Below are positions 1 through 54,248 of a stretch of DNA of 54,248 nt, piece after piece. Made by a program: the position numbers and the translations under genes. The notes under the pieces were generated by a model. It was given only the letters and a program-made list of their open reading frames with translations, searched no databases and had not been told where the DNA came from. Numbering within the stretch: position 1 is the stretch's first letter; the number at the start of each line of letters is the position of its first letter. The stretch comes from Geoalkalibacter sp. (GTDB lineage: Bacteria; Desulfobacterota; Desulfuromonadia; Desulfuromonadales; Geoalkalibacteraceae), in NCBI RefSeq assembly GCF_030605225.1, contig NZ_JAUWAV010000029.1, forward strand, positions 1 through 54,248. The letters are read 5' to 3'.

Positions 1-209
1 TGTCTGCTTATGGTTAGTCTTGGTCGACGTCCATAATGCCAGACACGGCGTCGGGATGCGCTATTTTCAGTAACCAATTAGCCGCGCATCCCCCTCAAGC
101 CGGGGATACAATTGACCCATAAATTTTGCGGAAGAACCGAAAATCAGAATAAGTCAGATGCGATGTCCGTCCATCGGATTTTGACCTTCATCGCAAGCGG
201 AGAACACCC
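1..209. other. Leader region with no recognised gene
   Basis: I see no convincing coding frame here. A short inverted repeat (ATCCCC at 88-93 with GGGGAT at 102-107) is present but has no T-run, so it is not a clear terminator. The last part is the 5' leader of the DUF1847 gene. An end of an upstream gene outside the window cannot be excluded. Confidence 0.4.
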
Positions 210-977
210 ATGAGCAAGCGCGACGCGAAAGATCTTCAATGCACCACCTGCAGCCCCCTGTGGAAAAAACAGGGCACCACCTACTGCTGGAGCGATCCGA
301 AGGCCAAGCCGGGCATGCCGGGCTACTGCCCCTCGCAGAGCGAAGCCGAGCTTATCGAGGAATCTTTCAGAAAATATACGGCGGATGACGAGGAAGCGCG
401 CCTCGCCAAGGTGGCGGCGGTGGTGGAAGGGTTGTGCTATCAGCCGGTGCCCGGCAGCGACGCGGTCAACGCGCGCTGGACGCGGGTCGAGGATACCATC
501 GCCCTGGCGGGACTCATGGGCTGGAAGAAGATCGGCATCGCCAGTTGCATCGGCCTGCTCGATGAGAGCGAGCGCCTCGCCGACATCCTGCGCGCCCAGG
601 GCTTCGAGCCGCTCTCGGTATGCTGCAAGGCGGGCAGCATCGACAAGTTGGAACTGGGTCTCAAGGAGGAAAACAAGGTGCGTCCCGGCACCTTCGAACC
701 GGCCTGCAACCCCGTCGCCCAAGCCCGCATGCTCGATGCCGCCGGTGCCGAGATGAACATCATCGTCGGGCTGTGCGTCGGCCACGACATGCTCTTCGCA
801 CGCTATTCCAAAGCACCCGTCACCACCCTGGTGGCCAAGGACCGCGTCACCGGACACAACCCGGTGGCGGTGCTTTACGGGCAGAATTTTTACTACAAGC
901 GTCTGCAGAAACAAAGGGTGCTGCCGCAAGGCGAAAGCAAGGACACATCCAAGGGGGAAGAGACCGGGAATACTTGA
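210..977 (+). CDS. DUF1847 family cysteine-rich protein
   Basis: This 255-residue protein resembles the DUF1847 family, small cysteine-rich proteins presumed to bind metal and found mainly in anaerobes. Visible features are an N-terminal CTTC pair near residues 11-14, a further Cys in the YCW segment, a PGYCPS turn, and later Cys residues in the CIGLLDESERLADIL, VCCKAGS, EPACNPVAQA and GLCVGHD segments. There is no signal peptide, so it is probably cytoplasmic. The ATG at 210 follows a weak purine-rich stretch (AGCGGAGAA). It stands alone, convergent with the flavin-reductase-like gene downstream. Its biochemical role is unknown; the family assignment is from recalled sequence pattern. Confidence 0.8.
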   Translation: MSKRDAKDLQCTTCSPLWKKQGTTYCWSDPKAKPGMPGYCPSQSEAELIEESFRKYTADDEEARLAKVAAVVEGLCYQPVPGSDAVNARWTRVEDTIALAGLMGWKKIGIASCIGLLDESERLADILRAQGFEPLSVCCKAGSIDKLELGLKEENKVRPGTFEPACNPVAQARMLDAAGAEMNIIVGLCVGHDMLFARYSKAPVTTLVAKDRVTGHNPVAVLYGQNFYYKRLQKQRVLPQGESKDTSKGEETGNT

Positions 978-1000
978 AGGGGCGGGAAAAAATCAGCCGT

Positions 1001-1540
1001 TCAGGAGACCTGTTTTTCCAGGGGCGTCTGACCTTGAAACCAGCGCGGATGAAAAGGTTGCAGGGAGCAGACGTCGATGCCGCCGTCGAGGGGGTAGTCC
1101 TGGCCTTGCAGATGGAGGCCGCGCACCTCGCCGGCAACCTGCAAACGCCCATGGTTGCTTCGCAGATCCTGCAACCGGCAGGTGAAGCTCACCGGACAAT
1201 CGGCCAGGCGCGGCACTTCGAAACGTGACGCGTCAACAAAGACAAAGCCCTGGGGCAAGGCGGCGCCGCTCTGCTTCGCGCCGGCGCACAGGCTGCGCAG
1301 GCGGCACAGTCGATCATCCTCGGGCAGGCTCAGGGCGAATTCCCCGGCTTGGGCCAAGGCGGCGCGCAGCATTCCTTGGTCGGCAAGGCTGAAACTCAGC
1401 CGCGACGGACGACCGCACACCACGCCCACCCATTCGACGACTTCCCAACCCACCGATCCTTGCGGCTCCCGCCAGGACACCAGCGCCAGGGGGCAGGCCA
1501 TCAGGTGAGGGTACAGAGAAAACAGCGATTTCATCGGCAT
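1001..1540 (-). CDS. Flavin reductase-like FMN-binding split-barrel protein
   Basis: The 179-residue product has the layout of the flavin-reductase-like FMN-binding split barrel: an early PLALVSW strand, a WVGVVCGRPSRLSFSL segment equivalent to the usual loop plus strand of these proteins, and then a GMLRAALAQAGEFALSLP helix-strand. Such proteins reduce free flavins or bind FMN and pass electrons to partners, but this one has no obvious partner nearby. I chose the ATG at 1540 because GGGAG lies seven bases upstream. A longer frame to 1609 has no ribosome site and poor similarity. It is convergent with the DUF1847 gene, with only 23 bases between the stops. The specific substrate is unknown. 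Confidence 0.65.
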   Translation of the reverse strand: MPMKSLFSLYPHLMACPLALVSWREPQGSVGWEVVEWVGVVCGRPSRLSFSLADQGMLRAALAQAGEFALSLPEDDRLCRLRSLCAGAKQSGAALPQGFVFVDASRFEVPRLADCPVSFTCRLQDLRSNHGRLQVAGEVRGLHLQGQDYPLDGGIDVCSLQPFHPRWFQGQTPLEKQVS

Positions 1541-1639
1541 AGGGCGTCTCCCACTCTTCACAGAAATATACCACGAATCGCGCATCCGACAAGCTGAATC
1601 GAATCTCATTCTTTAAAATTCATTTCAACAAATTAATTC

Positions 1640-1668
1640 TTGACACGATCAATAAGGTTTACTAGGAT
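1640..1668 (+). promoter_or_regulatory. Probable sigma70 promoter of the Rrf2-cysK-larE genes
   Basis: TTGACA at 1640-1645 and TAGGAT at 1663-1668 are separated by exactly 17 bases, in an AT-rich stretch that stands out from the GC-rich surroundings and lies 32 bases before the Rrf2 start codon. Rrf2-type regulators commonly bind AT-rich sites overlapping their own promoter, so autoregulation here is a reasonable inference, but no operator was proven. Confidence 0.65.
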
Positions 1669-1699
1669 TTTAACCTGCAAACTACGGAGGTTATATCCA

Positions 1700-2170
1700 A
1701 TGAAGCTTTCAACGAAAAGCCGCTACGGGGTGCGGGCACTCTTTGACATGGCTTATCACGCGGGAACCCTCCCGGTGCAGATCAAGGACATTTCCCGGCG
1801 CCAGAAGATCTCCCCCCGCTATCTCGAGCAAATCTTCCAGGACCTCAAGAAGGCCGGTTTGCTGAAAAGCCGCCGCGGACCCCAGGGAGGCTATTTTCTC
1901 GCGCGCAAGCCCGAGGAGATCACCACCAAGGAAATCATCCTCGCCGCCGAAGGCGATCTTTCTCTGGTGACTTGCACCAAGGAAGAGGACGAGGACTGCC
2001 AGGGTTCCTGCGAATTCGACAATGTCTGCGTCACGCAGCAACTCTGGACGGAAGCCACCCGGCGCCTGCACGAATATTTCGACTCGGTGACCCTCAAGGA
2101 CCTATGCGAGCGGGGCAAGGAACTGGGCCTGGAAAAAGAACTCGATCATCGCTTCATGTATTTCATTTGA
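1700..2170 (+). CDS. Rrf2 family transcriptional regulator (IscR/CymR-like)
   Basis: The 156-residue protein has the Rrf2 winged-helix layout: [14 protein letters not shown] at the N-terminus, a recognition region around residues 35-60 ([19 protein letters not shown]), and the [13 protein letters not shown] wing. Cys92, Cys100, Cys104 and Cys110 form a cluster in the region where IscR carries its Fe-S ligands, so it may sense an Fe-S cluster or sulfur status. The ATG at 1700 follows GGAGG at 1686-1690; the longer frame from 1640 would begin inside the promoter. A cysteine synthase gene starts 28 bases after its stop, the arrangement expected of a CymR- or IscR-like regulator of cysteine supply. 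The exact ligand and regulon are not visible. Confidence 0.9.
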
Positions 2171-2198
2171 TCCTTTGTTTTATAGAACAGGAGGAGCC

Positions 2199-3119
<921 letters not shown>

Positions 3120-3132
3120 ACCGATCTCCACC

Positions 3133-3942
3133 ATGACACCCGACGAAAAACTCTCCCGCCTCAAGAATATCCTCGGCCGCTGCGACAGCGCCCTGGTGGC
3201 CTTCTCCGGAGGCGTCGACTCCACCTTCCTGCTGCGTGTCGCGCGCGATGTCCTCGGGGCGCAGAAGGTCATCGCCCTCACCGCCACCTCGCCCACCTAC
3301 CCCCGTTATGAGTTTGAGCAGAGCCGGCGTCTGGCGGCCGAACTGGGCGTGAGGCAGATCGTCGTGGAAAGCAACGAACTGGAGATCGAGGGCTTTGCCC
3401 AGAATCCGCCCGACCGCTGCTATCACTGCAAGCACGAACTTTTCAGCCTGTGTCGCGACAAGGCGCGAGAGCTGGGTTTTCAGGAGATCTTCGACGGCAG
3501 CAACCGCGACGATCTTGAGGATCATCGCCCCGGCCGCCGCGCCGGCGCGGAACTCAAGGTGCGATCGCCCCTCGTGGAGGCGGAACTGACCAAGGCCGAC
3601 ATTCGCCTTCTGAGCCGCGAGCTGGGGCTGGAAACCTGGGACAAGCAGCCCTTTGCCTGCCTGTCCTCGCGTTTTCCCTACGGCATGGAGATTACCGCTG
3701 AGCGTCTGGCGCAGGTCGATCGCTGTGAAACCCATCTTCGGGATTGCGGCTTTCGCACCTACCGTGTACGCTATCACGGCGACACCGCCCGCATCGAGCT
3801 GGCGGCCGAGGAACTGCCACGCCTGCTCGACGCGCCGCTGCGAGAAAACATCGTCGCGGAATTCAAGGCGGCCGGCTTCACCTACGTGGCCCTGGATCTT
3901 CAGGGCTATCGCTCGGGCAGCATGAATGAAGTCCTGACCTGA
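3133..3942 (+). CDS. larE: ATP-dependent sacrificial sulfur transferase LarE
   Basis: This 269-residue protein has the PP-loop SGGVDS at residues 25-30, the RCYHCK segment at 95-100 and the ACLSSRFPYG motif near 175-184. LarE adenylates the pyridinium dicarboxylate precursor and donates sulfur to make the nickel-pincer cofactor of lactate racemase and related enzymes. Cys176 has the same number and context as the sacrificial Cys176 of Lactobacillus plantarum LarE (from memory), implying the one-cysteine sacrificial mechanism. Some homologs instead use a cluster-bound sulfur. It starts 13 bases after cysK, which would supply cysteine to replace consumed protein sulfur. LarB and LarC are not in this window. 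Confidence 0.88.
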   Translation: MTPDEKLSRLKNILGRCDSALVAFSGGVDSTFLLRVARDVLGAQKVIALTATSPTYPRYEFEQSRRLAAELGVRQIVVESNELEIEGFAQNPPDRCYHCKHELFSLCRDKARELGFQEIFDGSNRDDLEDHRPGRRAGAELKVRSPLVEAELTKADIRLLSRELGLETWDKQPFACLSSRFPYGMEITAERLAQVDRCETHLRDCGFRTYRVRYHGDTARIELAAEELPRLLDAPLRENIVAEFKAAGFTYVALDLQGYRSGSMNEVLT

Positions 3943-3962
3943 TTCCTCCCCGAGGAGTTCGC

Positions 3963-4388
3963 ATGGAACGCAAGGGCGCACTGCTGGCAACCTGTTTCTG
4001 CGCCGGACTGCTGGGCGCCCTGTGCAGCAGCCTGGCACTCTCGGCGGCGGGCTCCTGGGGCCTCATGGCCGCCGCCGGCGTCAATCTCGCTCCCGCCCTC
4101 AACCTCTCCTGGCTCTATCCGCGCCTGGTCTGGGGCGGTCTCTGGGGCCTGCTCTTCTTTTTCCCCGTCGCCTCTCCCCGCAACCGCCGCCACTGGATCC
4201 GCAAAGGGCTGTGGCTGAGCCTGTTGCCCTCGGCCTTCCAGCTCTTCTATGTATTTCCCCAGCTTGAACAAAAAGGGCTCATGGGCCTGGAGCTGGGGCA
4301 ACTCGCCCCTCTCTTCGTGCTGCTGTTCAATTTTCTCTGGGGTGCACTGACCGGCATGCTGACCCGCATTTTCTGGGGACGAGGCTGA
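3963..4388 (+). CDS. Small integral membrane protein of unknown function
   Basis: The 141-residue product has about four hydrophobic segments, near residues 8-28, 30-50 (weaker), 55-70 and 108-135. A basic loop containing PRNRRHWIRKG lies between the middle segments, so it is an inner-membrane protein. I do not recognise a family. The ATG at 3963 is preceded by GAGGAG. Its stop codon overlaps the next start by one base (TGATG), so it is almost certainly cotranslated with the nuclease gene that follows. It probably belongs to the same transcript as larE, 20 bases upstream. Confidence 0.7.
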   Translation: MERKGALLATCFCAGLLGALCSSLALSAAGSWGLMAAAGVNLAPALNLSWLYPRLVWGGLWGLLFFFPVASPRNRRHWIRKGLWLSLLPSAFQLFYVFPQLEQKGLMGLELGQLAPLFVLLFNFLWGALTGMLTRIFWGRG

Positions 4389-4966
4389 TGCCCGGGTTAA
4401 CCCGGACCCTTGTCGCGCCGCTTGCCATCCTGCTGTTCGTGCTCCTCGGCCAGACGCTTGTCGCCTGCGGCGCGGAGACCCGCGGCCGGGTGAGCTGGAT
4501 TCACGACGGCGACACCCTCGAAATCGAAGGGCTGGGACGGGTGCGGCTGCTCGGCATCGATGTTCCCGAAAACAGGGATTCCCACCGCGACCGCTTCTAC
4601 CAGGAGCGTTTCGGCATCGCCCCGCCGCGCCTGCGCCAGACCGCCGCAGACGCCTTGCAATTCAACATCCGCCACGCCAAGGGCCAGGTCGTCAGTCTGC
4701 GCTTCGACGGCGAGCGGCGCGACCGTCACGGGCGGCTGCTGGCCTACGTGATCCTGCCCGACGGCCGCAATCTCAACCGCCTGCTCGTCGAGGAAGGGCT
4801 GGCCGGCGTCTACCGCCGCTTCGATTTCAGCCTCAAGGAGGACTTCCTGCGCGCCGAGGACGAGGCCCGAGGACGGAAGAAAGGCATGTGGGCCGAACAC
4901 GAAGGGCGCTCGCCATCGCGGCGGAGCGCCCTTCGTGTTTCGTCCATTCTCGTTTCGTTTCTCTAG
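4388..4966 (+). CDS. Staphylococcal-nuclease-like secreted thermonuclease
   Basis: The 192-residue protein begins with a hydrophobic export segment ending in LVAC at Cys27, a possible lipobox, so it may be a lipid-anchored periplasmic nuclease. The SNase core is intact: DGDT (metal-binding Asp), VRLLGIDVPE (Arg, Asp and Glu of the active site) and ERRDRHGR (second catalytic Arg). These enzymes cut DNA or RNA using calcium. The start overlaps the previous stop by one base. The final 20 or so residues are encoded by a strong hairpin terminator, so the natural C-terminus is odd and probably non-functional tail. Its TAG and the aconitase stop on the other strand share a CTAG. Confidence 0.85.
   Translation: MPGLTRTLVAPLAILLFVLLGQTLVACGAETRGRVSWIHDGDTLEIEGLGRVRLLGIDVPENRDSHRDRFYQERFGIAPPRLRQTAADALQFNIRHAKGQVVSLRFDGERRDRHGRLLAYVILPDGRNLNRLLVEEGLAGVYRRFDFSLKEDFLRAEDEARGRKKGMWAEHEGRSPSRRSALRVSSILVSFL
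4896..4939 (+). terminator. Hairpin terminator inside the nuclease 3' end
   Basis: A perfect 16-bp inverted repeat (4896-4911 with 4924-4939), GC-rich in the centre, is followed by a T-rich but interrupted tract to about 4960. It lies within the last codons of the nuclease frame, 27 bases before its stop. It would end the Rrf2-to-nuclease transcript. Confidence 0.7.
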
Positions 4967-6900
4967 CCCTTGCCCCCCTGCTTCACGAAATTGAGCGTGC
5001 CCCCCGCGATCAGATGCTCGCGCTGACGATCCGAGACATCGAGCAGCGTGATGATCGTCCGGCCGTCCACCTCCACGGGAATCTCCCGCGCGCCGCCTTG
5101 CAAATGTTTTTTGATCTCGGGGAAAACCACCTTTTTCCCGGGGGCGCATAGGGCGTAATCCTCGGGATTCTTGAAGGTCAGCGGCAGGATGCCGAAATTG
5201 CACAGATTGGCCTTGTGAATGCGGGCGAAGCTCTTGACGATCTTGGCGCGCACGCCGAGATAACGCGGCGCCAGGGCGGCATGCTCGCGCGAGGAGCCCT
5301 GGCCGTAATTCTCGCCGCCGATGACCACGGCATCGCCCAGGCTCTTGATGCGCGAGACGAATTCCGCATCGACCAGGTGAAAGACGAACTCGCTGATGGC
5401 GGCGATGTTGGAGCGCAGCGGCAGGATCTTGCTGCCCGCGGGCATGATGCCGTCGGTGGAGATGTTGTCCTCGACGCGAATCGCCACGCGGGCCTCCAGG
5501 GTGTCGGGCAGGGCGTCGAACTCGGGCAGTCTCATGATGTTGGGGCCGCGCACCACCTCGGTTTTCGCCAGCTCCGGGGTCGGAAAGATGATGGAGGATT
5601 CATCCACCAGGTATTTCTCCGGATCCGCGATGCGCGGGTAGGCCATCTCCCCGCCCAGGTCGCGCGGATCGGTGATCACCCCCTTCAGCGCGGCCGCCGC
5701 GGCGGTTTCCGGCGAGCAGAGATAGACCCTGTCGTCCTTGGTGCCCGAGCGTCCCGGGAAGTTGCGCGGAAAGGTGCGCAGGCTCACCTGCCCGGTGCCG
5801 GGCGCCTGACCCATGCCGATACAGCCCAGGCAGCCGCTCTGGTGAATGCGCGCTCCGGCCAGCAGCAGCGCCATGACCCCGCCGGCCTCGGCGACGTTCT
5901 CCAGCACCTGGCGGCTGCCGGGATTGACGTGAAACGCCGTGTCGGGGTGACTGTGCCGGCCTTCGACGATCTTCGCCGTCACCATCAGGTCGCGATAGGA
6001 GGAATTGACGCTCGAGCCGACGATCACCTGATCGACCTTGAGCCCGGCCACCTCGGCGACCCGCTTGACGTTGCCCGGCGAGGAGGGGCAGGCGATCAGC
6101 GGTTCGATGGTGGAGAGATCGAGTTCGGCATGCTCGTCGTAGTCGCAGCCCGGATCGGCGGCCAGTTCGATCCAGGCGTCGCCGCGCCCCTGAGCTTCAA
6201 GATACTGGCGGGTGCGCGCATCGGAGGGGAAAATGCTGCTGGTGGCGCCCAGTTCGGTTCCCATGTTGCCGATGGTTTCGCGGTCGGTGGCCGAGAGGCT
6301 CGCCACGCCGGGGCCGTAATATTCCACCACCTTGCCCACGCAGCCCTTGACGTCGTAGCGGCGCAGCATCTCGAGAATGACGTCCTTGGCGCTGCACCAG
6401 TCGGGAAGCTCGCCCGTGAGCCGCACCCCAAGCACCTTGGGACAGGGGAAGTAGTAGGGGTGCCCCGCCATGGCCAGGGCCACGTCCAGGCCGCCCGCGC
6501 CGATGGCCAGCATGGACACCCCGGCGGCGCCCGGCGTGTGGCTGTCGGCGCCGATCATGGTCAGCCCCGGCCGACCAAAGCGCTCCATGTGCACCTGATG
6601 GCTGATGCCGTTGCCGGGGCGGCTGAAGTGAATGCCGTAGCGCGCGCAGGCGGTTTGCAAAAATTTGTGATCGTCGGCGTTGCGAAAATCGGATTGAAGC
6701 AGATTGTGATCCACGTACTGCGCGGCCAGGCCGACCTTGACGCGCTCGAGCCCCATGGCCTCGAATTCGAGCATGGCCATGGTGCCGGTGGCGTCCTGCA
6801 GCAGCGTATGGTCGATTTTGATCCCGATTTCCTCGCCCGGCACCAGTCGTCCGGAGACCAGATGAGCTTCGAGAATTTTGCGGGTGAGATTTCTTGCCAT
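4963..6900 (-). CDS. Aconitate hydratase (short, Aquifex/Geobacter type)
   Basis: This 645-residue protein covers both aconitase parts: the large domains with GADSHTPGAAG and SGCLGCIGMG, and the C-terminal swivel domain with GGENYGQGSSREHAAL. It isomerises citrate and isocitrate in the TCA cycle, and its length matches the short putative-aconitase family. Two cluster cysteines, Cys357 and Cys360, are present. The position of the first classical cluster ligand, usually GSCTN, reads GSSVN with Ser297 in place of Cys. This could be a family trait or a divergence affecting the Fe-S cluster. The ATG at 6900 has GGGGGT just upstream. It may follow hsp20 in one transcript, with a gap of 91 bases. 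Confidence 0.88.
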   Translation of the reverse strand: MARNLTRKILEAHLVSGRLVPGEEIGIKIDHTLLQDATGTMAMLEFEAMGLERVKVGLAAQYVDHNLLQSDFRNADDHKFLQTACARYGIHFSRPGNGISHQVHMERFGRPGLTMIGADSHTPGAAGVSMLAIGAGGLDVALAMAGHPYYFPCPKVLGVRLTGELPDWCSAKDVILEMLRRYDVKGCVGKVVEYYGPGVASLSATDRETIGNMGTELGATSSIFPSDARTRQYLEAQGRGDAWIELAADPGCDYDEHAELDLSTIEPLIACPSSPGNVKRVAEVAGLKVDQVIVGSSVNSSYRDLMVTAKIVEGRHSHPDTAFHVNPGSRQVLENVAEAGGVMALLLAGARIHQSGCLGCIGMGQAPGTGQVSLRTFPRNFPGRSGTKDDRVYLCSPETAAAAALKGVITDPRDLGGEMAYPRIADPEKYLVDESSIIFPTPELAKTEVVRGPNIMRLPEFDALPDTLEARVAIRVEDNISTDGIMPAGSKILPLRSNIAAISEFVFHLVDAEFVSRIKSLGDAVVIGGENYGQGSSREHAALAPRYLGVRAKIVKSFARIHKANLCNFGILPLTFKNPEDYALCAPGKKVVFPEIKKHLQGGAREIPVEVDGRTIITLLDVSDRQREHLIAGGTLNFVKQGGKG

Positions 6901-6991
6901 GATAACCCCCAGTGGTGAATGAATTGACCTGCTGATTACTTTAGCAGACAGCCCGCCGGGGTCCAGGCGCGAGCCCTGAAAAAGACCGTGT

Positions 6992-7435
6992 TCAGGTCTT
7001 CTCGTCGGGGGCCGCTCTTGTGCCGGCGGCCTTGATCTTGGGCAGGAGAAGGGTCAGCTCGCCACGCTGGAAAAGCGCTTGAACCCGCGCGCGATCCACC
7101 GTTTCGGGCAAGGCGAAGGTGCGGCAAAAAGACCCCCGAGGGCGTTCCATGCGCTGATAGTCGCGCCCGGCCGACGCCTCTTGCGCCGGGCGGGCGCCGC
7201 GAACGATCAGGGTATCCGCCTCGAATTCCAGCTCCAGATTCTCCTCGCCGACACCGGGCAGATCCATGATCATCACCACCGCCTCGGCATCCTCGAACAC
7301 ATCCACCGGCGGAGTCCAGCCGCCGGCCGGATTCTCATCCACCGGCGCCAGGGCGCGGGCACGATCGAGAATGCGTGCCATCAGTTTTTGCGTGTCCTGA
7401 AATTGCGCGAAGGGACTGCTCTTTACAGCTGCCAT
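6992..7435 (-). CDS. Hsp20/alpha-crystallin small heat-shock protein
   Basis: The 147-residue protein contains an alpha-crystallin domain from about residue 40 to 130. The domain shows WTPPVDVFED, the strand DLPGVGEENLELEFEADTL, and the closing FQRGELTLLLPK, close to the usual GVLTV-type end. Such proteins hold unfolded proteins without ATP and form oligomers. The C-terminal IxI-type motif is not obvious. The ATG at 7435 follows AAGGAG about ten bases upstream. It is divergent from the GGDEF-PilZ gene, and an imperfect palindrome lies in the shared upstream region. Confidence 0.9.
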   Translation of the reverse strand: MAAVKSSPFAQFQDTQKLMARILDRARALAPVDENPAGGWTPPVDVFEDAEAVVMIMDLPGVGEENLELEFEADTLIVRGARPAQEASAGRDYQRMERPRGSFCRTFALPETVDRARVQALFQRGELTLLLPKIKAAGTRAAPDEKT

Positions 7436-7477
7436 CGGCAGGGATCTCCTTGGCTCGTCGGCGTTCTTAATGAATTA

Positions 7478-7504
7478 AGCACCTTCTCCACGAGAGAAAG
7501 TGCT
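7478..7504. promoter_or_regulatory. Imperfect palindrome between hsp20 and GGDEF-PilZ genes
   Basis: AGCACcTTCTC and GAGAAaGTGCT form an 11-bp inverted repeat with one mismatched pair and a five-base centre, located between two divergent promoters. It recalls CIRCE-like heat-shock operators in its AGCAC/GTGCT ends, but the spacing (17 bases between ends, not 13) does not fit CIRCE. It could be an operator for hsp20 or a leader hairpin. Confidence 0.35.
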
Positions 7505-7582
7505 GGCGTAGCTCCGGGGAAAGGATATATCATCGGTGCCTTGCAATGCTCGAATTTTGTCCAACCTTACAGGAGATCGTCA

Positions 7583-8752
7583 ATGGAAAAGGAGCTTCTG
7601 CGGCTTTTTCACGAACAAGGCCAGGATGATGACGCGCTGGTGGAGGGCATTGCCCGTCTGGCGACCCGCAAGGGGCCGGAGGTCTATCGGCGCGCCCTGC
7701 GGATCCTGGCGGGCAAGGATTTTCCTTCCGACCAGGCACAACAGCATTGGCAGGCCATTCTCGCCCACTGCCGTCGGCTGTTTCCCGATCAGAACCAAGG
7801 TTGCCTGCGCGCCGCCCTCATCGACTATCTCCATCGGGAAATCGGCGAACTGCGCGATCCGCGCATCCTTGAAGCCGAGGATCTGGAGGAGGTGCGCCGC
7901 GCCTCGATCACCGACGGCCTCACCGACCTCTACCGCCAGTGCTACTTCAAGGGGCGCCTCGATCAACTGTTCACCCTGAAGAAACGCGGCCCCCGCGACT
8001 GCTTCGCCGTGGTGCTGTTCGATCTCGATCACTTCAAGCAGTACAACGACCGCTTCGGTCACCTGGCCGGCGATGCCGCCCTGCGCCGCGCGGCCGAGAC
8101 GATTCGCCTCAACATTCGCGACTACGACATCGCGGCGCGCTACGGCGGCGAGGAATTCGCCCTGCTCTTGTTCCGCGTCGATCGCAAGCAGGCGCTCACC
8201 GTGTGCGAGCGCATTCGCGCCAGCATCGAGGCCCTGGCGTTTCCCGGTCAGGATCAGGAGGGTGAGGGCAAGCTCACCATCAGCGGCGGGCTGGCCTTTT
8301 TTCCGGAGGATGGCGCCAGCGCCCGGGAGTTGCTCGAAACCGCCGACAAACGCCTCTACGAGGCCAAGCGACAGCGCAACATCCTGGTTCCGCAGGCCCC
8401 GGAGCGCCGCAAGGCCGAGCGGCGCGCGGTGCGTTCGGTGGTGGAACTCTGCCCCGGCAGCGAAGAGCTCTCCTTCCCCGGCATGACCACCGATCTCAGC
8501 AGCCGCGGCCTCTCGCTGGACTGCGCGGTGTCCTTTTCCCCCGGCACCACCGTGCAGGTGCGCTTTCTCAAGCCCTTCTGGGGCGAGGAGCGCGAAACCC
8601 GGGCGACGGTGCGCCGGGTGCGCCGCGACGAGCAGAGCGGCGTCGTTCATCTGGGACTGGAATTCGACGGCCACCAGGACAGCCTGGTCCTGCCCGGCTT
8701 CGTTCACCAGTCCGCGGCAGCCATCGATCTCGCGACCTCGACGGGCGGCTGA
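7583..8752 (+). CDS. Diguanylate cyclase with C-terminal PilZ domain
   Basis: The 389-residue protein has an N-terminal alpha-helical region (about 1-105) and then a GGDEF domain. Its signature reads GGEEF at 188-192, which is active in known cyclases. An RxxD inhibitory site (RDYD) lies five residues upstream, so it should make cyclic di-GMP under product feedback. From about 275 a PilZ domain follows, with an arginine-rich start (RRKAERRAVR) and the DLSSRGL motif that bind cyclic di-GMP. Synthesis and sensing are therefore in one soluble chain. The ATG at 7583 has AGGAG seven bases upstream. The upstream part of the longer frame runs through the hsp20 region and is not translated. Confidence 0.9.
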   Translation: MEKELLRLFHEQGQDDDALVEGIARLATRKGPEVYRRALRILAGKDFPSDQAQQHWQAILAHCRRLFPDQNQGCLRAALIDYLHREIGELRDPRILEAEDLEEVRRASITDGLTDLYRQCYFKGRLDQLFTLKKRGPRDCFAVVLFDLDHFKQYNDRFGHLAGDAALRRAAETIRLNIRDYDIAARYGGEEFALLLFRVDRKQALTVCERIRASIEALAFPGQDQEGEGKLTISGGLAFFPEDGASARELLETADKRLYEAKRQRNILVPQAPERRKAERRAVRSVVELCPGSEELSFPGMTTDLSSRGLSLDCAVSFSPGTTVQVRFLKPFWGEERETRATVRRVRRDEQSGVVHLGLEFDGHQDSLVLPGFVHQSAAAIDLATSTGG

Positions 8753-8776
8753 GCCGGCCTGTGCCCCCAAATTCAA

Positions 8777-8811
8777 GCGCCCGCCGCGGGCCTCCGCGGC
8801 GGGCGCTTTTT
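8777..8811 (+). terminator. Rho-independent terminator of the GGDEF-PilZ gene
   Basis: A perfect 13-bp GC-rich stem (8777-8789 with 8794-8806), a four-base loop and a T5 tract form a textbook intrinsic terminator, 24 bases after the stop codon. It sits between convergent genes, but the T tract is only on the plus strand. Confidence 0.92.
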
Positions 8812-8814
8812 CGT

Positions 8815-11800
8815 TCAATGGGTCACTTCGCGCAACGGGCCTTCGGTTTCCTCTTCCTCGCGAAAAATGCTCTCCAGGCTCACCAGATTGCGCCCCTCGG
8901 CCTGTTCCACATAGCGGCGCACGATCTCGACGCGCTTGCGCAGAAAGGCTTCCGCCTTGCGCCGCAGGGCGGCCTCGCGCAGATCGATCTTCGTGCGCCA
9001 GGCCGAGACCAGCTCCCCCTGCCCTTCGCGCAGATCAAGATCAAGGCGCTGCCTGAGAAAATCACAGAGCTCACGGTTATCTTCCTCACCGAAATAAAAC
9101 ACCTCGGGCACCAGCGCCGAGAAACTGCGCACGCCGCGAATGTCGCGCCCCTCGATGCGGTAGGCTTCGAGCAGTTCGGGCTCGAGATCCTTGTAATTCT
9201 GCATGGGCATGAACATGCGCGGCAGGTATTGCAGCACCTTCTCGGCCTTCTTGCGATGGCCGCCGATGATCACCGAGGCGCCCACCTCGCCCTGCTGCGC
9301 TCCCTTGATCCAGGGCGCTCCGGTGATGCCGAAATCATTGAGCACCGGCACGAACAGCAGGGTGGAGAGGGTGTTGATGGCCAGGGCGAAGCCCGCCGAG
9401 GGCCCGCCCACGCTGTAGGAGGCCGAAAGCAGTTGATGGTGCAGGCTGTAGCCGTCGAGGTATTCGCCGAGCAGCCGCGCGACGTTGATGTCCGGACACA
9501 GGGACTGCAGATAGTTTTCCACCAGGGTCAGGGCCTCGCGGGCGCTCTGGTGCGTCATCTGCACCGCCATTTCCAGTTCGGCGCCGCCCGGCGCCGAGGT
9601 GCTCACCGCGCCGGTCACCACGATCTTTTCGGGGAAGACGCGATACACCAGGCTTGAGGCGATGGGCAGCAGCACGCCGCTGGTGTCGTTGGCCCCCACG
9701 CCGACGACGAAGCCGACCTGGGGCTCGCGGGAGAGTTCCGTTTCGAGAAACTCATCGAGCTGCTGCTTGCCCTTGCGCATGGGGCTGGCCGCGAGTTGAT
9801 GGCGGGCGGCCTGCAGGTGCCAGCGGGTGATGGGAAACAGCCCGGCCTCGTTGATGCGGCGCAGATGGGCGGCCACCTCGTCGAGGTTCTCCAGCAGCCC
9901 GTCCTCGCTCTGCCGCACCCGATGCATGAGGGTCTGCTCGGCGCCGGCGCCGTCGAGAAGCCCCTGCAGAATCTTGAAGTTGAAGCGCACGAAACGCGCC
10001 CGCTCCTCGGCCGTTCCCTGCAGGGCGCCCATCAGCTTGCCCAGCACCTCGACCTCGGTGGCGCGCAGGCTGCGCACCTTCTCCGCGAAGGCGGTGAAAT
10101 CGGCCGGAGTCTCGCACAGACCGCGCGCCACCCGCACCACCTCGTCCATGGACAGGGCGTTTTCCAGGGGGATGTCGCGCAGTTCCTTGCGGATGATGCC
10201 CAGGGCGTCCTCATCGCGCATGTGGCCGGTGACGTTGAGCACCTTGAGGCGCTTGGAGCGGATCAGGGCCGGATCGAGGATGTCCAGGCGGTTGGTGGTG
10301 AGCACCGTGAACACCCGGTTGAGGGGCGATTCGCCGTCGATGATGGAGAGAAACTTGTTGGTCACCTTGTCGTAGGGGCTGCCCCCCTGGGGCGAGCGGC
10401 GCGGCGCCACGGCGTCGCCCTCGTCGAAGAAGACCATGGCGGGCGAGAGCATCTTGGCGATGTCGTAGACCCGCTCCAGGTTCTCGACCATGCCGTCCAG
10501 GGGGTTGATGGGGTCGCTGAGGTCGTTGAGATTGACCACCAGATCCTGCACGTCGCGATTGTCGCCGAGCCAGGCGCGCACCATGAAGGTCTTGCCCGAC
10601 CCCGGCGGGCCGGTGAGCACCAGGCCCTTTTCCTCGCTGACGTTGTAGTAGAGGCAGTTGTTGGCCATCTCGGAGAACTCGTTCTTGATGGCGCCGATGT
10701 ACTCCTTCCAGGGCACGCCGCGATCCATCTGCCCCACCACCTTGTTGTACAGATTGCCGTAGACGTTGCGCGCCACGGACTTGAGGGCGTCGCGCACCAG
10801 CAGCGAATCATCGAGGTATTCGGCGTGGAAATCGCCCTTGAGGCCGATGATGGAATCAATCAGGCGCCGCACGTAGGCCGGGGTGATGCGCAGGCTGCGC
10901 TCGCGGAAAATGGGCGGCAGCTTGCGCACCGTGCGCTCGAGCACCGCCTCGCTCAGGCAACGCTCGCCGCCGCCTTCGCCGAAGGTGAAATTCTTGCGGC
11001 GCAGCTCCATGCGCACCACCTCGCGCAGGTTGCTCGGCTCATCCCAGAATTCGTTCACGTCGATCACCAGGCCGCGCTCGACGATGCGCCGGTAGATGGC
11101 CGGGTCGAACTGCTCGGGCTGGTCGGTGGTGGCGATGAGCAGACAGTCGCGTCGCCCGTAGACGATTTCGTCGATAATGATGTTGGCCGCATCCACCAGG
11201 GTCGCCTGCTGCCCCTTGACGGTGCTCATCTGATCGGGCCGGCCGAAGGCCGAATGGGCTTCCTCGAGATGGCGGATGCAGGTGCGGCGCGGATCGCCCA
11301 TGGCCTTGCGCAGGTAGTTGCCGGGCTCGCCCGCCCAGGCGGTCTGATAGTCGTTGGGCGTGACCATGGCGTAATCCACCAGCACGCCCTCCTCGTGCAG
11401 GCTGGAGAGGGCCTGGCTGATGCGCTCGCGGAAAAAATACTTGATGAGGGGCAGGCGCGAGAGCAGGCGCAGCTGCTCGACCTTGCGCCGTCGCTCGATG
11501 CGCGCCGCCAGATCGGGATCCACGTCCATGAGGCTGCGCCAGAAGGGCTGCTCGGCCATGACCTCTTCCTTTTTCGCCACGAGGTCGACCTTGGGCCGCA
11601 CTTCCGAGGAAAAAATCGCCTCCTCCACCGCCTGCTTCACGGTGGCGCTCTTGCCGCTGCCCGAGGAGCCGATCACCAGCACCAGGGGCGCGCGCGGCAC
11701 CTTGGGGTCTTCGGTGTATTCCTTGAGGATATGGGCGCGGTAGATCTTGTTGAAGGTGTCGAGAAACGCCTGGGGCACGAAGATGTCCGAGGTCTGCTTC

Positions 11801-12156
11801 TCCAGCAGATACTTGAGATAGTGGTAATCGTGCCAGTCGAGCTCGCGGGAGAGAATCCGGTTCCAGGCGGCCGCCGCATCGCCCGAACCGGCCAGTTCGA
11901 AGCGATGGCGCAGATCGCTCAGCAGCTCGGGATCGCGCAGGTTCTGGAAACTGCGCTCGCCGGGCTTGAGGGTGCGGCGCAGCCAGGCGCGCAGCAGATC
12001 GATGGGTCCGCGCGAGGGGTAATACTGGCGCAGGCGGCGCAGCACGAACAGCCGGGTTTCAAAACCCCAGCCGTCGACCAGCGCTTCAATCTGCCTTATC
12101 CGCTTCTCGGAGAGCCGGACGTAGACCGGGCTGCGGGTTTTGCGCGGTTTGGCCAT
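8815..12156 (-). CDS. Double-AAA ATPase with C-terminal Lon-like protease domain
   Basis: This 1113-residue protein has an N-terminal region (1-150), a first P-loop GSSGSGKS ending at Lys169, and a second P-loop GPPGSGKT ending near residue 523 with Walker B VFFDEGDA about 60 residues later. A C-terminal region from about 800 resembles the Lon protease fold. GGPSAG places a Ser at 920, and IIGGHRKKAEK places Lys at 970. This matches the Ser-Lys dyad of Lon in context and nearly in spacing (50 versus 43 residues). It is therefore likely an ATP-driven peptidase with two motor domains. No membrane segment is seen. Its start overlaps the upstream SPFH gene by 71 bases, so the products probably work together, as HflKC does with FtsH. 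I know no named family with this order. Confidence 0.75.
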   Translation of the reverse strand: MAKPRKTRSPVYVRLSEKRIRQIEALVDGWGFETRLFVLRRLRQYYPSRGPIDLLRAWLRRTLKPGERSFQNLRDPELLSDLRHRFELAGSGDAAAAWNRILSRELDWHDYHYLKYLLEKQTSDIFVPQAFLDTFNKIYRAHILKEYTEDPKVPRAPLVLVIGSSGSGKSATVKQAVEEAIFSSEVRPKVDLVAKKEEVMAEQPFWRSLMDVDPDLAARIERRRKVEQLRLLSRLPLIKYFFRERISQALSSLHEEGVLVDYAMVTPNDYQTAWAGEPGNYLRKAMGDPRRTCIRHLEEAHSAFGRPDQMSTVKGQQATLVDAANIIIDEIVYGRRDCLLIATTDQPEQFDPAIYRRIVERGLVIDVNEFWDEPSNLREVVRMELRRKNFTFGEGGGERCLSEAVLERTVRKLPPIFRERSLRITPAYVRRLIDSIIGLKGDFHAEYLDDSLLVRDALKSVARNVYGNLYNKVVGQMDRGVPWKEYIGAIKNEFSEMANNCLYYNVSEEKGLVLTGPPGSGKTFMVRAWLGDNRDVQDLVVNLNDLSDPINPLDGMVENLERVYDIAKMLSPAMVFFDEGDAVAPRRSPQGGSPYDKVTNKFLSIIDGESPLNRVFTVLTTNRLDILDPALIRSKRLKVLNVTGHMRDEDALGIIRKELRDIPLENALSMDEVVRVARGLCETPADFTAFAEKVRSLRATEVEVLGKLMGALQGTAEERARFVRFNFKILQGLLDGAGAEQTLMHRVRQSEDGLLENLDEVAAHLRRINEAGLFPITRWHLQAARHQLAASPMRKGKQQLDEFLETELSREPQVGFVVGVGANDTSGVLLPIASSLVYRVFPEKIVVTGAVSTSAPGGAELEMAVQMTHQSAREALTLVENYLQSLCPDINVARLLGEYLDGYSLHHQLLSASYSVGGPSAGFALAINTLSTLLFVPVLNDFGITGAPWIKGAQQGEVGASVIIGGHRKKAEKVLQYLPRMFMPMQNYKDLEPELLEAYRIEGRDIRGVRSFSALVPEVFYFGEEDNRELCDFLRQRLDLDLREGQGELVSAWRTKIDLREAALRRKAEAFLRKRVEIVRRYVEQAEGRNLVSLESIFREEEETEGPLREVTH

Positions 12157-13102
12157 CCTCGGTTGCCTCTCTGCGGGTCGGCGACGGGCCGAAGGGCGGC
12201 GCCGGCAGCGCCACGGGCGGCGTGCCGGAGCTGTTGTTCAGCACGAAGGTGTTCTGCCCCTGGGGGTTTTTCTCGTAGGCCGTCGCCCACTTTTGCTGGT
12301 TGAGAAACTCGAACAGATAGGGATCGCTGGCCGGGCCCAGGCCCAGGGCCTCGCGGAATTCGCGGATGGAATCGCTGTAGGCGGCATAGAGGGTGCGGGT
12401 GCGGCTCGCCTCCAGGGCGGCGGCGTAGTTTTCCGCCTCGGCGATGAGCTCGCGGCGCTTCTTCTCCTCGCTCGCCTCGGCGAGCCGATCGCCGAACCGA
12501 GTGTCGCGCAGCACGAAGGACACCACCTCGATGCCGTATTTGCTCTCCAGATTGGGTCCGCCGACGTTGATGGGGCGGTTCTTGAGCGCCTCGAAGATGA
12601 TGTCCTTGATCTCCTCGCGCTCGGAAATCAAGGCATCCACCGACTTGCTCTGCATCACATCCTTGACGATGCCGTCGAAATCGGCCTGCAGCAGCACCAG
12701 GGGCTGGCGGTTCTCGATGCCCCAGCGCTCCAGATCGCTGATGCGGTAGGTCATCATGGCGCTGGTCCACAAGGCCACGTTGCCCAGGGACATGATGCGC
12801 TGCGGTTCCTGCTGGCCGCCGAGGAACAACTGCTGGTTCATGAGCGGCACTTCCAGCTCGATGCGCGTGAACAGCGGCAGGCGCGCATGCCAGCCGACCT
12901 CCTCCACCACCTTGCGCTCGCCGCCCAAAGCCTCAAGGATCACCGCGTAATTGCGCCGCACCTTGTAGATGGTCTTGGTGGCGTAGACCATGGCCACCGT
13001 GGTGTAGAGCAGCGCGCCGATGAGCAGCAGCAGGATGGCTTTCTTGATCAGCCCCCGCACCCGGGCCCGTTGCAGGAAGCTGTAGGTCTGGGCTGGTTCC
13101 AC
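12086..13102 (-). CDS. SPFH/Band 7 (prohibitin-HflK-like) membrane protein
   Basis: The 338-residue protein has a basic N-terminus, one membrane helix (about residues 20-45, LLLLIGALLYTTVAMVYA) and then an SPFH domain. That domain has the typical EEVGWHARLPLFTRIELEVPL start, the TYRISDLERWG segment and the FVLRDTRFGDRLAEASEEKKRRELIAEAENYAA helix. The tail is proline-rich. SPFH proteins form ring or cage assemblies that control membrane proteases. The start is set at GTG 13102 because GGAGGT lies five bases upstream and the membrane helix follows properly; a longer frame starts with TTG at 13171 without a site. It overlaps and precedes the AAA-Lon-like gene. Confidence 0.85.
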   Translation of the reverse strand: MEPAQTYSFLQRARVRGLIKKAILLLLIGALLYTTVAMVYATKTIYKVRRNYAVILEALGGERKVVEEVGWHARLPLFTRIELEVPLMNQQLFLGGQQEPQRIMSLGNVALWTSAMMTYRISDLERWGIENRQPLVLLQADFDGIVKDVMQSKSVDALISEREEIKDIIFEALKNRPINVGGPNLESKYGIEVVSFVLRDTRFGDRLAEASEEKKRRELIAEAENYAAALEASRTRTLYAAYSDSIREFREALGLGPASDPYLFEFLNQQKWATAYEKNPQGQNTFVLNNSSGTPPVALPAPPFGPSPTRREATEDGQTAQNPQPGLRPALREADKAD

Positions 13103-13241
13103 GGCATACCTCCGGGTCTTCGGCGCGACCCCCCGCGCCGGAACTCTGGCGAAACTCCGTTTAACGCTCAAGCATCAGGGTCGAAGGCCTCATTATTGCC
13201 CCGCGCAGGATCAATGTCAAACAATGTTTCCATTTGCGCGA

Positions 13242-13270
13242 TTGCCTGACCTCGGTGCCTGTGCTAGGTT
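13242..13270 (+). promoter_or_regulatory. Possible promoter of the DUF362 gene
   Basis: TTGCCT at 13242-13247 and TAGGTT at 13265-13270 are 17 bases apart and precede the DUF362 start by 70 bases. The match to consensus is moderate (four of six in each box), so this is a candidate only. Confidence 0.4.
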
Positions 13271-13340
13271 CATCCATTGTACCATCCAGGATGCGCCCCG
13301 ACAGCTATGTCCCCGCAAATAGACGCAAGGAGGAGCCTTT

Positions 13341-14453
13341 ATGCCCGCCCGGGTCTTTTTCACCGATCTTCGCGCCGGCCATCGCCGCAATCTCCACGAC
13401 AAACTCGAACAGCTCGCCCGCCTTGCCGGGATTGAAACACTGGTTGCCCGCGGCGATCTGACCGCCGTCAAGCTGCACTTCGGCGAAAAAGGCGGCCATG
13501 CCTATATCCGTCCGACCTTCGTGCGACGCATCGTCGATCTCCTCAAGAAACAGGGCGCCAAGCCCTTTCTCACCGATTCCTGCACCCTCTATCCGGGCCA
13601 GCGCAAGGAAGCGGTCTCGGCGCTGACCTGCGGCATCGAGAACGGCTTTGCCTACGCCGTGGCGGGCGCGCCCCTCATTCTGTGCGACGGACTGCGCGGC
13701 CAGTCGGCGCGGCGCGTGCCCGTCGCGGGAGAACTGCTGCGCAGCGTCGACATCGGTCAGGAGATCCTCGAAGCCGACAACCTCGTCACCCTCAGCCACT
13801 TCAAATGCCACGAACTCACCGGCTTCGGCGGCGCCTTGAAGAATCTCGGCATGGGCTGCTCCAGCCGCGCCGGAAAGCTCGAACAGCACTCCAACGTCGC
13901 GCCCGAGGTCGCCGCGCAGTTCTGCACCGCCTGCGCCGACTGCTTCAAATCCTGCGCCCACGGCGCCATTGCCTTCATCAAGGGCAAGGCGCGCATCGAT
14001 CCCAGCCTGTGCGTGGGCTGCGGGCGCTGCATCGCGGTGTGCGAGGAGCAGGCGATCAAGATCCAGTGGAACGAGGAAGCGCCCAAGGTCATGAAAAAAA
14101 TGGCCGAATACGCCAAGGGCGCCCTGCACGGCAAGGAGGGGCGCGCGCTCTTCATCAACTTCGTCACCCAGATCAGTCCCCAGTGCGACTGCTACGGCCA
14201 CACCGACGCGCCCATCGTCGCCGATCTGGGCATCCTGGCGTCAACGGATCCCGTGGCCGTCGACCAAGCCTGCGCCGATCTGGTCAACGCCGCGCCCGGC
14301 CTGCCCGGTACCGCCCTGCAGAGCGGGCATGAACCGGGCGGCGACAAGTTTCGCGGCGTGCACCCCGAGATCGACTGGGAGATCACCCTGGAGCACGCCG
14401 AAAAAATCGGCCTGGGGACCAGGAGCTATGAACTGGTGAAGATCGAGGAGTGA
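13341..14453 (+). CDS. DUF362 protein with two [4Fe-4S] ferredoxin motifs
   Basis: The 370-residue protein combines a DUF362 fold (KLHFGEKGGHAYIRP near 44-58, LTDSCTLYPGQR near 78-88, LSHFKCHELTGFGGALKNLGMGC at 151-173) with a bacterial ferredoxin insert. The insert's cysteines are 195, 198, 201, 205 and 224, 227, 230, 234, enough for two [4Fe-4S] clusters. DUF362 proteins occur widely in anaerobes and are presumed to act in electron transfer or cofactor-linked redox reactions; the substrate is unknown. There is no signal peptide, so it is cytoplasmic. The ATG at 13341 is preceded by AAGGAGG. It is monocistronic, convergent with the HNH gene six bases downstream. Confidence 0.88.
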   Translation: MPARVFFTDLRAGHRRNLHDKLEQLARLAGIETLVARGDLTAVKLHFGEKGGHAYIRPTFVRRIVDLLKKQGAKPFLTDSCTLYPGQRKEAVSALTCGIENGFAYAVAGAPLILCDGLRGQSARRVPVAGELLRSVDIGQEILEADNLVTLSHFKCHELTGFGGALKNLGMGCSSRAGKLEQHSNVAPEVAAQFCTACADCFKSCAHGAIAFIKGKARIDPSLCVGCGRCIAVCEEQAIKIQWNEEAPKVMKKMAEYAKGALHGKEGRALFINFVTQISPQCDCYGHTDAPIVADLGILASTDPVAVDQACADLVNAAPGLPGTALQSGHEPGGDKFRGVHPEIDWEITLEHAEKIGLGTRSYELVKIEE

Positions 14454-14459
14454 GGGGCG

Positions 14460-14789
14460 CTACTTCTTGCCGCTGAGGTAATCGCCGAGCAGGCTGCGGC
14501 TGTGCTCGTCGTCGTGGCAGTAGGCGCAGAGATTTTCCCAGTTGCTGCCGTTGGGGGGGTTGTTGTGGTGATTGCCGTCCTTGTGGTGGACGGTGAGCAG
14601 ATGCAGGGTGTCGCGCTCGAATTCGCGGCCGCATTTGGCGCAGATCCAGCCGTGCAGCTTCAGGGATTTCTCGCGGTAGGTCTCGCGGCTCTCCTCCTCG
14701 CCGCGCATGCGGCGCACCAGGGCGTCGATTTCTTCCTGACTCTTGCGCGGCACCGCGCGGGGCTGGCCGGGGCGTGGACGTCGGTTCAT
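14460..14789 (-). CDS. YajD-like HNH nuclease
   Basis: The 109-residue protein has a basic N-terminus and a compact HNH domain. CAKCG is near residue 50, VHHKDGNHHNNPPNG is in the middle, and LCAYCHDDEH is near the C-terminus. Two CxxC pairs bind structural zinc, while the HH and later His/Asn residues match the catalytic beta-beta-alpha metal finger. It resembles YajD-family nucleases, whose cellular role is unclear. A GGAG-type site is seen just before the ATG (GAAGGAGCCCACCC, read on this strand). It is convergent with the DUF362 gene. Immediately upstream lies the first copy of a 106-bp repeat. Confidence 0.82.
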   Translation of the reverse strand: MNRRPRPGQPRAVPRKSQEEIDALVRRMRGEEESRETYREKSLKLHGWICAKCGREFERDTLHLLTVHHKDGNHHNNPPNGSNWENLCAYCHDDEHSRSLLGDYLSGKK

Positions 14790-14815
14790 GGGTGGGCTCC
14801 TTCTGGCAAACCTAC

Positions 14816-14921
14816 AATCATGGGACGCAGATCAAATCTAAAAAGACAGGATCGAGGCGGATTAGGCTCTTAAATCCGCCCTTATCGCGTATAATCGCGT
14901 CCTCATGCCTTTGACTCTACC
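14816..14921. repeat. Direct repeat copy A flanking the toxin-antitoxin pair
   Basis: About 106 bases are repeated at 15705-15810 with roughly 85% identity and no length change by eye. Shared blocks include AATCATGGGACGC, CGGATTAGGCTCTTAAATC and CATGCCTTTGACT. The right end runs into the last codons of the vapC-like gene. This copy has lost part of the terminal symmetry that is perfect in copy B. Confidence 0.85.
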
Positions 14922-15318
14922 TCGCCGGCACAAGCTCCGTCACGACCTGGGGCACATTGAGAAAATGGCCGTCGCCCGTAATCAAGATCAAACCGTGCTG
15001 CATGGCACAGGCCGCTATCCATAGATCATTGGTGGGGATGGGCATCCCCCGCCGCCGCAGATAATCTTGAATTACCGCGTAGCGCTCGGCGGTTTCATCA
15101 TCCACGGACAGAATCCCAACGCGCGGCACCGCAAGAAAATCCTCAAGGATTTGGCGATTGCGTTGCTCCTGACGGCCCTTCTTGAATCCGGCGAGCAATT
15201 CGCCGATCATCACAACCGGCACGAAAACCTCGTCGGCCGCATCAAGAAGCTTTGCGACCTCAGCCCCCCCGCGCATAAGAAGAGAATAGGCCGAGGTATC
15301 CAACAATACCCGCTTCAT
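14917..15318 (-). CDS. PIN-domain toxin (VapC-like ribonuclease)
   Basis: The 133-residue PIN domain has the four acidic residues expected for the metal site: Asp7 in LLDTS, Glu40 in MIGELLAGF, Asp98 in TNDLWIAA and Asp116 in ITGDGHF. VapC toxins cut tRNA or rRNA when freed from their antitoxin. The start codon overlaps the antitoxin stop by four bases (ATGA), the usual translational coupling of such pairs. The product ends in VVTELVPAR, encoded partly by the flanking repeat, so the repeat may have trimmed or replaced the original 3' end. Target RNA is unknown. Confidence 0.9.
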   Translation of the reverse strand: MKRVLLDTSAYSLLMRGGAEVAKLLDAADEVFVPVVMIGELLAGFKKGRQEQRNRQILEDFLAVPRVGILSVDDETAERYAVIQDYLRRRGMPIPTNDLWIAACAMQHGLILITGDGHFLNVPQVVTELVPAR

Positions 15319-15584
15319 GACCAGAGCTCATCGTCAATTTGGCGCTGTTCCGCCAAGGCCTCATCAAAAGCATCGCCCTGGGCGTCGTCCCACAGACCAA
15401 CAAATACGCTGAATTCACTTTTTGCCTTGGGACGCCTTCTACGGGTCGCTTGCGCCTGCTGGTCGGCCCCCCTGCGCAACAGCGAGACCAGCGCCTTGTT
15501 TAGGCTGATCCCTTTGTTCCGCGCCTCCTCACGTGCCGCAGCCTCGACATCATCGGGGATCCCCCGCAAGGTAACCTGTCGCAT
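15315..15584 (-). CDS. Ribbon-helix-helix antitoxin (FitA/VapB-like)
   Basis: This 89-residue protein starts with a ribbon-helix-helix DNA-binding segment (MRQVTLRGIPDDVEAAAREE then KGISLNKALVSLLRRG, residues 1-40). A basic linker follows, then an acidic-aromatic C-terminal segment (FVGLWDDAQGDAFDEALAEQ) that should block the toxin active site. It pairs with the overlapping PIN toxin. A perfect 7-bp inverted repeat lies upstream, the expected autoregulatory operator. AAGGAG precedes the ATG at 15584. Confidence 0.88.
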   Translation of the reverse strand: MRQVTLRGIPDDVEAAAREEARNKGISLNKALVSLLRRGADQQAQATRRRRPKAKSEFSVFVGLWDDAQGDAFDEALAEQRQIDDELWS

Positions 15585-15596
15585 ACGCCTTGCTCC

Positions 15597-15633
15597 TTTC
15601 GCGAGTCATGATGACTCATTTTGCCTCGCGAAA
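15597..15633. promoter_or_regulatory. Nested palindromes upstream of the antitoxin gene
   Basis: GAGTCAT-G-ATGACTC at 15603-15617 is a perfect 7-bp inverted repeat. It overlaps an outer pair TTTCGCGAG (15597-15605) and CTCGCGAAA (15625-15633). Ribbon-helix-helix antitoxins bind such sites with their toxin to repress the operon, so this is the likely operator, 13-50 bases upstream of the start codon. Confidence 0.65.
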
Positions 15634-15704
15634 GCCCCGGCGTCAACCCTGTCGACCCCTCTGCGCTTTTTCCACTAACAGCCTAACACCTGCCGCCCCA
15701 AAAA

Positions 15705-15810
15705 AATCATGGGACGCGGATCACATCTGAAAAGGCAGGATCAAGACGGATTAGGCTCTTAAATCTGCGTTTATCCTGTAAATCCGCGTCCCCATGCCTT
15801 TGACTTTACC
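15705..15810. repeat. Direct repeat copy B with terminal palindrome
   Basis: This is the second copy of the repeat at 14816-14921. It carries GGACGCGGAT at 15712-15721 and its exact complement ATCCGCGTCC at 15782-15791. Nested inner pairs (GCAGGAT with ATCCTGT, CGGATT with AAATCTG) let the RNA or single strand fold into one long imperfect hairpin. Its right end overlaps the ResB stop codon. The form suggests a REP-like or miniature mobile repeat; no encoded protein is present. Confidence 0.8.
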
Positions 15811-17017
15811 CGCTCTTCGCCACGTTTTCCACCAACCGCGCGAACATCCTCTCCCCTTCCTCCCCCGAAAAACCGCGAATCGCCGCCAGATGCCAGACGC
15901 CGTCGCGCTGCGTCAGACCGAGGACCCGATAAGGCAGCAGGAATGCGAGCAGCAGACCGAGCATGAGGGTGATGGAGCCCGCCCACACCAGGGGTTTGCC
16001 GGGATCGCGCGAGAACTGGAAACCCGCGTACCAGAAGCCGTAGGCGTCGCGGTCGAAGGCGGTCTGGTAGATGGCGATGCCCTGGTAAACCAGGGGATGG
16101 TTGATGGAAATCTCGTCCTGGGCGACGATCTCGCCGTCTTTCAGCAGCGTCACCCGGCTGCGCGTCTGCTTGAGCACCGGATCGCGAAAGCCGGTGGGCA
16201 TGAACACCACGCCCGCGTCCGTCCCCTCCCAGAAGGTCTTGGCGCCCGCCGAGGCGCGGTATTCGCCCAGGGATTGCGCGCCGCGAAAGAGTTCGAGCAC
16301 AAGGATTCGCAGGTGCGGATCAAAGCTCAGCACGCGCGCGCCGAGCCCGGCTTCGGCGAACTCGATGAACTCGCCCTCGCGGGTGGTCCAAGTGCGCAGC
16401 TCACGGCGGGTCTCGGGTTCGTAGGCGGTGATTCGCAGGTCGATGGGATAATACTCGGCCGTGAAGTCATCGAGGCGAAAGGTGAAGCCGAGTTCTTGAT
16501 CGGCCTGGGTTTTCCAGTCGAAATAGGTCGCCGAGCTGTGATCGACGTAGATGTTGAGGGTGCCGACGAAGCCGAGGCTGGTGCCCAGGGCTCCGGCCAT
16601 GACCGCAAGCACCGACAGATGCACCACCGTCGAACCCCAGCGCCCGGCGCGGCCCTTTTCGGCGAGCAACTGCTCGCCGCACCGGTGCAGGCGATAGCCC
16701 GCCACCCGCAGGGCCGAAATCAGGGATTCGACCTCCAACTCCGCGCCAAGAGCCTGCTCCCGCGCGACGCCGCCCGCCGCAAGACGCTCGCAAAACGCCT
16801 GGCGCTCGTTTCGGTTGCGGCGCAGGGTTTTGAGGGTGCAGGCCGCCATGTTGAGGGCCAAAAGCCCTAAAGCCAGGCGAAACCAGGGGCTCTGGAAATA
16901 GACCTCGTAGCGCCCCGGCGCCGGAACGTTGAAGGTGCCGAACACCGCCGCCAGCGCCAGCCCCAGCAGTAGAAACAGGGTGAGGCGCACGGAGGTGAGA
17001 CGTTCGAAGAGCTTCAT
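15806..17017 (-). CDS. resB: ResB-like cytochrome c biogenesis protein
   Basis: The 403-residue protein has the ResB plan: two N-terminal membrane helices (about 12-30 and 45-62), a third (about 130-152) preceded by the conserved VVHLS histidine, a large extracytoplasmic domain with ITAYEPETRRE and SINHPLVYQGIAIYQTAFD, and a last helix (about 355-375). With ResC/CcsA, ResB delivers heme to periplasmic apocytochromes in System II. No ResC is adjacent, so the partner must be elsewhere. The heavy heme load of the nearby cytochromes makes extra capacity plausible. The ATG at 17017 follows the purine-rich AAGCC-free leader weakly; the first helix supports this start. Confidence 0.85.
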   Translation of the reverse strand: MKLFERLTSVRLTLFLLLGLALAAVFGTFNVPAPGRYEVYFQSPWFRLALGLLALNMAACTLKTLRRNRNERQAFCERLAAGGVAREQALGAELEVESLISALRVAGYRLHRCGEQLLAEKGRAGRWGSTVVHLSVLAVMAGALGTSLGFVGTLNIYVDHSSATYFDWKTQADQELGFTFRLDDFTAEYYPIDLRITAYEPETRRELRTWTTREGEFIEFAEAGLGARVLSFDPHLRILVLELFRGAQSLGEYRASAGAKTFWEGTDAGVVFMPTGFRDPVLKQTRSRVTLLKDGEIVAQDEISINHPLVYQGIAIYQTAFDRDAYGFWYAGFQFSRDPGKPLVWAGSITLMLGLLLAFLLPYRVLGLTQRDGVWHLAAIRGFSGEEGERMFARLVENVAKSG

Positions 17018-17118
17018 GGGACTCCATGGACAAGGCGCGGGCCTTGGGGATTTTTGTCTGGCAGAGCCTGAAGTCTTTATTTATAATGTTTTTTTAATTC
17101 TCTGAACAGGGGGTAATC

Positions 17119-17826
17119 ATGCGCACGCCCTTTTTTCTGGCCAGCCTGCTCGCCGCGCTCCTCGCCGCCGGCTGCGACCGGCCGCCCGAGACCGCGCCGC
17201 CGGTGGAAGGTCCTGCCCCGCGATCCCTGCCCGGCGATCAACCGCCCGCGCCGCCCACGCCGCCCACGCCGCCCCTGCGCGAAGATTTCGAGGGCGCGCC
17301 GCGCCTGTCCCTGTTTCCGCGCCTGGGCGACTATCGTCCCGCCGACGAGGATACCGAGCAACTCGCCCTTTGGCACACCTTCGTCGAGCATCTGGTGAAA
17401 ACCTCGGGTGTCGTGTACACCGACCCCGAGGGTCGCAACCGCGCCTTCAGCTTTCGCGGTCTGCGCGACATCGACTCGACGGGCTTTTTTTCGCCCCTGG
17501 CCGTAGCGCCCCAGACCAGCTATCGCGTAAGTTTTCGCCTCAAGGCCGAGCTGCCCGAGGAGGCCGTCGCGGGTGTCGGCGTGCTTGAATACGACGAATT
17601 TCTGTGGATCGGCGAGCAGTTCACCGCCGAACTCGACGCCGCGCACCGCAGCGGCGTGCAGGAGGGCCTGCGCCTCACCGGCAGCCACGACTGGAGCGAG
17701 CAGTCCTTCACCTTCACCACCGGCCCGCGCACCCGCATGATCCATCTGGTGCTGTTTCGCGAAGGCACGGCGGACCGGCAACCCTTGGGCTTTGACGAGA
17801 TTCTCATCGAACCCTTGGCACGCTGA
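17119..17826 (+). CDS. Proline-rich lipoprotein with jelly-roll-like C-terminal domain
   Basis: The 235-residue protein has a lipoprotein signal ending LLAAGC at Cys19, a proline-rich spacer (about 20-55) and a beta-rich domain with YRVSFRLKAELPEE and the ending HLVLFREGTADRQPLGFDEILIEP. This resembles carbohydrate-binding-type beta sandwiches, but I do not assign a ligand. A TATAAT sits at 17082-17087, and AGGGGGT lies just before the ATG at 17119. It is convergent with the first giant cytochrome gene, and they share a bidirectional terminator. It is probably exported and lipid-anchored; its role is unknown. Confidence 0.7.
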   Translation: MRTPFFLASLLAALLAAGCDRPPETAPPVEGPAPRSLPGDQPPAPPTPPTPPLREDFEGAPRLSLFPRLGDYRPADEDTEQLALWHTFVEHLVKTSGVVYTDPEGRNRAFSFRGLRDIDSTGFFSPLAVAPQTSYRVSFRLKAELPEEAVAGVGVLEYDEFLWIGEQFTAELDAAHRSGVQEGLRLTGSHDWSEQSFTFTTGPRTRMIHLVLFREGTADRQPLGFDEILIEPLAR

Positions 17827-17846
17827 AACACTGCTTTGATGAATGC

Positions 17847-17874
17847 AAAAGGCCCGGATCGCTCCGGGCCTTTT
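17847..17874. terminator. Bidirectional terminator between lipoprotein and cytochrome 1
   Basis: GGCCCGGA (17851-17858) pairs with TCCGGGCC (17863-17870) around a four-base loop. Flanking AAAA and TTTT give a T tract on both strands. It lies between convergent stop codons at 17826 and 17879 and should end both transcripts. Confidence 0.92.
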
Positions 17875-17878
17875 TGCG

Positions 17879-20800
17879 TTAGTTGTTGGTGTAGTTGGTT
17901 CCGGTTTCGATCCAGGGCGTGACCTTGTTCCACCCCGGCGCCTCGTTGGCGTCGTCGCCGTCGCCGTCGCCGTTGATATCCACATAGCGATGGCAGTTCA
18001 CGGCGCTGGTGGCGTAGGCGATCTGCTTGTTGCGCCCCAGGCCGCTGACGTCCGCCGCGCTGCCGTGACTCATGATCGTGGCCTTGGTGCCGGTCTTGCT
18101 GGTGTCGCCCGACCACACGATGGTCGTCCCATCCGCACCCCCGCTGTCCCAGTCCGGATCGGCCGCATAGGCATCGTCCCATTTGTTGTGGCTGACATCG
18201 AGACAGTTGGTGATCATCAGCCGCGGCAGCCGCGAGGCGTGGGGGTTGTGGCATTTGGAGCAGCTGAAGCGGTGATACATGGGCTCTCCGGCATCGGCGC
18301 CCGTCTCCTGGTTGAGCCCCCAGTCGAATTCCTCGAAGGCATACTTGTTCTTGTTTTGCGTCGTGCTCCAGGCATAGGGATAGACGCCCATGTTGTTGTC
18401 GGTGGTTCGGGCGCCGTCGCTGATGTAAGTACTGCCCTCGCCGTTGTTGCGAAAACCCCACATCTCGCCGCTCTTTCGCCAGGTCAAGATATCCTGGTAA
18501 GCCATGCCGGGCCTTAGATAGGTCGTGCCCTCGCCGCGGAAGGTCGGATCGTAGACGTTGAATTTGTTGATGCCGCTGCCGCCGATGACGGCGTTGGAAT
18601 GGCCGTTGGTCCCGATCCAGGATTTTTTCGCGGCTTCGGAGGTGCCGTCGGCGTGAACGTTGAACTTGTTCATGTTGTTGACGTCGGTACCGTGACACAG
18701 GGTACAGATGCCCGCCGAACTGCTCAGGGTCCAGCTGGCCGTGGGAAAATCGCTGTTCTGATCGATCCAGTAGCCGCCCATCTTGGCCATGGAGGTGGAA
18801 CCGCGCGGCACCATGCCGAAATCGTCCCGGGTGCCGTCGTAGTAGTACTGCGCCTTGTTCGCGGCGGTTGCGTCCCGGTAGCCCTTGAAGCGCCCGGGGG
18901 CGCCGTCCTCCAGGTAGGGATTGCCCTGCCAGGTGCCGCGCAGGAAGGGCCGGCCGTTGGCGGTATCGCCGGGAGCGTGGTTCATGTCGTGCACGTCGTG
19001 GCAATAGGAACAGCGGATCTGCGCCACGCTGTCCATGCCCGGGCGGGTCACCGCCGGGTTGACGGAATGGGTGGACACGACGCTGCCGGTCTTGTAGGGG
19101 AAGTTGGCGCTGTCCCAGCTTGCCCCCACCCAGTTGGAGCGGTGCGCGCGGCTGCCCCAACTGCCCGTGTTGTTGTGCAGCCAGCCCGAATCGTAGGTGG
19201 TGGCGTATTTCCACTTGGCTCCCGTCGCGTTGAAGGTCGTGGTCCAGGTACTTGAGTTGACGTCGTCGAGGGTGAAAGTGTCGGCGCCCGTGACGGTGAC
19301 GGTACCCGTCCAGCCGTTGAGCTCGACCATGCCGTTGGCCATGTAGAGGATGATGCGATCGCCGGTGGACAGCCCGTGGGCGCTGCTGGTGACGCTCGCG
19401 GGATTGGCCTTGGTGACGGCGGTGATAGCCTTTTCGGTGACTTTGTTGTTGTTGATGCCGTTGTAGCCCCATTCGGAGATTCGGGGCGTCTGGGCGTCAT
19501 GACAGCCCCAGCAGATCTCGGCCTCGGTGTGGAAGGGGCCGCGGCCGCCGATGGTCTTGCGCAGGTGGATGCCGCCGGAGCTGTAATCAAGCCCGACGAT
19601 GCTGTTGTTGGGGATGAACACCGTCTCCGCGCCGGGCGGGTTTTTGCCCGCGGCGGTCTCGTCGCCCTGGGGATGCCCCTCGACGTGGCAGTAGGTGCAG
19701 TAGCGCACCTGCCCGCCGTCGCTGACGTGGGGGATGTGCTTGGTTTTGAGCACCTCGCCGGCGGAGAAGCGGATGCCCGCCGCGATGGGTTTGTGGAAGG
19801 TCAGGGAGGTGGCGGTCTTGGCCGTCACCACGAAATAGGTCTCGCCCTTAATTATGCGATCGCCGGCCTCCATGGTGTGACCGCCCTGCACGCCGAGCGT
19901 TTGGATCACGCCGTTGCCGTTGACCGTGGCGCTCACCGTGGCGACATGCTCGGTGATGGGCACCGTCGCGCCCGGCCAGAAATTGTTGTCCTCATGACCG
20001 TGGCATTCGTTGCAGGAGATGAGCTTGGGCCCGCCGGGTTCGCTGGTGCGGGTTTTCCACTGCGGCAAGGTCGCATTGTCGCCATGGCAGCGCAGTTCGG
20101 ACGTTCCGCCGCAGGTGCCGGGATTGCCGCCGACGGGCGGATTCCAGACGGCATGCTCGCCGGCGCTGGAGTGCATGTGTACATCCACCGTGCCGTCGGC
20201 ATGATCGGCACCGAGATGACAGAGCTTGCACTGATCGCCGGTCAGGCGATAGGAGAAGTTCAGATGACGTTCGTGCTGGCCGACGGCGTTGCTCAGGGTG
20301 TTGCCGAGCAGATCGACGGCGGGCGCCGATTTGTAGATGGGCACGTTGCCCGCGTACTTGGTGTCGGTGCGGGTATCCTCCCACAGGCGCCCGTAGGGAT
20401 CCTTGTTGCCGCGGCTCATGCTGCCGTGGCACATGGCGCAGGTCACCGATGCCCGATCGCCCCACACCGGGGTGCCCGGTCCGTGGCAGCCGGTGACGCC
20501 CGTGGCGTTGAAGCCGAAGCAGCTGCCGTTGTCGCGGTTGTCGCCGGTGGCGGGGTTGAGGTCGTTGAAGCCGCCGCCGCCTGTGTTGTCCTGATAGATG
20601 GTGACCGTTCCCGCCTGATTCTTGTAGATCACCTGGGTGTCGCTCTGGCTGAAGGGCCCGACGGCGGTGTTGGTGTAGCCTTTCCTGGGGTTGTTCCAGG
20701 CCATCCTGGTCACGCCGTCCATGTGATTGAGATCAAAGCTGTCGGCTTCCTGACCGTGACACTTGGTGCAGTCGGTCTGGGTGAAGCCGTGCTCGTCGTG

Positions 20801-23800
20801 GGTGCCGGCGGTGGCCAGGTCGTCGGGCGGGGTGCTGTGGCAGACGCCGCAGCGCAGGCCGCCCTTGGCGCTGGGCGAGTTGGACAGCCCCGACCAGTTG
20901 CCCGCCTCGTCCGCCGTCTTGATGGCGAAGAAATAGCTCTTGCCGGGATTGAGGCCCAGCACCTCGTAACCCTGGCGGTGACCGGGTTCCGTGGGCACCG
21001 GTTCGCCCGTCACCTGGACGGCGGCATCCCACTCGGCGCCGCTGTCGATGGCCTGGGCCGGGTTGTGGGGGTCGGAGAGCTGATAGCGGATATCGTACTG
21101 GCTGGCCTTGCCCACCATGCCGTCGTCGCCGGGCGCGTGCCAGTAGAGCCACACGGTGCCGGTCTTGGGCCGATGCTCGGCGACCAGGTCGGTGATGGCC
21201 GCGGGCGGCGTGGTATCCACCGAGTTGTTCACGGTGAAGGAACTCGAGACGGCATAGCGGTGATCATGCAGGCTGCCCTCCGCCAGCCCGCCGGGGTCGG
21301 TGCCGATGATGCGGTGCAGCAGCCCGTCGGCGGCGCCGACGCGGAAGCGGACACCACTCTGGGGACCGGTGAGGCCGATGCCGTGGGCCTTGGTGTCCCA
21401 GGCGACGCTGGTGCTTCCCAAATCGCTTGCGATGACGTAGGGCCAGGTCGCGCCGTTGTCGATGGAGCCGTGAACGTCGTACACCACCTCGTCGCCGTCG
21501 CTGTCCGTCGAGGGATTCCAGCTCAGATTGACCGTGCCCGCGACATTGGCGCTCGGGTTGTCGACGGTGAAGAGGCCGGGCAAATCGTTGCCCTCCTGCT
21601 CGTAGACCGTCAGGATGCTGGTGCCGCGCTTGCCGCCGTAGCGGATTTCCAGGTTCTTGGTGGTGGTCTTGCGCAGCTTGACCGCCAGCTTCATGCCGGC
21701 GGGAATTTCAATGACCTTGTTGTCGACGCTCGGAAAATAGAACTTGACCGTCGCCCGACTGTTGCGCCGCAAGGAGATGGAAACCGCATCCAGGGCGACG
21801 AACTGCCCGTTACCTGGATTCCAGTAGCCGAGCTCGGCGACCACGATGTTGCCCGTCGTGTCGCTGCGCTCGCGTAGATAGACGGCGAAAGTACCGCCGT
21901 GGATGTAGGTCTTCTTTGCATATGTGGTGTTGAACACCCAGGTGATGATGTCGCCGCTCATGGTCAGGTTTGAGAGGGTGTTGCGGTCCCTGGTGCCCAG
22001 ACAGGCATAGCCGCCGTCTCGCAGCAGCGAGCGATAGGGCCCGGCCCAGGTGCTGGTGTTGATGTTGCAGCTGTTGGTCAGGTTGGTACTGGCGCCGCCC
22101 AGGGCAACGCCCGTGCTCTGGATGGCGAAGTAGCGCCGGCCGAAGATTTCGTTCTCGCCGGGAATCTGCGGAATCGCCTCCTTCTCCCGGGTGTTGGCGT
22201 CGGTGTTCTGGGCGGGCGATGCGTCGCGCGCCCGCACCGCGAAACGGTAATCCAGGCCGTTCTGCAGGCCGGTGACGCGATAACCCAGGGAACGGGTGGT
22301 GGCCTGGGGGGTGCTGTAATTGATGGACTGGTTGGCCAGCGCCCAATATATCAGATAGGTCACGGGACCGGTGTCGTCCTCGGCCGCGCCCCATTCGAGA
22401 TCGACGGCGCCGTCGGCATAGGCGGGGAAGGCGGCGACCAGGCCCTGGAATTCAGGCGCGAAGCTGTCGATACGCGCCTGGGCGCTGACGCTGTTGGAGG
22501 CCGGGGCGAAATTGGTCATGGTTTCGTCGAAGGCCTTGACCGCGAAATAGTAGGTGGTGCCGGGGCTCAGGCCGTGGACGATCATGGTCTGAGTCCGCTC
22601 GATGCTCCCCGGATAGGTGCGCACCGCGCTGGGCGCGCCGCCGGCGATGGTGCTCGAATTCCAGTTGAGGTCGGTCACCGGGCCGCCCGTGCGGTAGCGC
22701 ACCTCGTAGCCGTAGGCCACCGGCCCCGAGCTGCCGTCGTTGAAGGGCGGCGTCCAGGTGAGGCGCACCGTGCCCACCGCGTCGCCGGTGTGGGCGGCGA
22801 GATCGCTGATCTGGCCGGGCGCCGTGCTGTCCTCGTACCAGGTCCAAGTGAAGTCGCCGTTGCTGTGGCAGTCGATGTTGCTGCAGCGCTTGATCACCGG
22901 ATTGAACATGCCGTCGGGATCCACGTTGCCCGAAAGATTGGTGAACTTGGTGGGATTCCAGGCATCGCCGTGCACATCGGCCACCAGATCCGTGCGTCCG
23001 CTGATGGGCGCGGAGTGGGCGCCGCCCTGGGCGTTCCTGCCGCCCGGGTCGGGATGGCAGTTGACGCAGCTGGCGTTCTGGTGGGGCAGCTTCTGCGCCG
23101 CGGTCATGCCGGCCCACGCCGCTTCGCTCACGCCCGCCAGGGCGCGGCCGATGGCATTGACGTGCGGCAGATGAGCGCCGGCGCGATCGGCAACGTTGTA
23201 GCCCTCGCGCACGTTTCCGGCGATCACGATGTCATCAGGCCAGAAATAATCGGCGGAGACGGCGTTGTTGCCGCCGCCGTGGCAGCCGTTGCAGCCGCTG
23301 GGCTTGAAGGCCACCGTCTCGTGGTCGTGCTTGTGGCAACTGGTGCACAGCCCGGCGAAGTGATCGGGAGCCTCGGCCGCGCGGTTGAAGTAGTTGACCT
23401 CGGCCGGGTCGTGGCACACCTGGCAGATGCCGTACTGGTTGTTGCCGCCCTGGTTGGGGGTGGGCAAATAGTAGCTCGCGCGCTGGCCCTTGTCGCTGAA
23501 GCCGCCGACGGAGCGCCCGGCGATGCTGGAGCGCAGCATCGCATCGAGGCTGCCCTGACCGTGGGGATCATGGCAGGTGGTGCAGCGCACGGCGGTTTCG
23601 CTCGTGCCGCCCGGGGTCTGGGTATTGGCGTAGTGGACGTTGGCGGCGAAAGCGTGACAGGCCCCGCAATAGGCGTTGGGCGCTTCCGCCGCATAGGTTT
23701 GCCCGGCGACCACCTTGAGGCGAAGCGTGGCGGCGGCCCCCATGTGTCCGGCGTCGAAGGCGCCGTCATGGCAGTTGCCGCAGGCCTGGGCGGGCGCGGG

Positions 23801-26125
23801 CGAGCCGCCGGTGGCCGTGGTCTTGCCGTGCCCGGCGCTGAAATAGGCGGTCTTGGCGGAGGCGCTGCGCGTGATGCCGTCGCGATCCACGTAGGAGGTG
23901 GTTTGAGCGCCGGTGTGGCAGGAGAGACACTCGGCGCTGGCGGGGTTGCCCCAGGCCAGGGTCGATTCGCCCTCGATGCCGTGGCACTGGACGCAGGCGT
24001 TCTCGAGCAGGGTCAGGGTGCCGTCGACATGGCCGGCATGAGCGCCCGTATGAGCCGAGGGGCCATGACAGGAGCCGCAGGCGATGTTGGCGCCTTGCGT
24101 GGCGACATGCACGGCGTGGCTGCCGCCGAGATTCGCGCCCTCGACGCCATGACAGGTGCCGCAGGCGCCGCTCGTCGGCACATCCCAGTCGGGCGCGGCC
24201 AGGGTGCCCCGGCCGTTGGAGTGGCAGACCACCGCGCAGGTGCCGGTGGAACTTGTATAGGTGGCCGCGCCGAGGTTGACGGTTCCCAGGCTGAAGGCGG
24301 CATCGAAGGCCACATCCACCTTGCCGTCCACGTGCGTGCCGCCGGGGGTCATGGCGCCGGCGGTGAGCGCCGTGGCGCTCGCGGCGGTCTGCACGTGACA
24401 CACGCTGCACGCATAGCGAGCCACATGCTTGGCGTGGGCCGCCGAGTTGCGCCCGGCCATGCTCGTCCCGTCGTTGCCGTGACAGGAGGCGCAGCGGCCG
24501 ACGTTCGTCATCAGGGTGTTCCTGCCGCCCGCCCAGTTGACGGAGACGGTCTGATAGGCGCGCGTCGGGCCGTCGCCCGTGCGCCGCCCGCCGTTGCTGT
24601 GGCAGTAAAGGTTGTTGCAACTGCCGCCGCCCGCGCCGTTGTAGGCCGGCGCCAGCGCGCCGCCCGCGCTGCTCAGGGCATCGGCGGGAGCCAGAAACAC
24701 ATCCTGGAACGTCCCCGTGTCATGCTGGTAGTTCTTGTGGCAGGCGTTGCAGCTGAACCGATACTGCCCGGCGCCCCCGCCCGCATGGCTGGCGTGGGGG
24801 GTGGCCGCTTCGTCCTTGAAGACGCCCGAGGTCAGGTAATTGTAGCCCTTGATGGCATGCACCGCGTAACCGGCGCGCCCCTCGCCGCCCAGGGTGCCGC
24901 TCGCCAGATTCTGCGTCGGCGGATAGCCGTGGCAGGCGTTGCACGACCCGGCGGCGCCAAAGCTGTGGCTGTCGGGGCCGCTGTAGTGGTTGTGGCAATC
25001 GGTGCACACGGCGCTCGCCACATGGTAATCGCCCGCGCCCGCGCCGATGTCCTTGGCGTCGCCGTGGCATTTTTCGCAGTAACCCTGGGCCGAGCCGTCG
25101 ATGCCGTCGTTCCAGAAACCCGCCTTGAGGGCGGGATTGAGCACGGACGAGCTGCTGTAATTCAAGCCGGTTTTGGCGCCGAAGGTGTCGGTGGTCACAT
25201 CGCGGCGCAGCACGAAATAGTTGGGGTTGCCGCCGTTGAGGGAATGGCCGCCGTGGCACACCAGACAGCCCACTTCCTCACCGCCGTTGCTCATGTCGCC
25301 GTGGGCGTTGTAGGTGTGGCAGCTCTGGCAGAGTTCGGATTTGTTCGCGCCCTGGGGTCCGTCGGCGCGCAGCAGCTTGCCGTCGCCCGTGAGATTCTGC
25401 CCCGGGCCGTCGACGGTGGAAGATTTGGAGTCGGCGAAATGCACGCCGTGACAGGAGGTACAGCCCACCCCGCCGTTGACCAGGCGCACGTCTCCGGGAG
25501 CCTCCGCCACCTGCGCGGGGGCGCGGTACTGCATCGGCTTGGCCGTCGCCACCGCCGCATAATCGGAGAGCAGGGGATGGGAAAGCAGACCGCGCTCGCT
25601 GCTGCCGATCGCCCAGGGCAGATGACACTCGACGCACATCTGTTCGGCGCTGCCCGTGCCCAGGCGCAGAATCTTGGTGTTGGTCACATCGCGGCTGTGG
25701 GGGTCGTGACAGCGCTGGCAGGTCACCTTGCCGGTGGAAATGCCGTAGCGGCCGTAGAAGAGCTGATGGGTGGGGGCCTTGGCGCCGGCGGCGACGTTGA
25801 CGTCCTTGGCGGCCCACATGTGGGAGGTCTGGGCGCCCGGCGGCATGCCCTGGGGATAGGTGCCCAGGGCATTGCTGGCATCGCCGGGGGCAAAGCGCCC
25901 AACGGGCGCCCTGAAGGTGCCGTCGAGCATCAGGGTCGGTGAGGCGCCGTCCTTGTGACACTGCAAGCAGATGTTGGTGGTGCCTTGCCCCAGATCGACG
26001 AAGCTCACCCCGACCTTGTGACAGTTCTTGCAGTCAAAATTGTGGATCACCGTGGCTTCGGCGGAAAACGCAACCGCGCACACCAACAACAGGGCCGGCA
26101 CCCACTGCTTCCAACATCTCCGCAT
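17879..26125 (-). CDS. Giant multiheme c-type cytochrome 1 (about 37 short heme motifs)
   Basis: This 2748-residue protein has a signal peptide (about 1-24, ending SAEA) and, by eye, 34 CXXCH, two CX4CH and one CX3CH motifs, plus longer variants (CX7CH, CX10CH). Residues 30-1090 hold 27 motifs. Residues about 1095-1750 lack hemes and contain fibronectin type III repeats (WTPPFNDGSSGPV, GLSPGTTYYFAVKAFD, AITDL). Hemes resume from about 1755 to the C-terminus. Many motif pairs fit the Geobacter CxxxxCH...CXXCH domain. It is exported, probably outer-membrane or extracellular, for long-range electron transfer. The start ATG 26125 follows GGGAG by seven bases; the longer frame lacks a signal peptide at its start. 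Its N- and C-termini closely resemble cytochrome 2, so the two are paralogs. Confidence 0.93.
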   Translation of the reverse strand: MRRCWKQWVPALLLVCAVAFSAEATVIHNFDCKNCHKVGVSFVDLGQGTTNICLQCHKDGASPTLMLDGTFRAPVGRFAPGDASNALGTYPQGMPPGAQTSHMWAAKDVNVAAGAKAPTHQLFYGRYGISTGKVTCQRCHDPHSRDVTNTKILRLGTGSAEQMCVECHLPWAIGSSERGLLSHPLLSDYAAVATAKPMQYRAPAQVAEAPGDVRLVNGGVGCTSCHGVHFADSKSSTVDGPGQNLTGDGKLLRADGPQGANKSELCQSCHTYNAHGDMSNGGEEVGCLVCHGGHSLNGGNPNYFVLRRDVTTDTFGAKTGLNYSSSSVLNPALKAGFWNDGIDGSAQGYCEKCHGDAKDIGAGAGDYHVASAVCTDCHNHYSGPDSHSFGAAGSCNACHGYPPTQNLASGTLGGEGRAGYAVHAIKGYNYLTSGVFKDEAATPHASHAGGGAGQYRFSCNACHKNYQHDTGTFQDVFLAPADALSSAGGALAPAYNGAGGGSCNNLYCHSNGGRRTGDGPTRAYQTVSVNWAGGRNTLMTNVGRCASCHGNDGTSMAGRNSAAHAKHVARYACSVCHVQTAASATALTAGAMTPGGTHVDGKVDVAFDAAFSLGTVNLGAATYTSSTGTCAVVCHSNGRGTLAAPDWDVPTSGACGTCHGVEGANLGGSHAVHVATQGANIACGSCHGPSAHTGAHAGHVDGTLTLLENACVQCHGIEGESTLAWGNPASAECLSCHTGAQTTSYVDRDGITRSASAKTAYFSAGHGKTTATGGSPAPAQACGNCHDGAFDAGHMGAAATLRLKVVAGQTYAAEAPNAYCGACHAFAANVHYANTQTPGGTSETAVRCTTCHDPHGQGSLDAMLRSSIAGRSVGGFSDKGQRASYYLPTPNQGGNNQYGICQVCHDPAEVNYFNRAAEAPDHFAGLCTSCHKHDHETVAFKPSGCNGCHGGGNNAVSADYFWPDDIVIAGNVREGYNVADRAGAHLPHVNAIGRALAGVSEAAWAGMTAAQKLPHQNASCVNCHPDPGGRNAQGGAHSAPISGRTDLVADVHGDAWNPTKFTNLSGNVDPDGMFNPVIKRCSNIDCHSNGDFTWTWYEDSTAPGQISDLAAHTGDAVGTVRLTWTPPFNDGSSGPVAYGYEVRYRTGGPVTDLNWNSSTIAGGAPSAVRTYPGSIERTQTMIVHGLSPGTTYYFAVKAFDETMTNFAPASNSVSAQARIDSFAPEFQGLVAAFPAYADGAVDLEWGAAEDDTGPVTYLIYWALANQSINYSTPQATTRSLGYRVTGLQNGLDYRFAVRARDASPAQNTDANTREKEAIPQIPGENEIFGRRYFAIQSTGVALGGASTNLTNSCNINTSTWAGPYRSLLRDGGYACLGTRDRNTLSNLTMSGDIITWVFNTTYAKKTYIHGGTFAVYLRERSDTTGNIVVAELGYWNPGNGQFVALDAVSISLRRNSRATVKFYFPSVDNKVIEIPAGMKLAVKLRKTTTKNLEIRYGGKRGTSILTVYEQEGNDLPGLFTVDNPSANVAGTVNLSWNPSTDSDGDEVVYDVHGSIDNGATWPYVIASDLGSTSVAWDTKAHGIGLTGPQSGVRFRVGAADGLLHRIIGTDPGGLAEGSLHDHRYAVSSSFTVNNSVDTTPPAAITDLVAEHRPKTGTVWLYWHAPGDDGMVGKASQYDIRYQLSDPHNPAQAIDSGAEWDAAVQVTGEPVPTEPGHRQGYEVLGLNPGKSYFFAIKTADEAGNWSGLSNSPSAKGGLRCGVCHSTPPDDLATAGTHDEHGFTQTDCTKCHGQEADSFDLNHMDGVTRMAWNNPRKGYTNTAVGPFSQSDTQVIYKNQAGTVTIYQDNTGGGGFNDLNPATGDNRDNGSCFGFNATGVTGCHGPGTPVWGDRASVTCAMCHGSMSRGNKDPYGRLWEDTRTDTKYAGNVPIYKSAPAVDLLGNTLSNAVGQHERHLNFSYRLTGDQCKLCHLGADHADGTVDVHMHSSAGEHAVWNPPVGGNPGTCGGTSELRCHGDNATLPQWKTRTSEPGGPKLISCNECHGHEDNNFWPGATVPITEHVATVSATVNGNGVIQTLGVQGGHTMEAGDRIIKGETYFVVTAKTATSLTFHKPIAAGIRFSAGEVLKTKHIPHVSDGGQVRYCTYCHVEGHPQGDETAAGKNPPGAETVFIPNNSIVGLDYSSGGIHLRKTIGGRGPFHTEAEICWGCHDAQTPRISEWGYNGINNNKVTEKAITAVTKANPASVTSSAHGLSTGDRIILYMANGMVELNGWTGTVTVTGADTFTLDDVNSSTWTTTFNATGAKWKYATTYDSGWLHNNTGSWGSRAHRSNWVGASWDSANFPYKTGSVVSTHSVNPAVTRPGMDSVAQIRCSYCHDVHDMNHAPGDTANGRPFLRGTWQGNPYLEDGAPGRFKGYRDATAANKAQYYYDGTRDDFGMVPRGSTSMAKMGGYWIDQNSDFPTASWTLSSSAGICTLCHGTDVNNMNKFNVHADGTSEAAKKSWIGTNGHSNAVIGGSGINKFNVYDPTFRGEGTTYLRPGMAYQDILTWRKSGEMWGFRNNGEGSTYISDGARTTDNNMGVYPYAWSTTQNKNKYAFEEFDWGLNQETGADAGEPMYHRFSCSKCHNPHASRLPRLMITNCLDVSHNKWDDAYAADPDWDSGGADGTTIVWSGDTSKTGTKATIMSHGSAADVSGLGRNKQIAYATSAVNCHRYVDINGDGDGDDANEAPGWNKVTPWIETGTNYTNN

Positions 26126-26499
26126 ACCATCGCTCCCAGATGCTATCGGGTGAACTCTGAACATGCCGCAAAAAAACCAGCCGATCAGCGAAACCACGGA
26201 ATGTGTATCGACAACCAACATTCCCCTGACCTTGGACTTCGCCGCCCGCGGCTTGGCCGGCCGGGGCGAAACAGGAGCTTACAGTCAAAAGAAAAATCTT
26301 ATTTGAAAATGCTAATGCATAAAGCGCGCCGCACTTTTGGGGTCGCCTAAATCAGTGCGTATCGCCACGAAGATCGCAGCCCTGGGAAGGATCGACCGGA
26401 ACACATCCATCATCAAATCAAATGGTTAGAAATTTCTTCTGGATCCGGCGAAGGTGGCATGGCAAAAATAGGATTTACTTTGCGGAAAGGTTTCAAGCC
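26126..26499. other. Divergent intergenic region between cytochrome 1 and TPR lipoprotein
   Basis: The 374 bases hold the cytochrome 1 leader and the upstream region of the 26500 gene. A GC-rich leader hairpin has arms TTCGCC (26238-26243) and GGCGAA (26265-26270) with further internal pairing. The shared operator-like element lies at 26300-26330. I see no clear sigma70 or sigma54 promoter, no riboswitch and no short gene that can be supported. Confidence 0.6.
26300..26330. promoter_or_regulatory. Conserved palindromic element upstream of cytochrome 1
   Basis: A 31-bp stretch matches the one at 34338-34368 at about 26 positions. Its core is ATGC-TAAT-GCAT, preceded by TATTTGA and followed by AAA and CGCGCC. 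It begins 175 bases upstream of the cytochrome 1 start codon. In the other copy the outer core pair changes A-T to G-C on both sides, keeping the symmetry, as expected for a protein-binding site. Confidence 0.7.
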
Positions 26500-27801
26500 A
26501 TGTCGCGAATTCTGATGTGTGCCACTCTGCTGCTCGCCCTGGTCATGGGCGGTTGCGAACAACGCCGGGAACAGCCCACCGACAAGCGAGCCGAGGCCCT
26601 GCCTCGCAAGCCCTTTCATGAGGCGTTGGAACCCGAGCTTTACGAGCTTCCCTCGGGCGCCCTGGCGACCTGGCGCGCTCATGCCCGGCACCAACCGGCC
26701 CTGGTGCTCTTCGCGAACCATCCCTATCTGGATCCCTTGCCCGAAACCGGCCGCGAGGAGCTGAGGGATTTTTTGCGCACGGCGACACCCGAGGACATCG
26801 TGCGCCGCGCGCGGTTTTTCGTCCCCGATCCGGCTTTTTTGCCGCCGCAAGCCCTGAGCGCCGCCATCGCCGCCGGGCTGTTTTCCGAAATCGTCTTCGT
26901 CTATCCCGGCACCCAGGAAAAAGACGCCTTTTCCCTGGAGGATTTTCAGCGCCGTGCGCTTGCCGCCGGTTTCCTGAACGAGGAGGAAACTCGCGCCCTC
27001 AGCCTGCACGACGGGGTCATCGGCGGCCGGGTGCGCGGCCTGCCCTTGCGCTGCGTGCATCCCGAAGCCCTGCCGTCCCTGGACAAGCCGGTGATCCTGC
27101 ACATCGATCTCGGGTATTTCAAGGATCTCTACCAGAATGAGATCCGCACCCCCGTCTACGACCTGCTCCATCAGACCGCGACGGCGATACGGGACGCGGG
27201 CTTTCCCGCCCTGGCCGTCACCCTGTCCTTCTCCAACGCGGAGGTCGGATTTTCCCTCGAATCACGTTTCATGATCAGCGATCTGGCGGAACTTCTGCGG
27301 CGCCCAGCCGCTCTTGAGGGCGGCACGCCGCGAAGCTGGACCTACCGCGCCGCCGCGCTGTTCGCCGGCGCCATGTTCATGGAGGGGCGTTTTCGCGAGT
27401 TGACCGAGGAGGCGGCTCAGGCCGGTCCGGCGGATGCCGCGGCCCAATACGCCCTCTCCTTGGTGCGCTTTCAGCAGGGCCGCGACGAGGAGGGCTTCGC
27501 CCTGCTGGATCGCGCCGTGGCGCTGGATCGGGGCTTTGCCCTGGATTACCTGGAACTGGCCGAGGTGGGAGCGGAACAGGGGCGATGGGACAAGGTTCTG
27601 GAACTGATCGAAAAAGCGGCGGCGCTTGATCCGCGCAATCCCTTCCCGCGCCTGCGGCAGGCCGATGCCCTGATCCAAGGCGGTCGGGGAAACGAGGCCT
27701 TGCCGCTTCTCGACGCGCTGCGGCGCCTGCCCTGGTCCCCCCGCCATCACCCCGACATCCTGCGCCTTCTCGAAGAAATGATGCAAGCCGCCGGCGCCTG
27801 A
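26500..27801 (+). CDS. TPR-like lipoprotein, paralog of the 49785 gene
   Basis: The 433-residue protein has a lipoprotein signal ending VMGGC at Cys19. Its middle domain includes KPVILHIDLGYFKDLYQNEIRTP, and its C-terminal helical part reads like TPR repeats (ALDRGFALDYLELAEVG, then AAALDPRNPFPRL) and ends near LRRLPWSPRHHPD. The same landmarks occur in the 438-residue lipoprotein at 49785-51101, so they are paralogs. The ATG at 26500 is chosen for the signal peptide and GGAAAGG upstream. It lies between the two giant cytochrome genes and ends seven bases from the end of cytochrome 2. Function is not known; an exported helper or interaction protein is an inference. Confidence 0.8.
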   Translation: MSRILMCATLLLALVMGGCEQRREQPTDKRAEALPRKPFHEALEPELYELPSGALATWRAHARHQPALVLFANHPYLDPLPETGREELRDFLRTATPEDIVRRARFFVPDPAFLPPQALSAAIAAGLFSEIVFVYPGTQEKDAFSLEDFQRRALAAGFLNEEETRALSLHDGVIGGRVRGLPLRCVHPEALPSLDKPVILHIDLGYFKDLYQNEIRTPVYDLLHQTATAIRDAGFPALAVTLSFSNAEVGFSLESRFMISDLAELLRRPAALEGGTPRSWTYRAAALFAGAMFMEGRFRELTEEAAQAGPADAAAQYALSLVRFQQGRDEEGFALLDRAVALDRGFALDYLELAEVGAEQGRWDKVLELIEKAAALDPRNPFPRLRQADALIQGGRGNEALPLLDALRRLPWSPRHHPDILRLLEEMMQAAGA

Positions 27802-27808
27802 ACCCTTC

Positions 27809-30800
27809 TCAGGGGTTGGGATTGGTGCTCGGCGTCGCATCCGGGGCGGTGAATTCCAGCCAGGGCGTCACCTTGTTCCAGCCCGGACCGCGCGCGGTGC
27901 TCGCCCCGGAAGCCAGGGATGCGCGGTCATCGAGGCGATGGCAGTTCTGCGCGGCGGCCCATTGCGAGGCGCGCGTGCCGGCCCAGGGCGTGCCGATGGA
28001 ACCCGCCTCCTGAAAATTGTTGTCCCAGGTGTTGTGGTTGGTGTCCAGGCAGTTGGTGATCATCAGCTTGGGCAGCCTCGAGGCGTGCGGATTGTGGCAC
28101 TTGGCGCAGTTGAAGGTGTGATAGTTGGCCTGGGCGTTGTAGCTGCCCGCCTCGGTCTTGCTGCCCGCGCTGGTGAACTGGCTGTTCTGGTCGGCCACCT
28201 GCAGCTTGAGCGTGCCCGAGGCGATGGGCGTGGCGCGGTTGTAGCTCGAATTGTAGTCGCTGTTCCAGACGAAGTAGCGAAAGCTGTAGGGACGGCCGGT
28301 TCCGGCGGCGGACGTCGAGGTCGTCGCGATGCGCGGGTAATACAGATAGCCGCTGCCGTCGTTGTCTCGGTAGGAATAGCCGCGGTCATACTCGGTGGCC
28401 AGCCCCATGTCCACGTCGCCAGTTCTGGCTTGACCGATGACGGCCGTCGCCTTACCGCGCTTGGCGCGGGTGAAGATGTTGCGCGCGTGGGACTCGGCGC
28501 TGTTGTTGGCGCCGCTTCCCGGTCCGCCGATGACGGCGTTGGCGTGGCCGTTGTAGCCGGATACCCACAGATTTTCGCCGGTCTTCTGGTCGAGAAAGTT
28601 GAGGTCGCTGCCGTGGCACTGGGTACAGAGTCCGGCCGTCGATGCCAGGGTTTCCCCGGCGTTGGGATTGGCGCTGTTCTGATCGATCCAGAACCCGCCC
28701 ACCTTGGCCAGCGTACTCAGGCCCGAATTGCTGTCGGAGGCGCTGGCGCGCGGTACCCGGCCGAAGGTCAGGGTGGTGTTGGCGTCCACCGTCCAGTTGG
28801 CCATGCCCCACTGGGGCGCGCCGTCCTCGGGATAGGGGTTGCCCTTCCAGGTGCCGCGCAGATAGGGCCCGGCGGTGGCCGCGGGGCCGCTGATGTCGCC
28901 GTTCACGCCGCCATGGGTGCCGTGCACGTCATGGCAGTAGCTGCAGCGGATGTCGGCCACATGGTTGGGCGTTTCCGTGTGCCGGTAGGCGCTGCCGCCC
29001 AGGGCCGCGTCGGTCACCGCCGGGTTGGCCGTATGCGTCGACTGAACGGCGCCGCGCTTGTACCAGAAGGGATTGTAGGCCCCGCCGTTCTGCACCCCCT
29101 TGGCGCTGCGCCAAAAACCGGTGGTCCAGTTGGAGGTCGGGGTGCCGGGCACGGTGCTGGCGTCGGTGTAGAGATAGCCGTAGTCGTAGTCGAGATTGCC
29201 CGTGTGGGCCGTCTGGTTGACGCCCCACTCGGACACCGGGCTGAAAATGCTCACCCCGGCCGCCGAGGTCACCGATGTCAGACTGCCGCTGCCGGTGGGG
29301 ATGGTGACGGTGAGGGAGTTGGCCGAGGAGGTCGCCACCTTGAAGGTGCGGTTGTTGGCCGCCTGGGCCGAGCCGCGAATGGTGATCCAGCGGCCCACGC
29401 CGAACTTGGCGCCGATGCCCGTGGCGGCGATGGTGTTGGGCGCGGTGAAGGTCACGTTGACGCCCGAGAGGGTGTAACGGCTGGCCGTCACCGCGTCATG
29501 GCAGTTCCAGCAGATCTGCGCCTCGCTGGCGCCCGAGGCCTTGCTGCCGCCCAGGCGGATTTTGCTGCCGTGGGAGGCATAGGTGAAGTTCATGGTCGCC
29601 ACCGGCGTGCCGCCGCCGTAGGTCGTCGGGATATCGACCTCACCGGCGCCCAGGGGGCGATTGGCGTGACCGCTGTGGCAGTCGGTGCAGCCGGTGAAGC
29701 TGAGACCGTCGGCCTTGGTGTGGCTGCTCGTCGCGCCGACGCCCAGGGCGCCGCTGCCGCTGCCGGTGTGGCAGTCGGTGCAGGCCAGGGTCGCGCCGTT
29801 GCGCCACAGATCGTTGCCCGCAGCCGCATGGCAGACATTGGTGCAGTTCTTGTTCGCGGCGTTGTAGCTGAGCGTATCGGTGAGCTGGCCGTTGGTGTGT
29901 CCGACATGGATGCCGGAATCGGCGCCCGCGCCGTGGCAGGCGACGCAGCCACCGGCAGCCGCGACATGCACCGCGTGGATCGCGTTGGTGCCCGTCGGCA
30001 CGGCATTGATCAGGGCGGTTCCGGCGCTGCCGTCGTTGTGGCACTGCACGCATTTCTGCGGCGGCGCTCCCATGGAGGCGTTCCAGGCCGGGGTCGGCTT
30101 AAAGATGCCGTTGCCGTCGGAATGACAGTAGACCCCGGAACAGGTGGTGCCGTTCCAGACGGCGCCGGGCTGGTTCTTGCTCTTGAGCACCCCACCGTCG
30201 GCGGGATTGAGAGAGAGGTTGCGCACGCCGTTCATGTGCAGGGCGCTGTTGAGCGTGTGGCAATTGCCGCAACCATAATCATAGACGCCACCCGACGAAT
30301 TGTTCGCGGTGCTGCCCAGGCCGGCGGCGGGGGTGACCACATGGGCGTCGTGACCGCCGCTGACGGGTGCCGCCGGATGGCAGAGGGCGCAGGTTTCGGC
30401 GCGCGCCGTTCCCCAGGTCACGACCACCAGGGGCGCGCCGCCGCGCCCGTCGTTATGGCAGGAACCGACCCCGCAGCCGCCGTAGGTGGCGGGGCTGAAA
30501 TCCTCGATGTCGCCGCCGTAACCCAGACCGGCGTGCAACTCCACGCGGCCGTTGCGATGGGCGCTGTTCGCGGTGTAGGGATGGCACTTGGAGCATTGCC
30601 CGAAGATGTTGGGGTCGCCGCCGTAAACTTCCTCGAAGCCCATGTGCGCGAGATGGCTGCCGCTCTCCGGGTAGGGACCAAAACCATGGCAATAGCTGCA
30701 GAAACCGTATCGCGACTCATCCCAGTCGGCCTTGAACGCACCACCGGAGGGATTATGACAGGCGATATTGGCGCAGGTGTTGAGGCCGTCGCCGGGCACT

Positions 30801-33800
30801 GACGGGGCGCCGTTGACCCAGGTATTGCCGCCGCCGGCATTGCGCGCGCCGTCGTCGACACGCACGCCCAGACCCGTCGGGTTGAGGAAGGCGTAACCCT
30901 GGTAGCGGATGCGGTCGGCATCGCCGGCGGCGTTCTTGGCGTTGTTGTGGTTGCGCTTGAAGGCGAGATCCGTGGAGACGGCGCCGTGGCAATCACCGCA
31001 CACCACCGGATCGATGATGAGAGCAAAGTGACTGTTGTGCTTGCCCGAGAGAGGGGCAAGCTGGCCTGCCGCGTTGCGATAGGCATTGTTGCCCGCCACC
31101 GTCGGCGCGGCCGCGTAGTAGTGACAGGAATCGCAATCGAGGCCGTCGGCGTCGTTCCAGGCGCCATCCGCCGGGGTCGATTTGTGGCAGGCCAGGGCGC
31201 AGGTCTGTTCGGCGGAAACGTAACCCATCGCCGCGGCCAGCAGGGTCAGACGCCCGGCCGCCGTGCCGTGATTGAGGCCGCCCACCTGATCCTGCCCCAT
31301 GTCGTAACTGTACTGATCGGCGCCGGGGTGACAGAGGGCGCAGTCGGAGCGATCCTCAGCGTCCTTGTCATGGCCGGCGACCAGCGCGTGCCAGGCATGG
31401 GCGCCGCTTGCGGGGGGATTGCCGTGGCAATCGGCGCAGGAGGTGCCCGGGCCGATCATGAACGCCGGCTCGCGATCGTGGCCGTGGCAGTTGGTGCAAT
31501 TGCCGCTGCCCTGATGGTTCGCCGCGTTGCTCGGCGTGTTGTTGAAATGATTGACCGCCGCGCCGTGACAGGCCTGGCAGACTCCGCTGCCGGAGGCATT
31601 GACGTAATCGGCGCGGGTCAGGCCGTTGCCGGGGTTGTAACCGGTGCCGACCACCAGCATCGCGCCGGAGTTGCCGCCCATCCCCTGACCATGAGGCTCG
31701 TGACAATTGCGGCAGGCATCGGCCGCGGCGCTGCCGTTGGCCGCGGCGAAATGCACCTTGAAATCGGCGGAGGGATGGCAACTCTGGCACCAGTCGCTGG
31801 GATTGGCGTAATTGCCGGTCAGGCGCGGGTTGTTGTTGCCGTCGAAGTGACCGCCGGCGGCGGCATCGTGACAGCCGAGGCAATCCGGCGCGCCGTTCAG
31901 GCCGCTTTTACCGTGGCCACTCAGGTAGAATGCCGACTTGTCCACATAGGAGCCGAGCCCGCCCCGGCCCTCGAAGACCGCGATGGCGCCGCCCGTATGG
32001 CAGGTGGCGCAGCTCACCGTGGCGGCGTTGCCCCACACCGGTTCGCGATCCGCGCCGCTGGTCTGCTCGGCCAGGGCGCCATGGCAGGCGTTGCACACCG
32101 CGGTCAGGTCGTTCACCAGACTGACCGCGCCATCGACGTGCGTGGCGCCGCCGCCGCTGTTGGTGTGACAGGCGGTGCAGGCCAGTCGCGGGCCGCCGGA
32201 GGTGAACAGATGGGCCGCGTGGGAGCCGCCCAGGGCCGGCCCGCCGCCCGTGGCGACGCCCGCGACGCCGACCTGGTGACAACTGCCGCAGGCGCCGCTC
32301 GCCGATTCGTCCCAATCGGGGGTCACCCGCGTGGTGCCGTTGGAATGGCAATAGACGGAGCAGGTGCCCGCGCCGCCGAAGGTGCCGGCGCCGAGGGACC
32401 GGGCACCCAGGTTGTGCGTTTCGGCAAAACGGACCTCCACCACGCCGTTGACATGAGCGCCGCCCGCCGCGGCGCCGCTCGCCAGGGCCGTGCTGCTGCT
32501 CGCCGTCTCGACGTGACAGACATTGCAGCCGTAACGCGCGATGTGCGCGGCATGGGCCGCGCTGTTGTTCCTGGCGGCCATGCTCGCGGCATGGTTGCCG
32601 TGGCACTGGGCGCAGTCGGTGATGGCACCGCCCTGCCAGGAGGGAATGCTTGCCGCGCTGGGCGCGGTTCCTCGCACGCGACCGTTGGAGTGGCAATAGA
32701 GCTGGGCGCAACTGCCGTCGGCGGCGGGATTGTAGGCAAGCGGCACCAGTCCCCCCGTCGCGGCCAGGGGTGAGAAGCGCACATCCTGAAAGCCGCCGTT
32801 GAGATGGGTGGTGCCGAAGTCGGCATGGCACTCGACGCAGGCGAAGCGGTAGTTGCCCGCGCCCTGGTCGATCAGATCGGCGTGCTTGCGATGGGCGCTC
32901 AGGCTTTCGTTCTTGGGCGCGACCACCCCCGCCGCCGTCTTGTAGCCCGCCGCATGTCCCGTGGGACCGCCCGCGCCGTCGCTGCTCGGCGCGTAGCCGT
33001 GACAACTGTTGCAACTGCCCCCGGCAAAGCTCTCGTCGCCATGACGGTGGCAGCCGCCGCATTGGTCGATCCCCCCCTGGGTCAGACCGTTGTGCGTGCC
33101 CAGACTGTGGCAGCCCTGGCAATACCCGCCGCCGCCCGCGTTCATCCAATCCTTGGAACCTGGGGTGTAATTGAGGCTCGCCGTGCCCGGCCCGCCGGTT
33201 TTCGGCAGGAAATCGAGGGAAATCGTCTTGCGCAGCATGTAGAGGTTGGGCGTGGATCCCGCCTCGGGCGCATGACCGCCGTGGCAGCTGAGACAGCCGA
33301 TGGGATGCGCGCCGCCGTGCGTCTGGTAGAGATGGCAGGCCTGGCAGAGATTGGAGCGCAACTGCGCGGTTTCGGCGGCATCGGTGCCGCTCGCAAGCGG
33401 TCCGTCGCTGCGCAGCAGCTTGCCGTCGCCGACCAGGTTGGTGCCCCGGCCGTCGGCCGTCGCCGATCTGGAATCGACAAAATGCACGCCGTGACAGGAA
33501 CTGCACCCCACGCCGCCCTCGACCAGGCGAATCTCGCCGGGCGCGGCGGCCACCCCGGCGGCATCGCGATACTTGCCGGGGTTGGCGTTCACCACATCCG
33601 AGTAGTTGGAGACCAGGGGATGGGTATAGGTGGCCGGGCCGATGTTGGCGACATTCCAGGGCGCGTGGCACTCGACGCAGAGCGCCTCGGTGCTGCCCGC
33701 GCCCAGGCGCAGAATCAATCGGTTGTTCAGATCGCGGCTGTGCGGGTCATGACAGCGCTGGCAGGTGAGCTTTCCCGTGGAAATGCCGTAGCGACCCTGA

Positions 33801-34171
33801 AACAAAGGATTGGTCGGCGCCTTGGCGCCGGCCTTGGGGTTGACGTCCTTGCCCGCCCACATGTGGGAGGTCTGGCTTCCGGGAACCATGCCCTGCGGAT
33901 AGGTGCCCATGGCGTTGCTGGCATCGGTGGGCGCGAAGCGGCCCTGGGGCGTTTTCGGCGGCCCCGAGAGCATGGTCCAGGGGCTGGGGTTGAGGTTGTG
34001 GCATTGCAGGCAGACATTCTGGGTGTTGCTGCCGAGATCGGTGAAGTTCACCCCCACCTTGTGGCAGTTCTTGCAGTCGAAATTGTGGAGCACGGTGGCC
34101 CAGGCCGAGCCGCACAGCGTCGCCGCCGCCAGCACCAGCGCCAGAATCCATCGCGTCCACCCTCGCCTCAT
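27809..34171 (-). CDS. Giant multiheme c-type cytochrome 2 (about 45 short heme motifs)
   Basis: This 2120-residue protein has a signal peptide (about 1-25, ending GSAWA). By eye it has 38 CXXCH motifs, four CX4CH (CAQLYCH, CANIACH, CGVGSCH, CSGVYCH) and three CX3CH (CSVYCH, CALACH, CTNVCH). Unlike cytochrome 1 it has no fibronectin block. Hemes are spread along most of the chain, with short beta-rich inserts near the C-terminal third. The first 250 residues and last 200 closely match cytochrome 1. The ATG at 34171 has GGGAG eight bases upstream. It is the last gene of a minus-strand series of beta-helix and transthyretin-like proteins, suggesting joint assembly at the cell surface. Electron transfer to extracellular acceptors is the likely role. 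Confidence 0.93.
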   Translation of the reverse strand: MRRGWTRWILALVLAAATLCGSAWATVLHNFDCKNCHKVGVNFTDLGSNTQNVCLQCHNLNPSPWTMLSGPPKTPQGRFAPTDASNAMGTYPQGMVPGSQTSHMWAGKDVNPKAGAKAPTNPLFQGRYGISTGKLTCQRCHDPHSRDLNNRLILRLGAGSTEALCVECHAPWNVANIGPATYTHPLVSNYSDVVNANPGKYRDAAGVAAAPGEIRLVEGGVGCSSCHGVHFVDSRSATADGRGTNLVGDGKLLRSDGPLASGTDAAETAQLRSNLCQACHLYQTHGGAHPIGCLSCHGGHAPEAGSTPNLYMLRKTISLDFLPKTGGPGTASLNYTPGSKDWMNAGGGGYCQGCHSLGTHNGLTQGGIDQCGGCHRHGDESFAGGSCNSCHGYAPSSDGAGGPTGHAAGYKTAAGVVAPKNESLSAHRKHADLIDQGAGNYRFACVECHADFGTTHLNGGFQDVRFSPLAATGGLVPLAYNPAADGSCAQLYCHSNGRVRGTAPSAASIPSWQGGAITDCAQCHGNHAASMAARNNSAAHAAHIARYGCNVCHVETASSSTALASGAAAGGAHVNGVVEVRFAETHNLGARSLGAGTFGGAGTCSVYCHSNGTTRVTPDWDESASGACGSCHQVGVAGVATGGGPALGGSHAAHLFTSGGPRLACTACHTNSGGGATHVDGAVSLVNDLTAVCNACHGALAEQTSGADREPVWGNAATVSCATCHTGGAIAVFEGRGGLGSYVDKSAFYLSGHGKSGLNGAPDCLGCHDAAAGGHFDGNNNPRLTGNYANPSDWCQSCHPSADFKVHFAAANGSAAADACRNCHEPHGQGMGGNSGAMLVVGTGYNPGNGLTRADYVNASGSGVCQACHGAAVNHFNNTPSNAANHQGSGNCTNCHGHDREPAFMIGPGTSCADCHGNPPASGAHAWHALVAGHDKDAEDRSDCALCHPGADQYSYDMGQDQVGGLNHGTAAGRLTLLAAAMGYVSAEQTCALACHKSTPADGAWNDADGLDCDSCHYYAAAPTVAGNNAYRNAAGQLAPLSGKHNSHFALIIDPVVCGDCHGAVSTDLAFKRNHNNAKNAAGDADRIRYQGYAFLNPTGLGVRVDDGARNAGGGNTWVNGAPSVPGDGLNTCANIACHNPSGGAFKADWDESRYGFCSYCHGFGPYPESGSHLAHMGFEEVYGGDPNIFGQCSKCHPYTANSAHRNGRVELHAGLGYGGDIEDFSPATYGGCGVGSCHNDGRGGAPLVVVTWGTARAETCALCHPAAPVSGGHDAHVVTPAAGLGSTANNSSGGVYDYGCGNCHTLNSALHMNGVRNLSLNPADGGVLKSKNQPGAVWNGTTCSGVYCHSDGNGIFKPTPAWNASMGAPPQKCVQCHNDGSAGTALINAVPTGTNAIHAVHVAAAGGCVACHGAGADSGIHVGHTNGQLTDTLSYNAANKNCTNVCHAAAGNDLWRNGATLACTDCHTGSGSGALGVGATSSHTKADGLSFTGCTDCHSGHANRPLGAGEVDIPTTYGGGTPVATMNFTYASHGSKIRLGGSKASGASEAQICWNCHDAVTASRYTLSGVNVTFTAPNTIAATGIGAKFGVGRWITIRGSAQAANNRTFKVATSSANSLTVTIPTGSGSLTSVTSAAGVSIFSPVSEWGVNQTAHTGNLDYDYGYLYTDASTVPGTPTSNWTTGFWRSAKGVQNGGAYNPFWYKRGAVQSTHTANPAVTDAALGGSAYRHTETPNHVADIRCSYCHDVHGTHGGVNGDISGPAATAGPYLRGTWKGNPYPEDGAPQWGMANWTVDANTTLTFGRVPRASASDSNSGLSTLAKVGGFWIDQNSANPNAGETLASTAGLCTQCHGSDLNFLDQKTGENLWVSGYNGHANAVIGGPGSGANNSAESHARNIFTRAKRGKATAVIGQARTGDVDMGLATEYDRGYSYRDNDGSGYLYYPRIATTSTSAAGTGRPYSFRYFVWNSDYNSSYNRATPIASGTLKLQVADQNSQFTSAGSKTEAGSYNAQANYHTFNCAKCHNPHASRLPKLMITNCLDTNHNTWDNNFQEAGSIGTPWAGTRASQWAAAQNCHRLDDRASLASGASTARGPGWNKVTPWLEFTAPDATPSTNPNP

Positions 34172-34337
34172 CCGCTATGCTCCCGCCCGGCTTTCGGCCA
34201 AATGGCGCATTCACCGCCATCAAACCGCCCTATAAGTCATATCACCGCATGGCGCGCCGACGCCGCGCCAAGGCTCTGCACCCCGAAAAGAGCTCGCGCA
34301 GGGCGAATAAGTACCTTGCGCAACGCAAATACATGAA

Positions 34338-34368
34338 TATTTGACTGTGCTAATGCACAAATCGCGCC
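34338..34368. promoter_or_regulatory. Conserved palindromic element upstream of cytochrome 2
   Basis: This is the partner of the 26300-26330 element, with core TGTGC-TAAT-GCACA (a perfect 5-bp inverted repeat), flanked by TATTTGA and AAATCGCGCC. It starts 167 bases before the cytochrome 2 start codon, nearly the same distance as at cytochrome 1. A shared transcription factor is the simplest reading. The site implies a promoter for cytochrome 2 separate from the upstream genes. Confidence 0.7.
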
Positions 34369-34438
34369 CGTTCAGGCACGCGGCACAAATTTGCAAGTCT
34401 TTGACCTGACTGGGCTTGTCCGAACAGCAGAGGCGACC

Positions 34439-35332
34439 TCAAGGAGCGCGCGGCAGGGCCAGCGGCGCCGTGAGCGGCTCGGGGGCGTGAACGCGACCGA
34501 GGTGGTCGTCGTAATCCTGGTCGAAAAACAGGGGATGGATGACGGCGGGGTCGGCGCTGCCCCACCAGTTGCGCGGCAGACTGACGTCCGTGGTCTGGTC
34601 GAAGCCGAGCTTGACCTGGTACTGACGGCTGGCGGTGATGTTGTTATATTCGATGAGGCTGTTGTCGTCGGAGCGGGTCACGACGAAGATGCCGATGTCG
34701 TTGTCGCGGATCTCGTTGTGATGCACATGGGCGCGGCCGCGCCGTTCCTCGAAACGCAGGCCGTGGGTGTTGTCGTGGATCAGGTTGTCGGCCACCTCAA
34801 GGTTGACCGTGGAGAAGCGCACCCCGTCAATGTTGTACCGAAACACCGAATTGCGGATGCTTGCCTTGCAGAAATGCACCTGAATGCCGCTGAAGGCATA
34901 CTCGCTGATGATGTGCTCGATCACCCCCTCGCGGGCGAAATCGAGGTAGAGAAATTTCCAGTCGGCCTTTTGCGGGTTGGGCGCCGCGCTGGTGAAGAGA
35001 ATCGGCGCCGCGGGCGTGCCGCGCGCGACGATGCCCCCTTCCACCAGCAGTTCCGAATCGCCGATGCCGTCGCCGTCGCGATCGATCTTCTCAAAGAGAA
35101 CACGGGTGCCGGGCAGAATGGTGAGATGGCCGTTTTTCTTCACCACCACCACGCCGGTGATGCGCACCTCGCCGCTCCATACCACCGCCTCCTCAATCAC
35201 CGCGTCGGTCAGATGCAGCACCGGCGGCGCCGGTTGCGGGCGTGCGCATCCCGCGAGCAGTAACAGGCAAAGCCCCAGGAGGATCCGTAGGGGCGACGCA
35301 TGCGTCGCCCAGGTCGAGAAGATAATGTTCAT
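34439..35332 (-). CDS. Right-handed beta-helix lipoprotein (third beta-helix paralog)
   Basis: The 297-residue protein has a lipobox LLLLAGC and then a parallel beta-helix of short repeats (NSVFRYNIDGVRF, ADNLIHDNTHGLRF, HHNEIRDNDIGIFV). It ends with the NWWGSADP motif shared with two other beta-helix proteins upstream. A DRDGDGIGD loop could bind calcium. NosD-like helices usually bind polysaccharide or act as scaffold. The N-terminal region before the lipobox (TWATHASPLRI) is encoded by a 20-bp palindromic repeat, so the original signal-peptide start may have been altered. It follows the transthyretin-like gene by 18 bases and precedes cytochrome 2. Confidence 0.78.
   Translation of the reverse strand: MNIIFSTWATHASPLRILLGLCLLLLAGCARPQPAPPVLHLTDAVIEEAVVWSGEVRITGVVVVKKNGHLTILPGTRVLFEKIDRDGDGIGDSELLVEGGIVARGTPAAPILFTSAAPNPQKADWKFLYLDFAREGVIEHIISEYAFSGIQVHFCKASIRNSVFRYNIDGVRFSTVNLEVADNLIHDNTHGLRFEERRGRAHVHHNEIRDNDIGIFVVTRSDDNSLIEYNNITASRQYQVKLGFDQTTDVSLPRNWWGSADPAVIHPLFFDQDYDDHLGRVHAPEPLTAPLALPRAP
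35287..35310. repeat. Palindromic repeat inside the beta-helix signal region
   Basis: GTAG is followed by a perfect 20-bp palindrome at 35291-35310 (GGGCGACGCA and its complement). It matches the start of the cruciform element at 43616-43668 (cgtagGGGCGAC...GTCGCCC). It is read in frame as part of the lipoprotein N-terminus, which suggests insertion into coding DNA. Confidence 0.75.
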
Positions 35333-35350
35333 GAGTGCGCCCTTCCCGGC

Positions 35351-36388
35351 TCAATCCAGACTGACCGGCTCGACCTGGATGTCGATGCCCTCCAGACGCT
35401 GCCCCGCCGTGACGCGGATGCTGTGATCGGGGCTCTCGTCGTACATGCCGAACAACTCGCCGGGCATGGGCGAGTCGCCGTATTCCTCGCGGGCCCCGAC
35501 GAAATAGACGCCCGGCTCGCGCAGATGCACCAGGTAGCGCCCGTCGGCGCCCGTGGGCGGTGAGAGGGCGGCGGGACGCTGGTGGCCGATGACGCGATCC
35601 GTGTAGGCAAAGACGTGCAGCCCGGCCAGAGGCTGCCCCTGGGCGTCGATCACCCGCCCGGCGATGGCCATGCCCGTGGCGCGCACGAAGGTTTCGCTGC
35701 GGTTTTCATCCTGCACCTTGCGCACCAGGGGGAGCTCGATCTGCTGGGTGCGGCCCGCCGTCACATAGAGGGGATTGCCGAAATAGACGCCGAACAGATC
35801 ACCCTCGCGCACCGGCCCGACGCGCCCGCCGCCCTCGCGCTTGCGCGCGGTGAGGAAATAACTGGTTTCGGGCAGGCCGTCGAAGGCAAAGCGGCCGTCG
35901 GCGCTCGTGGGCGGCGACATGCGGTAGCCCTGGCCCTTGAGATCCTCGGCGGCATCGAGATAGAGATACACCCGGGCACCTTCCACGGGCTCGCCGTCGA
36001 GCAGCACCACCCCTTCCACCGCGCCGTTGAATGCATCGGCATAAGGCGTCACCCGGGGAGCGGCGGTCCTGACGGCCTGCAATCCCGCCCACACCCTTTC
36101 CTCAGCCAGGGCCACGGGGTTGCGCCCGCAGAAGGCGAAGAGATTGCGCTCGGCGTCGCCGGCAAACAGGGCGTAGAGCCCCGGCGGTAACTCCAGGCGG
36201 TAGAGGCCGGCGTCGTCGCTCGGCGCCGAGACGGCCAGGGGCGGCCGAGAAAAATCCAGCCCCGCGTAAGCTGCGACGCGCATCCCCGCGACGGGTTCGC
36301 CGCCCAGCACCACGCGGCCTTCGATGGTGTTCGCCAGGGCCGGGCCGCCGCCCAGCAGCAACAGCAAAAAGACGAGCAGATTTCTCAT
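35351..36388 (-). CDS. Transthyretin/carboxypeptidase-regulatory-like exported protein 1
   Basis: The 345-residue protein has a signal peptide (MRNLLVFLLLLLGGGPALA) and three beta-sandwich repeats of the carboxypeptidase regulatory-like type. Each repeat opens with an IEGRVV-, VEGVVL- or IAGRVI-like strand plus GEPVxGxxV and continues to DGRFAFDGLPETSYFLTAR- or GVYFVGAREE-like strands. Such domains usually act in binding or scaffolding on the cell surface. It has paralogs at 37727, 39978 and 46603. ATG 36388 follows AGGAGG by five bases and overlaps the upstream beta-helix stop by four bases (ATGA), so the two are translationally coupled. Confidence 0.82.
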   Translation of the reverse strand: MRNLLVFLLLLLGGGPALANTIEGRVVLGGEPVAGMRVAAYAGLDFSRPPLAVSAPSDDAGLYRLELPPGLYALFAGDAERNLFAFCGRNPVALAEERVWAGLQAVRTAAPRVTPYADAFNGAVEGVVLLDGEPVEGARVYLYLDAAEDLKGQGYRMSPPTSADGRFAFDGLPETSYFLTARKREGGGRVGPVREGDLFGVYFGNPLYVTAGRTQQIELPLVRKVQDENRSETFVRATGMAIAGRVIDAQGQPLAGLHVFAYTDRVIGHQRPAALSPPTGADGRYLVHLREPGVYFVGAREEYGDSPMPGELFGMYDESPDHSIRVTAGQRLEGIDIQVEPVSLD

Positions 36389-37749
36389 GGCGCCTCCTGG
36401 GGTCCGGCATCGGCCACCGCCTGCTCCAGCCAGGGCGCGAACACCACCCGGTCGACCAGGTAGGAATCCTCGCCCCAGCCTTCGTAGCGGACCCGGCCGA
36501 GTTGATGGCGGTCGATGAACAGGTCCGGCACGCCCTCCTCGCCGGCGGCGACGAGGCGCTCGGTGTCGGCGCCCCACCAGTTGTCGCGCACGTCGACCAG
36601 GTCGGTGAACTCGGTGGGCGCGCGGGCGAGCAGCGGATTCTGGCTCCGACGTTCCTGGGCCTGGTCGAGGGCGAAGCCCTTGGAACCCATGCGCTTCTCG
36701 AAATCGGCGCTCTGGAAGCGGCCCAATTCCACCGCCAGGCGGTTGCCGCTGAAATTGTTGCGGCGCACCCGGGGATAGGAGGAATAGTCGCAGAACAGGG
36801 CGCGCTCGTTGTTCTTGAAGATGTTGTTTTCCACCAGGGGATCGGACTTGCGGTTGTTCCACAGGGCGGTGCCGTTGTCGGCGAACAGGTTGCGGCGCAC
36901 CTGGGCCGAACCGAACTGGTCATTGCGCAGGGCGGTGCCGTTACGCAAAAAGCGGTTGTCCTCGACCAGGGGAAAGGAAAAGGACAGGTTGGCCAGGGCG
37001 ATCTCGCCGCCCTCGAAATGGTTGGCGCGGATCAGGGGCGAGCGCTGGGTCTGGTTGCAGAAGATGGCGGTGTGGTTGTCGGTGAAACGGTTGCCGGCGA
37101 TGCGGCCCTCGAAGCGTCCCTTGAGGCCGATGGCCTGGCGGTTGTCCTCGAAGCGGCAATCCTCGATGGCGCCGCTGCTGCCGTGGCCGGCGAGAAAAGC
37201 GCTGCCGACGTGCTTGCGAAACCGGCTGCGCTGGAGCTGGATGCGCGATTTCATCTGCGCCTCAAGCCCCACTTCGTTGCCCTCGAACAGACAGTCGGTC
37301 ACGTCGGCGAGAGAGTCCCGCACCAGTTCGATGCCGTGGCCGCCGCCGCGAAACTCGCTGTGTTCCACCCGCAGCCTGGCCCCCAGGGCCTGCACCGCCG
37401 ATTTGGCGCCGCTGAAGCGGGCATGGCGGATCACCACCGGCGCCTCGGGCTCCAGCAGTTCGAGGCCCAGCCAGTCTTGGGGCGCGACAAACACCACCGG
37501 CCTGGCGGCGCTGCCGGCGATCTCCAGCCCACCGCGCACCAGCAGGCGCGCGGCGGGGTCGGCGACCCGGATACGAGTGCCGGCGGCAACCCTCAGCGTC
37601 GCGCCGGGCGGCACCTCCAGGGCTTGTTCCAGCCTGACCTCGCCGCTCCAGCGGGTCTCGCCCGGCGGCAGGGGTTGCAGGGCCGCCCAGCCCAGGGACG
37701 GCAGAAGAAGCAGCGCCGCGAGCAGGTTAAGGAGCCTTGGGTTCCACAC
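36385..37749 (-). CDS. NosD-like right-handed beta-helix protein 1
   Basis: The 454-residue protein has a signal peptide (LLNLLAALLLLPSLGWA) and about a dozen beta-helix coils with the pattern IEDCRFEDNRQAIGL, IAGNRFTDNHTAIFC, VEDNRFLRNGTALRN. It ends with DNWWGADTERLV and a short tail. It is exported, probably periplasmic or surface-associated. I place the start at GTG 37749, because GGGAGGT lies eight bases upstream and the signal peptide follows at once; the ATG at 37782 gives an odd cysteine-rich N-terminus and no site. Start and stop overlap both neighbours, so this series is one operon. Ligand unknown. Confidence 0.8.
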   Translation of the reverse strand: MWNPRLLNLLAALLLLPSLGWAALQPLPPGETRWSGEVRLEQALEVPPGATLRVAAGTRIRVADPAARLLVRGGLEIAGSAARPVVFVAPQDWLGLELLEPEAPVVIRHARFSGAKSAVQALGARLRVEHSEFRGGGHGIELVRDSLADVTDCLFEGNEVGLEAQMKSRIQLQRSRFRKHVGSAFLAGHGSSGAIEDCRFEDNRQAIGLKGRFEGRIAGNRFTDNHTAIFCNQTQRSPLIRANHFEGGEIALANLSFSFPLVEDNRFLRNGTALRNDQFGSAQVRRNLFADNGTALWNNRKSDPLVENNIFKNNERALFCDYSSYPRVRRNNFSGNRLAVELGRFQSADFEKRMGSKGFALDQAQERRSQNPLLARAPTEFTDLVDVRDNWWGADTERLVAAGEEGVPDLFIDRHQLGRVRYEGWGEDSYLVDRVVFAPWLEQAVADAGPQEAP

Positions 37750-38788
37750 GGATGCGCACCTCCCGCACGGGTTCCTCATCATTGAGCGTCAGCCCCGCGC
37801 CCTCAAGACGTCCGTACCATTCCCCCTCCTGCGCCGGTCCGCCGAAGGACTGACGCGCCAGCAGATGCCAGGGGCCGGGATGGCTCAAGGCCAGCTCGAA
37901 GCGCCCCGTCTCGTCCGTCGCCGGGGAAAAGGCGTCGGGATGGCCGGTCATTTCGGCGCTGCGATAGGCGAACACCCGCACCCCCGCCAGAGCCTGACCC
38001 TCGGGCCCCACCACCTGGCCGCGCAGTCCGCGAAAGGCCGCCTTCTCGCCCTCTTCGAGCAAAGCCAGGCGGGTGATGGTCTCGATGCGCACCTGATGCA
38101 TCTCGCCCGCGGCGATGCGCACCGGATTGCCGTGGTAATAATTGAAATAGTCGCCGATCTCGATGGGACCGAACTGCCCGCCCTGGGCGCGCTTGCGCGC
38201 CAGTATCCAGTAGTCGCCGGGCGGCAGACGCAGGCGAAAGCGCCCCTTTTCCACGGGCTGGATGAGATAGCCCGGTCCCTTGAAGCCCTTGGCCGGATCG
38301 GTGTAGACGTAGAGGTAGGCGCGCTCGAGGAGTTCGTCCTCGAAGCGGATCTCGCCTTCGATGCCGCTCTGCGCGCCCTGCACGGGCGGCGTCTGCTCGC
38401 CGATGCGGATCAGGTTGAAGCCGACGTTGGTCAAGATCCCCTGGGTGACCCGCACCGGCGCGCCGCTGTAATAGCAGAAATGATCGCCGGGCTTAGCCGT
38501 GCCCTCGAAATCGCGCGCCACCAGATAGTAGTCGCCGGGCGGCAGTTCGAGCCGGTAGCTGCCGTCCACGTCCACCGGCGCCGACACGGCCACCGTTCGT
38601 CCGGCGGCAATATCGGCGATGGCGCGATAGGCATGCACGCGCACGCCTTCCACCAGTTCGCCGCGCCAGGCCACGCGTCCCTGGATGCCCGTTTCTGCAA
38701 GGGCCGGGACGGCGCAGAGGAGCAAGGCCAGCATCAGCAGGAAAGGACCCAAGGGACGCCAGGGACCTAAGGGACTTGATCGTTTCAT
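37727..38788 (-). CDS. Transthyretin/carboxypeptidase-regulatory-like exported protein 2
   Basis: The 353-residue protein has a signal peptide (FLLMLALLLCAVPALA) and three carboxypeptidase-regulatory-like repeats: IQGRVAWRGELVEGVRV, IEGEIRFEDELLERAYL and LRGQVVGPEGQALAGVRV. Each is followed by an LPPGDYYLVARDF-like segment, and two carry a DYFNYYHGNPVRI-like turn. The N-terminus SPLGPWRPLGPF comes from a 9-bp tandem repeat, so it probably varies between strains. The ATG overlaps the previous beta-helix stop by four bases. Surface scaffold or binding is the likely role. Confidence 0.82.
   Translation of the reverse strand: MKRSSPLGPWRPLGPFLLMLALLLCAVPALAETGIQGRVAWRGELVEGVRVHAYRAIADIAAGRTVAVSAPVDVDGSYRLELPPGDYYLVARDFEGTAKPGDHFCYYSGAPVRVTQGILTNVGFNLIRIGEQTPPVQGAQSGIEGEIRFEDELLERAYLYVYTDPAKGFKGPGYLIQPVEKGRFRLRLPPGDYWILARKRAQGGQFGPIEIGDYFNYYHGNPVRIAAGEMHQVRIETITRLALLEEGEKAAFRGLRGQVVGPEGQALAGVRVFAYRSAEMTGHPDAFSPATDETGRFELALSHPGPWHLLARQSFGGPAQEGEWYGRLEGAGLTLNDEEPVREVRIRVEPKAP
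38745..38780. repeat. 9-bp tandem repeat in a signal peptide coding start
   Basis: Four imperfect 9-bp units of the form GGACcnAAG occur on the plus strand (GGACCCAAG, GGACGCCAG, GGACCTAAG, GGACTTGAT). Read on the minus strand they encode SPLGPWRPLGP just after the start codon. The unit length is three codons, so slippage keeps the frame. Confidence 0.8.
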
Positions 38789-39981
38789 GGGGATTCGGAT
38801 TTCCTTGGTTCGGGGGTCAGGGGTGCGTTTCGCCAGGGCACGAACTCGACGATGTCCAGCGGATACTGCTTGCCCTGGTCCTCAAAGTAAGGTTGATCGC
38901 GGCCATCGTGAATGAACGAGGGATTGCCGCGCCCGGCGCCGCGCGTCAGCTCCTGCGTGGCGGCCTCGCCCCACCAGTTGTGTTTTGCGTCCACCGTGCC
39001 GGTCAGGGCCACGGGGCGGCGCGCCGCTTCGCTGGCCGGCTGGCGAGCCGCCTGGCCGAAGGCGCCGCGCCCGTTGCTTTCGGCGGCGCGCGCCGCTTCG
39101 CCGTTCTCCTTTTCCCAGGCCGAGGACTGATGGTCGAGCACCAGGGCCATGGCGTTGCCGCTCAGGTCGTTGTCGCGGATCACCGGGTAGGAGGAATATT
39201 CCACCTGCACGCCGATGCGGTTGCCGTTGATGCGGTTGTTGCGCACCCGCGCGTCGGAGCGGCGCGCCAACAGCACGCCGGTGCCGCCGTCGGCGATCTG
39301 GTTGCCGACCAGGGTGGGGCGCGCGGCGCGATCCACCTTGATGGCCACCTCGTTGCCCGCGAAGCGGTTGCCGCTGATCTCGGGGTCGCTGCCGTAGTAG
39401 GCGATCATCAGCCCCACGGCGTTGCCGTTCAGTTGATTGCCGCGAAACACGCGCGGCAGGGCGCGATGAATGTAGACGCCGAAGCGTCCATTGTCGGCGA
39501 TGATGCAATCCTCGACGCGGGGCTTGGCATCATCCTTAAGAAACAGGCCGACCTCGCGGTTGCCGAGGATGCGGCAGCCCACCACCTCGGCGCTGCTCTG
39601 CTGACGCAGTTCGAGACCCGTGGTGTTGCCGCTGAGTTCCAAGTTGCGCAAGAGCGGCTTGCCGCCCAGCACCTGGATGCCGGTGCGCGCGCCGCTCACC
39701 AGGCAATCCTCCAGCAGGCTCTCGCCGCCGCGCAGGATGATGCCCTCCCAGTCATCGCCCGTGAACCGTGCGCCGCGCGCCGCCAGGGTGCCCAGCACCT
39801 CGAGGCCGCCGCCGCTGAAATGCACCTCGCTGCCCGGCGCGACGGTGAGGGTCACGCCCTTTTCCACCCGCACCGCGCCGCTCAACTCCACACGACCCTG
39901 CCACAGGGTATCGGCGGCGATGGAGCGGGCCTGCGCCGCGACGGGCAGCAGCAAAAGTAAGAACAGCAGCAATCCTCTCAC
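38785..39981 (-). CDS. NosD-like right-handed beta-helix protein 2
   Basis: The 398-residue protein has a signal peptide (MRGLLLFLLLLLPVAAQA) and beta-helix coils such as LEDCLVSGARTGIQV, VVGCRILGNREVGLF, ISGNRFAGNEVAIKV and VRNNRINGNRIGVQV. A low-complexity insert (ENGEAARAAESNGRG) then precedes KHNWWGEAATQEL and a short tail. It is paralogous to the 36385 and 34439 proteins. The ATG overlaps the upstream transthyretin-like stop by four bases, and its own stop overlaps the next start likewise, so it sits in a tightly coupled operon. Exported; ligand unknown. Confidence 0.82.
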   Translation of the reverse strand: MRGLLLFLLLLLPVAAQARSIAADTLWQGRVELSGAVRVEKGVTLTVAPGSEVHFSGGGLEVLGTLAARGARFTGDDWEGIILRGGESLLEDCLVSGARTGIQVLGGKPLLRNLELSGNTTGLELRQQSSAEVVGCRILGNREVGLFLKDDAKPRVEDCIIADNGRFGVYIHRALPRVFRGNQLNGNAVGLMIAYYGSDPEISGNRFAGNEVAIKVDRAARPTLVGNQIADGGTGVLLARRSDARVRNNRINGNRIGVQVEYSSYPVIRDNDLSGNAMALVLDHQSSAWEKENGEAARAAESNGRGAFGQAARQPASEAARRPVALTGTVDAKHNWWGEAATQELTRGAGRGNPSFIHDGRDQPYFEDQGKQYPLDIVEFVPWRNAPLTPEPRKSESP

Positions 39982-41084
39982 CAGATTTCCCTCACTTTGA
40001 GCTCGCCCAGATCAAGGTTTTCCCCCGTGGCCACGACGGCGCCGTGGTCGGGGCGACCGTCCCAGGTGCCGACCCGCTCGCCCGGCTCCAGCGGTCCGCC
40101 GAAGCGGCTGCGCGCGCCGACGTAGTAGGTGCCGCCCTCGCCCAGATACAGGGTGAAGCGGCCATCCGCTCCGCTGGGTTCGGAGATGTAGGTCGGCTTG
40201 CCGACCATGCGCCGGTCGAGATAGGCAAAAACGTAGACCCCGGCCGTGGGCCCGCCGCGTTCATCGACCACCCGCCCGGTGAAGGCCGTGGCCGTGGCGG
40301 CGAACTTGCCCGCCGCGCGGCGCTCCTCGCGGGTATGGGCATCCACGGCGGTCAGTCTGAAGTCGCCGAGATCCAGTTCCTCGCCCCGCGTCAGTTCCAC
40401 CGGATTACCGGGATAGACGCCGTTGAGATCGCCCGGCGCGGGCTCACCGAGACGTGATCCGTCGCCGCGCTGGCGCGCCGCGAGATAGTAGCGCCCGGCG
40501 GGCAGCGGGATGCGAAACATTCCGCCCTCATCGCTCTGCACCGCCTCGCCGTAGGAGGGGCCCATCAGCCCCGACGCCTCTTCCACATACACATAGATCC
40601 AGGCGCCCTTGAGCGGCAGGCCCTCGTGCAGCACCCGGCCGGAGAGCGCCGTGTCGGGATCGGCAACCAGCCCCGCGCCGCGCCCCATCTCGCGCAGGCT
40701 GAAGGGCGCGACGCGCTCGCGACCCCGCACCTCGACGGGATTGACCGGACATTCGGCCATGAGCATGCGGTCGCGGCCGTCCGGGCTTTCCTCGCGCTTC
40801 TTGCCGATGAGATAATAGCGCCCCGGCGGCAGATCAAGACGGTAGCGGCCGCGCTCGTCGGTGGTCGCCACGGCAAAGGGCGCCACGCTGCGATCCTGGC
40901 CGCTCTTGAGATACACCTCGAGCTGCGCCTCGGCCAGGGGCCGGTCGCCGACCAGCAGCGTGCCCTCCACCCCGCTGTCGCCCGAGGTGCAGCCCCACCC
41001 GGATAACACCAGGGCAACGATCACCAACCATCTCCGCCAGACGTCCAATGCATCCACCTTGTCCACGAGGTCCACTTCGTCCAC
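39978..41084 (-). CDS. Transthyretin/carboxypeptidase-regulatory-like lipoprotein 3
   Basis: This lipoprotein (up to 368 residues) has the lipobox SGWGC and three carboxypeptidase-regulatory-like repeats: VEGTLLVGDRPLAEAQL, LSGRVLHEGLPLKGAWI and FTGRVVDERGGPTAGVYV. Each is followed by an LPPGRYYLIGKK- or EGGTYYVGARSRFGGP-like segment. The N-terminus is unusual: an acidic DEVDLVDKVDALDV stretch encoded by 9-bp repeats precedes the hydrophobic segment. The start may be the GTG at 41084 (GGAG nine bases upstream) or the later TTG at 41048; I kept the longer one with doubt. It begins the tandem series of transthyretin-like and beta-helix pairs. Confidence 0.78.
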   Translation of the reverse strand: MDEVDLVDKVDALDVWRRWLVIVALVLSGWGCTSGDSGVEGTLLVGDRPLAEAQLEVYLKSGQDRSVAPFAVATTDERGRYRLDLPPGRYYLIGKKREESPDGRDRMLMAECPVNPVEVRGRERVAPFSLREMGRGAGLVADPDTALSGRVLHEGLPLKGAWIYVYVEEASGLMGPSYGEAVQSDEGGMFRIPLPAGRYYLAARQRGDGSRLGEPAPGDLNGVYPGNPVELTRGEELDLGDFRLTAVDAHTREERRAAGKFAATATAFTGRVVDERGGPTAGVYVFAYLDRRMVGKPTYISEPSGADGRFTLYLGEGGTYYVGARSRFGGPLEPGERVGTWDGRPDHGAVVATGENLDLGELKVREIW

Positions 41085-41088
41085 AACT
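41044..41088. repeat. GTGGACnnn tandem repeat at the start of the 39978 gene
   Basis: Five 9-bp units with TCCAC at their start on the plus strand (TCCAATGCA, TCCACCTTG, TCCACGAGG, TCCACTTCG, TCCACAACT) read as GTGGACnnn on the coding strand. The same repeat type is found at 48245-48280, before the NapH-like gene on the other strand. Confidence 0.82.
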
Positions 41089-41099
41089 ACCCGCTCCGC

Positions 41100-43538
41100 T
41101 CAACCCGCGACGCGCACCCGAAACCACCCCAGCGCCGCAAGCGCCAGCCCATAGACCCCCACCCCGCAGAGCAGGGTCAGGGTGAAGCCGAGATTCATGC
41201 TCAGCACCGCCGCGAAGATGGCGCCGAACACGCTGGTCGCGCTGTTGATGCCCCAACTCCAGGGCACCCCGGCGGGCGTCGGGTGAAACACCTTCATGCC
41301 CAGGGGCAGGGGCATGCCGAGCAGCAGCCCCAGGGGCGCGAGCAGCAGCACCGCCAGCACGCAGCGCAGCGCCAGGGGCACGGTCAGCCAACCGGCGAGC
41401 AGCGGCGGCAGGACCGCCACATAGACCAGGGACAGCAAGACCAGTGCCACCAGCACCCGCGATAAAACCGTTTTTTCCGCGCCCGCCCGGCAGCGCGCGG
41501 CAAGCAGGGATCCCAGCCCGGCAAACACCAGCAGGGCGAAAAGCACCACCGCCAGGGCATAGATGGGCGGCCCGAGAAACACCGTGAAGCGCCGCAGCAG
41601 ACCGATTTCGATGAGCATGAAACCCAGCCCCAGACAGGCAAAGTACAGCAGGCGCGCGCCGGTGCCCGCGCCGCGCAGCTCACGGCCGCGCAGTAGCGCC
41701 AGGGGCAGCAGCAGACACACCAGCACCAGCACCGTCACCACCACCAGCAGGTTGCGCAGGGTCAGAATCGCGCGATCCTCGAAGGGGCTCTGCTCGGGAA
41801 AAGACAACAGGCGCACGAAATCCGCCGGTTTGAGCATGTAGTAGAAAAACGGCCGGTCGTCGCTCACCGGGCGGATATCGAAGGGGAAATCCCGATAAAA
41901 GGCCGCGCTGCCCTGAGCGGCGATGAGCTGGTGATAGTGGCTGTCGCCCTCGCGGGCGTCGGGCATAAACACCACATCGTACTCGCGGGCGCGCACCTCG
42001 GCGCGCAGTTGGGCCAGTTCCTCCGTCGTGAAGGGCGTGCGTTTGAGCATGAAGTTGGCCAACCCGCGCTCGCGGATCACCGCCAGGTGCGCCGCCGGAT
42101 CCGCCACGCCCTGCTCCTTGAGCAGATGCAGGCCGAGGGACACCAGGCGCAGGGTCTCGCGCTCGAAGATGAAGCGCGAGATGGAGAGGATGCCCTCGTC
42201 GCTGAGGCTGTCCCAGTAGTCGCGAAAAGCCTCGATGGTGTAGAGGTTGTTTTCCGCCAGGGTGAAGGCGCCCGCCGCCGGGGCCATGCGCCCGAACACC
42301 GCCGAGGCCTGGATCACGTCGTAGGTCTGGCCCGCGCGGCGCACGAAGCTGCGCCCTTCGTCCACCACCAGCCGCACGCGCGGATCGCGGTAGAGTTCGC
42401 CGGAAAAGGCGGCGAAGCGCTCGTTGACCGCCCGCGCGATGAGGGAATTGAGTTCGACGGCCGTCACTTCCCGGGCGTCCATGGCCAGGGCCGCCAGCAC
42501 GTCCTTGCCGCCGCCGGGGCCGATGGCCAGGGCGCGCGCCTCGGGACGCAGCAGATAGGCGAGGCTGATGACGTTGGCGCGAAAGTATTCGCGGAAGCGC
42601 GCGTCGTCGCGACGAAACAGGTTGGTGTAGCCGCTGTCGTCGATGACCATGCCGAGCTGCTCGGGAATCGGCCCGCGATAGCTGCGCGACAGCCCCCAGG
42701 CGCGCTCCTGCTCCTGCCCGTGGGAGGGATAGACCGCCACGCGCGAATAGGAGTTCCACGCGCTCCACACCAGGTTGGGCTCGTAGCGACCGCGCGCGAA
42801 GCGGATCTCGGCAAAGCCGGTGAGCAGATTACCGGCGCCGACCCCGGCGAGCAGCGCCAGCACCAGCCACAGCCCGAGCCGCCGCGCGCGCGGGGCGCCG
42901 ATCGGGAGAAACAGGGCGGCGGCGACCAAGCCCACCGCGGCGATCACCAGCAGGGCCGTGATGCCGCCCACCAGGTTGAGTACGCCGATGATGGCCAGGC
43001 AGCCCGCTCCGGCGCCGAGCAGATCCCAGCAATACAGCCGGTTGATGTCGCGCAGGTGGCGGGTGAGCAGCAACGTCACGGCCAGGCCGCTGCAATAAAA
43101 GGGAAAGGCCGTGACCAGATAGAGCGCCCCCAGGGCCGGCAGCATGCCCGCCGGCACGGCGGCGCCGCCGGGTCCCTGCTGAAAGGGCTGATAGTGGGGC
43201 TGATGAAAAAAGGACAGCACGGTGAAACCGAACTGGGGATGCAGGCGAAACAGCACGAAAATGCCGAAGAACAGCGCCACCCCCAAACAGAACAGCAGCG
43301 CCCAGCGCGCCGCCAGGCTTTCCGCGCGCTCCAGGGGAAACCAGCGCGGTGCCAGGGCCAGGGTCAGAGCCGCCGCCCCCAGGCCGAACAGCGCCAGGGA
43401 AATGGCCATGGAGGCGAAGTGGTACCACATGAGCACCGAGAAGATGCGGGTCAGCACCAGCTCGTACATGAGAGTGGCCATGCACAGCAGGAACATGCCC
43501 CAGCAGGTGCGGCGGTCAAGAGTTGGAAGATTGTTCAT
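41100..43538 (-). CDS. Polytopic membrane protein with spermidine-synthase-like domain
   Basis: The 812-residue protein has about seven N-terminal membrane helices (from LMYELVLTRIFSVLMW). A methyltransferase-fold domain follows with the glycine-rich motif AIGPGGGKDVLAAL and TAVELN, the VVDEGRSFVRR and YDVIQASAVFGR strands, and SDDRPFFYYMLKP. About six C-terminal helices complete it. Proteins of this build are often annotated as spermidine synthase but probably do not make polyamines; the substrate is unknown. I chose the ATG at 43538 at the natural start of the first helix, though no clear ribosome site is seen; the longer frame is translated from a repeat. The next gene starts 15 bases downstream. 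Confidence 0.75.
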   Translation of the reverse strand: MNNLPTLDRRTCWGMFLLCMATLMYELVLTRIFSVLMWYHFASMAISLALFGLGAAALTLALAPRWFPLERAESLAARWALLFCLGVALFFGIFVLFRLHPQFGFTVLSFFHQPHYQPFQQGPGGAAVPAGMLPALGALYLVTAFPFYCSGLAVTLLLTRHLRDINRLYCWDLLGAGAGCLAIIGVLNLVGGITALLVIAAVGLVAAALFLPIGAPRARRLGLWLVLALLAGVGAGNLLTGFAEIRFARGRYEPNLVWSAWNSYSRVAVYPSHGQEQERAWGLSRSYRGPIPEQLGMVIDDSGYTNLFRRDDARFREYFRANVISLAYLLRPEARALAIGPGGGKDVLAALAMDAREVTAVELNSLIARAVNERFAAFSGELYRDPRVRLVVDEGRSFVRRAGQTYDVIQASAVFGRMAPAAGAFTLAENNLYTIEAFRDYWDSLSDEGILSISRFIFERETLRLVSLGLHLLKEQGVADPAAHLAVIRERGLANFMLKRTPFTTEELAQLRAEVRAREYDVVFMPDAREGDSHYHQLIAAQGSAAFYRDFPFDIRPVSDDRPFFYYMLKPADFVRLLSFPEQSPFEDRAILTLRNLLVVVTVLVLVCLLLPLALLRGRELRGAGTGARLLYFACLGLGFMLIEIGLLRRFTVFLGPPIYALAVVLFALLVFAGLGSLLAARCRAGAEKTVLSRVLVALVLLSLVYVAVLPPLLAGWLTVPLALRCVLAVLLLAPLGLLLGMPLPLGMKVFHPTPAGVPWSWGINSATSVFGAIFAAVLSMNLGFTLTLLCGVGVYGLALAALGWFRVRVAG

Positions 43539-43576
43539 GAAGAAAGGACAATAGCAATCCGCGTACCGAAAAACGA

Positions 43577-43600
43577 AAGGGCGCGACTCGTCGCGCCCTT
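43577..43600 (-). terminator. Terminator downstream of the FG-GAP gene
   Basis: AAGGGCGCGA (43577-43586) pairs with TCGCGCCCTT (43591-43600) around a four-base loop. On the minus strand the stem is followed by TTTCGTTTTT, so it ends transcripts from the FG-GAP gene, at least partly, before the spermidine-synthase-like gene. Confidence 0.75.
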
Positions 43601-43615
43601 GTATGACGTTTTCAC

Positions 43616-43668
43616 CGTAGGGGCGACCCGCTGGGTCGCCCTGGGCGAGGCAGCGCCTCGCCCCTACG
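43616..43668. repeat. Double-hairpin repeat after the FG-GAP stop codon
   Basis: Outer arms CGTAG (43616-43620) and CTACG (43664-43668) enclose two perfect 9-bp hairpins: GGGCGACCC with GGGTCGCCC, and GGGCGAGGC with GCCTCGCCC. The whole can fold as a cruciform. It begins five bases beyond the FG-GAP stop. A partial copy of the same family lies at 35287-35310. Confidence 0.85.
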
Positions 43669-43672
43669 CCCA

Positions 43673-45136
43673 TTATTTTGGTTCCACAATTTCCAGCAGA
43701 TGTCCGGGTTTGACGTCGGTTTTGCGCACTTCGACGCCGCTCGGGAAACGCACCAGCACCTCATAGGCGCGGCCGCCGTCGAGGCCGAAATGGGCCAGGT
43801 TGGGTTCCTGGGCGCAAAAACCGGTGGCCGAGCGCATCTCGCGCATGGCGAGCAATTGACCCGAGGCCGGATCCAGAATTTTGACACGGGCGCCGTAGGC
43901 GTCGCGGTTGGACAGGGTGCCGGTCAGCTTGACCTTGAGCCAGGAGGCATCCTTGCGGGCATTCTTGAACAGACGGTTGGGCACGCCCCAGTTGACCACG
44001 TAGAGATCCAGGGCGCCGTCATTGTCGATGTCGGCAAAGGCCGTGCCCTTGGTGCGCACGGTTTCGCACTTGACCACCGGCACCTCATCGGCCCGGTTCA
44101 CCAGATTGCCCTGGCCGTCGTTGACATAGAGCTGATTGGCCAGTTTGCAGTCGCCCTCGTAGAGATCGAGCAGCCCGTCATGGTTGACGTCGCCGAAGCT
44201 CGGCCCCTTGCCCCAGCCCTCGCCGGCGCCCTTGAGCCGCTCGCTGGCGTCGCGGAAGGTGCCGTCGCCATTGTTCAAATAGAGCCGGTTGCCGCCAACG
44301 TAGTTGGAGACGAACAGATCGAGAGAGCCGTCATTGTCCACATCGGCGAAGGCCGCGCCCAGGCCCCAGTTGGGATCCTCGACACCGGCCTGGCGGGCAA
44401 CCTCGCGGAAGGTGCCGTCGCCGTTGTTGAGATAGAGGCGATTGGGCTCGCCCGCCGGATAGCGGCCGTTGACCACGTAGAGATCCTGCAGGCCGTCGTT
44501 GTTGACGTCGGCCCAGACTCCCATCCAACTCCAGCCGCGATCGCCCACCCCGGCCTGGTCGGTGACATCCGTGAAGGTGCCGTCGCCGTTGTTGCGAAAC
44601 AGCACGTTTTTCGCGCCGACGCCGTAATTGGCGCAGTAGATGTCAAGAAACCCGTCGTTGTCGAAATCCACGAAGGAGGCGCCGTAGGTGAAGGCGCGCA
44701 GGCCCACGCCGGCTTTTTCCGTGACGTCGGTGAAAGTGCCGTCGCAGTGCCCCTTGAAGAGACGGTTGGCTTCGATTTCATAATAGCCGCCCGTGGCCAG
44801 GTAGAGATCCACGCAGCCGTCGTTGTCGAAATCGCCGAACACGCTGCCCAGGGTGAAGCCGGGATGATCGAGGCCCGGGCCGGCCAGGTCGGTGAAATCC
44901 CGGAAGGTGCCGTCGCCGTTGTTGAGATAGAGCTTGTTGGCGCCGCCCTTGTTGGACACGTAGAGGTCGACGTAGCCGTCATTGTTGACGTCGGCGAAGG
45001 CCACGCCCTTGCCCAGGCCTTCGTCGGCCACGCCCGCGACCTCGGAAATATCGACGAACTCGACGGCGCCCGCCGCGCCCAGGCCCCCCATCAGCAGAAT
45101 GCCGACGACCGCTGCCTGCCAGAGCATCTTGATCAT
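43673..45136 (-). CDS. FG-GAP/VCBS repeat protein with UnbV-type C-terminus (CRTAC1-like)
   Basis: The 487-residue protein has a signal peptide (AAVVGILLMGGLGAAGA) and about seven integrin-like repeats with calcium-binding DxNNDGxxDL motifs (DVNNDGYVDLYV, DFDNDGCVDLYL, DFDNDGFLDIYC, DVNNDGLQDLYV). These form a beta-propeller. A C-terminal ASPIC/UnbV-type domain follows (WLKVKLTGTLSNRDAYGARV, GFCAQEPNLAHFGLD). It is exported and likely surface-bound in adhesion or scaffolding. The ATG at 45136 follows GGAG by nine bases and begins the signal peptide. It is divergent from the EB_dh-type heme gene, sharing a promoter region with it. Confidence 0.88.
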   Translation of the reverse strand: MIKMLWQAAVVGILLMGGLGAAGAVEFVDISEVAGVADEGLGKGVAFADVNNDGYVDLYVSNKGGANKLYLNNGDGTFRDFTDLAGPGLDHPGFTLGSVFGDFDNDGCVDLYLATGGYYEIEANRLFKGHCDGTFTDVTEKAGVGLRAFTYGASFVDFDNDGFLDIYCANYGVGAKNVLFRNNGDGTFTDVTDQAGVGDRGWSWMGVWADVNNDGLQDLYVVNGRYPAGEPNRLYLNNGDGTFREVARQAGVEDPNWGLGAAFADVDNDGSLDLFVSNYVGGNRLYLNNGDGTFRDASERLKGAGEGWGKGPSFGDVNHDGLLDLYEGDCKLANQLYVNDGQGNLVNRADEVPVVKCETVRTKGTAFADIDNDGALDLYVVNWGVPNRLFKNARKDASWLKVKLTGTLSNRDAYGARVKILDPASGQLLAMREMRSATGFCAQEPNLAHFGLDGGRAYEVLVRFPSGVEVRKTDVKPGHLLEIVEPK

Positions 45137-45482
45137 GAAATCACTCCTCGTTGATCGGAAAATCCCGCGAAAACACCGGAAAACCCGCCCGCGCCCGCCA
45201 TTTTGCCGCGCGCGACCCACCAAACTCCGGCCCCCTGCGTCATCCGCCCGCGCCCCAAATATAAGAGCCATGCGGACAAACCACCAGCCATTGACTTTCG
45301 ATCATGAAAATCTTGCAATATCTACACCCTTTTCGCGACCAAGGAAAGGAAAAGATTCGGCGCCGTGCCAGTCAAGATTCCGACACCTTGCGGCCGCGCC
45401 AAGGCCGTCGGCCCGGCGGCGGGGGTGGTATGGTCCTTGCTTTTACGGACAGAAGCAATTTTTTCGTGAAAAGGACAAAACC
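45137..45482. other. Divergent intergenic region between FG-GAP and EB_dh-type genes
   Basis: The 346 bases hold both upstream regions. A TTGACT at 45291-45296 is the best -35-like box but has no good partner. Close to the plus-strand start, TTGCTT (45437-45442) pairs with AAGCAA (45453-45458), followed by T6 at 45459-45464. This is a weak AT-rich hairpin that could act as an attenuator. No copy of the cytochrome palindrome and no supportable small gene were found. Confidence 0.5.
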
Positions 45483-46508
45483 TTGACCCGACTGGCCTGG
45501 TGGGCCGTCCTGGCCCTGCTCATGCTGCCGGCCTGGAGCGGCTGCCGCGAGATTCCCGCCGACCGCCTCTACGCCCTCAAGCTGGAAGCACCGCCCACTG
45601 ATGCCGACTGGGAGCGGGCCCTGCCGCGTCAGGTCGTCGTCAAGGGCGGGCGGCTGCACGAAATGCGCGGTCAGGTCGATCTGAGCCAGGATACGGTGCA
45701 TACGTCGACGCCTTCGTGCCATCATGGCGGCGCGCTGCCCGACCCCATCCGCGTGGACATGCGCGCCTTCTACACCGACAACGATCTCTATCTGCGCCTG
45801 TCCTGGGTCGACGCCACCCGCGACGACCGGCTGCGCCATTGGCGCTTTGACGGCGAGAGCTGGCACAACGAAGGCGGGCTGGAGGACGGGTTCGGCCTGC
45901 TGTGGGCGGATCGCGCGGAGTTTCCCCGCTTCACCTGCGCCCAGGCGTGCCACATCAAGGATTTCGCGGTGAGCGGCGCCGCCTTTCACGCCGGGCACCG
46001 CATGCGCCTCAAGGACCAAGGCCCCTGGCTCGATCTCTGGCACTGGCGCGCCGATCTCAGCGCCCGCCTGGGCTTTGCCGACGACCGGCGGCTCGACAGC
46101 GAAGGCATGCACCCCGATCAACCCGGCGAATTGTTTCGCGAAAATTCCCTGGCCGCCCTGCGCCCGGAGCTTGGCCTGGCGCCCTTCGCCCCCGGCGATC
46201 AACCCCAGCGCGACGGCGACAATCGACCGGCGACGGGCTTTCGCCCGCCGGGCAGCGGCGCTCCGGGCTATCTGGTGGATGCGCCGCGCGGCGGGCGCGC
46301 CGATGTGAGCGCCTGGAGCCGCCACGAGGCGGGGCGCTGGACGGTGATTCTGCGCCGCGCCCTCGACACCGGGGACCCGCACGATATCTTGTTTCAACCC
46401 GGCGACACGGAAGGCGTGGCCTTTGGATTGTCCATCATGGATCACACGCCCGTCGACCATTATGCCTCGACGCTGGAGGAAATTCTGGTGCTGCTGCCGG
46501 AGAAGTGA
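45483..46508 (+). CDS. Ethylbenzene-dehydrogenase-type heme-binding lipoprotein
   Basis: The 341-residue protein starts at TTG 45483 (AAGGA eight bases upstream), with a lipoprotein signal ending WSGC at Cys21. It resembles the ethylbenzene dehydrogenase/DMSO-reductase-type heme-binding domain: DMRAFYTDNDLYLRLSW at about 94-110, a DGFGLLWAD segment, and a C-terminal RWTVILRRALDT...GDTEGVAFGLSIMDH. CAQACH (Cys152, Cys156, His157) is a CX3CH motif, so a covalent heme is possible. A further SCHHGG lies near residue 80. It opens the plus-strand electron-transfer series and is presumably periplasmic. A non-covalent heme b is the alternative. Confidence 0.78.
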   Translation: MTRLAWWAVLALLMLPAWSGCREIPADRLYALKLEAPPTDADWERALPRQVVVKGGRLHEMRGQVDLSQDTVHTSTPSCHHGGALPDPIRVDMRAFYTDNDLYLRLSWVDATRDDRLRHWRFDGESWHNEGGLEDGFGLLWADRAEFPRFTCAQACHIKDFAVSGAAFHAGHRMRLKDQGPWLDLWHWRADLSARLGFADDRRLDSEGMHPDQPGELFRENSLAALRPELGLAPFAPGDQPQRDGDNRPATGFRPPGSGAPGYLVDAPRGGRADVSAWSRHEAGRWTVILRRALDTGDPHDILFQPGDTEGVAFGLSIMDHTPVDHYASTLEEILVLLPEK

Positions 46509-46602
46509 CCCGTCAGGTTTCACGCTGAGAGGGCAAAGCCATGCCCCGGAGAAAGACAAGGGTATTGATTCTTTCACACAACTCGAACCCCGGATTGACG
46601 CC

Positions 46603-47343
46603 ATGTCCAGACTTTCGCTCCTGATTGTCCTGAGCTTCGCCCTGCTGGTGGGCGGCTGCTCCGAAAACTCCCCGCCGCCAAGGGCGGACGGCCTGACGCG
46701 CATCGACGCGCAGGTGCTCGCCCCCCTGGAGGGCGCCTATCTCTATGTGTATCGTCCGGGCATGGATCTCTACGGCCCGGCCTTCGCCGTCTCCCCCGCC
46801 TCGGGGCCGGACGGGCGCTTCGAGTTGAGCCTGCCCGAGGGCGATTACCTGGCCGTGGTGCGCAAGCGCCAGAACGGCGAGGCGTCTGGGCCGGTGGTGG
46901 CGGGCGATCACCGCGGCGAGATGCTGCCCCTCAAGGTGCGCGGCGGCCAGATCAGCCTCAAGCTTGAGGCGTCGGTGAAAATCGGTGACGAGCGCCGCCT
47001 GAGCGATGCCCGGGAACCGGGCCGCACCGCCCTGGGCGGCCGGATTCTCGACAGCGAGGGCCGCCCCGTGGAAGGAGCGCGGGTGCATGTCTATGATCAT
47101 GTGCAGATGTCCGAGCGGCCCAAGTACGTCTCGGAAAAAACCGGCCCCGACGGCCGCTACCTGATCCATCTGCCCGAAGGCGGCACCTACTATCTGGCCG
47201 CGCGCGACAAGTTCGGCGGACCGCCGCGCCTCGGCGACCTCTACGGCCGCTACGACCAGGGCACCATCGAGCCCTCGGCGGTGGTGCTGGAGGACGGCCA
47301 GTTGCTCGACGACGTCAACATCACGGTGACCAAGGTCTGGTGA
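46603..47343 (+). CDS. Transthyretin/carboxypeptidase-regulatory-like lipoprotein 4
   Basis: The 246-residue protein has a lipoprotein signal ending LLVGGC at Cys19 and two carboxypeptidase-regulatory-like repeats. The first has LEGAYLYVYRPGMDLYGP and LPEGDYLAVVRKRQNG; the second has LGGRILDSEGRPVEGARV and LPEGGTYYLAARDKFGGP. It is clearly related to the three transthyretin-like proteins on the other strand, for example in the EGGTYY-AR-FGGP ending of the last domain. The ATG at 46603 has no strong ribosome site. Its stop overlaps the HEAT gene start (TGATG), so these are cotranslated. An outer-membrane or periplasmic scaffold is likely. Confidence 0.82.
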   Translation: MSRLSLLIVLSFALLVGGCSENSPPPRADGLTRIDAQVLAPLEGAYLYVYRPGMDLYGPAFAVSPASGPDGRFELSLPEGDYLAVVRKRQNGEASGPVVAGDHRGEMLPLKVRGGQISLKLEASVKIGDERRLSDAREPGRTALGGRILDSEGRPVEGARVHVYDHVQMSERPKYVSEKTGPDGRYLIHLPEGGTYYLAARDKFGGPPRLGDLYGRYDQGTIEPSAVVLEDGQLLDDVNITVTKVW

Positions 47344-48242
47344 TGAAACTACGGCGCGTTGTTCTGATCCTCGCCCTGTTGCTCGCGACGAGCGGCTGCA
47401 ACCCGGGCGGCTCCCTCGATCTGCCCGGCCTCGAGGGCCGGGCGCGCGGCGGCGACCCGGCGGCCCTGGACAAGCTGGTCGGCCTGCTCGGCGATCCGGC
47501 CCTGGCTGATCGCATCTACCCGGTGCTGCTCGATCTCGGCAGCCCGGCCGCGCCCGCGCTGCTGGCGCGGGTCGGGAGCCGCGACGCCCGGGAGCGCGAA
47601 TACGTGATCGCCGCCCTGGGCACCCTGCGCGTCGGCGCGGCGGTGGCGCCCATCGCCGCGGTGCTTGCCGACAAAAGTCTGGAGCGGCGCTACGTCGCGG
47701 CCCGCGCCCTCGGCGAACTCGGCGATCCGGCCGGGGTGCCGGCGCTGATCGGGGCCCTCGACGACGACAACGCCGAGGTGCGCCGCACCGCCACGCGCGC
47801 TTTGGCGCGCATCCACCGCGCCGCCGTCGAACCCCTCATCGCCGCCCTACCCGAGGCCCCGCCGCGCGCCGCCTCGGGCATGATCCGCGCCCTGGGCGAT
47901 ATCGGCGACCGCCGCGCCCTCGATGCCCTGCTCGCTCAGGCCGAGGGTCCGTGCCGCGCCGAAGCCCTGCTCGCCCTGGGACGGCTGCGCGACCCGCGGG
48001 CCGAGGCGACGCTGATCGCCGGGCTCGCCGATGCCGAATGGCAGGTGCGCATGAACGCCGCCATGGCCCTGGGCCCCGTGGGCAGCCCGCGGGCGGCCGA
48101 GGCCCTGCGGGCCAACCTGGACGACGAGGTGACGGTGGTGCGGGAATGGGCGGCGCGCAGCCTGGAGACCCTGACCGGCATGCCGCAGCTGTATCGCAAC
48201 GGGCGGGGGGACCTGGTGGCGCCGGAGAATCTGTATCGCTAG
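47343..48242 (+). CDS. HEAT-repeat lipoprotein
   Basis: The 299-residue protein has a lipoprotein signal ending LATSGC at Cys19 and a solenoid of about seven HEAT/PBS-lyase-like repeats. Their pattern is seen in RRYVAARALGELGDPAGVPALIGAL, VRRTATRALARIHRAAVEPLI and VRMNAAMALGPVGSPRAAEAL. HEAT solenoids hold protein complexes together. It starts at ATG 47343, overlapping the previous stop. The NapH-like gene begins 40 bases downstream after a 9-bp tandem repeat. It probably organises exported electron-transfer parts; this is inference from context. Confidence 0.85.
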   Translation: MKLRRVVLILALLLATSGCNPGGSLDLPGLEGRARGGDPAALDKLVGLLGDPALADRIYPVLLDLGSPAAPALLARVGSRDAREREYVIAALGTLRVGAAVAPIAAVLADKSLERRYVAARALGELGDPAGVPALIGALDDDNAEVRRTATRALARIHRAAVEPLIAALPEAPPRAASGMIRALGDIGDRRALDALLAQAEGPCRAEALLALGRLRDPRAEATLIAGLADAEWQVRMNAAMALGPVGSPRAAEALRANLDDEVTVVREWAARSLETLTGMPQLYRNGRGDLVAPENLYR

Positions 48243-48244
48243 GG

Positions 48245-48280
48245 GTGGATGACGTGGACTTTGTGGACGGAGTGGACGGC
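48245..48280. repeat. GTGGACnnn tandem repeat before the NapH-like gene
   Basis: Four 9-bp units (GTGGATGAC, GTGGACTTT, GTGGACGGA, GTGGACGGC) fill the space between the HEAT stop and the GTG start at 48283. The same repeat type begins the 39978 gene. One unit contains the GGAG that may serve as ribosome site. Confidence 0.82.
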
Positions 48281-48282
48281 TG

Positions 48283-49779
48283 GTGAAGGATGTTTTTCAG
48301 ATACCGCTGCTGGGGCGGGTGCTAAGGGCCGGGTGGTTCTGGCTGGGGTTGCGGCTGGGGTGCCTGGCGGTGCTGCTCGTCATGATCGCGGCGGGCTGGC
48401 ATTATCACGACATCCCCGGGGTGCGGGTGCCCGATCCGCTCATGTACACCAACCTGGCCACGCACCTGTTCTGGGTGTGGTGGATCATGGGGGTGGTGTT
48501 CGTGGCGCTGTTCTTCGGTCGGCTGTGGTGCGCCGTCTGCCCCCTGGGCTGGCTCAACGGGCTCGTCACGCGCTTTGGCTTCAACCGCCCCCTGCCCGCC
48601 TGGCTGAACAACTTCATTCCCGTGACCCTGGCCCTGCTCGGGGTGCAGCTGGCCGTGTACTTTCTCGCCATCCACCGCCATCCCGATCTGACCGCGCGCC
48701 TGCTGGCGCTGATGCTGGTGCTGGCGGCGGCCTGCGGCCTGGTGCTGCGCGGCCACGCCTTCTGCCGCCTGCTGTGTCCGGCGGGGGCGGTGTTCGGCCT
48801 CTATGCGCGCCTTGCCCCCTGGCAGTTGCGCGTCACCCGCCGGGAGACCTGCGCGGCCTGCACCGATCAGGCCTGCGTGGCCGGCGGCCGTCAGTGGCGA
48901 CGCCTGGCCCTGGGGCCGGCGGTGCTCTACTGGCACGGGCGGCGCAAGGACTGCCCCGTGGATCTGGTGCCCGCCCAGCTTGAGGACAGCGCGGCCTGCA
49001 CCCTGTGCCTGCACTGCGCGCGCAACTGCGGCAACGGCAATATCCGGATGGGAGCGCGCCCCTGGCTGGGCGATTTCGGCAACAGCCGCCTCGCGCCCTC
49101 CGAGAGCTTGTTTTTCCTGGTGCTGCTCGGACTTTTGACCGTCAACTTCACCAAGGTCTATCCCGACCTGCGCCATCTGCTCTGGGCGCCGCCCGAACAG
49201 CTGGCGGCGCTGCTCGGCTGGCAGAGCGCCGGCTATTATCTGCTCGCCGCGCCCTGGGCGGCGCTGCTCCTGCCGCTGCTGCTTTTGCTGCCGGGTTCCC
49301 TGGTGTGGCGGCTGAGCGAACTGCATTTGAGCAGCGCACCGCCGCCGCACGAGGGCGAGTCGCCCGCGCCGCCCGAGGCGCCCGGCTTCTGGCAGCGTCT
49401 CGGCCATCTGGCCCTGCCCCTGGTGCCGCTGCTGCTTTGCGTGCATGTGATTCTCGCCCTGGTCAAGATCAACGCCAAGGGCGCCTTTCTGCCCTTTGCC
49501 CTGCGCGACCCGAGCGGCGTCAAGAGCTATCTGGCCATGAGCGTCATGCATACGGTGCCCGCGCCCGGCCTGTTTCTGTCCCTCGACGCCCTCAAATGGC
49601 TGGTGCTGGGCCTGCTCGTGCTGGGCCTGGCCGCGGGCGCCCGGAGCATTCGCCCGTGCCTGGCCGACCTGCCCGCCGCCGCCTCGCGGCGCGGCTTTGT
49701 CCTGGCCGTGCTGACCAGCCTGGTGCTGCTGGGCGGGCTGTACGGCGCCACCCTGATCCGTTGGCTATTCATTCGGTGA
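48283..49779 (+). CDS. NapH-like polytopic 4Fe-4S membrane protein
   Basis: The 498-residue protein has about nine membrane helices. The CAVCPLGW and CRLLCPAG motifs follow helices 2 and 4, as in the NapH/CcoG/NosR group. Two cysteine clusters lie between (CAACTDQAC and CTLCLHCARNCGNG), enough for [4Fe-4S] clusters. Related proteins oxidise quinols or pass electrons through the inner membrane to periplasmic cytochromes. It is the only polytopic redox protein in the island and a good candidate for its entry point. The start is GTG 48283, within reach of a GGAG in the upstream repeat. The TPR-type lipoprotein gene starts five bases after its stop. Confidence 0.85.
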   Translation: MKDVFQIPLLGRVLRAGWFWLGLRLGCLAVLLVMIAAGWHYHDIPGVRVPDPLMYTNLATHLFWVWWIMGVVFVALFFGRLWCAVCPLGWLNGLVTRFGFNRPLPAWLNNFIPVTLALLGVQLAVYFLAIHRHPDLTARLLALMLVLAAACGLVLRGHAFCRLLCPAGAVFGLYARLAPWQLRVTRRETCAACTDQACVAGGRQWRRLALGPAVLYWHGRRKDCPVDLVPAQLEDSAACTLCLHCARNCGNGNIRMGARPWLGDFGNSRLAPSESLFFLVLLGLLTVNFTKVYPDLRHLLWAPPEQLAALLGWQSAGYYLLAAPWAALLLPLLLLLPGSLVWRLSELHLSSAPPPHEGESPAPPEAPGFWQRLGHLALPLVPLLLCVHVILALVKINAKGAFLPFALRDPSGVKSYLAMSVMHTVPAPGLFLSLDALKWLVLGLLVLGLAAGARSIRPCLADLPAAASRRGFVLAVLTSLVLLGGLYGATLIRWLFIR

Positions 49780-49784
49780 TCCCC

Positions 49785-51101
49785 ATGCGCTTGCTCGTTC
49801 TTGCCCTGCTCATGCCGGCTCTGTTCGTCGCGGCCTGCCGCCCCGGCGGCGAATCCGCCCCGCCCGCCGGCGAGGCGCCCCGCGAGGAGGCTCCCGCCAC
49901 GCCTAGAACCCTGTACCAGGATCCGGCCGTCGCGCCCGAGGATCTGACCGAATTCGCCAGTCTCGCCCTGCCCGCCTGGCGCATCCTGGCGTCCGAGCAG
50001 CCGACCCTGGTGCTGCTCTCCCAGGACCCCTTGCTTTTCCTGATTCCCGACAGCCTGCGGAACCAGGCGCGCGAGCTGGCGCTCCGGGGTTCGCGTCAGG
50101 AGCTGAGCGACCATGGCGCGCCGGATCGCCCCGAACCCTATCTGCTGCCCGTGCAGACCCTGCGCGCCGCCCTGGACGCCGGGCTGTTCGCCCGGGTGCT
50201 CTGGGTGCTGCCCGTGACCGAGGGCCCCGAGCGCCTGGATGTCGAGCTGTTCCGTCAGCAACTGCTTTATGCCGGGCAGGTCAGCGAGGAGGAAGCCGCC
50301 ACCGTGGAAGCGCAGGACAACGGCTTTCGCCTGCGGATCGCCGGCATCCCCATTGATGTCGCGGTGCCCAGCGCCCTGCCCGAGATCGACGGACCGGTGG
50401 TGCTGCACGTCGATCTAAGCCACTTCCAGAATCTCTACCGCAACGAGGTTAAAACCCCGGTGTTCGAGCTCATGCGCCAAGCGCTGAGCGATCTCTACGG
50501 GCGCGGTTGGGATGTTCGCGCCGCCACCCATTCCCTCGGCCAGGCCGAGGGCCGGGTGACCACCGACATGCGCTTTCTCGGCCACCGCCTGACGCGGATT
50601 CTCGCCGACCCCGCCATGCTGGAGCGCCCCTTGCCGCCGTTGTGGCAGGAACAGGCCGAAATCATCTATCTGGCCACCTTTCTCGAAATGGACAAGGTGC
50701 TGGAAAAGGCCGCGCATTTGGCCATGCGCGCCCCCCAGGACGCACCGGCCCACTTCGAGCTGTACCGCGCCCTGCGCGCGCGCCGCGCCGGCACCGAGGC
50801 CCTGGCCGCCTTGGCGCGCGCCGTGGCCCTGGATCCGGGCTACGCCGCGGAGTATCTCAATCTCGCCGCCCTGGCGCGCGGTCGCGAGCTGCCCGAGCAG
50901 GAGTTGGAGATGCTCGAAATCGCCAAGGGTCTTGATCCCGCCAATCCCTTCGTGGGCCTGCGCATCGCCGAACTCCAGATTGAGCTGGGCGCGCCCGAGC
51001 AGGCCCGCCGGCACCTGGACGAACTCAGCCGCCTGCCCTGGTCGCCGGTTTATTTTCCCGATGTGCCCGAGTTGATCGAATCCATGAAGCAAAACCTCTG
51101 A
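49785..51101 (+). CDS. TPR-like lipoprotein, paralog of the 26500 gene
   Basis: The 438-residue protein has a lipoprotein signal ending LFVAAC at Cys18 and an alanine/proline-rich spacer. Its middle domain contains GPVVLHVDLSHFQNLYRNEVKTP. The C-terminal helical repeats include VALDPGYAAEYLNLAALA and AKGLDPANPFVGLRI, ending with LSRLPWSPVYFPD. These landmarks are shared with the 26500-27801 protein in the same order. The ATG at 49785 is five bases after the NapH-like stop, so it is cotranscribed. The role is unknown; its presence next to both a giant cytochrome and the membrane redox protein suggests an export or assembly task (inference). Confidence 0.82.
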   Translation: MRLLVLALLMPALFVAACRPGGESAPPAGEAPREEAPATPRTLYQDPAVAPEDLTEFASLALPAWRILASEQPTLVLLSQDPLLFLIPDSLRNQARELALRGSRQELSDHGAPDRPEPYLLPVQTLRAALDAGLFARVLWVLPVTEGPERLDVELFRQQLLYAGQVSEEEAATVEAQDNGFRLRIAGIPIDVAVPSALPEIDGPVVLHVDLSHFQNLYRNEVKTPVFELMRQALSDLYGRGWDVRAATHSLGQAEGRVTTDMRFLGHRLTRILADPAMLERPLPPLWQEQAEIIYLATFLEMDKVLEKAAHLAMRAPQDAPAHFELYRALRARRAGTEALAALARAVALDPGYAAEYLNLAALARGRELPEQELEMLEIAKGLDPANPFVGLRIAELQIELGAPEQARRHLDELSRLPWSPVYFPDVPELIESMKQNL

Positions 51102-51121
51102 GATCCCTGAAGGAGACTGTC

Positions 51122-51619
51122 ATGATCCGTTTATTCCTGCTGCTTTCCACCCTGGCGTTGCTGACCACCGCTTGCAGCCGCGAGGAGCAGCCCGCGCCGC
51201 AACCGACGCCGACGTCCCCGGCGGCGCAGGAAGCTCCGGCGGCCGCGCCGATTGCGCCCGGCCCCATCGTGACCAACGACCCCGAAGCCTTGAGCGACAT
51301 GGGCGCGCGCTACTATCGGCGCGGCTGCGCCCAGTGCCACGACGAGGGCGTGGGCGGCGCGCCGCGCCTGGGCGATGTTGAGGCCTGGCGGCCGCGCCTG
51401 GACAAGGGCCTGCACAAGCTGGTGGAAAACGCCATCAACGGCTTTCAGGGCGAAAGCGGCCTGATGCCCGCGCGCGGCGGCAATCCGCAGATGCGCGCCG
51501 AGGCCGTGTCCATGGCGGTGCGCTTCATGGCGGAGGTGAGCCGGGCCGAGGACGAGGAGTCGGCCGAGGACGAATGGGACGAAGAGGACCTCGGAGACGA
51601 GGAGGGTGAAGAGCGCTAG
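51122..51619 (+). CDS. Monoheme cytochrome c lipoprotein
   Basis: The 165-residue protein has a lipoprotein signal ending LLTTAC at Cys18 and a Pro/Ala spacer (about 24-50). A class I cytochrome c domain has CAQCH at 69-73 and a candidate Met115 ligand in GLMPARGG. An acidic tail (EDEESAEDEWDEEDLGDEEGEE) ends the protein and could dock positively charged partners. It is the last gene of the plus-strand series, 20 bases after the TPR-type gene, with GAAGGAGA before the ATG. A periplasmic electron shuttle is the likely role. Confidence 0.9.
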   Translation: MIRLFLLLSTLALLTTACSREEQPAPQPTPTSPAAQEAPAAAPIAPGPIVTNDPEALSDMGARYYRRGCAQCHDEGVGGAPRLGDVEAWRPRLDKGLHKLVENAINGFQGESGLMPARGGNPQMRAEAVSMAVRFMAEVSRAEDEESAEDEWDEEDLGDEEGEER

Positions 51620-51710
51620 GCGCGAAACTCCCACAAAATGAGGGAGCTGCCTGCAATTCGTGGAAATTCTTACCTTATCCGCCATTTTCGGTCCTGGTTT
51701 TGCAGGATCT

Positions 51711-51760
51711 CCGGGGCATATGGGATGGACACCCTTGCCGTGCCTCTTTTTATGCCCCGG
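51711..51760 (+). promoter_or_regulatory. Perfect inverted repeat overlapping a ribosome site
   Basis: CCGGGGCATA (51711-51720) and TATGCCCCGG (51751-51760) form a perfect 10-bp inverted repeat around a 30-base loop. The right arm shares its last two G bases with the GGAG that precedes the ATG at 51769, so folding could affect translation, or the site could be an operator. Confidence 0.5.
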
Positions 51761-51768
51761 AGCCCTTC

Positions 51769-54248
51769 ATGGAGCCGCGCCCCTGTCAAAAACCCGTCAT
51801 CTACCTGCTCTTTGCCCTCTCGGGCTTCTGCGCCCTGGTCTACGAGGTGCTGTGGAGCAAATATCTCGCCCTCACCTTCGGCACCACCATCTGGGCCCTG
51901 AGCATCGTCACCGCCACCTTCATGGCGGGCCTGGCCCTGGGTTCCTACCTGCTCGGCCGCTACAGCGTCGACCATGACCGCAATCCCCTGCGTCTCTACG
52001 CCTGGCTGGAAATCGGGCTGGCGGCCACCGCGCTGCTCTTCGCGCCGACCCTGGCGATCATCGAGCGCCTCTATGTCTTCTGGACCCACACCCTGCCCCA
52101 GGCGCCCTGGCTGACCACCAGCGTCAATCTGCTGTTCTGCGCCCTGTTGCTGCTGCCGCCGGCGATCTGCATGGGCGGCACCCTGCCCGTCATGTGCCGG
52201 CTGTTCGCGCGGCGCAAATGCGGCGGGCAGATCGGGCGACTCTATGCTCTCAACACCCTGGGCGCGACCCTGGGCACCTTCACGGCTGCCTTCGTGCTGA
52301 TCCCCGCCATGGGGCTGTCGCGCACCGGTTATCTGGCGGTGGCGCTCAATCTGGCCATCGCCGCCGCAGCGTTCCTGCTGTCACGCCCAGACGAGGCACA
52401 GCCCGAATCCATCACGCCCCTGCCTCACCACCGCGACTGGACCCTGGAACGCAAGGCCCATCGGCCGGTGCTGGTCGCCATCGGCCTGGTGGGATTTTTC
52501 GCCCTGGCCTACGAAATTCTCTGGACACGGGTGCTGCTGCTGTTTCTCGGCAACACGGTCTATGCCTTCGCCCTGATGCTCTCGGCCTATCTGGTGGGCG
52601 TCGCCCTGGGCGGCGCTCTCTACGCGCGCCTGGCTCATCCCGCCCTCAACGAAAAACGCCTGTTCTGCCTGCTCACCCTGCTCATGGGCCTCGCGGTGCT
52701 GGCCACCGCGCCCTTCTACGATCAGCTCGCCCTGGTCTTTCAGTTCGCCCACGACGCCTCGGGCGAACGCTGGTGGCATCTGTCCCTGCTTTCCTATCTC
52801 ATCGTGTTCGCGGTCCTCGGCCTGCCGACCGTTCTGTCCGGCGCCCTACTGCCCGCGGCCGTCGCGATCCTCGACCCGGGCCGGCGCCATGCCGGTGAAG
52901 GGGTGGGTCTCGTGGTGCTGCACAACACCCTGGGCGCGGTGCTCGGCGCCCTGGCCGCGGGCTTCGTGCTCCTGCCTGCCTTGGGCGCCCTCAACAGCTT
53001 TCGCCTGCTGGCCCTGATCAATCTGCTGCTGGGCGCGGGCCTGGTGTTTCATTTTCGCCTCGGCCGGCCCCTGGCGCGCACCCTGCCGGTGCTGGCCGTC
53101 GCGCTGCTCGCCGTGCTGCTCTTGCCCCTGGAGTGGGATCCGAAGCTGATGAACAGCGGGGTGTACGTCTACGCGCCCAAGTACCGCGCCCTGGGCGGAA
53201 TGCAGGTGGCATTAGCCGACGAGCGGGTGCTCGAGGTCATGGAGGGACGCGACGCCACCGTGGCCGTGTTTGAAAGCGCCGACGGGCGGCTGCGCTTTTT
53301 CACCGTCAACGGCAAGACCGACGGCGGCACCGGGAGCGACCGCCAGACCCAGACCCTCATCGGCCATCTGCCGCTCCTTGCCCATCCCGCCCCGAAAGAC
53401 GTCCTGGTCATCGGCCTGGGCACCGGCATCACCCTCCAGGGTCTGAGCGCCCATCCCACGGAGCGCATCGACTGCGTGGAGATTTCCCCGGAAGTGGTGC
53501 GCGCCGAGCGCTATTTTCGCGAGGCCAACGGCCGGGCCCTGGATGATCCCAAGGTCAACCTGTTCGTGCAGGACGGCCGCAACCTGCTGCTGACCCGCGA
53601 CCAGAACTACGACGTCATCGTCTCCCAGCCCTCCAACCCCTGGCAGAGCGGCAACGCCAATCTCTTCACCCTCGACTTCTACCGCCTGGCCGCCGAGCAT
53701 CTCAAGCCGGGCGGCATCTTCGGGCAATGGCTGGGACTCTACGACATCACCCCCGACAACCTGCGTCTGGCCGTGCGCACCCTGCTGGCGGTGTTCCCCG
53801 AGGTGCAGGTTTTCCATTCGGGCGCCGATCTGATTCTCCTCGCCTCGCACCACCCCCTGGCCTTCGACTACCAGGAGATGGCGCGCCGCTTCGGCGAGCC
53901 GCGCCTCGCCGCCGTCATGCAGGGCATCGATCTCGCATCTCCGGGTGCCCTCATGGCCGGGCATTATCTATTCGACCAAAGCGCCCTGCGCGCCTTCGCC
54001 GGCAGCGGCGCCCCCTTCAACACCGATGACCGGCCGATGCTCGAACACTCGGCACGCCACAACCTCGGCCAAAAAACCCTCGGCGAGTTCCAGCAGGCCA
54101 ACACGCAGGCGCTGCTGGCCGCGCGCGGCCGAGGCTACCTGCCCTTGACCAACCTCGGCGCGAGCGCCCAGCAGGTCGCCGCCGCCCTGCGCGATCTGGC
54201 CGGCGGCTATGCCCGTGTCGGCATGACGGCGGAAGCCGAGCATTTTCA
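51769..54248 (+). CDS. Polytopic membrane spermidine-synthase-like protein (runs off the window)
   Basis: At least 826 residues are encoded to the window edge. About 14 hydrophobic segments fill the first 445 residues, beginning YLLFALSGFCALVYEVLWSKYLALTFG, with a second LAYEILWTRVLLLFLGNT repeat that suggests internal duplication. A soluble spermidine-synthase-like domain follows with VLVIGLGTGITLQGL, CVEISPEVVRAE, VNLFVQDGRNLLL and SQPSNPWQSG. The start of a C-terminal tail (ALRDLAGGYARVGMTAEA) looks TPR-like. The start has GGAG seven bases upstream. It differs from the 41100 protein, which has helices on both sides of the catalytic domain. Polyamine synthesis is doubtful; substrate unknown. 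Partial at the 3' end. Confidence 0.82.
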   Translation, partial: MEPRPCQKPVIYLLFALSGFCALVYEVLWSKYLALTFGTTIWALSIVTATFMAGLALGSYLLGRYSVDHDRNPLRLYAWLEIGLAATALLFAPTLAIIERLYVFWTHTLPQAPWLTTSVNLLFCALLLLPPAICMGGTLPVMCRLFARRKCGGQIGRLYALNTLGATLGTFTAAFVLIPAMGLSRTGYLAVALNLAIAAAAFLLSRPDEAQPESITPLPHHRDWTLERKAHRPVLVAIGLVGFFALAYEILWTRVLLLFLGNTVYAFALMLSAYLVGVALGGALYARLAHPALNEKRLFCLLTLLMGLAVLATAPFYDQLALVFQFAHDASGERWWHLSLLSYLIVFAVLGLPTVLSGALLPAAVAILDPGRRHAGEGVGLVVLHNTLGAVLGALAAGFVLLPALGALNSFRLLALINLLLGAGLVFHFRLGRPLARTLPVLAVALLAVLLLPLEWDPKLMNSGVYVYAPKYRALGGMQVALADERVLEVMEGRDATVAVFESADGRLRFFTVNGKTDGGTGSDRQTQTLIGHLPLLAHPAPKDVLVIGLGTGITLQGLSAHPTERIDCVEISPEVVRAERYFREANGRALDDPKVNLFVQDGRNLLLTRDQNYDVIVSQPSNPWQSGNANLFTLDFYRLAAEHLKPGGIFGQWLGLYDITPDNLRLAVRTLLAVFPEVQVFHSGADLILLASHHPLAFDYQEMARRFGEPRLAAVMQGIDLASPGALMAGHYLFDQSALRAFAGSGAPFNTDDRPMLEHSARHNLGQKTLGEFQQANTQALLAARGRGYLPLTNLGASAQQVAAALRDLAGGYARVGMTAEAEHF

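What the first reader, a model, noticed from the sequence alone, without database searches (positions are those of the whole stretch)
17879..34171. Two paralogous giant cytochromes with about 37 and 45 heme motifs in one island
The proteins of 2748 and 2120 residues share their N-terminal region (DCKNCHK, CLQCH, CQRCH, CVECH in the same frame of spacing) and their C-terminal region, but differ in the middle. Both are exported, and their motif pairs fit the Geobacter CxxxxCH...CXXCH domain. Such sizes exceed the well-studied nanowire cytochromes OmcS, OmcE and OmcZ. They could be long conductive chains. Known: multiheme cytochromes carry electrons over distance. Inference: these two act as alternative or sequential conduits.
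Basis: partly seen in the sequence, partly recalled or inferred. Interest (0 to 1): 0.75.

Follow-up and report, generated by a model that had tools for sequence, protein, structure and literature searches.

The report
Extensible giant multiheme surface cytochromes
Two very large proteins with motifs for about 37 and 45 iron-containing heme groups sit side by side in a Geoalkalibacter-type bacterium and belong to a wider family with one shared building plan, probably used to pass electrons to solids outside the cell, though nobody has yet tested what they do.

Summary
Two minus-strand genes encode proteins of 2748 and 2120 residues with 37 and 45 heme motifs, counting CX2CH, CX3CH and CX4CH. 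Shuffled copies give 0.3 and 0.7 on average. A's first 26 motifs all align with B's. A third giant lies on another contig. The window belongs to Geoalkalibacter.

Giants of this family are already in print: the 69-motif protein of Desulfuromonas soudanensis belongs to it, and a published G. ferrihydriticus locus appears to. What I did not find described is the building plan: an N-terminal core of 27 motifs, extra motifs added mostly after motif 27, a heme-free fibronectin-type block of 619-690 residues, and 10 heme-poor motifs at the end. B lacks the block, and in other genomes the halves are separate neighbouring genes. In A the 678-residue block interrupts the motifs, so one continuous 37-heme wire is not shown.

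Most likely this is an outer-surface conduit for respiring solids. Both structure predictions failed, so heme spacing is untested. 'Alternative or sequential conduits' is undecided.

The parts
17879..26125 (-). Giant cytochrome A, 2748 aa, 37 heme motifs
22865..26032 (-). A: N-terminal core array, motifs 1-27, about 40 residues per motif
   Evidence: motif columns largely shared with 13 other giants
20852..22864 (-). A: heme-free block (678 residues between the starts of motifs 27 and 28) with a fibronectin type III domain
   Evidence: PF00041 at E 1.2e-19; gap length
17879..20851 (-). A: C-terminal array of 10 motifs, about 96 residues per motif
   Evidence: the ten motif columns recur in the other fused giants examined and in B
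27809..34171 (-). Giant cytochrome B, 2120 aa, 45 heme motifs
31184..34075 (-). B: N-terminal core array, motifs 1-27
28094..30700 (-). B: last 15 motifs; 10 of them on the same columns as A's C-terminal ten, 5 interspersed; no fibronectin block before them
15806..17017 (-). ResB-like cytochrome c maturation protein beside A
   Evidence: PF05140; homologs near the giants in G001 and G005
17119..17826 (+). Small lipoprotein-like gene between ResB and A
   Evidence: No Pfam family; homologs near giants in G001, G002, G009 and G010
26515..27801 (+). TPR protein between A and B, paralog of 49785-51101
34439..43673 (-). Conserved block: three right-handed beta-helix genes alternating with three carboxypeptidase-regulatory-like genes, then a membrane-type protein with a spermine-synthase domain
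   Evidence: Pfam for all but 37727-38734, which is named by paralogy; same gene order in G001, G003, G005, G009 and G018
43673..45136 (-). FG-GAP / ASPIC-UnbV protein of the conserved island
45483..54246 (+). Conserved island, plus side: ethylbenzene-dehydrogenase-like heme protein, carboxypeptidase-regulatory-like, HEAT, Fer4_5 (NapH-like) membrane protein, TPR, mono-heme cytochrome c, spermine-synthase/MFS-like protein cut by the contig end

Best explanation
A and B are members of one family of giant exported c-type cytochromes that bacteria of this order use in extracellular electron transfer. Each is an assembly of modules: a conserved core of 27 closely packed heme motifs at the N-terminus; in many members an extension of more motifs after motif 27 (three in B); in A a fibronectin-type beta-sandwich block; and a C-terminal array built on 10 widely spaced conserved motifs. 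I propose that the dense N array is the electron-carrying stalk, that the beta-sandwich block holds or presents the protein at the cell surface or on the substrate, and that the heme-poor C part is the head that exchanges electrons with minerals, electrodes or partner proteins. Shown here by sequence: the modules, their conserved motif columns, the main position of length change, and the existence of split forms. Inferred: heme loading, export and surface location, direction of electron flow, and the stalk and head roles.
For: Motif numbers far above chance. A's 27 N-terminal motif columns are all shared by 11 of the 13 other giants compared (26 in one, 21 in another). Of the 12 proteins there with extra motifs, 11 have them only after motif 27; G026 also has 9 after motif 23 (B was cut at residue 1150 for this). 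Ten C-terminal motif columns are the same in 15 fused giants (9 in one cut by its contig end) and present in B. The extension aligns in order with core motifs (10-26, 11-27 and 5-27) clearly above shuffles in 3 of 7 proteins tested. N and C halves occur as one gene or as two adjacent co-directional genes, interleaved on the N-module tree. Long heme-free regions lie before the C motifs in both forms, B excepted. Families PF09698 and PF14522 over cut-off in both, PF22113 and fn3 in A. A homolog matches the published DSOUD_0664 in genome size and motif count (PMC4914508, passages), listed as extracellular by its authors; very large cytochromes are expressed on electrodes in D. acetexigens (PMC12133095, passages).
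Against: No expression, heme-staining or localisation data for this genome. Both AlphaFold models failed, so no heme geometry. No lipobox or anchor was seen by eye, so surface attachment is unexplained. No MtrB/PioB porin in the genome and no porin Pfam hit among the 20 window frames scanned, so how electrons reach these proteins is open. The ten-motif head is not universal: B has 15 motifs there, and the separate C-half genes of other genomes have 18-24. The G. ferrihydriticus paper names such proteins as candidates only (PMC12016550, passages).
Confidence: 0.5

Rival explanations
1. They are electron reservoirs (capacitors) in the periplasm or at the surface that store charge when no acceptor is at hand, rather than directed wires; motif number matters, order does not.
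For: Motif number varies from 27 to 75 in the N array while the core columns stay; storage is raised by the authors of PMC12133095 (passages).
Against: Motif columns and their order are closely kept (order-shuffle control), which storage alone does not ask for.
Confidence: 0.2
2. They are subunits that polymerise into micrometre filaments like OmcS, OmcE or OmcZ nanowires.
For: Apparently exported, unanchored multiheme proteins of an electroactive order; D. acetexigens, which expresses very large cytochromes, makes appendages of unknown conductivity (PMC12133095, passages).
Against: No sequence match to any solved nanowire chain at E 0.01; the 619-690-residue beta-sandwich block and the split genes are unlike the known filament subunits (the latter recalled).
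Confidence: 0.1
3. They are chiefly adhesins: the beta-sandwich parts bind minerals, polysaccharide or cells, and the hemes are secondary.
For: fn3 in A; six separate C-half genes of other genomes begin with about 700-1,150 residues free of heme motifs.
Against: B has 45 motifs and no such block; N arrays exist as separate genes with no block at all.
Confidence: 0.1
4. They are multi-copy enzymes of nitrogen or sulfur compounds (NrfA-, Otr- or MccA-like).
For: Partial matches to cytochrome c3 (over cut-off) and to the DmsE decaheme model.
Against: No CXXCK motif in either protein; no match to solved nitrite or sulfite reductases; DmsE model far below its cut-off.
Confidence: 0.04

Closest known systems
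DSOUD_0664 of 'Desulfuromonas soudanensis' WTL (69 motifs, PMC4914508, passages read)
   Same: Homologous N core array; G018 has the published genome length 3,958,620 bp and its 2802-aa frame has 58 CX2CH + 11 CX3CH = 69 motifs, the paper's motif definition.
   Different: Split form: its C half is a separate next gene (1706-aa frame, 18 motifs); A and B are single chains with 37 and 45 motifs. Locus tags could not be matched directly.
G. ferrihydriticus 38-heme cytochrome and the 1,208-aa 24-heme fibronectin protein downstream of it (PMC12016550, passages read)
   Same: G003 contig 1 has the published length 1,394,064 bp (PMC4357744, passages). It holds a 2756-aa, 37-motif relative of A (60% identical) followed by a frame with 24 CX2CH motifs and fn3 sequence.
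   Different: My downstream frame breaks near an unreadable codon (X) and the missing C part lies in the next frame, so the published 24-heme protein may be a truncated giant. Count 37 against 38; fn3 after the hemes here but 'N-terminal' in the paper; locus tags could not be matched.
High-molecular-weight cytochromes of Desulfuromonas acetexigens, up to 86 motifs (PMC12133095, passages read)
   Same: Giant cytochromes of the same broad group, expressed on electrodes or iron oxides.
   Different: Homology to A and B was not tested; no accession for the 86-motif protein was seen.
Large ANME multiheme cytochromes (MHC-A/B/C, up to 86 motifs; PMC9012536, passages read)
   Same: Tens of motifs combined with long heme-free domains; presumed transfer across the cell envelope.
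   Different: S-layer, peptidase M6-like or pectin-lyase domains and membrane helices; no such domain was hit in A or B.
OmcS, OmcE and OmcZ nanowire cytochromes (properties recalled)
   Same: Exported multiheme cytochromes of related bacteria.
   Different: 4-8 hemes and polymerise; no sequence match.

Membership tests
CxxxxCH...CXXCH cytochromes (PF09698 / TIGR01904) | Profile match over the curated cut-off | tested here: met
   A 28.1 bits (cut-off 21.7) and 47.4 (27); B 49.0 and 93.8
DSOUD_0664-type giant cytochromes | Homologous N-terminal array with the same motif columns | tested here: met
   Of A's 27 columns, 26 shared with the G018 frame and 27 with B
DSOUD_0664-type giant cytochromes | Homologous C-terminal heme module, fused or as the next gene | tested here: met
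   Ten shared columns in fused forms and B; homology of the split C halves, which carry 18-24 motifs
Nanowire cytochromes (OmcS/OmcE/OmcZ) | Sequence relation to a solved filament chain | tested here: not met
   No hit in the PDB at E 0.01 for B, and for A only a weak ubiquitin-activating-enzyme match; single-sequence search, so distant relation is not excluded
Nanowire cytochromes (OmcS/OmcE/OmcZ) | Polymerisation into filaments with stacked hemes | not testable with these tools
   Needs microscopy; structure prediction failed
OmcA/MtrC outer-membrane decaheme cytochromes | MtrC/MtrF domain II/IV profile | tested here: inconclusive
   PF22113 over cut-off in A (92.4 bits, 2 stretches), not listed for B; multiheme repeats may inflate such scores
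OmcA/MtrC outer-membrane decaheme cytochromes | Partner porin MtrB in the genome | tested here: not met
   PF11854: 0 matches in the genome, 99.96% complete
Porin-cytochrome conduits (Omb-Oma-Omc, Ext) | Beta-barrel and lipoprotein cytochrome encoded alongside | tested here: not met
   No porin family among the 20 window frames scanned with Pfam; not every window frame was scanned and divergent barrels could be missed
ANME large MHC | S-layer domain or membrane anchor | tested here: inconclusive
   No S-layer, pectin-lyase or M6 domain hit; membrane helices were not run with a program

The most novel reading that the evidence does not exclude
This is a conduit whose length is set by evolution: a fixed 27-heme base and a conserved head built on ten hemes, with heme stretches added mainly at one place between them (up to 49 more, in some members by block duplication), so that bacteria tune how far one polypeptide carries electrons from the cell. 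The heme-free beta-sandwich acts as a joint between two electronic segments that may be made as one chain or as two proteins that dock.
Probability: 0.25. Interest if true: 0.75.

Novelty: new variant of a known kind. Interest (0 to 1): 0.5.

Why it matters
In the papers I could see, very large cytochromes of metal-respiring bacteria are reported mostly as motif counts. A family with conserved ends, one main extension point, and natural fused and split versions offers direct tests of whether heme number sets electron-transfer reach, and whether separate heme arrays must touch or can work across a heme-free joint. Strains holding homologs include cultured species (G. subterraneus, G. ferrihydriticus, D. 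soudanensis, identified here by published assembly lengths).

Tried and rejected
Structure: AlphaFold of the N module (B residues 27-1044, 3 rows) gave mean pLDDT 26.9 and of the C module (B, 740 aa, 6 rows) 30.1; I ran no fold search on them and draw nothing from them. PDB sequence search found no useful relative. A plasmid search with B found nothing.

'A and B are a local tandem duplicate': rejected; A groups with the C54, G001 and G003 copies and B stands on its own branch, and A is 62% identical to the C54 giant but 43% to B's N part.

'The conserved island is the partner system of the giants': not settled. Of 136 genomes of the order, 38 have the N module (E 1e-40), 39 a homolog of the 41100-43673 protein (E 1e-150), 28 both (Fisher p 3e-12), but relatedness was not corrected for and many genomes are incomplete. 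10 genomes have the giant without it and 11 the reverse at these cut-offs. Island and giants adjoin in G000, G001, G003, G005 and G009, but in G018 the island block lies at 3.26 Mb and the 69-motif gene at 0.76 Mb, with a smaller 22-motif C-module protein about 80 kb from the island.

'The tetraheme neighbour is essential': 11 homologous tetraheme genes stand near giants in other genomes, but the ortholog here lies on contig C2 with no other frame over 80 aa holding two or more CX2CH motifs in the 18 kb read.

Rows dropped: the tree used only the 26 N-module rows (E 1e-60) whose best match ran from query residue 5 or earlier to 950 or later; the fused set is the 15 fetched frames over 2500 aa with a step over 600, out of 52 frames with three or more CX2CH; the 14 proteins and the 7 were chosen by hand to span the tree. 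In one search three of 7 stood out, one (G034) was only just above its shuffles (110 against 107 bits), and three were within the shuffled range.
Full report
What is there. The two minus-strand genes are real and the counts are right. A (17879-26125, 2748 aa) has 34 CX2CH, 1 CX3CH and 2 CX4CH motifs; B (27809-34171, 2120 aa) has 38, 3 and 4. Shuffling the residues gives 0.32 and 0.66 such motifs on average over 500 shuffles each. Both match multiheme families over their cut-offs (Cytochrome_C7, Cytochrom_c3_2 and GSu_C4xC__C2xCH in both, Paired_CXXCH_1 in B), and A also matches fn3 and an MtrC/MtrF-like domain. Histidines are plentiful, 119 and 107 in the open frames, enough for two ligands per motif; that count is not evidence of coordination.

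How A and B relate. In the N-terminal stretches aligned, A's 26 motifs fall on B's motif columns, 26 of 26. The alignment depends on order: with B's inter-motif segments shuffled, the score drops from 758 bits to at most 303 in 40 shuffles for the N part, and from 293 to at most 209 for the C part. The genome has a third giant on contig C54 (2778-aa frame, 37 motifs), 62% identical to A along its length. C54 matches the flank that follows the island in G003: the end of a protein 55% identical to G003's 31-motif cytochrome, then the giant, then genes 70-91% identical in the same order. So C54 probably continues the right end of this window; the join itself is inferred. On a tree of 26 N modules A groups with the C54, G001 and G003 copies, and B stands apart.

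Where it comes from. G002 contig 193 has the length, and the cytochrome frames have the same coordinates, as NZ_JAUVWH010000047.1, Geoalkalibacter sp. CSMAG_1185, and G002 is in the window's genus. G003 contig 1 (1,394,064 bp) and G005 contig 1 (3,475,523 bp) have the published lengths of the largest contig of G. ferrihydriticus Z-0531 and the chromosome of G. subterraneus Red1 (PMC4357744, passages). G018 (3,958,620 bp) has the length of 'D. soudanensis' WTL (PMC4914508, passages).

The building plan. I read every frame with three or more CX2CH motifs in the stretches fetched, 52 frames. Fifteen are fused giants with a step over 600 residues. In all 15 the order is: an N array of 27-62 motifs at about 38-47 residues per motif; one heme-free step of 619-690 residues; then 10 motifs at about 76-96 residues per motif. 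One (G007) shows 9 because its contig ends. The C motifs lie on the same ten alignment columns in all of them, and B has all ten among 15. In 14 N arrays compared, A's 27 columns are shared in full by 11 of the 13 others; the D. soudanensis frame shares 26, and G005's second copy 21. Of the 12 proteins with extra motifs, 11 have them only after core motif 27; G026 also has 9 after motif 23 (B was cut at residue 1150 and has 3 extras there). In three of seven proteins tested the extension aligns in order with core motifs (10-26, 11-27 or 5-27) clearly above 20 shuffles; a fourth is only just above, three are not. So the array has probably grown by block duplication in some members, mainly at one place.

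Limits of the plan. The ten-motif C array is a rule of the fused giants. B carries 5 further motifs among the ten columns. The separate C-half genes carry 18-24 motifs; in the alignment, two of them (L024) share at least 9 of A's ten columns and add about as many others. A stand-alone C module with 11 motifs (10 CX2CH and 1 CX4CH, 752-aa frame) occurs in L023, 46% identical to B's.

Split forms. In G002, G005 (second copy), G009, G018 and G051 the N array is its own gene (32-75 motifs), and a C-half gene with 18-24 motifs lies beside it in the same direction. These genes begin with about 700-1,150 residues free of heme motifs; the three I looked at (G002 two, G005) have an export signal by eye. 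Fused and split forms are interleaved on the tree: by my count about three changes are needed, one of them resting on a weak branch (84/69). Recurrent fusion and fission of neighbouring genes is usual for parts of one complex (general knowledge), which is my reason to treat N and C as one working unit.

Published relatives. The G018 N-array frame has 58 CX2CH + 11 CX3CH = 69 motifs, the number and motif definition given for DSOUD_0664 (PMC4914508), so that protein belongs here. The G. ferrihydriticus paper (PMC12016550, passages) singles out a 1,208-aa protein with 24 heme sites and fibronectin domains downstream of a 38-heme cytochrome. In G003 the frame downstream of the 37-motif giant has 24 CX2CH motifs and fn3 sequence and breaks near an unreadable codon, with the missing C part in the next frame. 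If this is the same locus, as it appears, the published protein may be a truncated giant. D. acetexigens expresses cytochromes of up to 86 motifs under electrode or iron-oxide growth (PMC12133095, passages); I could not test homology. My searches for a description of this modular plan (listings; passages of the papers cited and of PMC8235581, PMC7762298, PMC12977616, PMC6148476 and PMC2825233) did not show one, in a library that lacks most subscription journals and preprints.

Surroundings. A ResB-like maturation gene lies beside A. From 34439 to the contig end runs a conserved island: three beta-helix genes alternating with carboxypeptidase-regulatory-like genes, two proteins with spermine-synthase domains, an FG-GAP/UnbV protein, an ethylbenzene-dehydrogenase-like heme protein, HEAT, NapH-like and TPR proteins, and a small cytochrome c. 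The order is kept in G001, G003 and G005 (the small cytochrome c not found in G005), flanked by giants on both sides; the island also adjoins giants in G009, and its first block is found in G018 away from the giants. All the island genes but the TPR one are better conserved than A: for the first spermine-synthase protein 86% in G001 and G003 and 71% in G005, against 53-62% and 44% for A. Across 136 genomes of the order that protein and the N module co-occur (39 and 38 genomes, 28 with both; p 3e-12, not corrected for relatedness). Across 395 genomes drawn from the phylum the N module was found in 11 at E 1e-30, all in this class.

Function. Nothing here was measured. The reading as an outer-surface conduit rests on export signals seen by eye, the families, the published relatives and the physiology of the named species. 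The wire idea is weakened for A as one continuous chain by the 678-residue heme-free block, which could be bridged only by folding back; the predictions that might have shown this failed. I give the conduit reading 0.5, a charge-storage role 0.2, filament formation 0.1 and an adhesin-first role 0.1.

Verdict. Observation confirmed and sharpened; interpretation partly supported; individual proteins are members of a kind already in print, while the plan of conserved core, extensible middle and conserved head, with fused and split versions, appears undescribed in what I could search. Interest 0.5.

Noticed in passing
34439-54246: Conserved island of beta-helix, carboxypeptidase-regulatory-like, spermine-synthase-domain, FG-GAP/UnbV, EB_dh-like, HEAT, NapH-like and TPR genes, nearly all better conserved than the giants and often present where giants are; function unknown and no paper found with the one search tried.
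   Followed up: partly
20483-20521 and 20084-20113 (-), in A: Two further Cys...CysHis pairs with unusual spacing (CX10CH and CX7CH), both also seen in the C54 paralog and in most G001/G003 copies, so A may carry 39 rather than 37 hemes.
   Followed up: partly
L001 1-1045 (G000:C54): Start of C54 encodes the end of another cytochrome with at least 14 motifs, 55% identical over 173 residues to a 31-motif protein in the equivalent place of G003.
   Followed up: partly
G000:C2:120574-121359 (L069 8551-9363): Tetraheme cytochrome, 67% identical to the one near a giant in G. subterraneus; 11 such genes stand near giants in other genomes, but here it is unlinked.
   Followed up: yes
A, residues 2279-2323 of the 2780-residue frame: Weak match to the E1 FCCH domain (below Pfam cut-off); by eye a similar small insertion seems to be present in B's C part.
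   Followed up: no
G003:C1 (loci L029-L031): Two of the three giants of the G. ferrihydriticus assembly are broken near unreadable codons, so annotated cytochromes there may be truncated.
   Followed up: partly
G000:C36, frame of 828 aa (within L035 and L002): A smaller lipoprotein-like cytochrome with 10 motifs and the same CxxxxCH domain.
   Followed up: no
L023 9338-11593: Stand-alone C module with 11 motifs; the large ~9-heme cytochrome of Desulfuromonas acetoxidans (PMC7762298, passages) might be of this kind, not tested.
   Followed up: no
G026:C123 (L049 7339-19533): A relative with a single 4064-residue frame and 72 heme motifs.
   Followed up: partly
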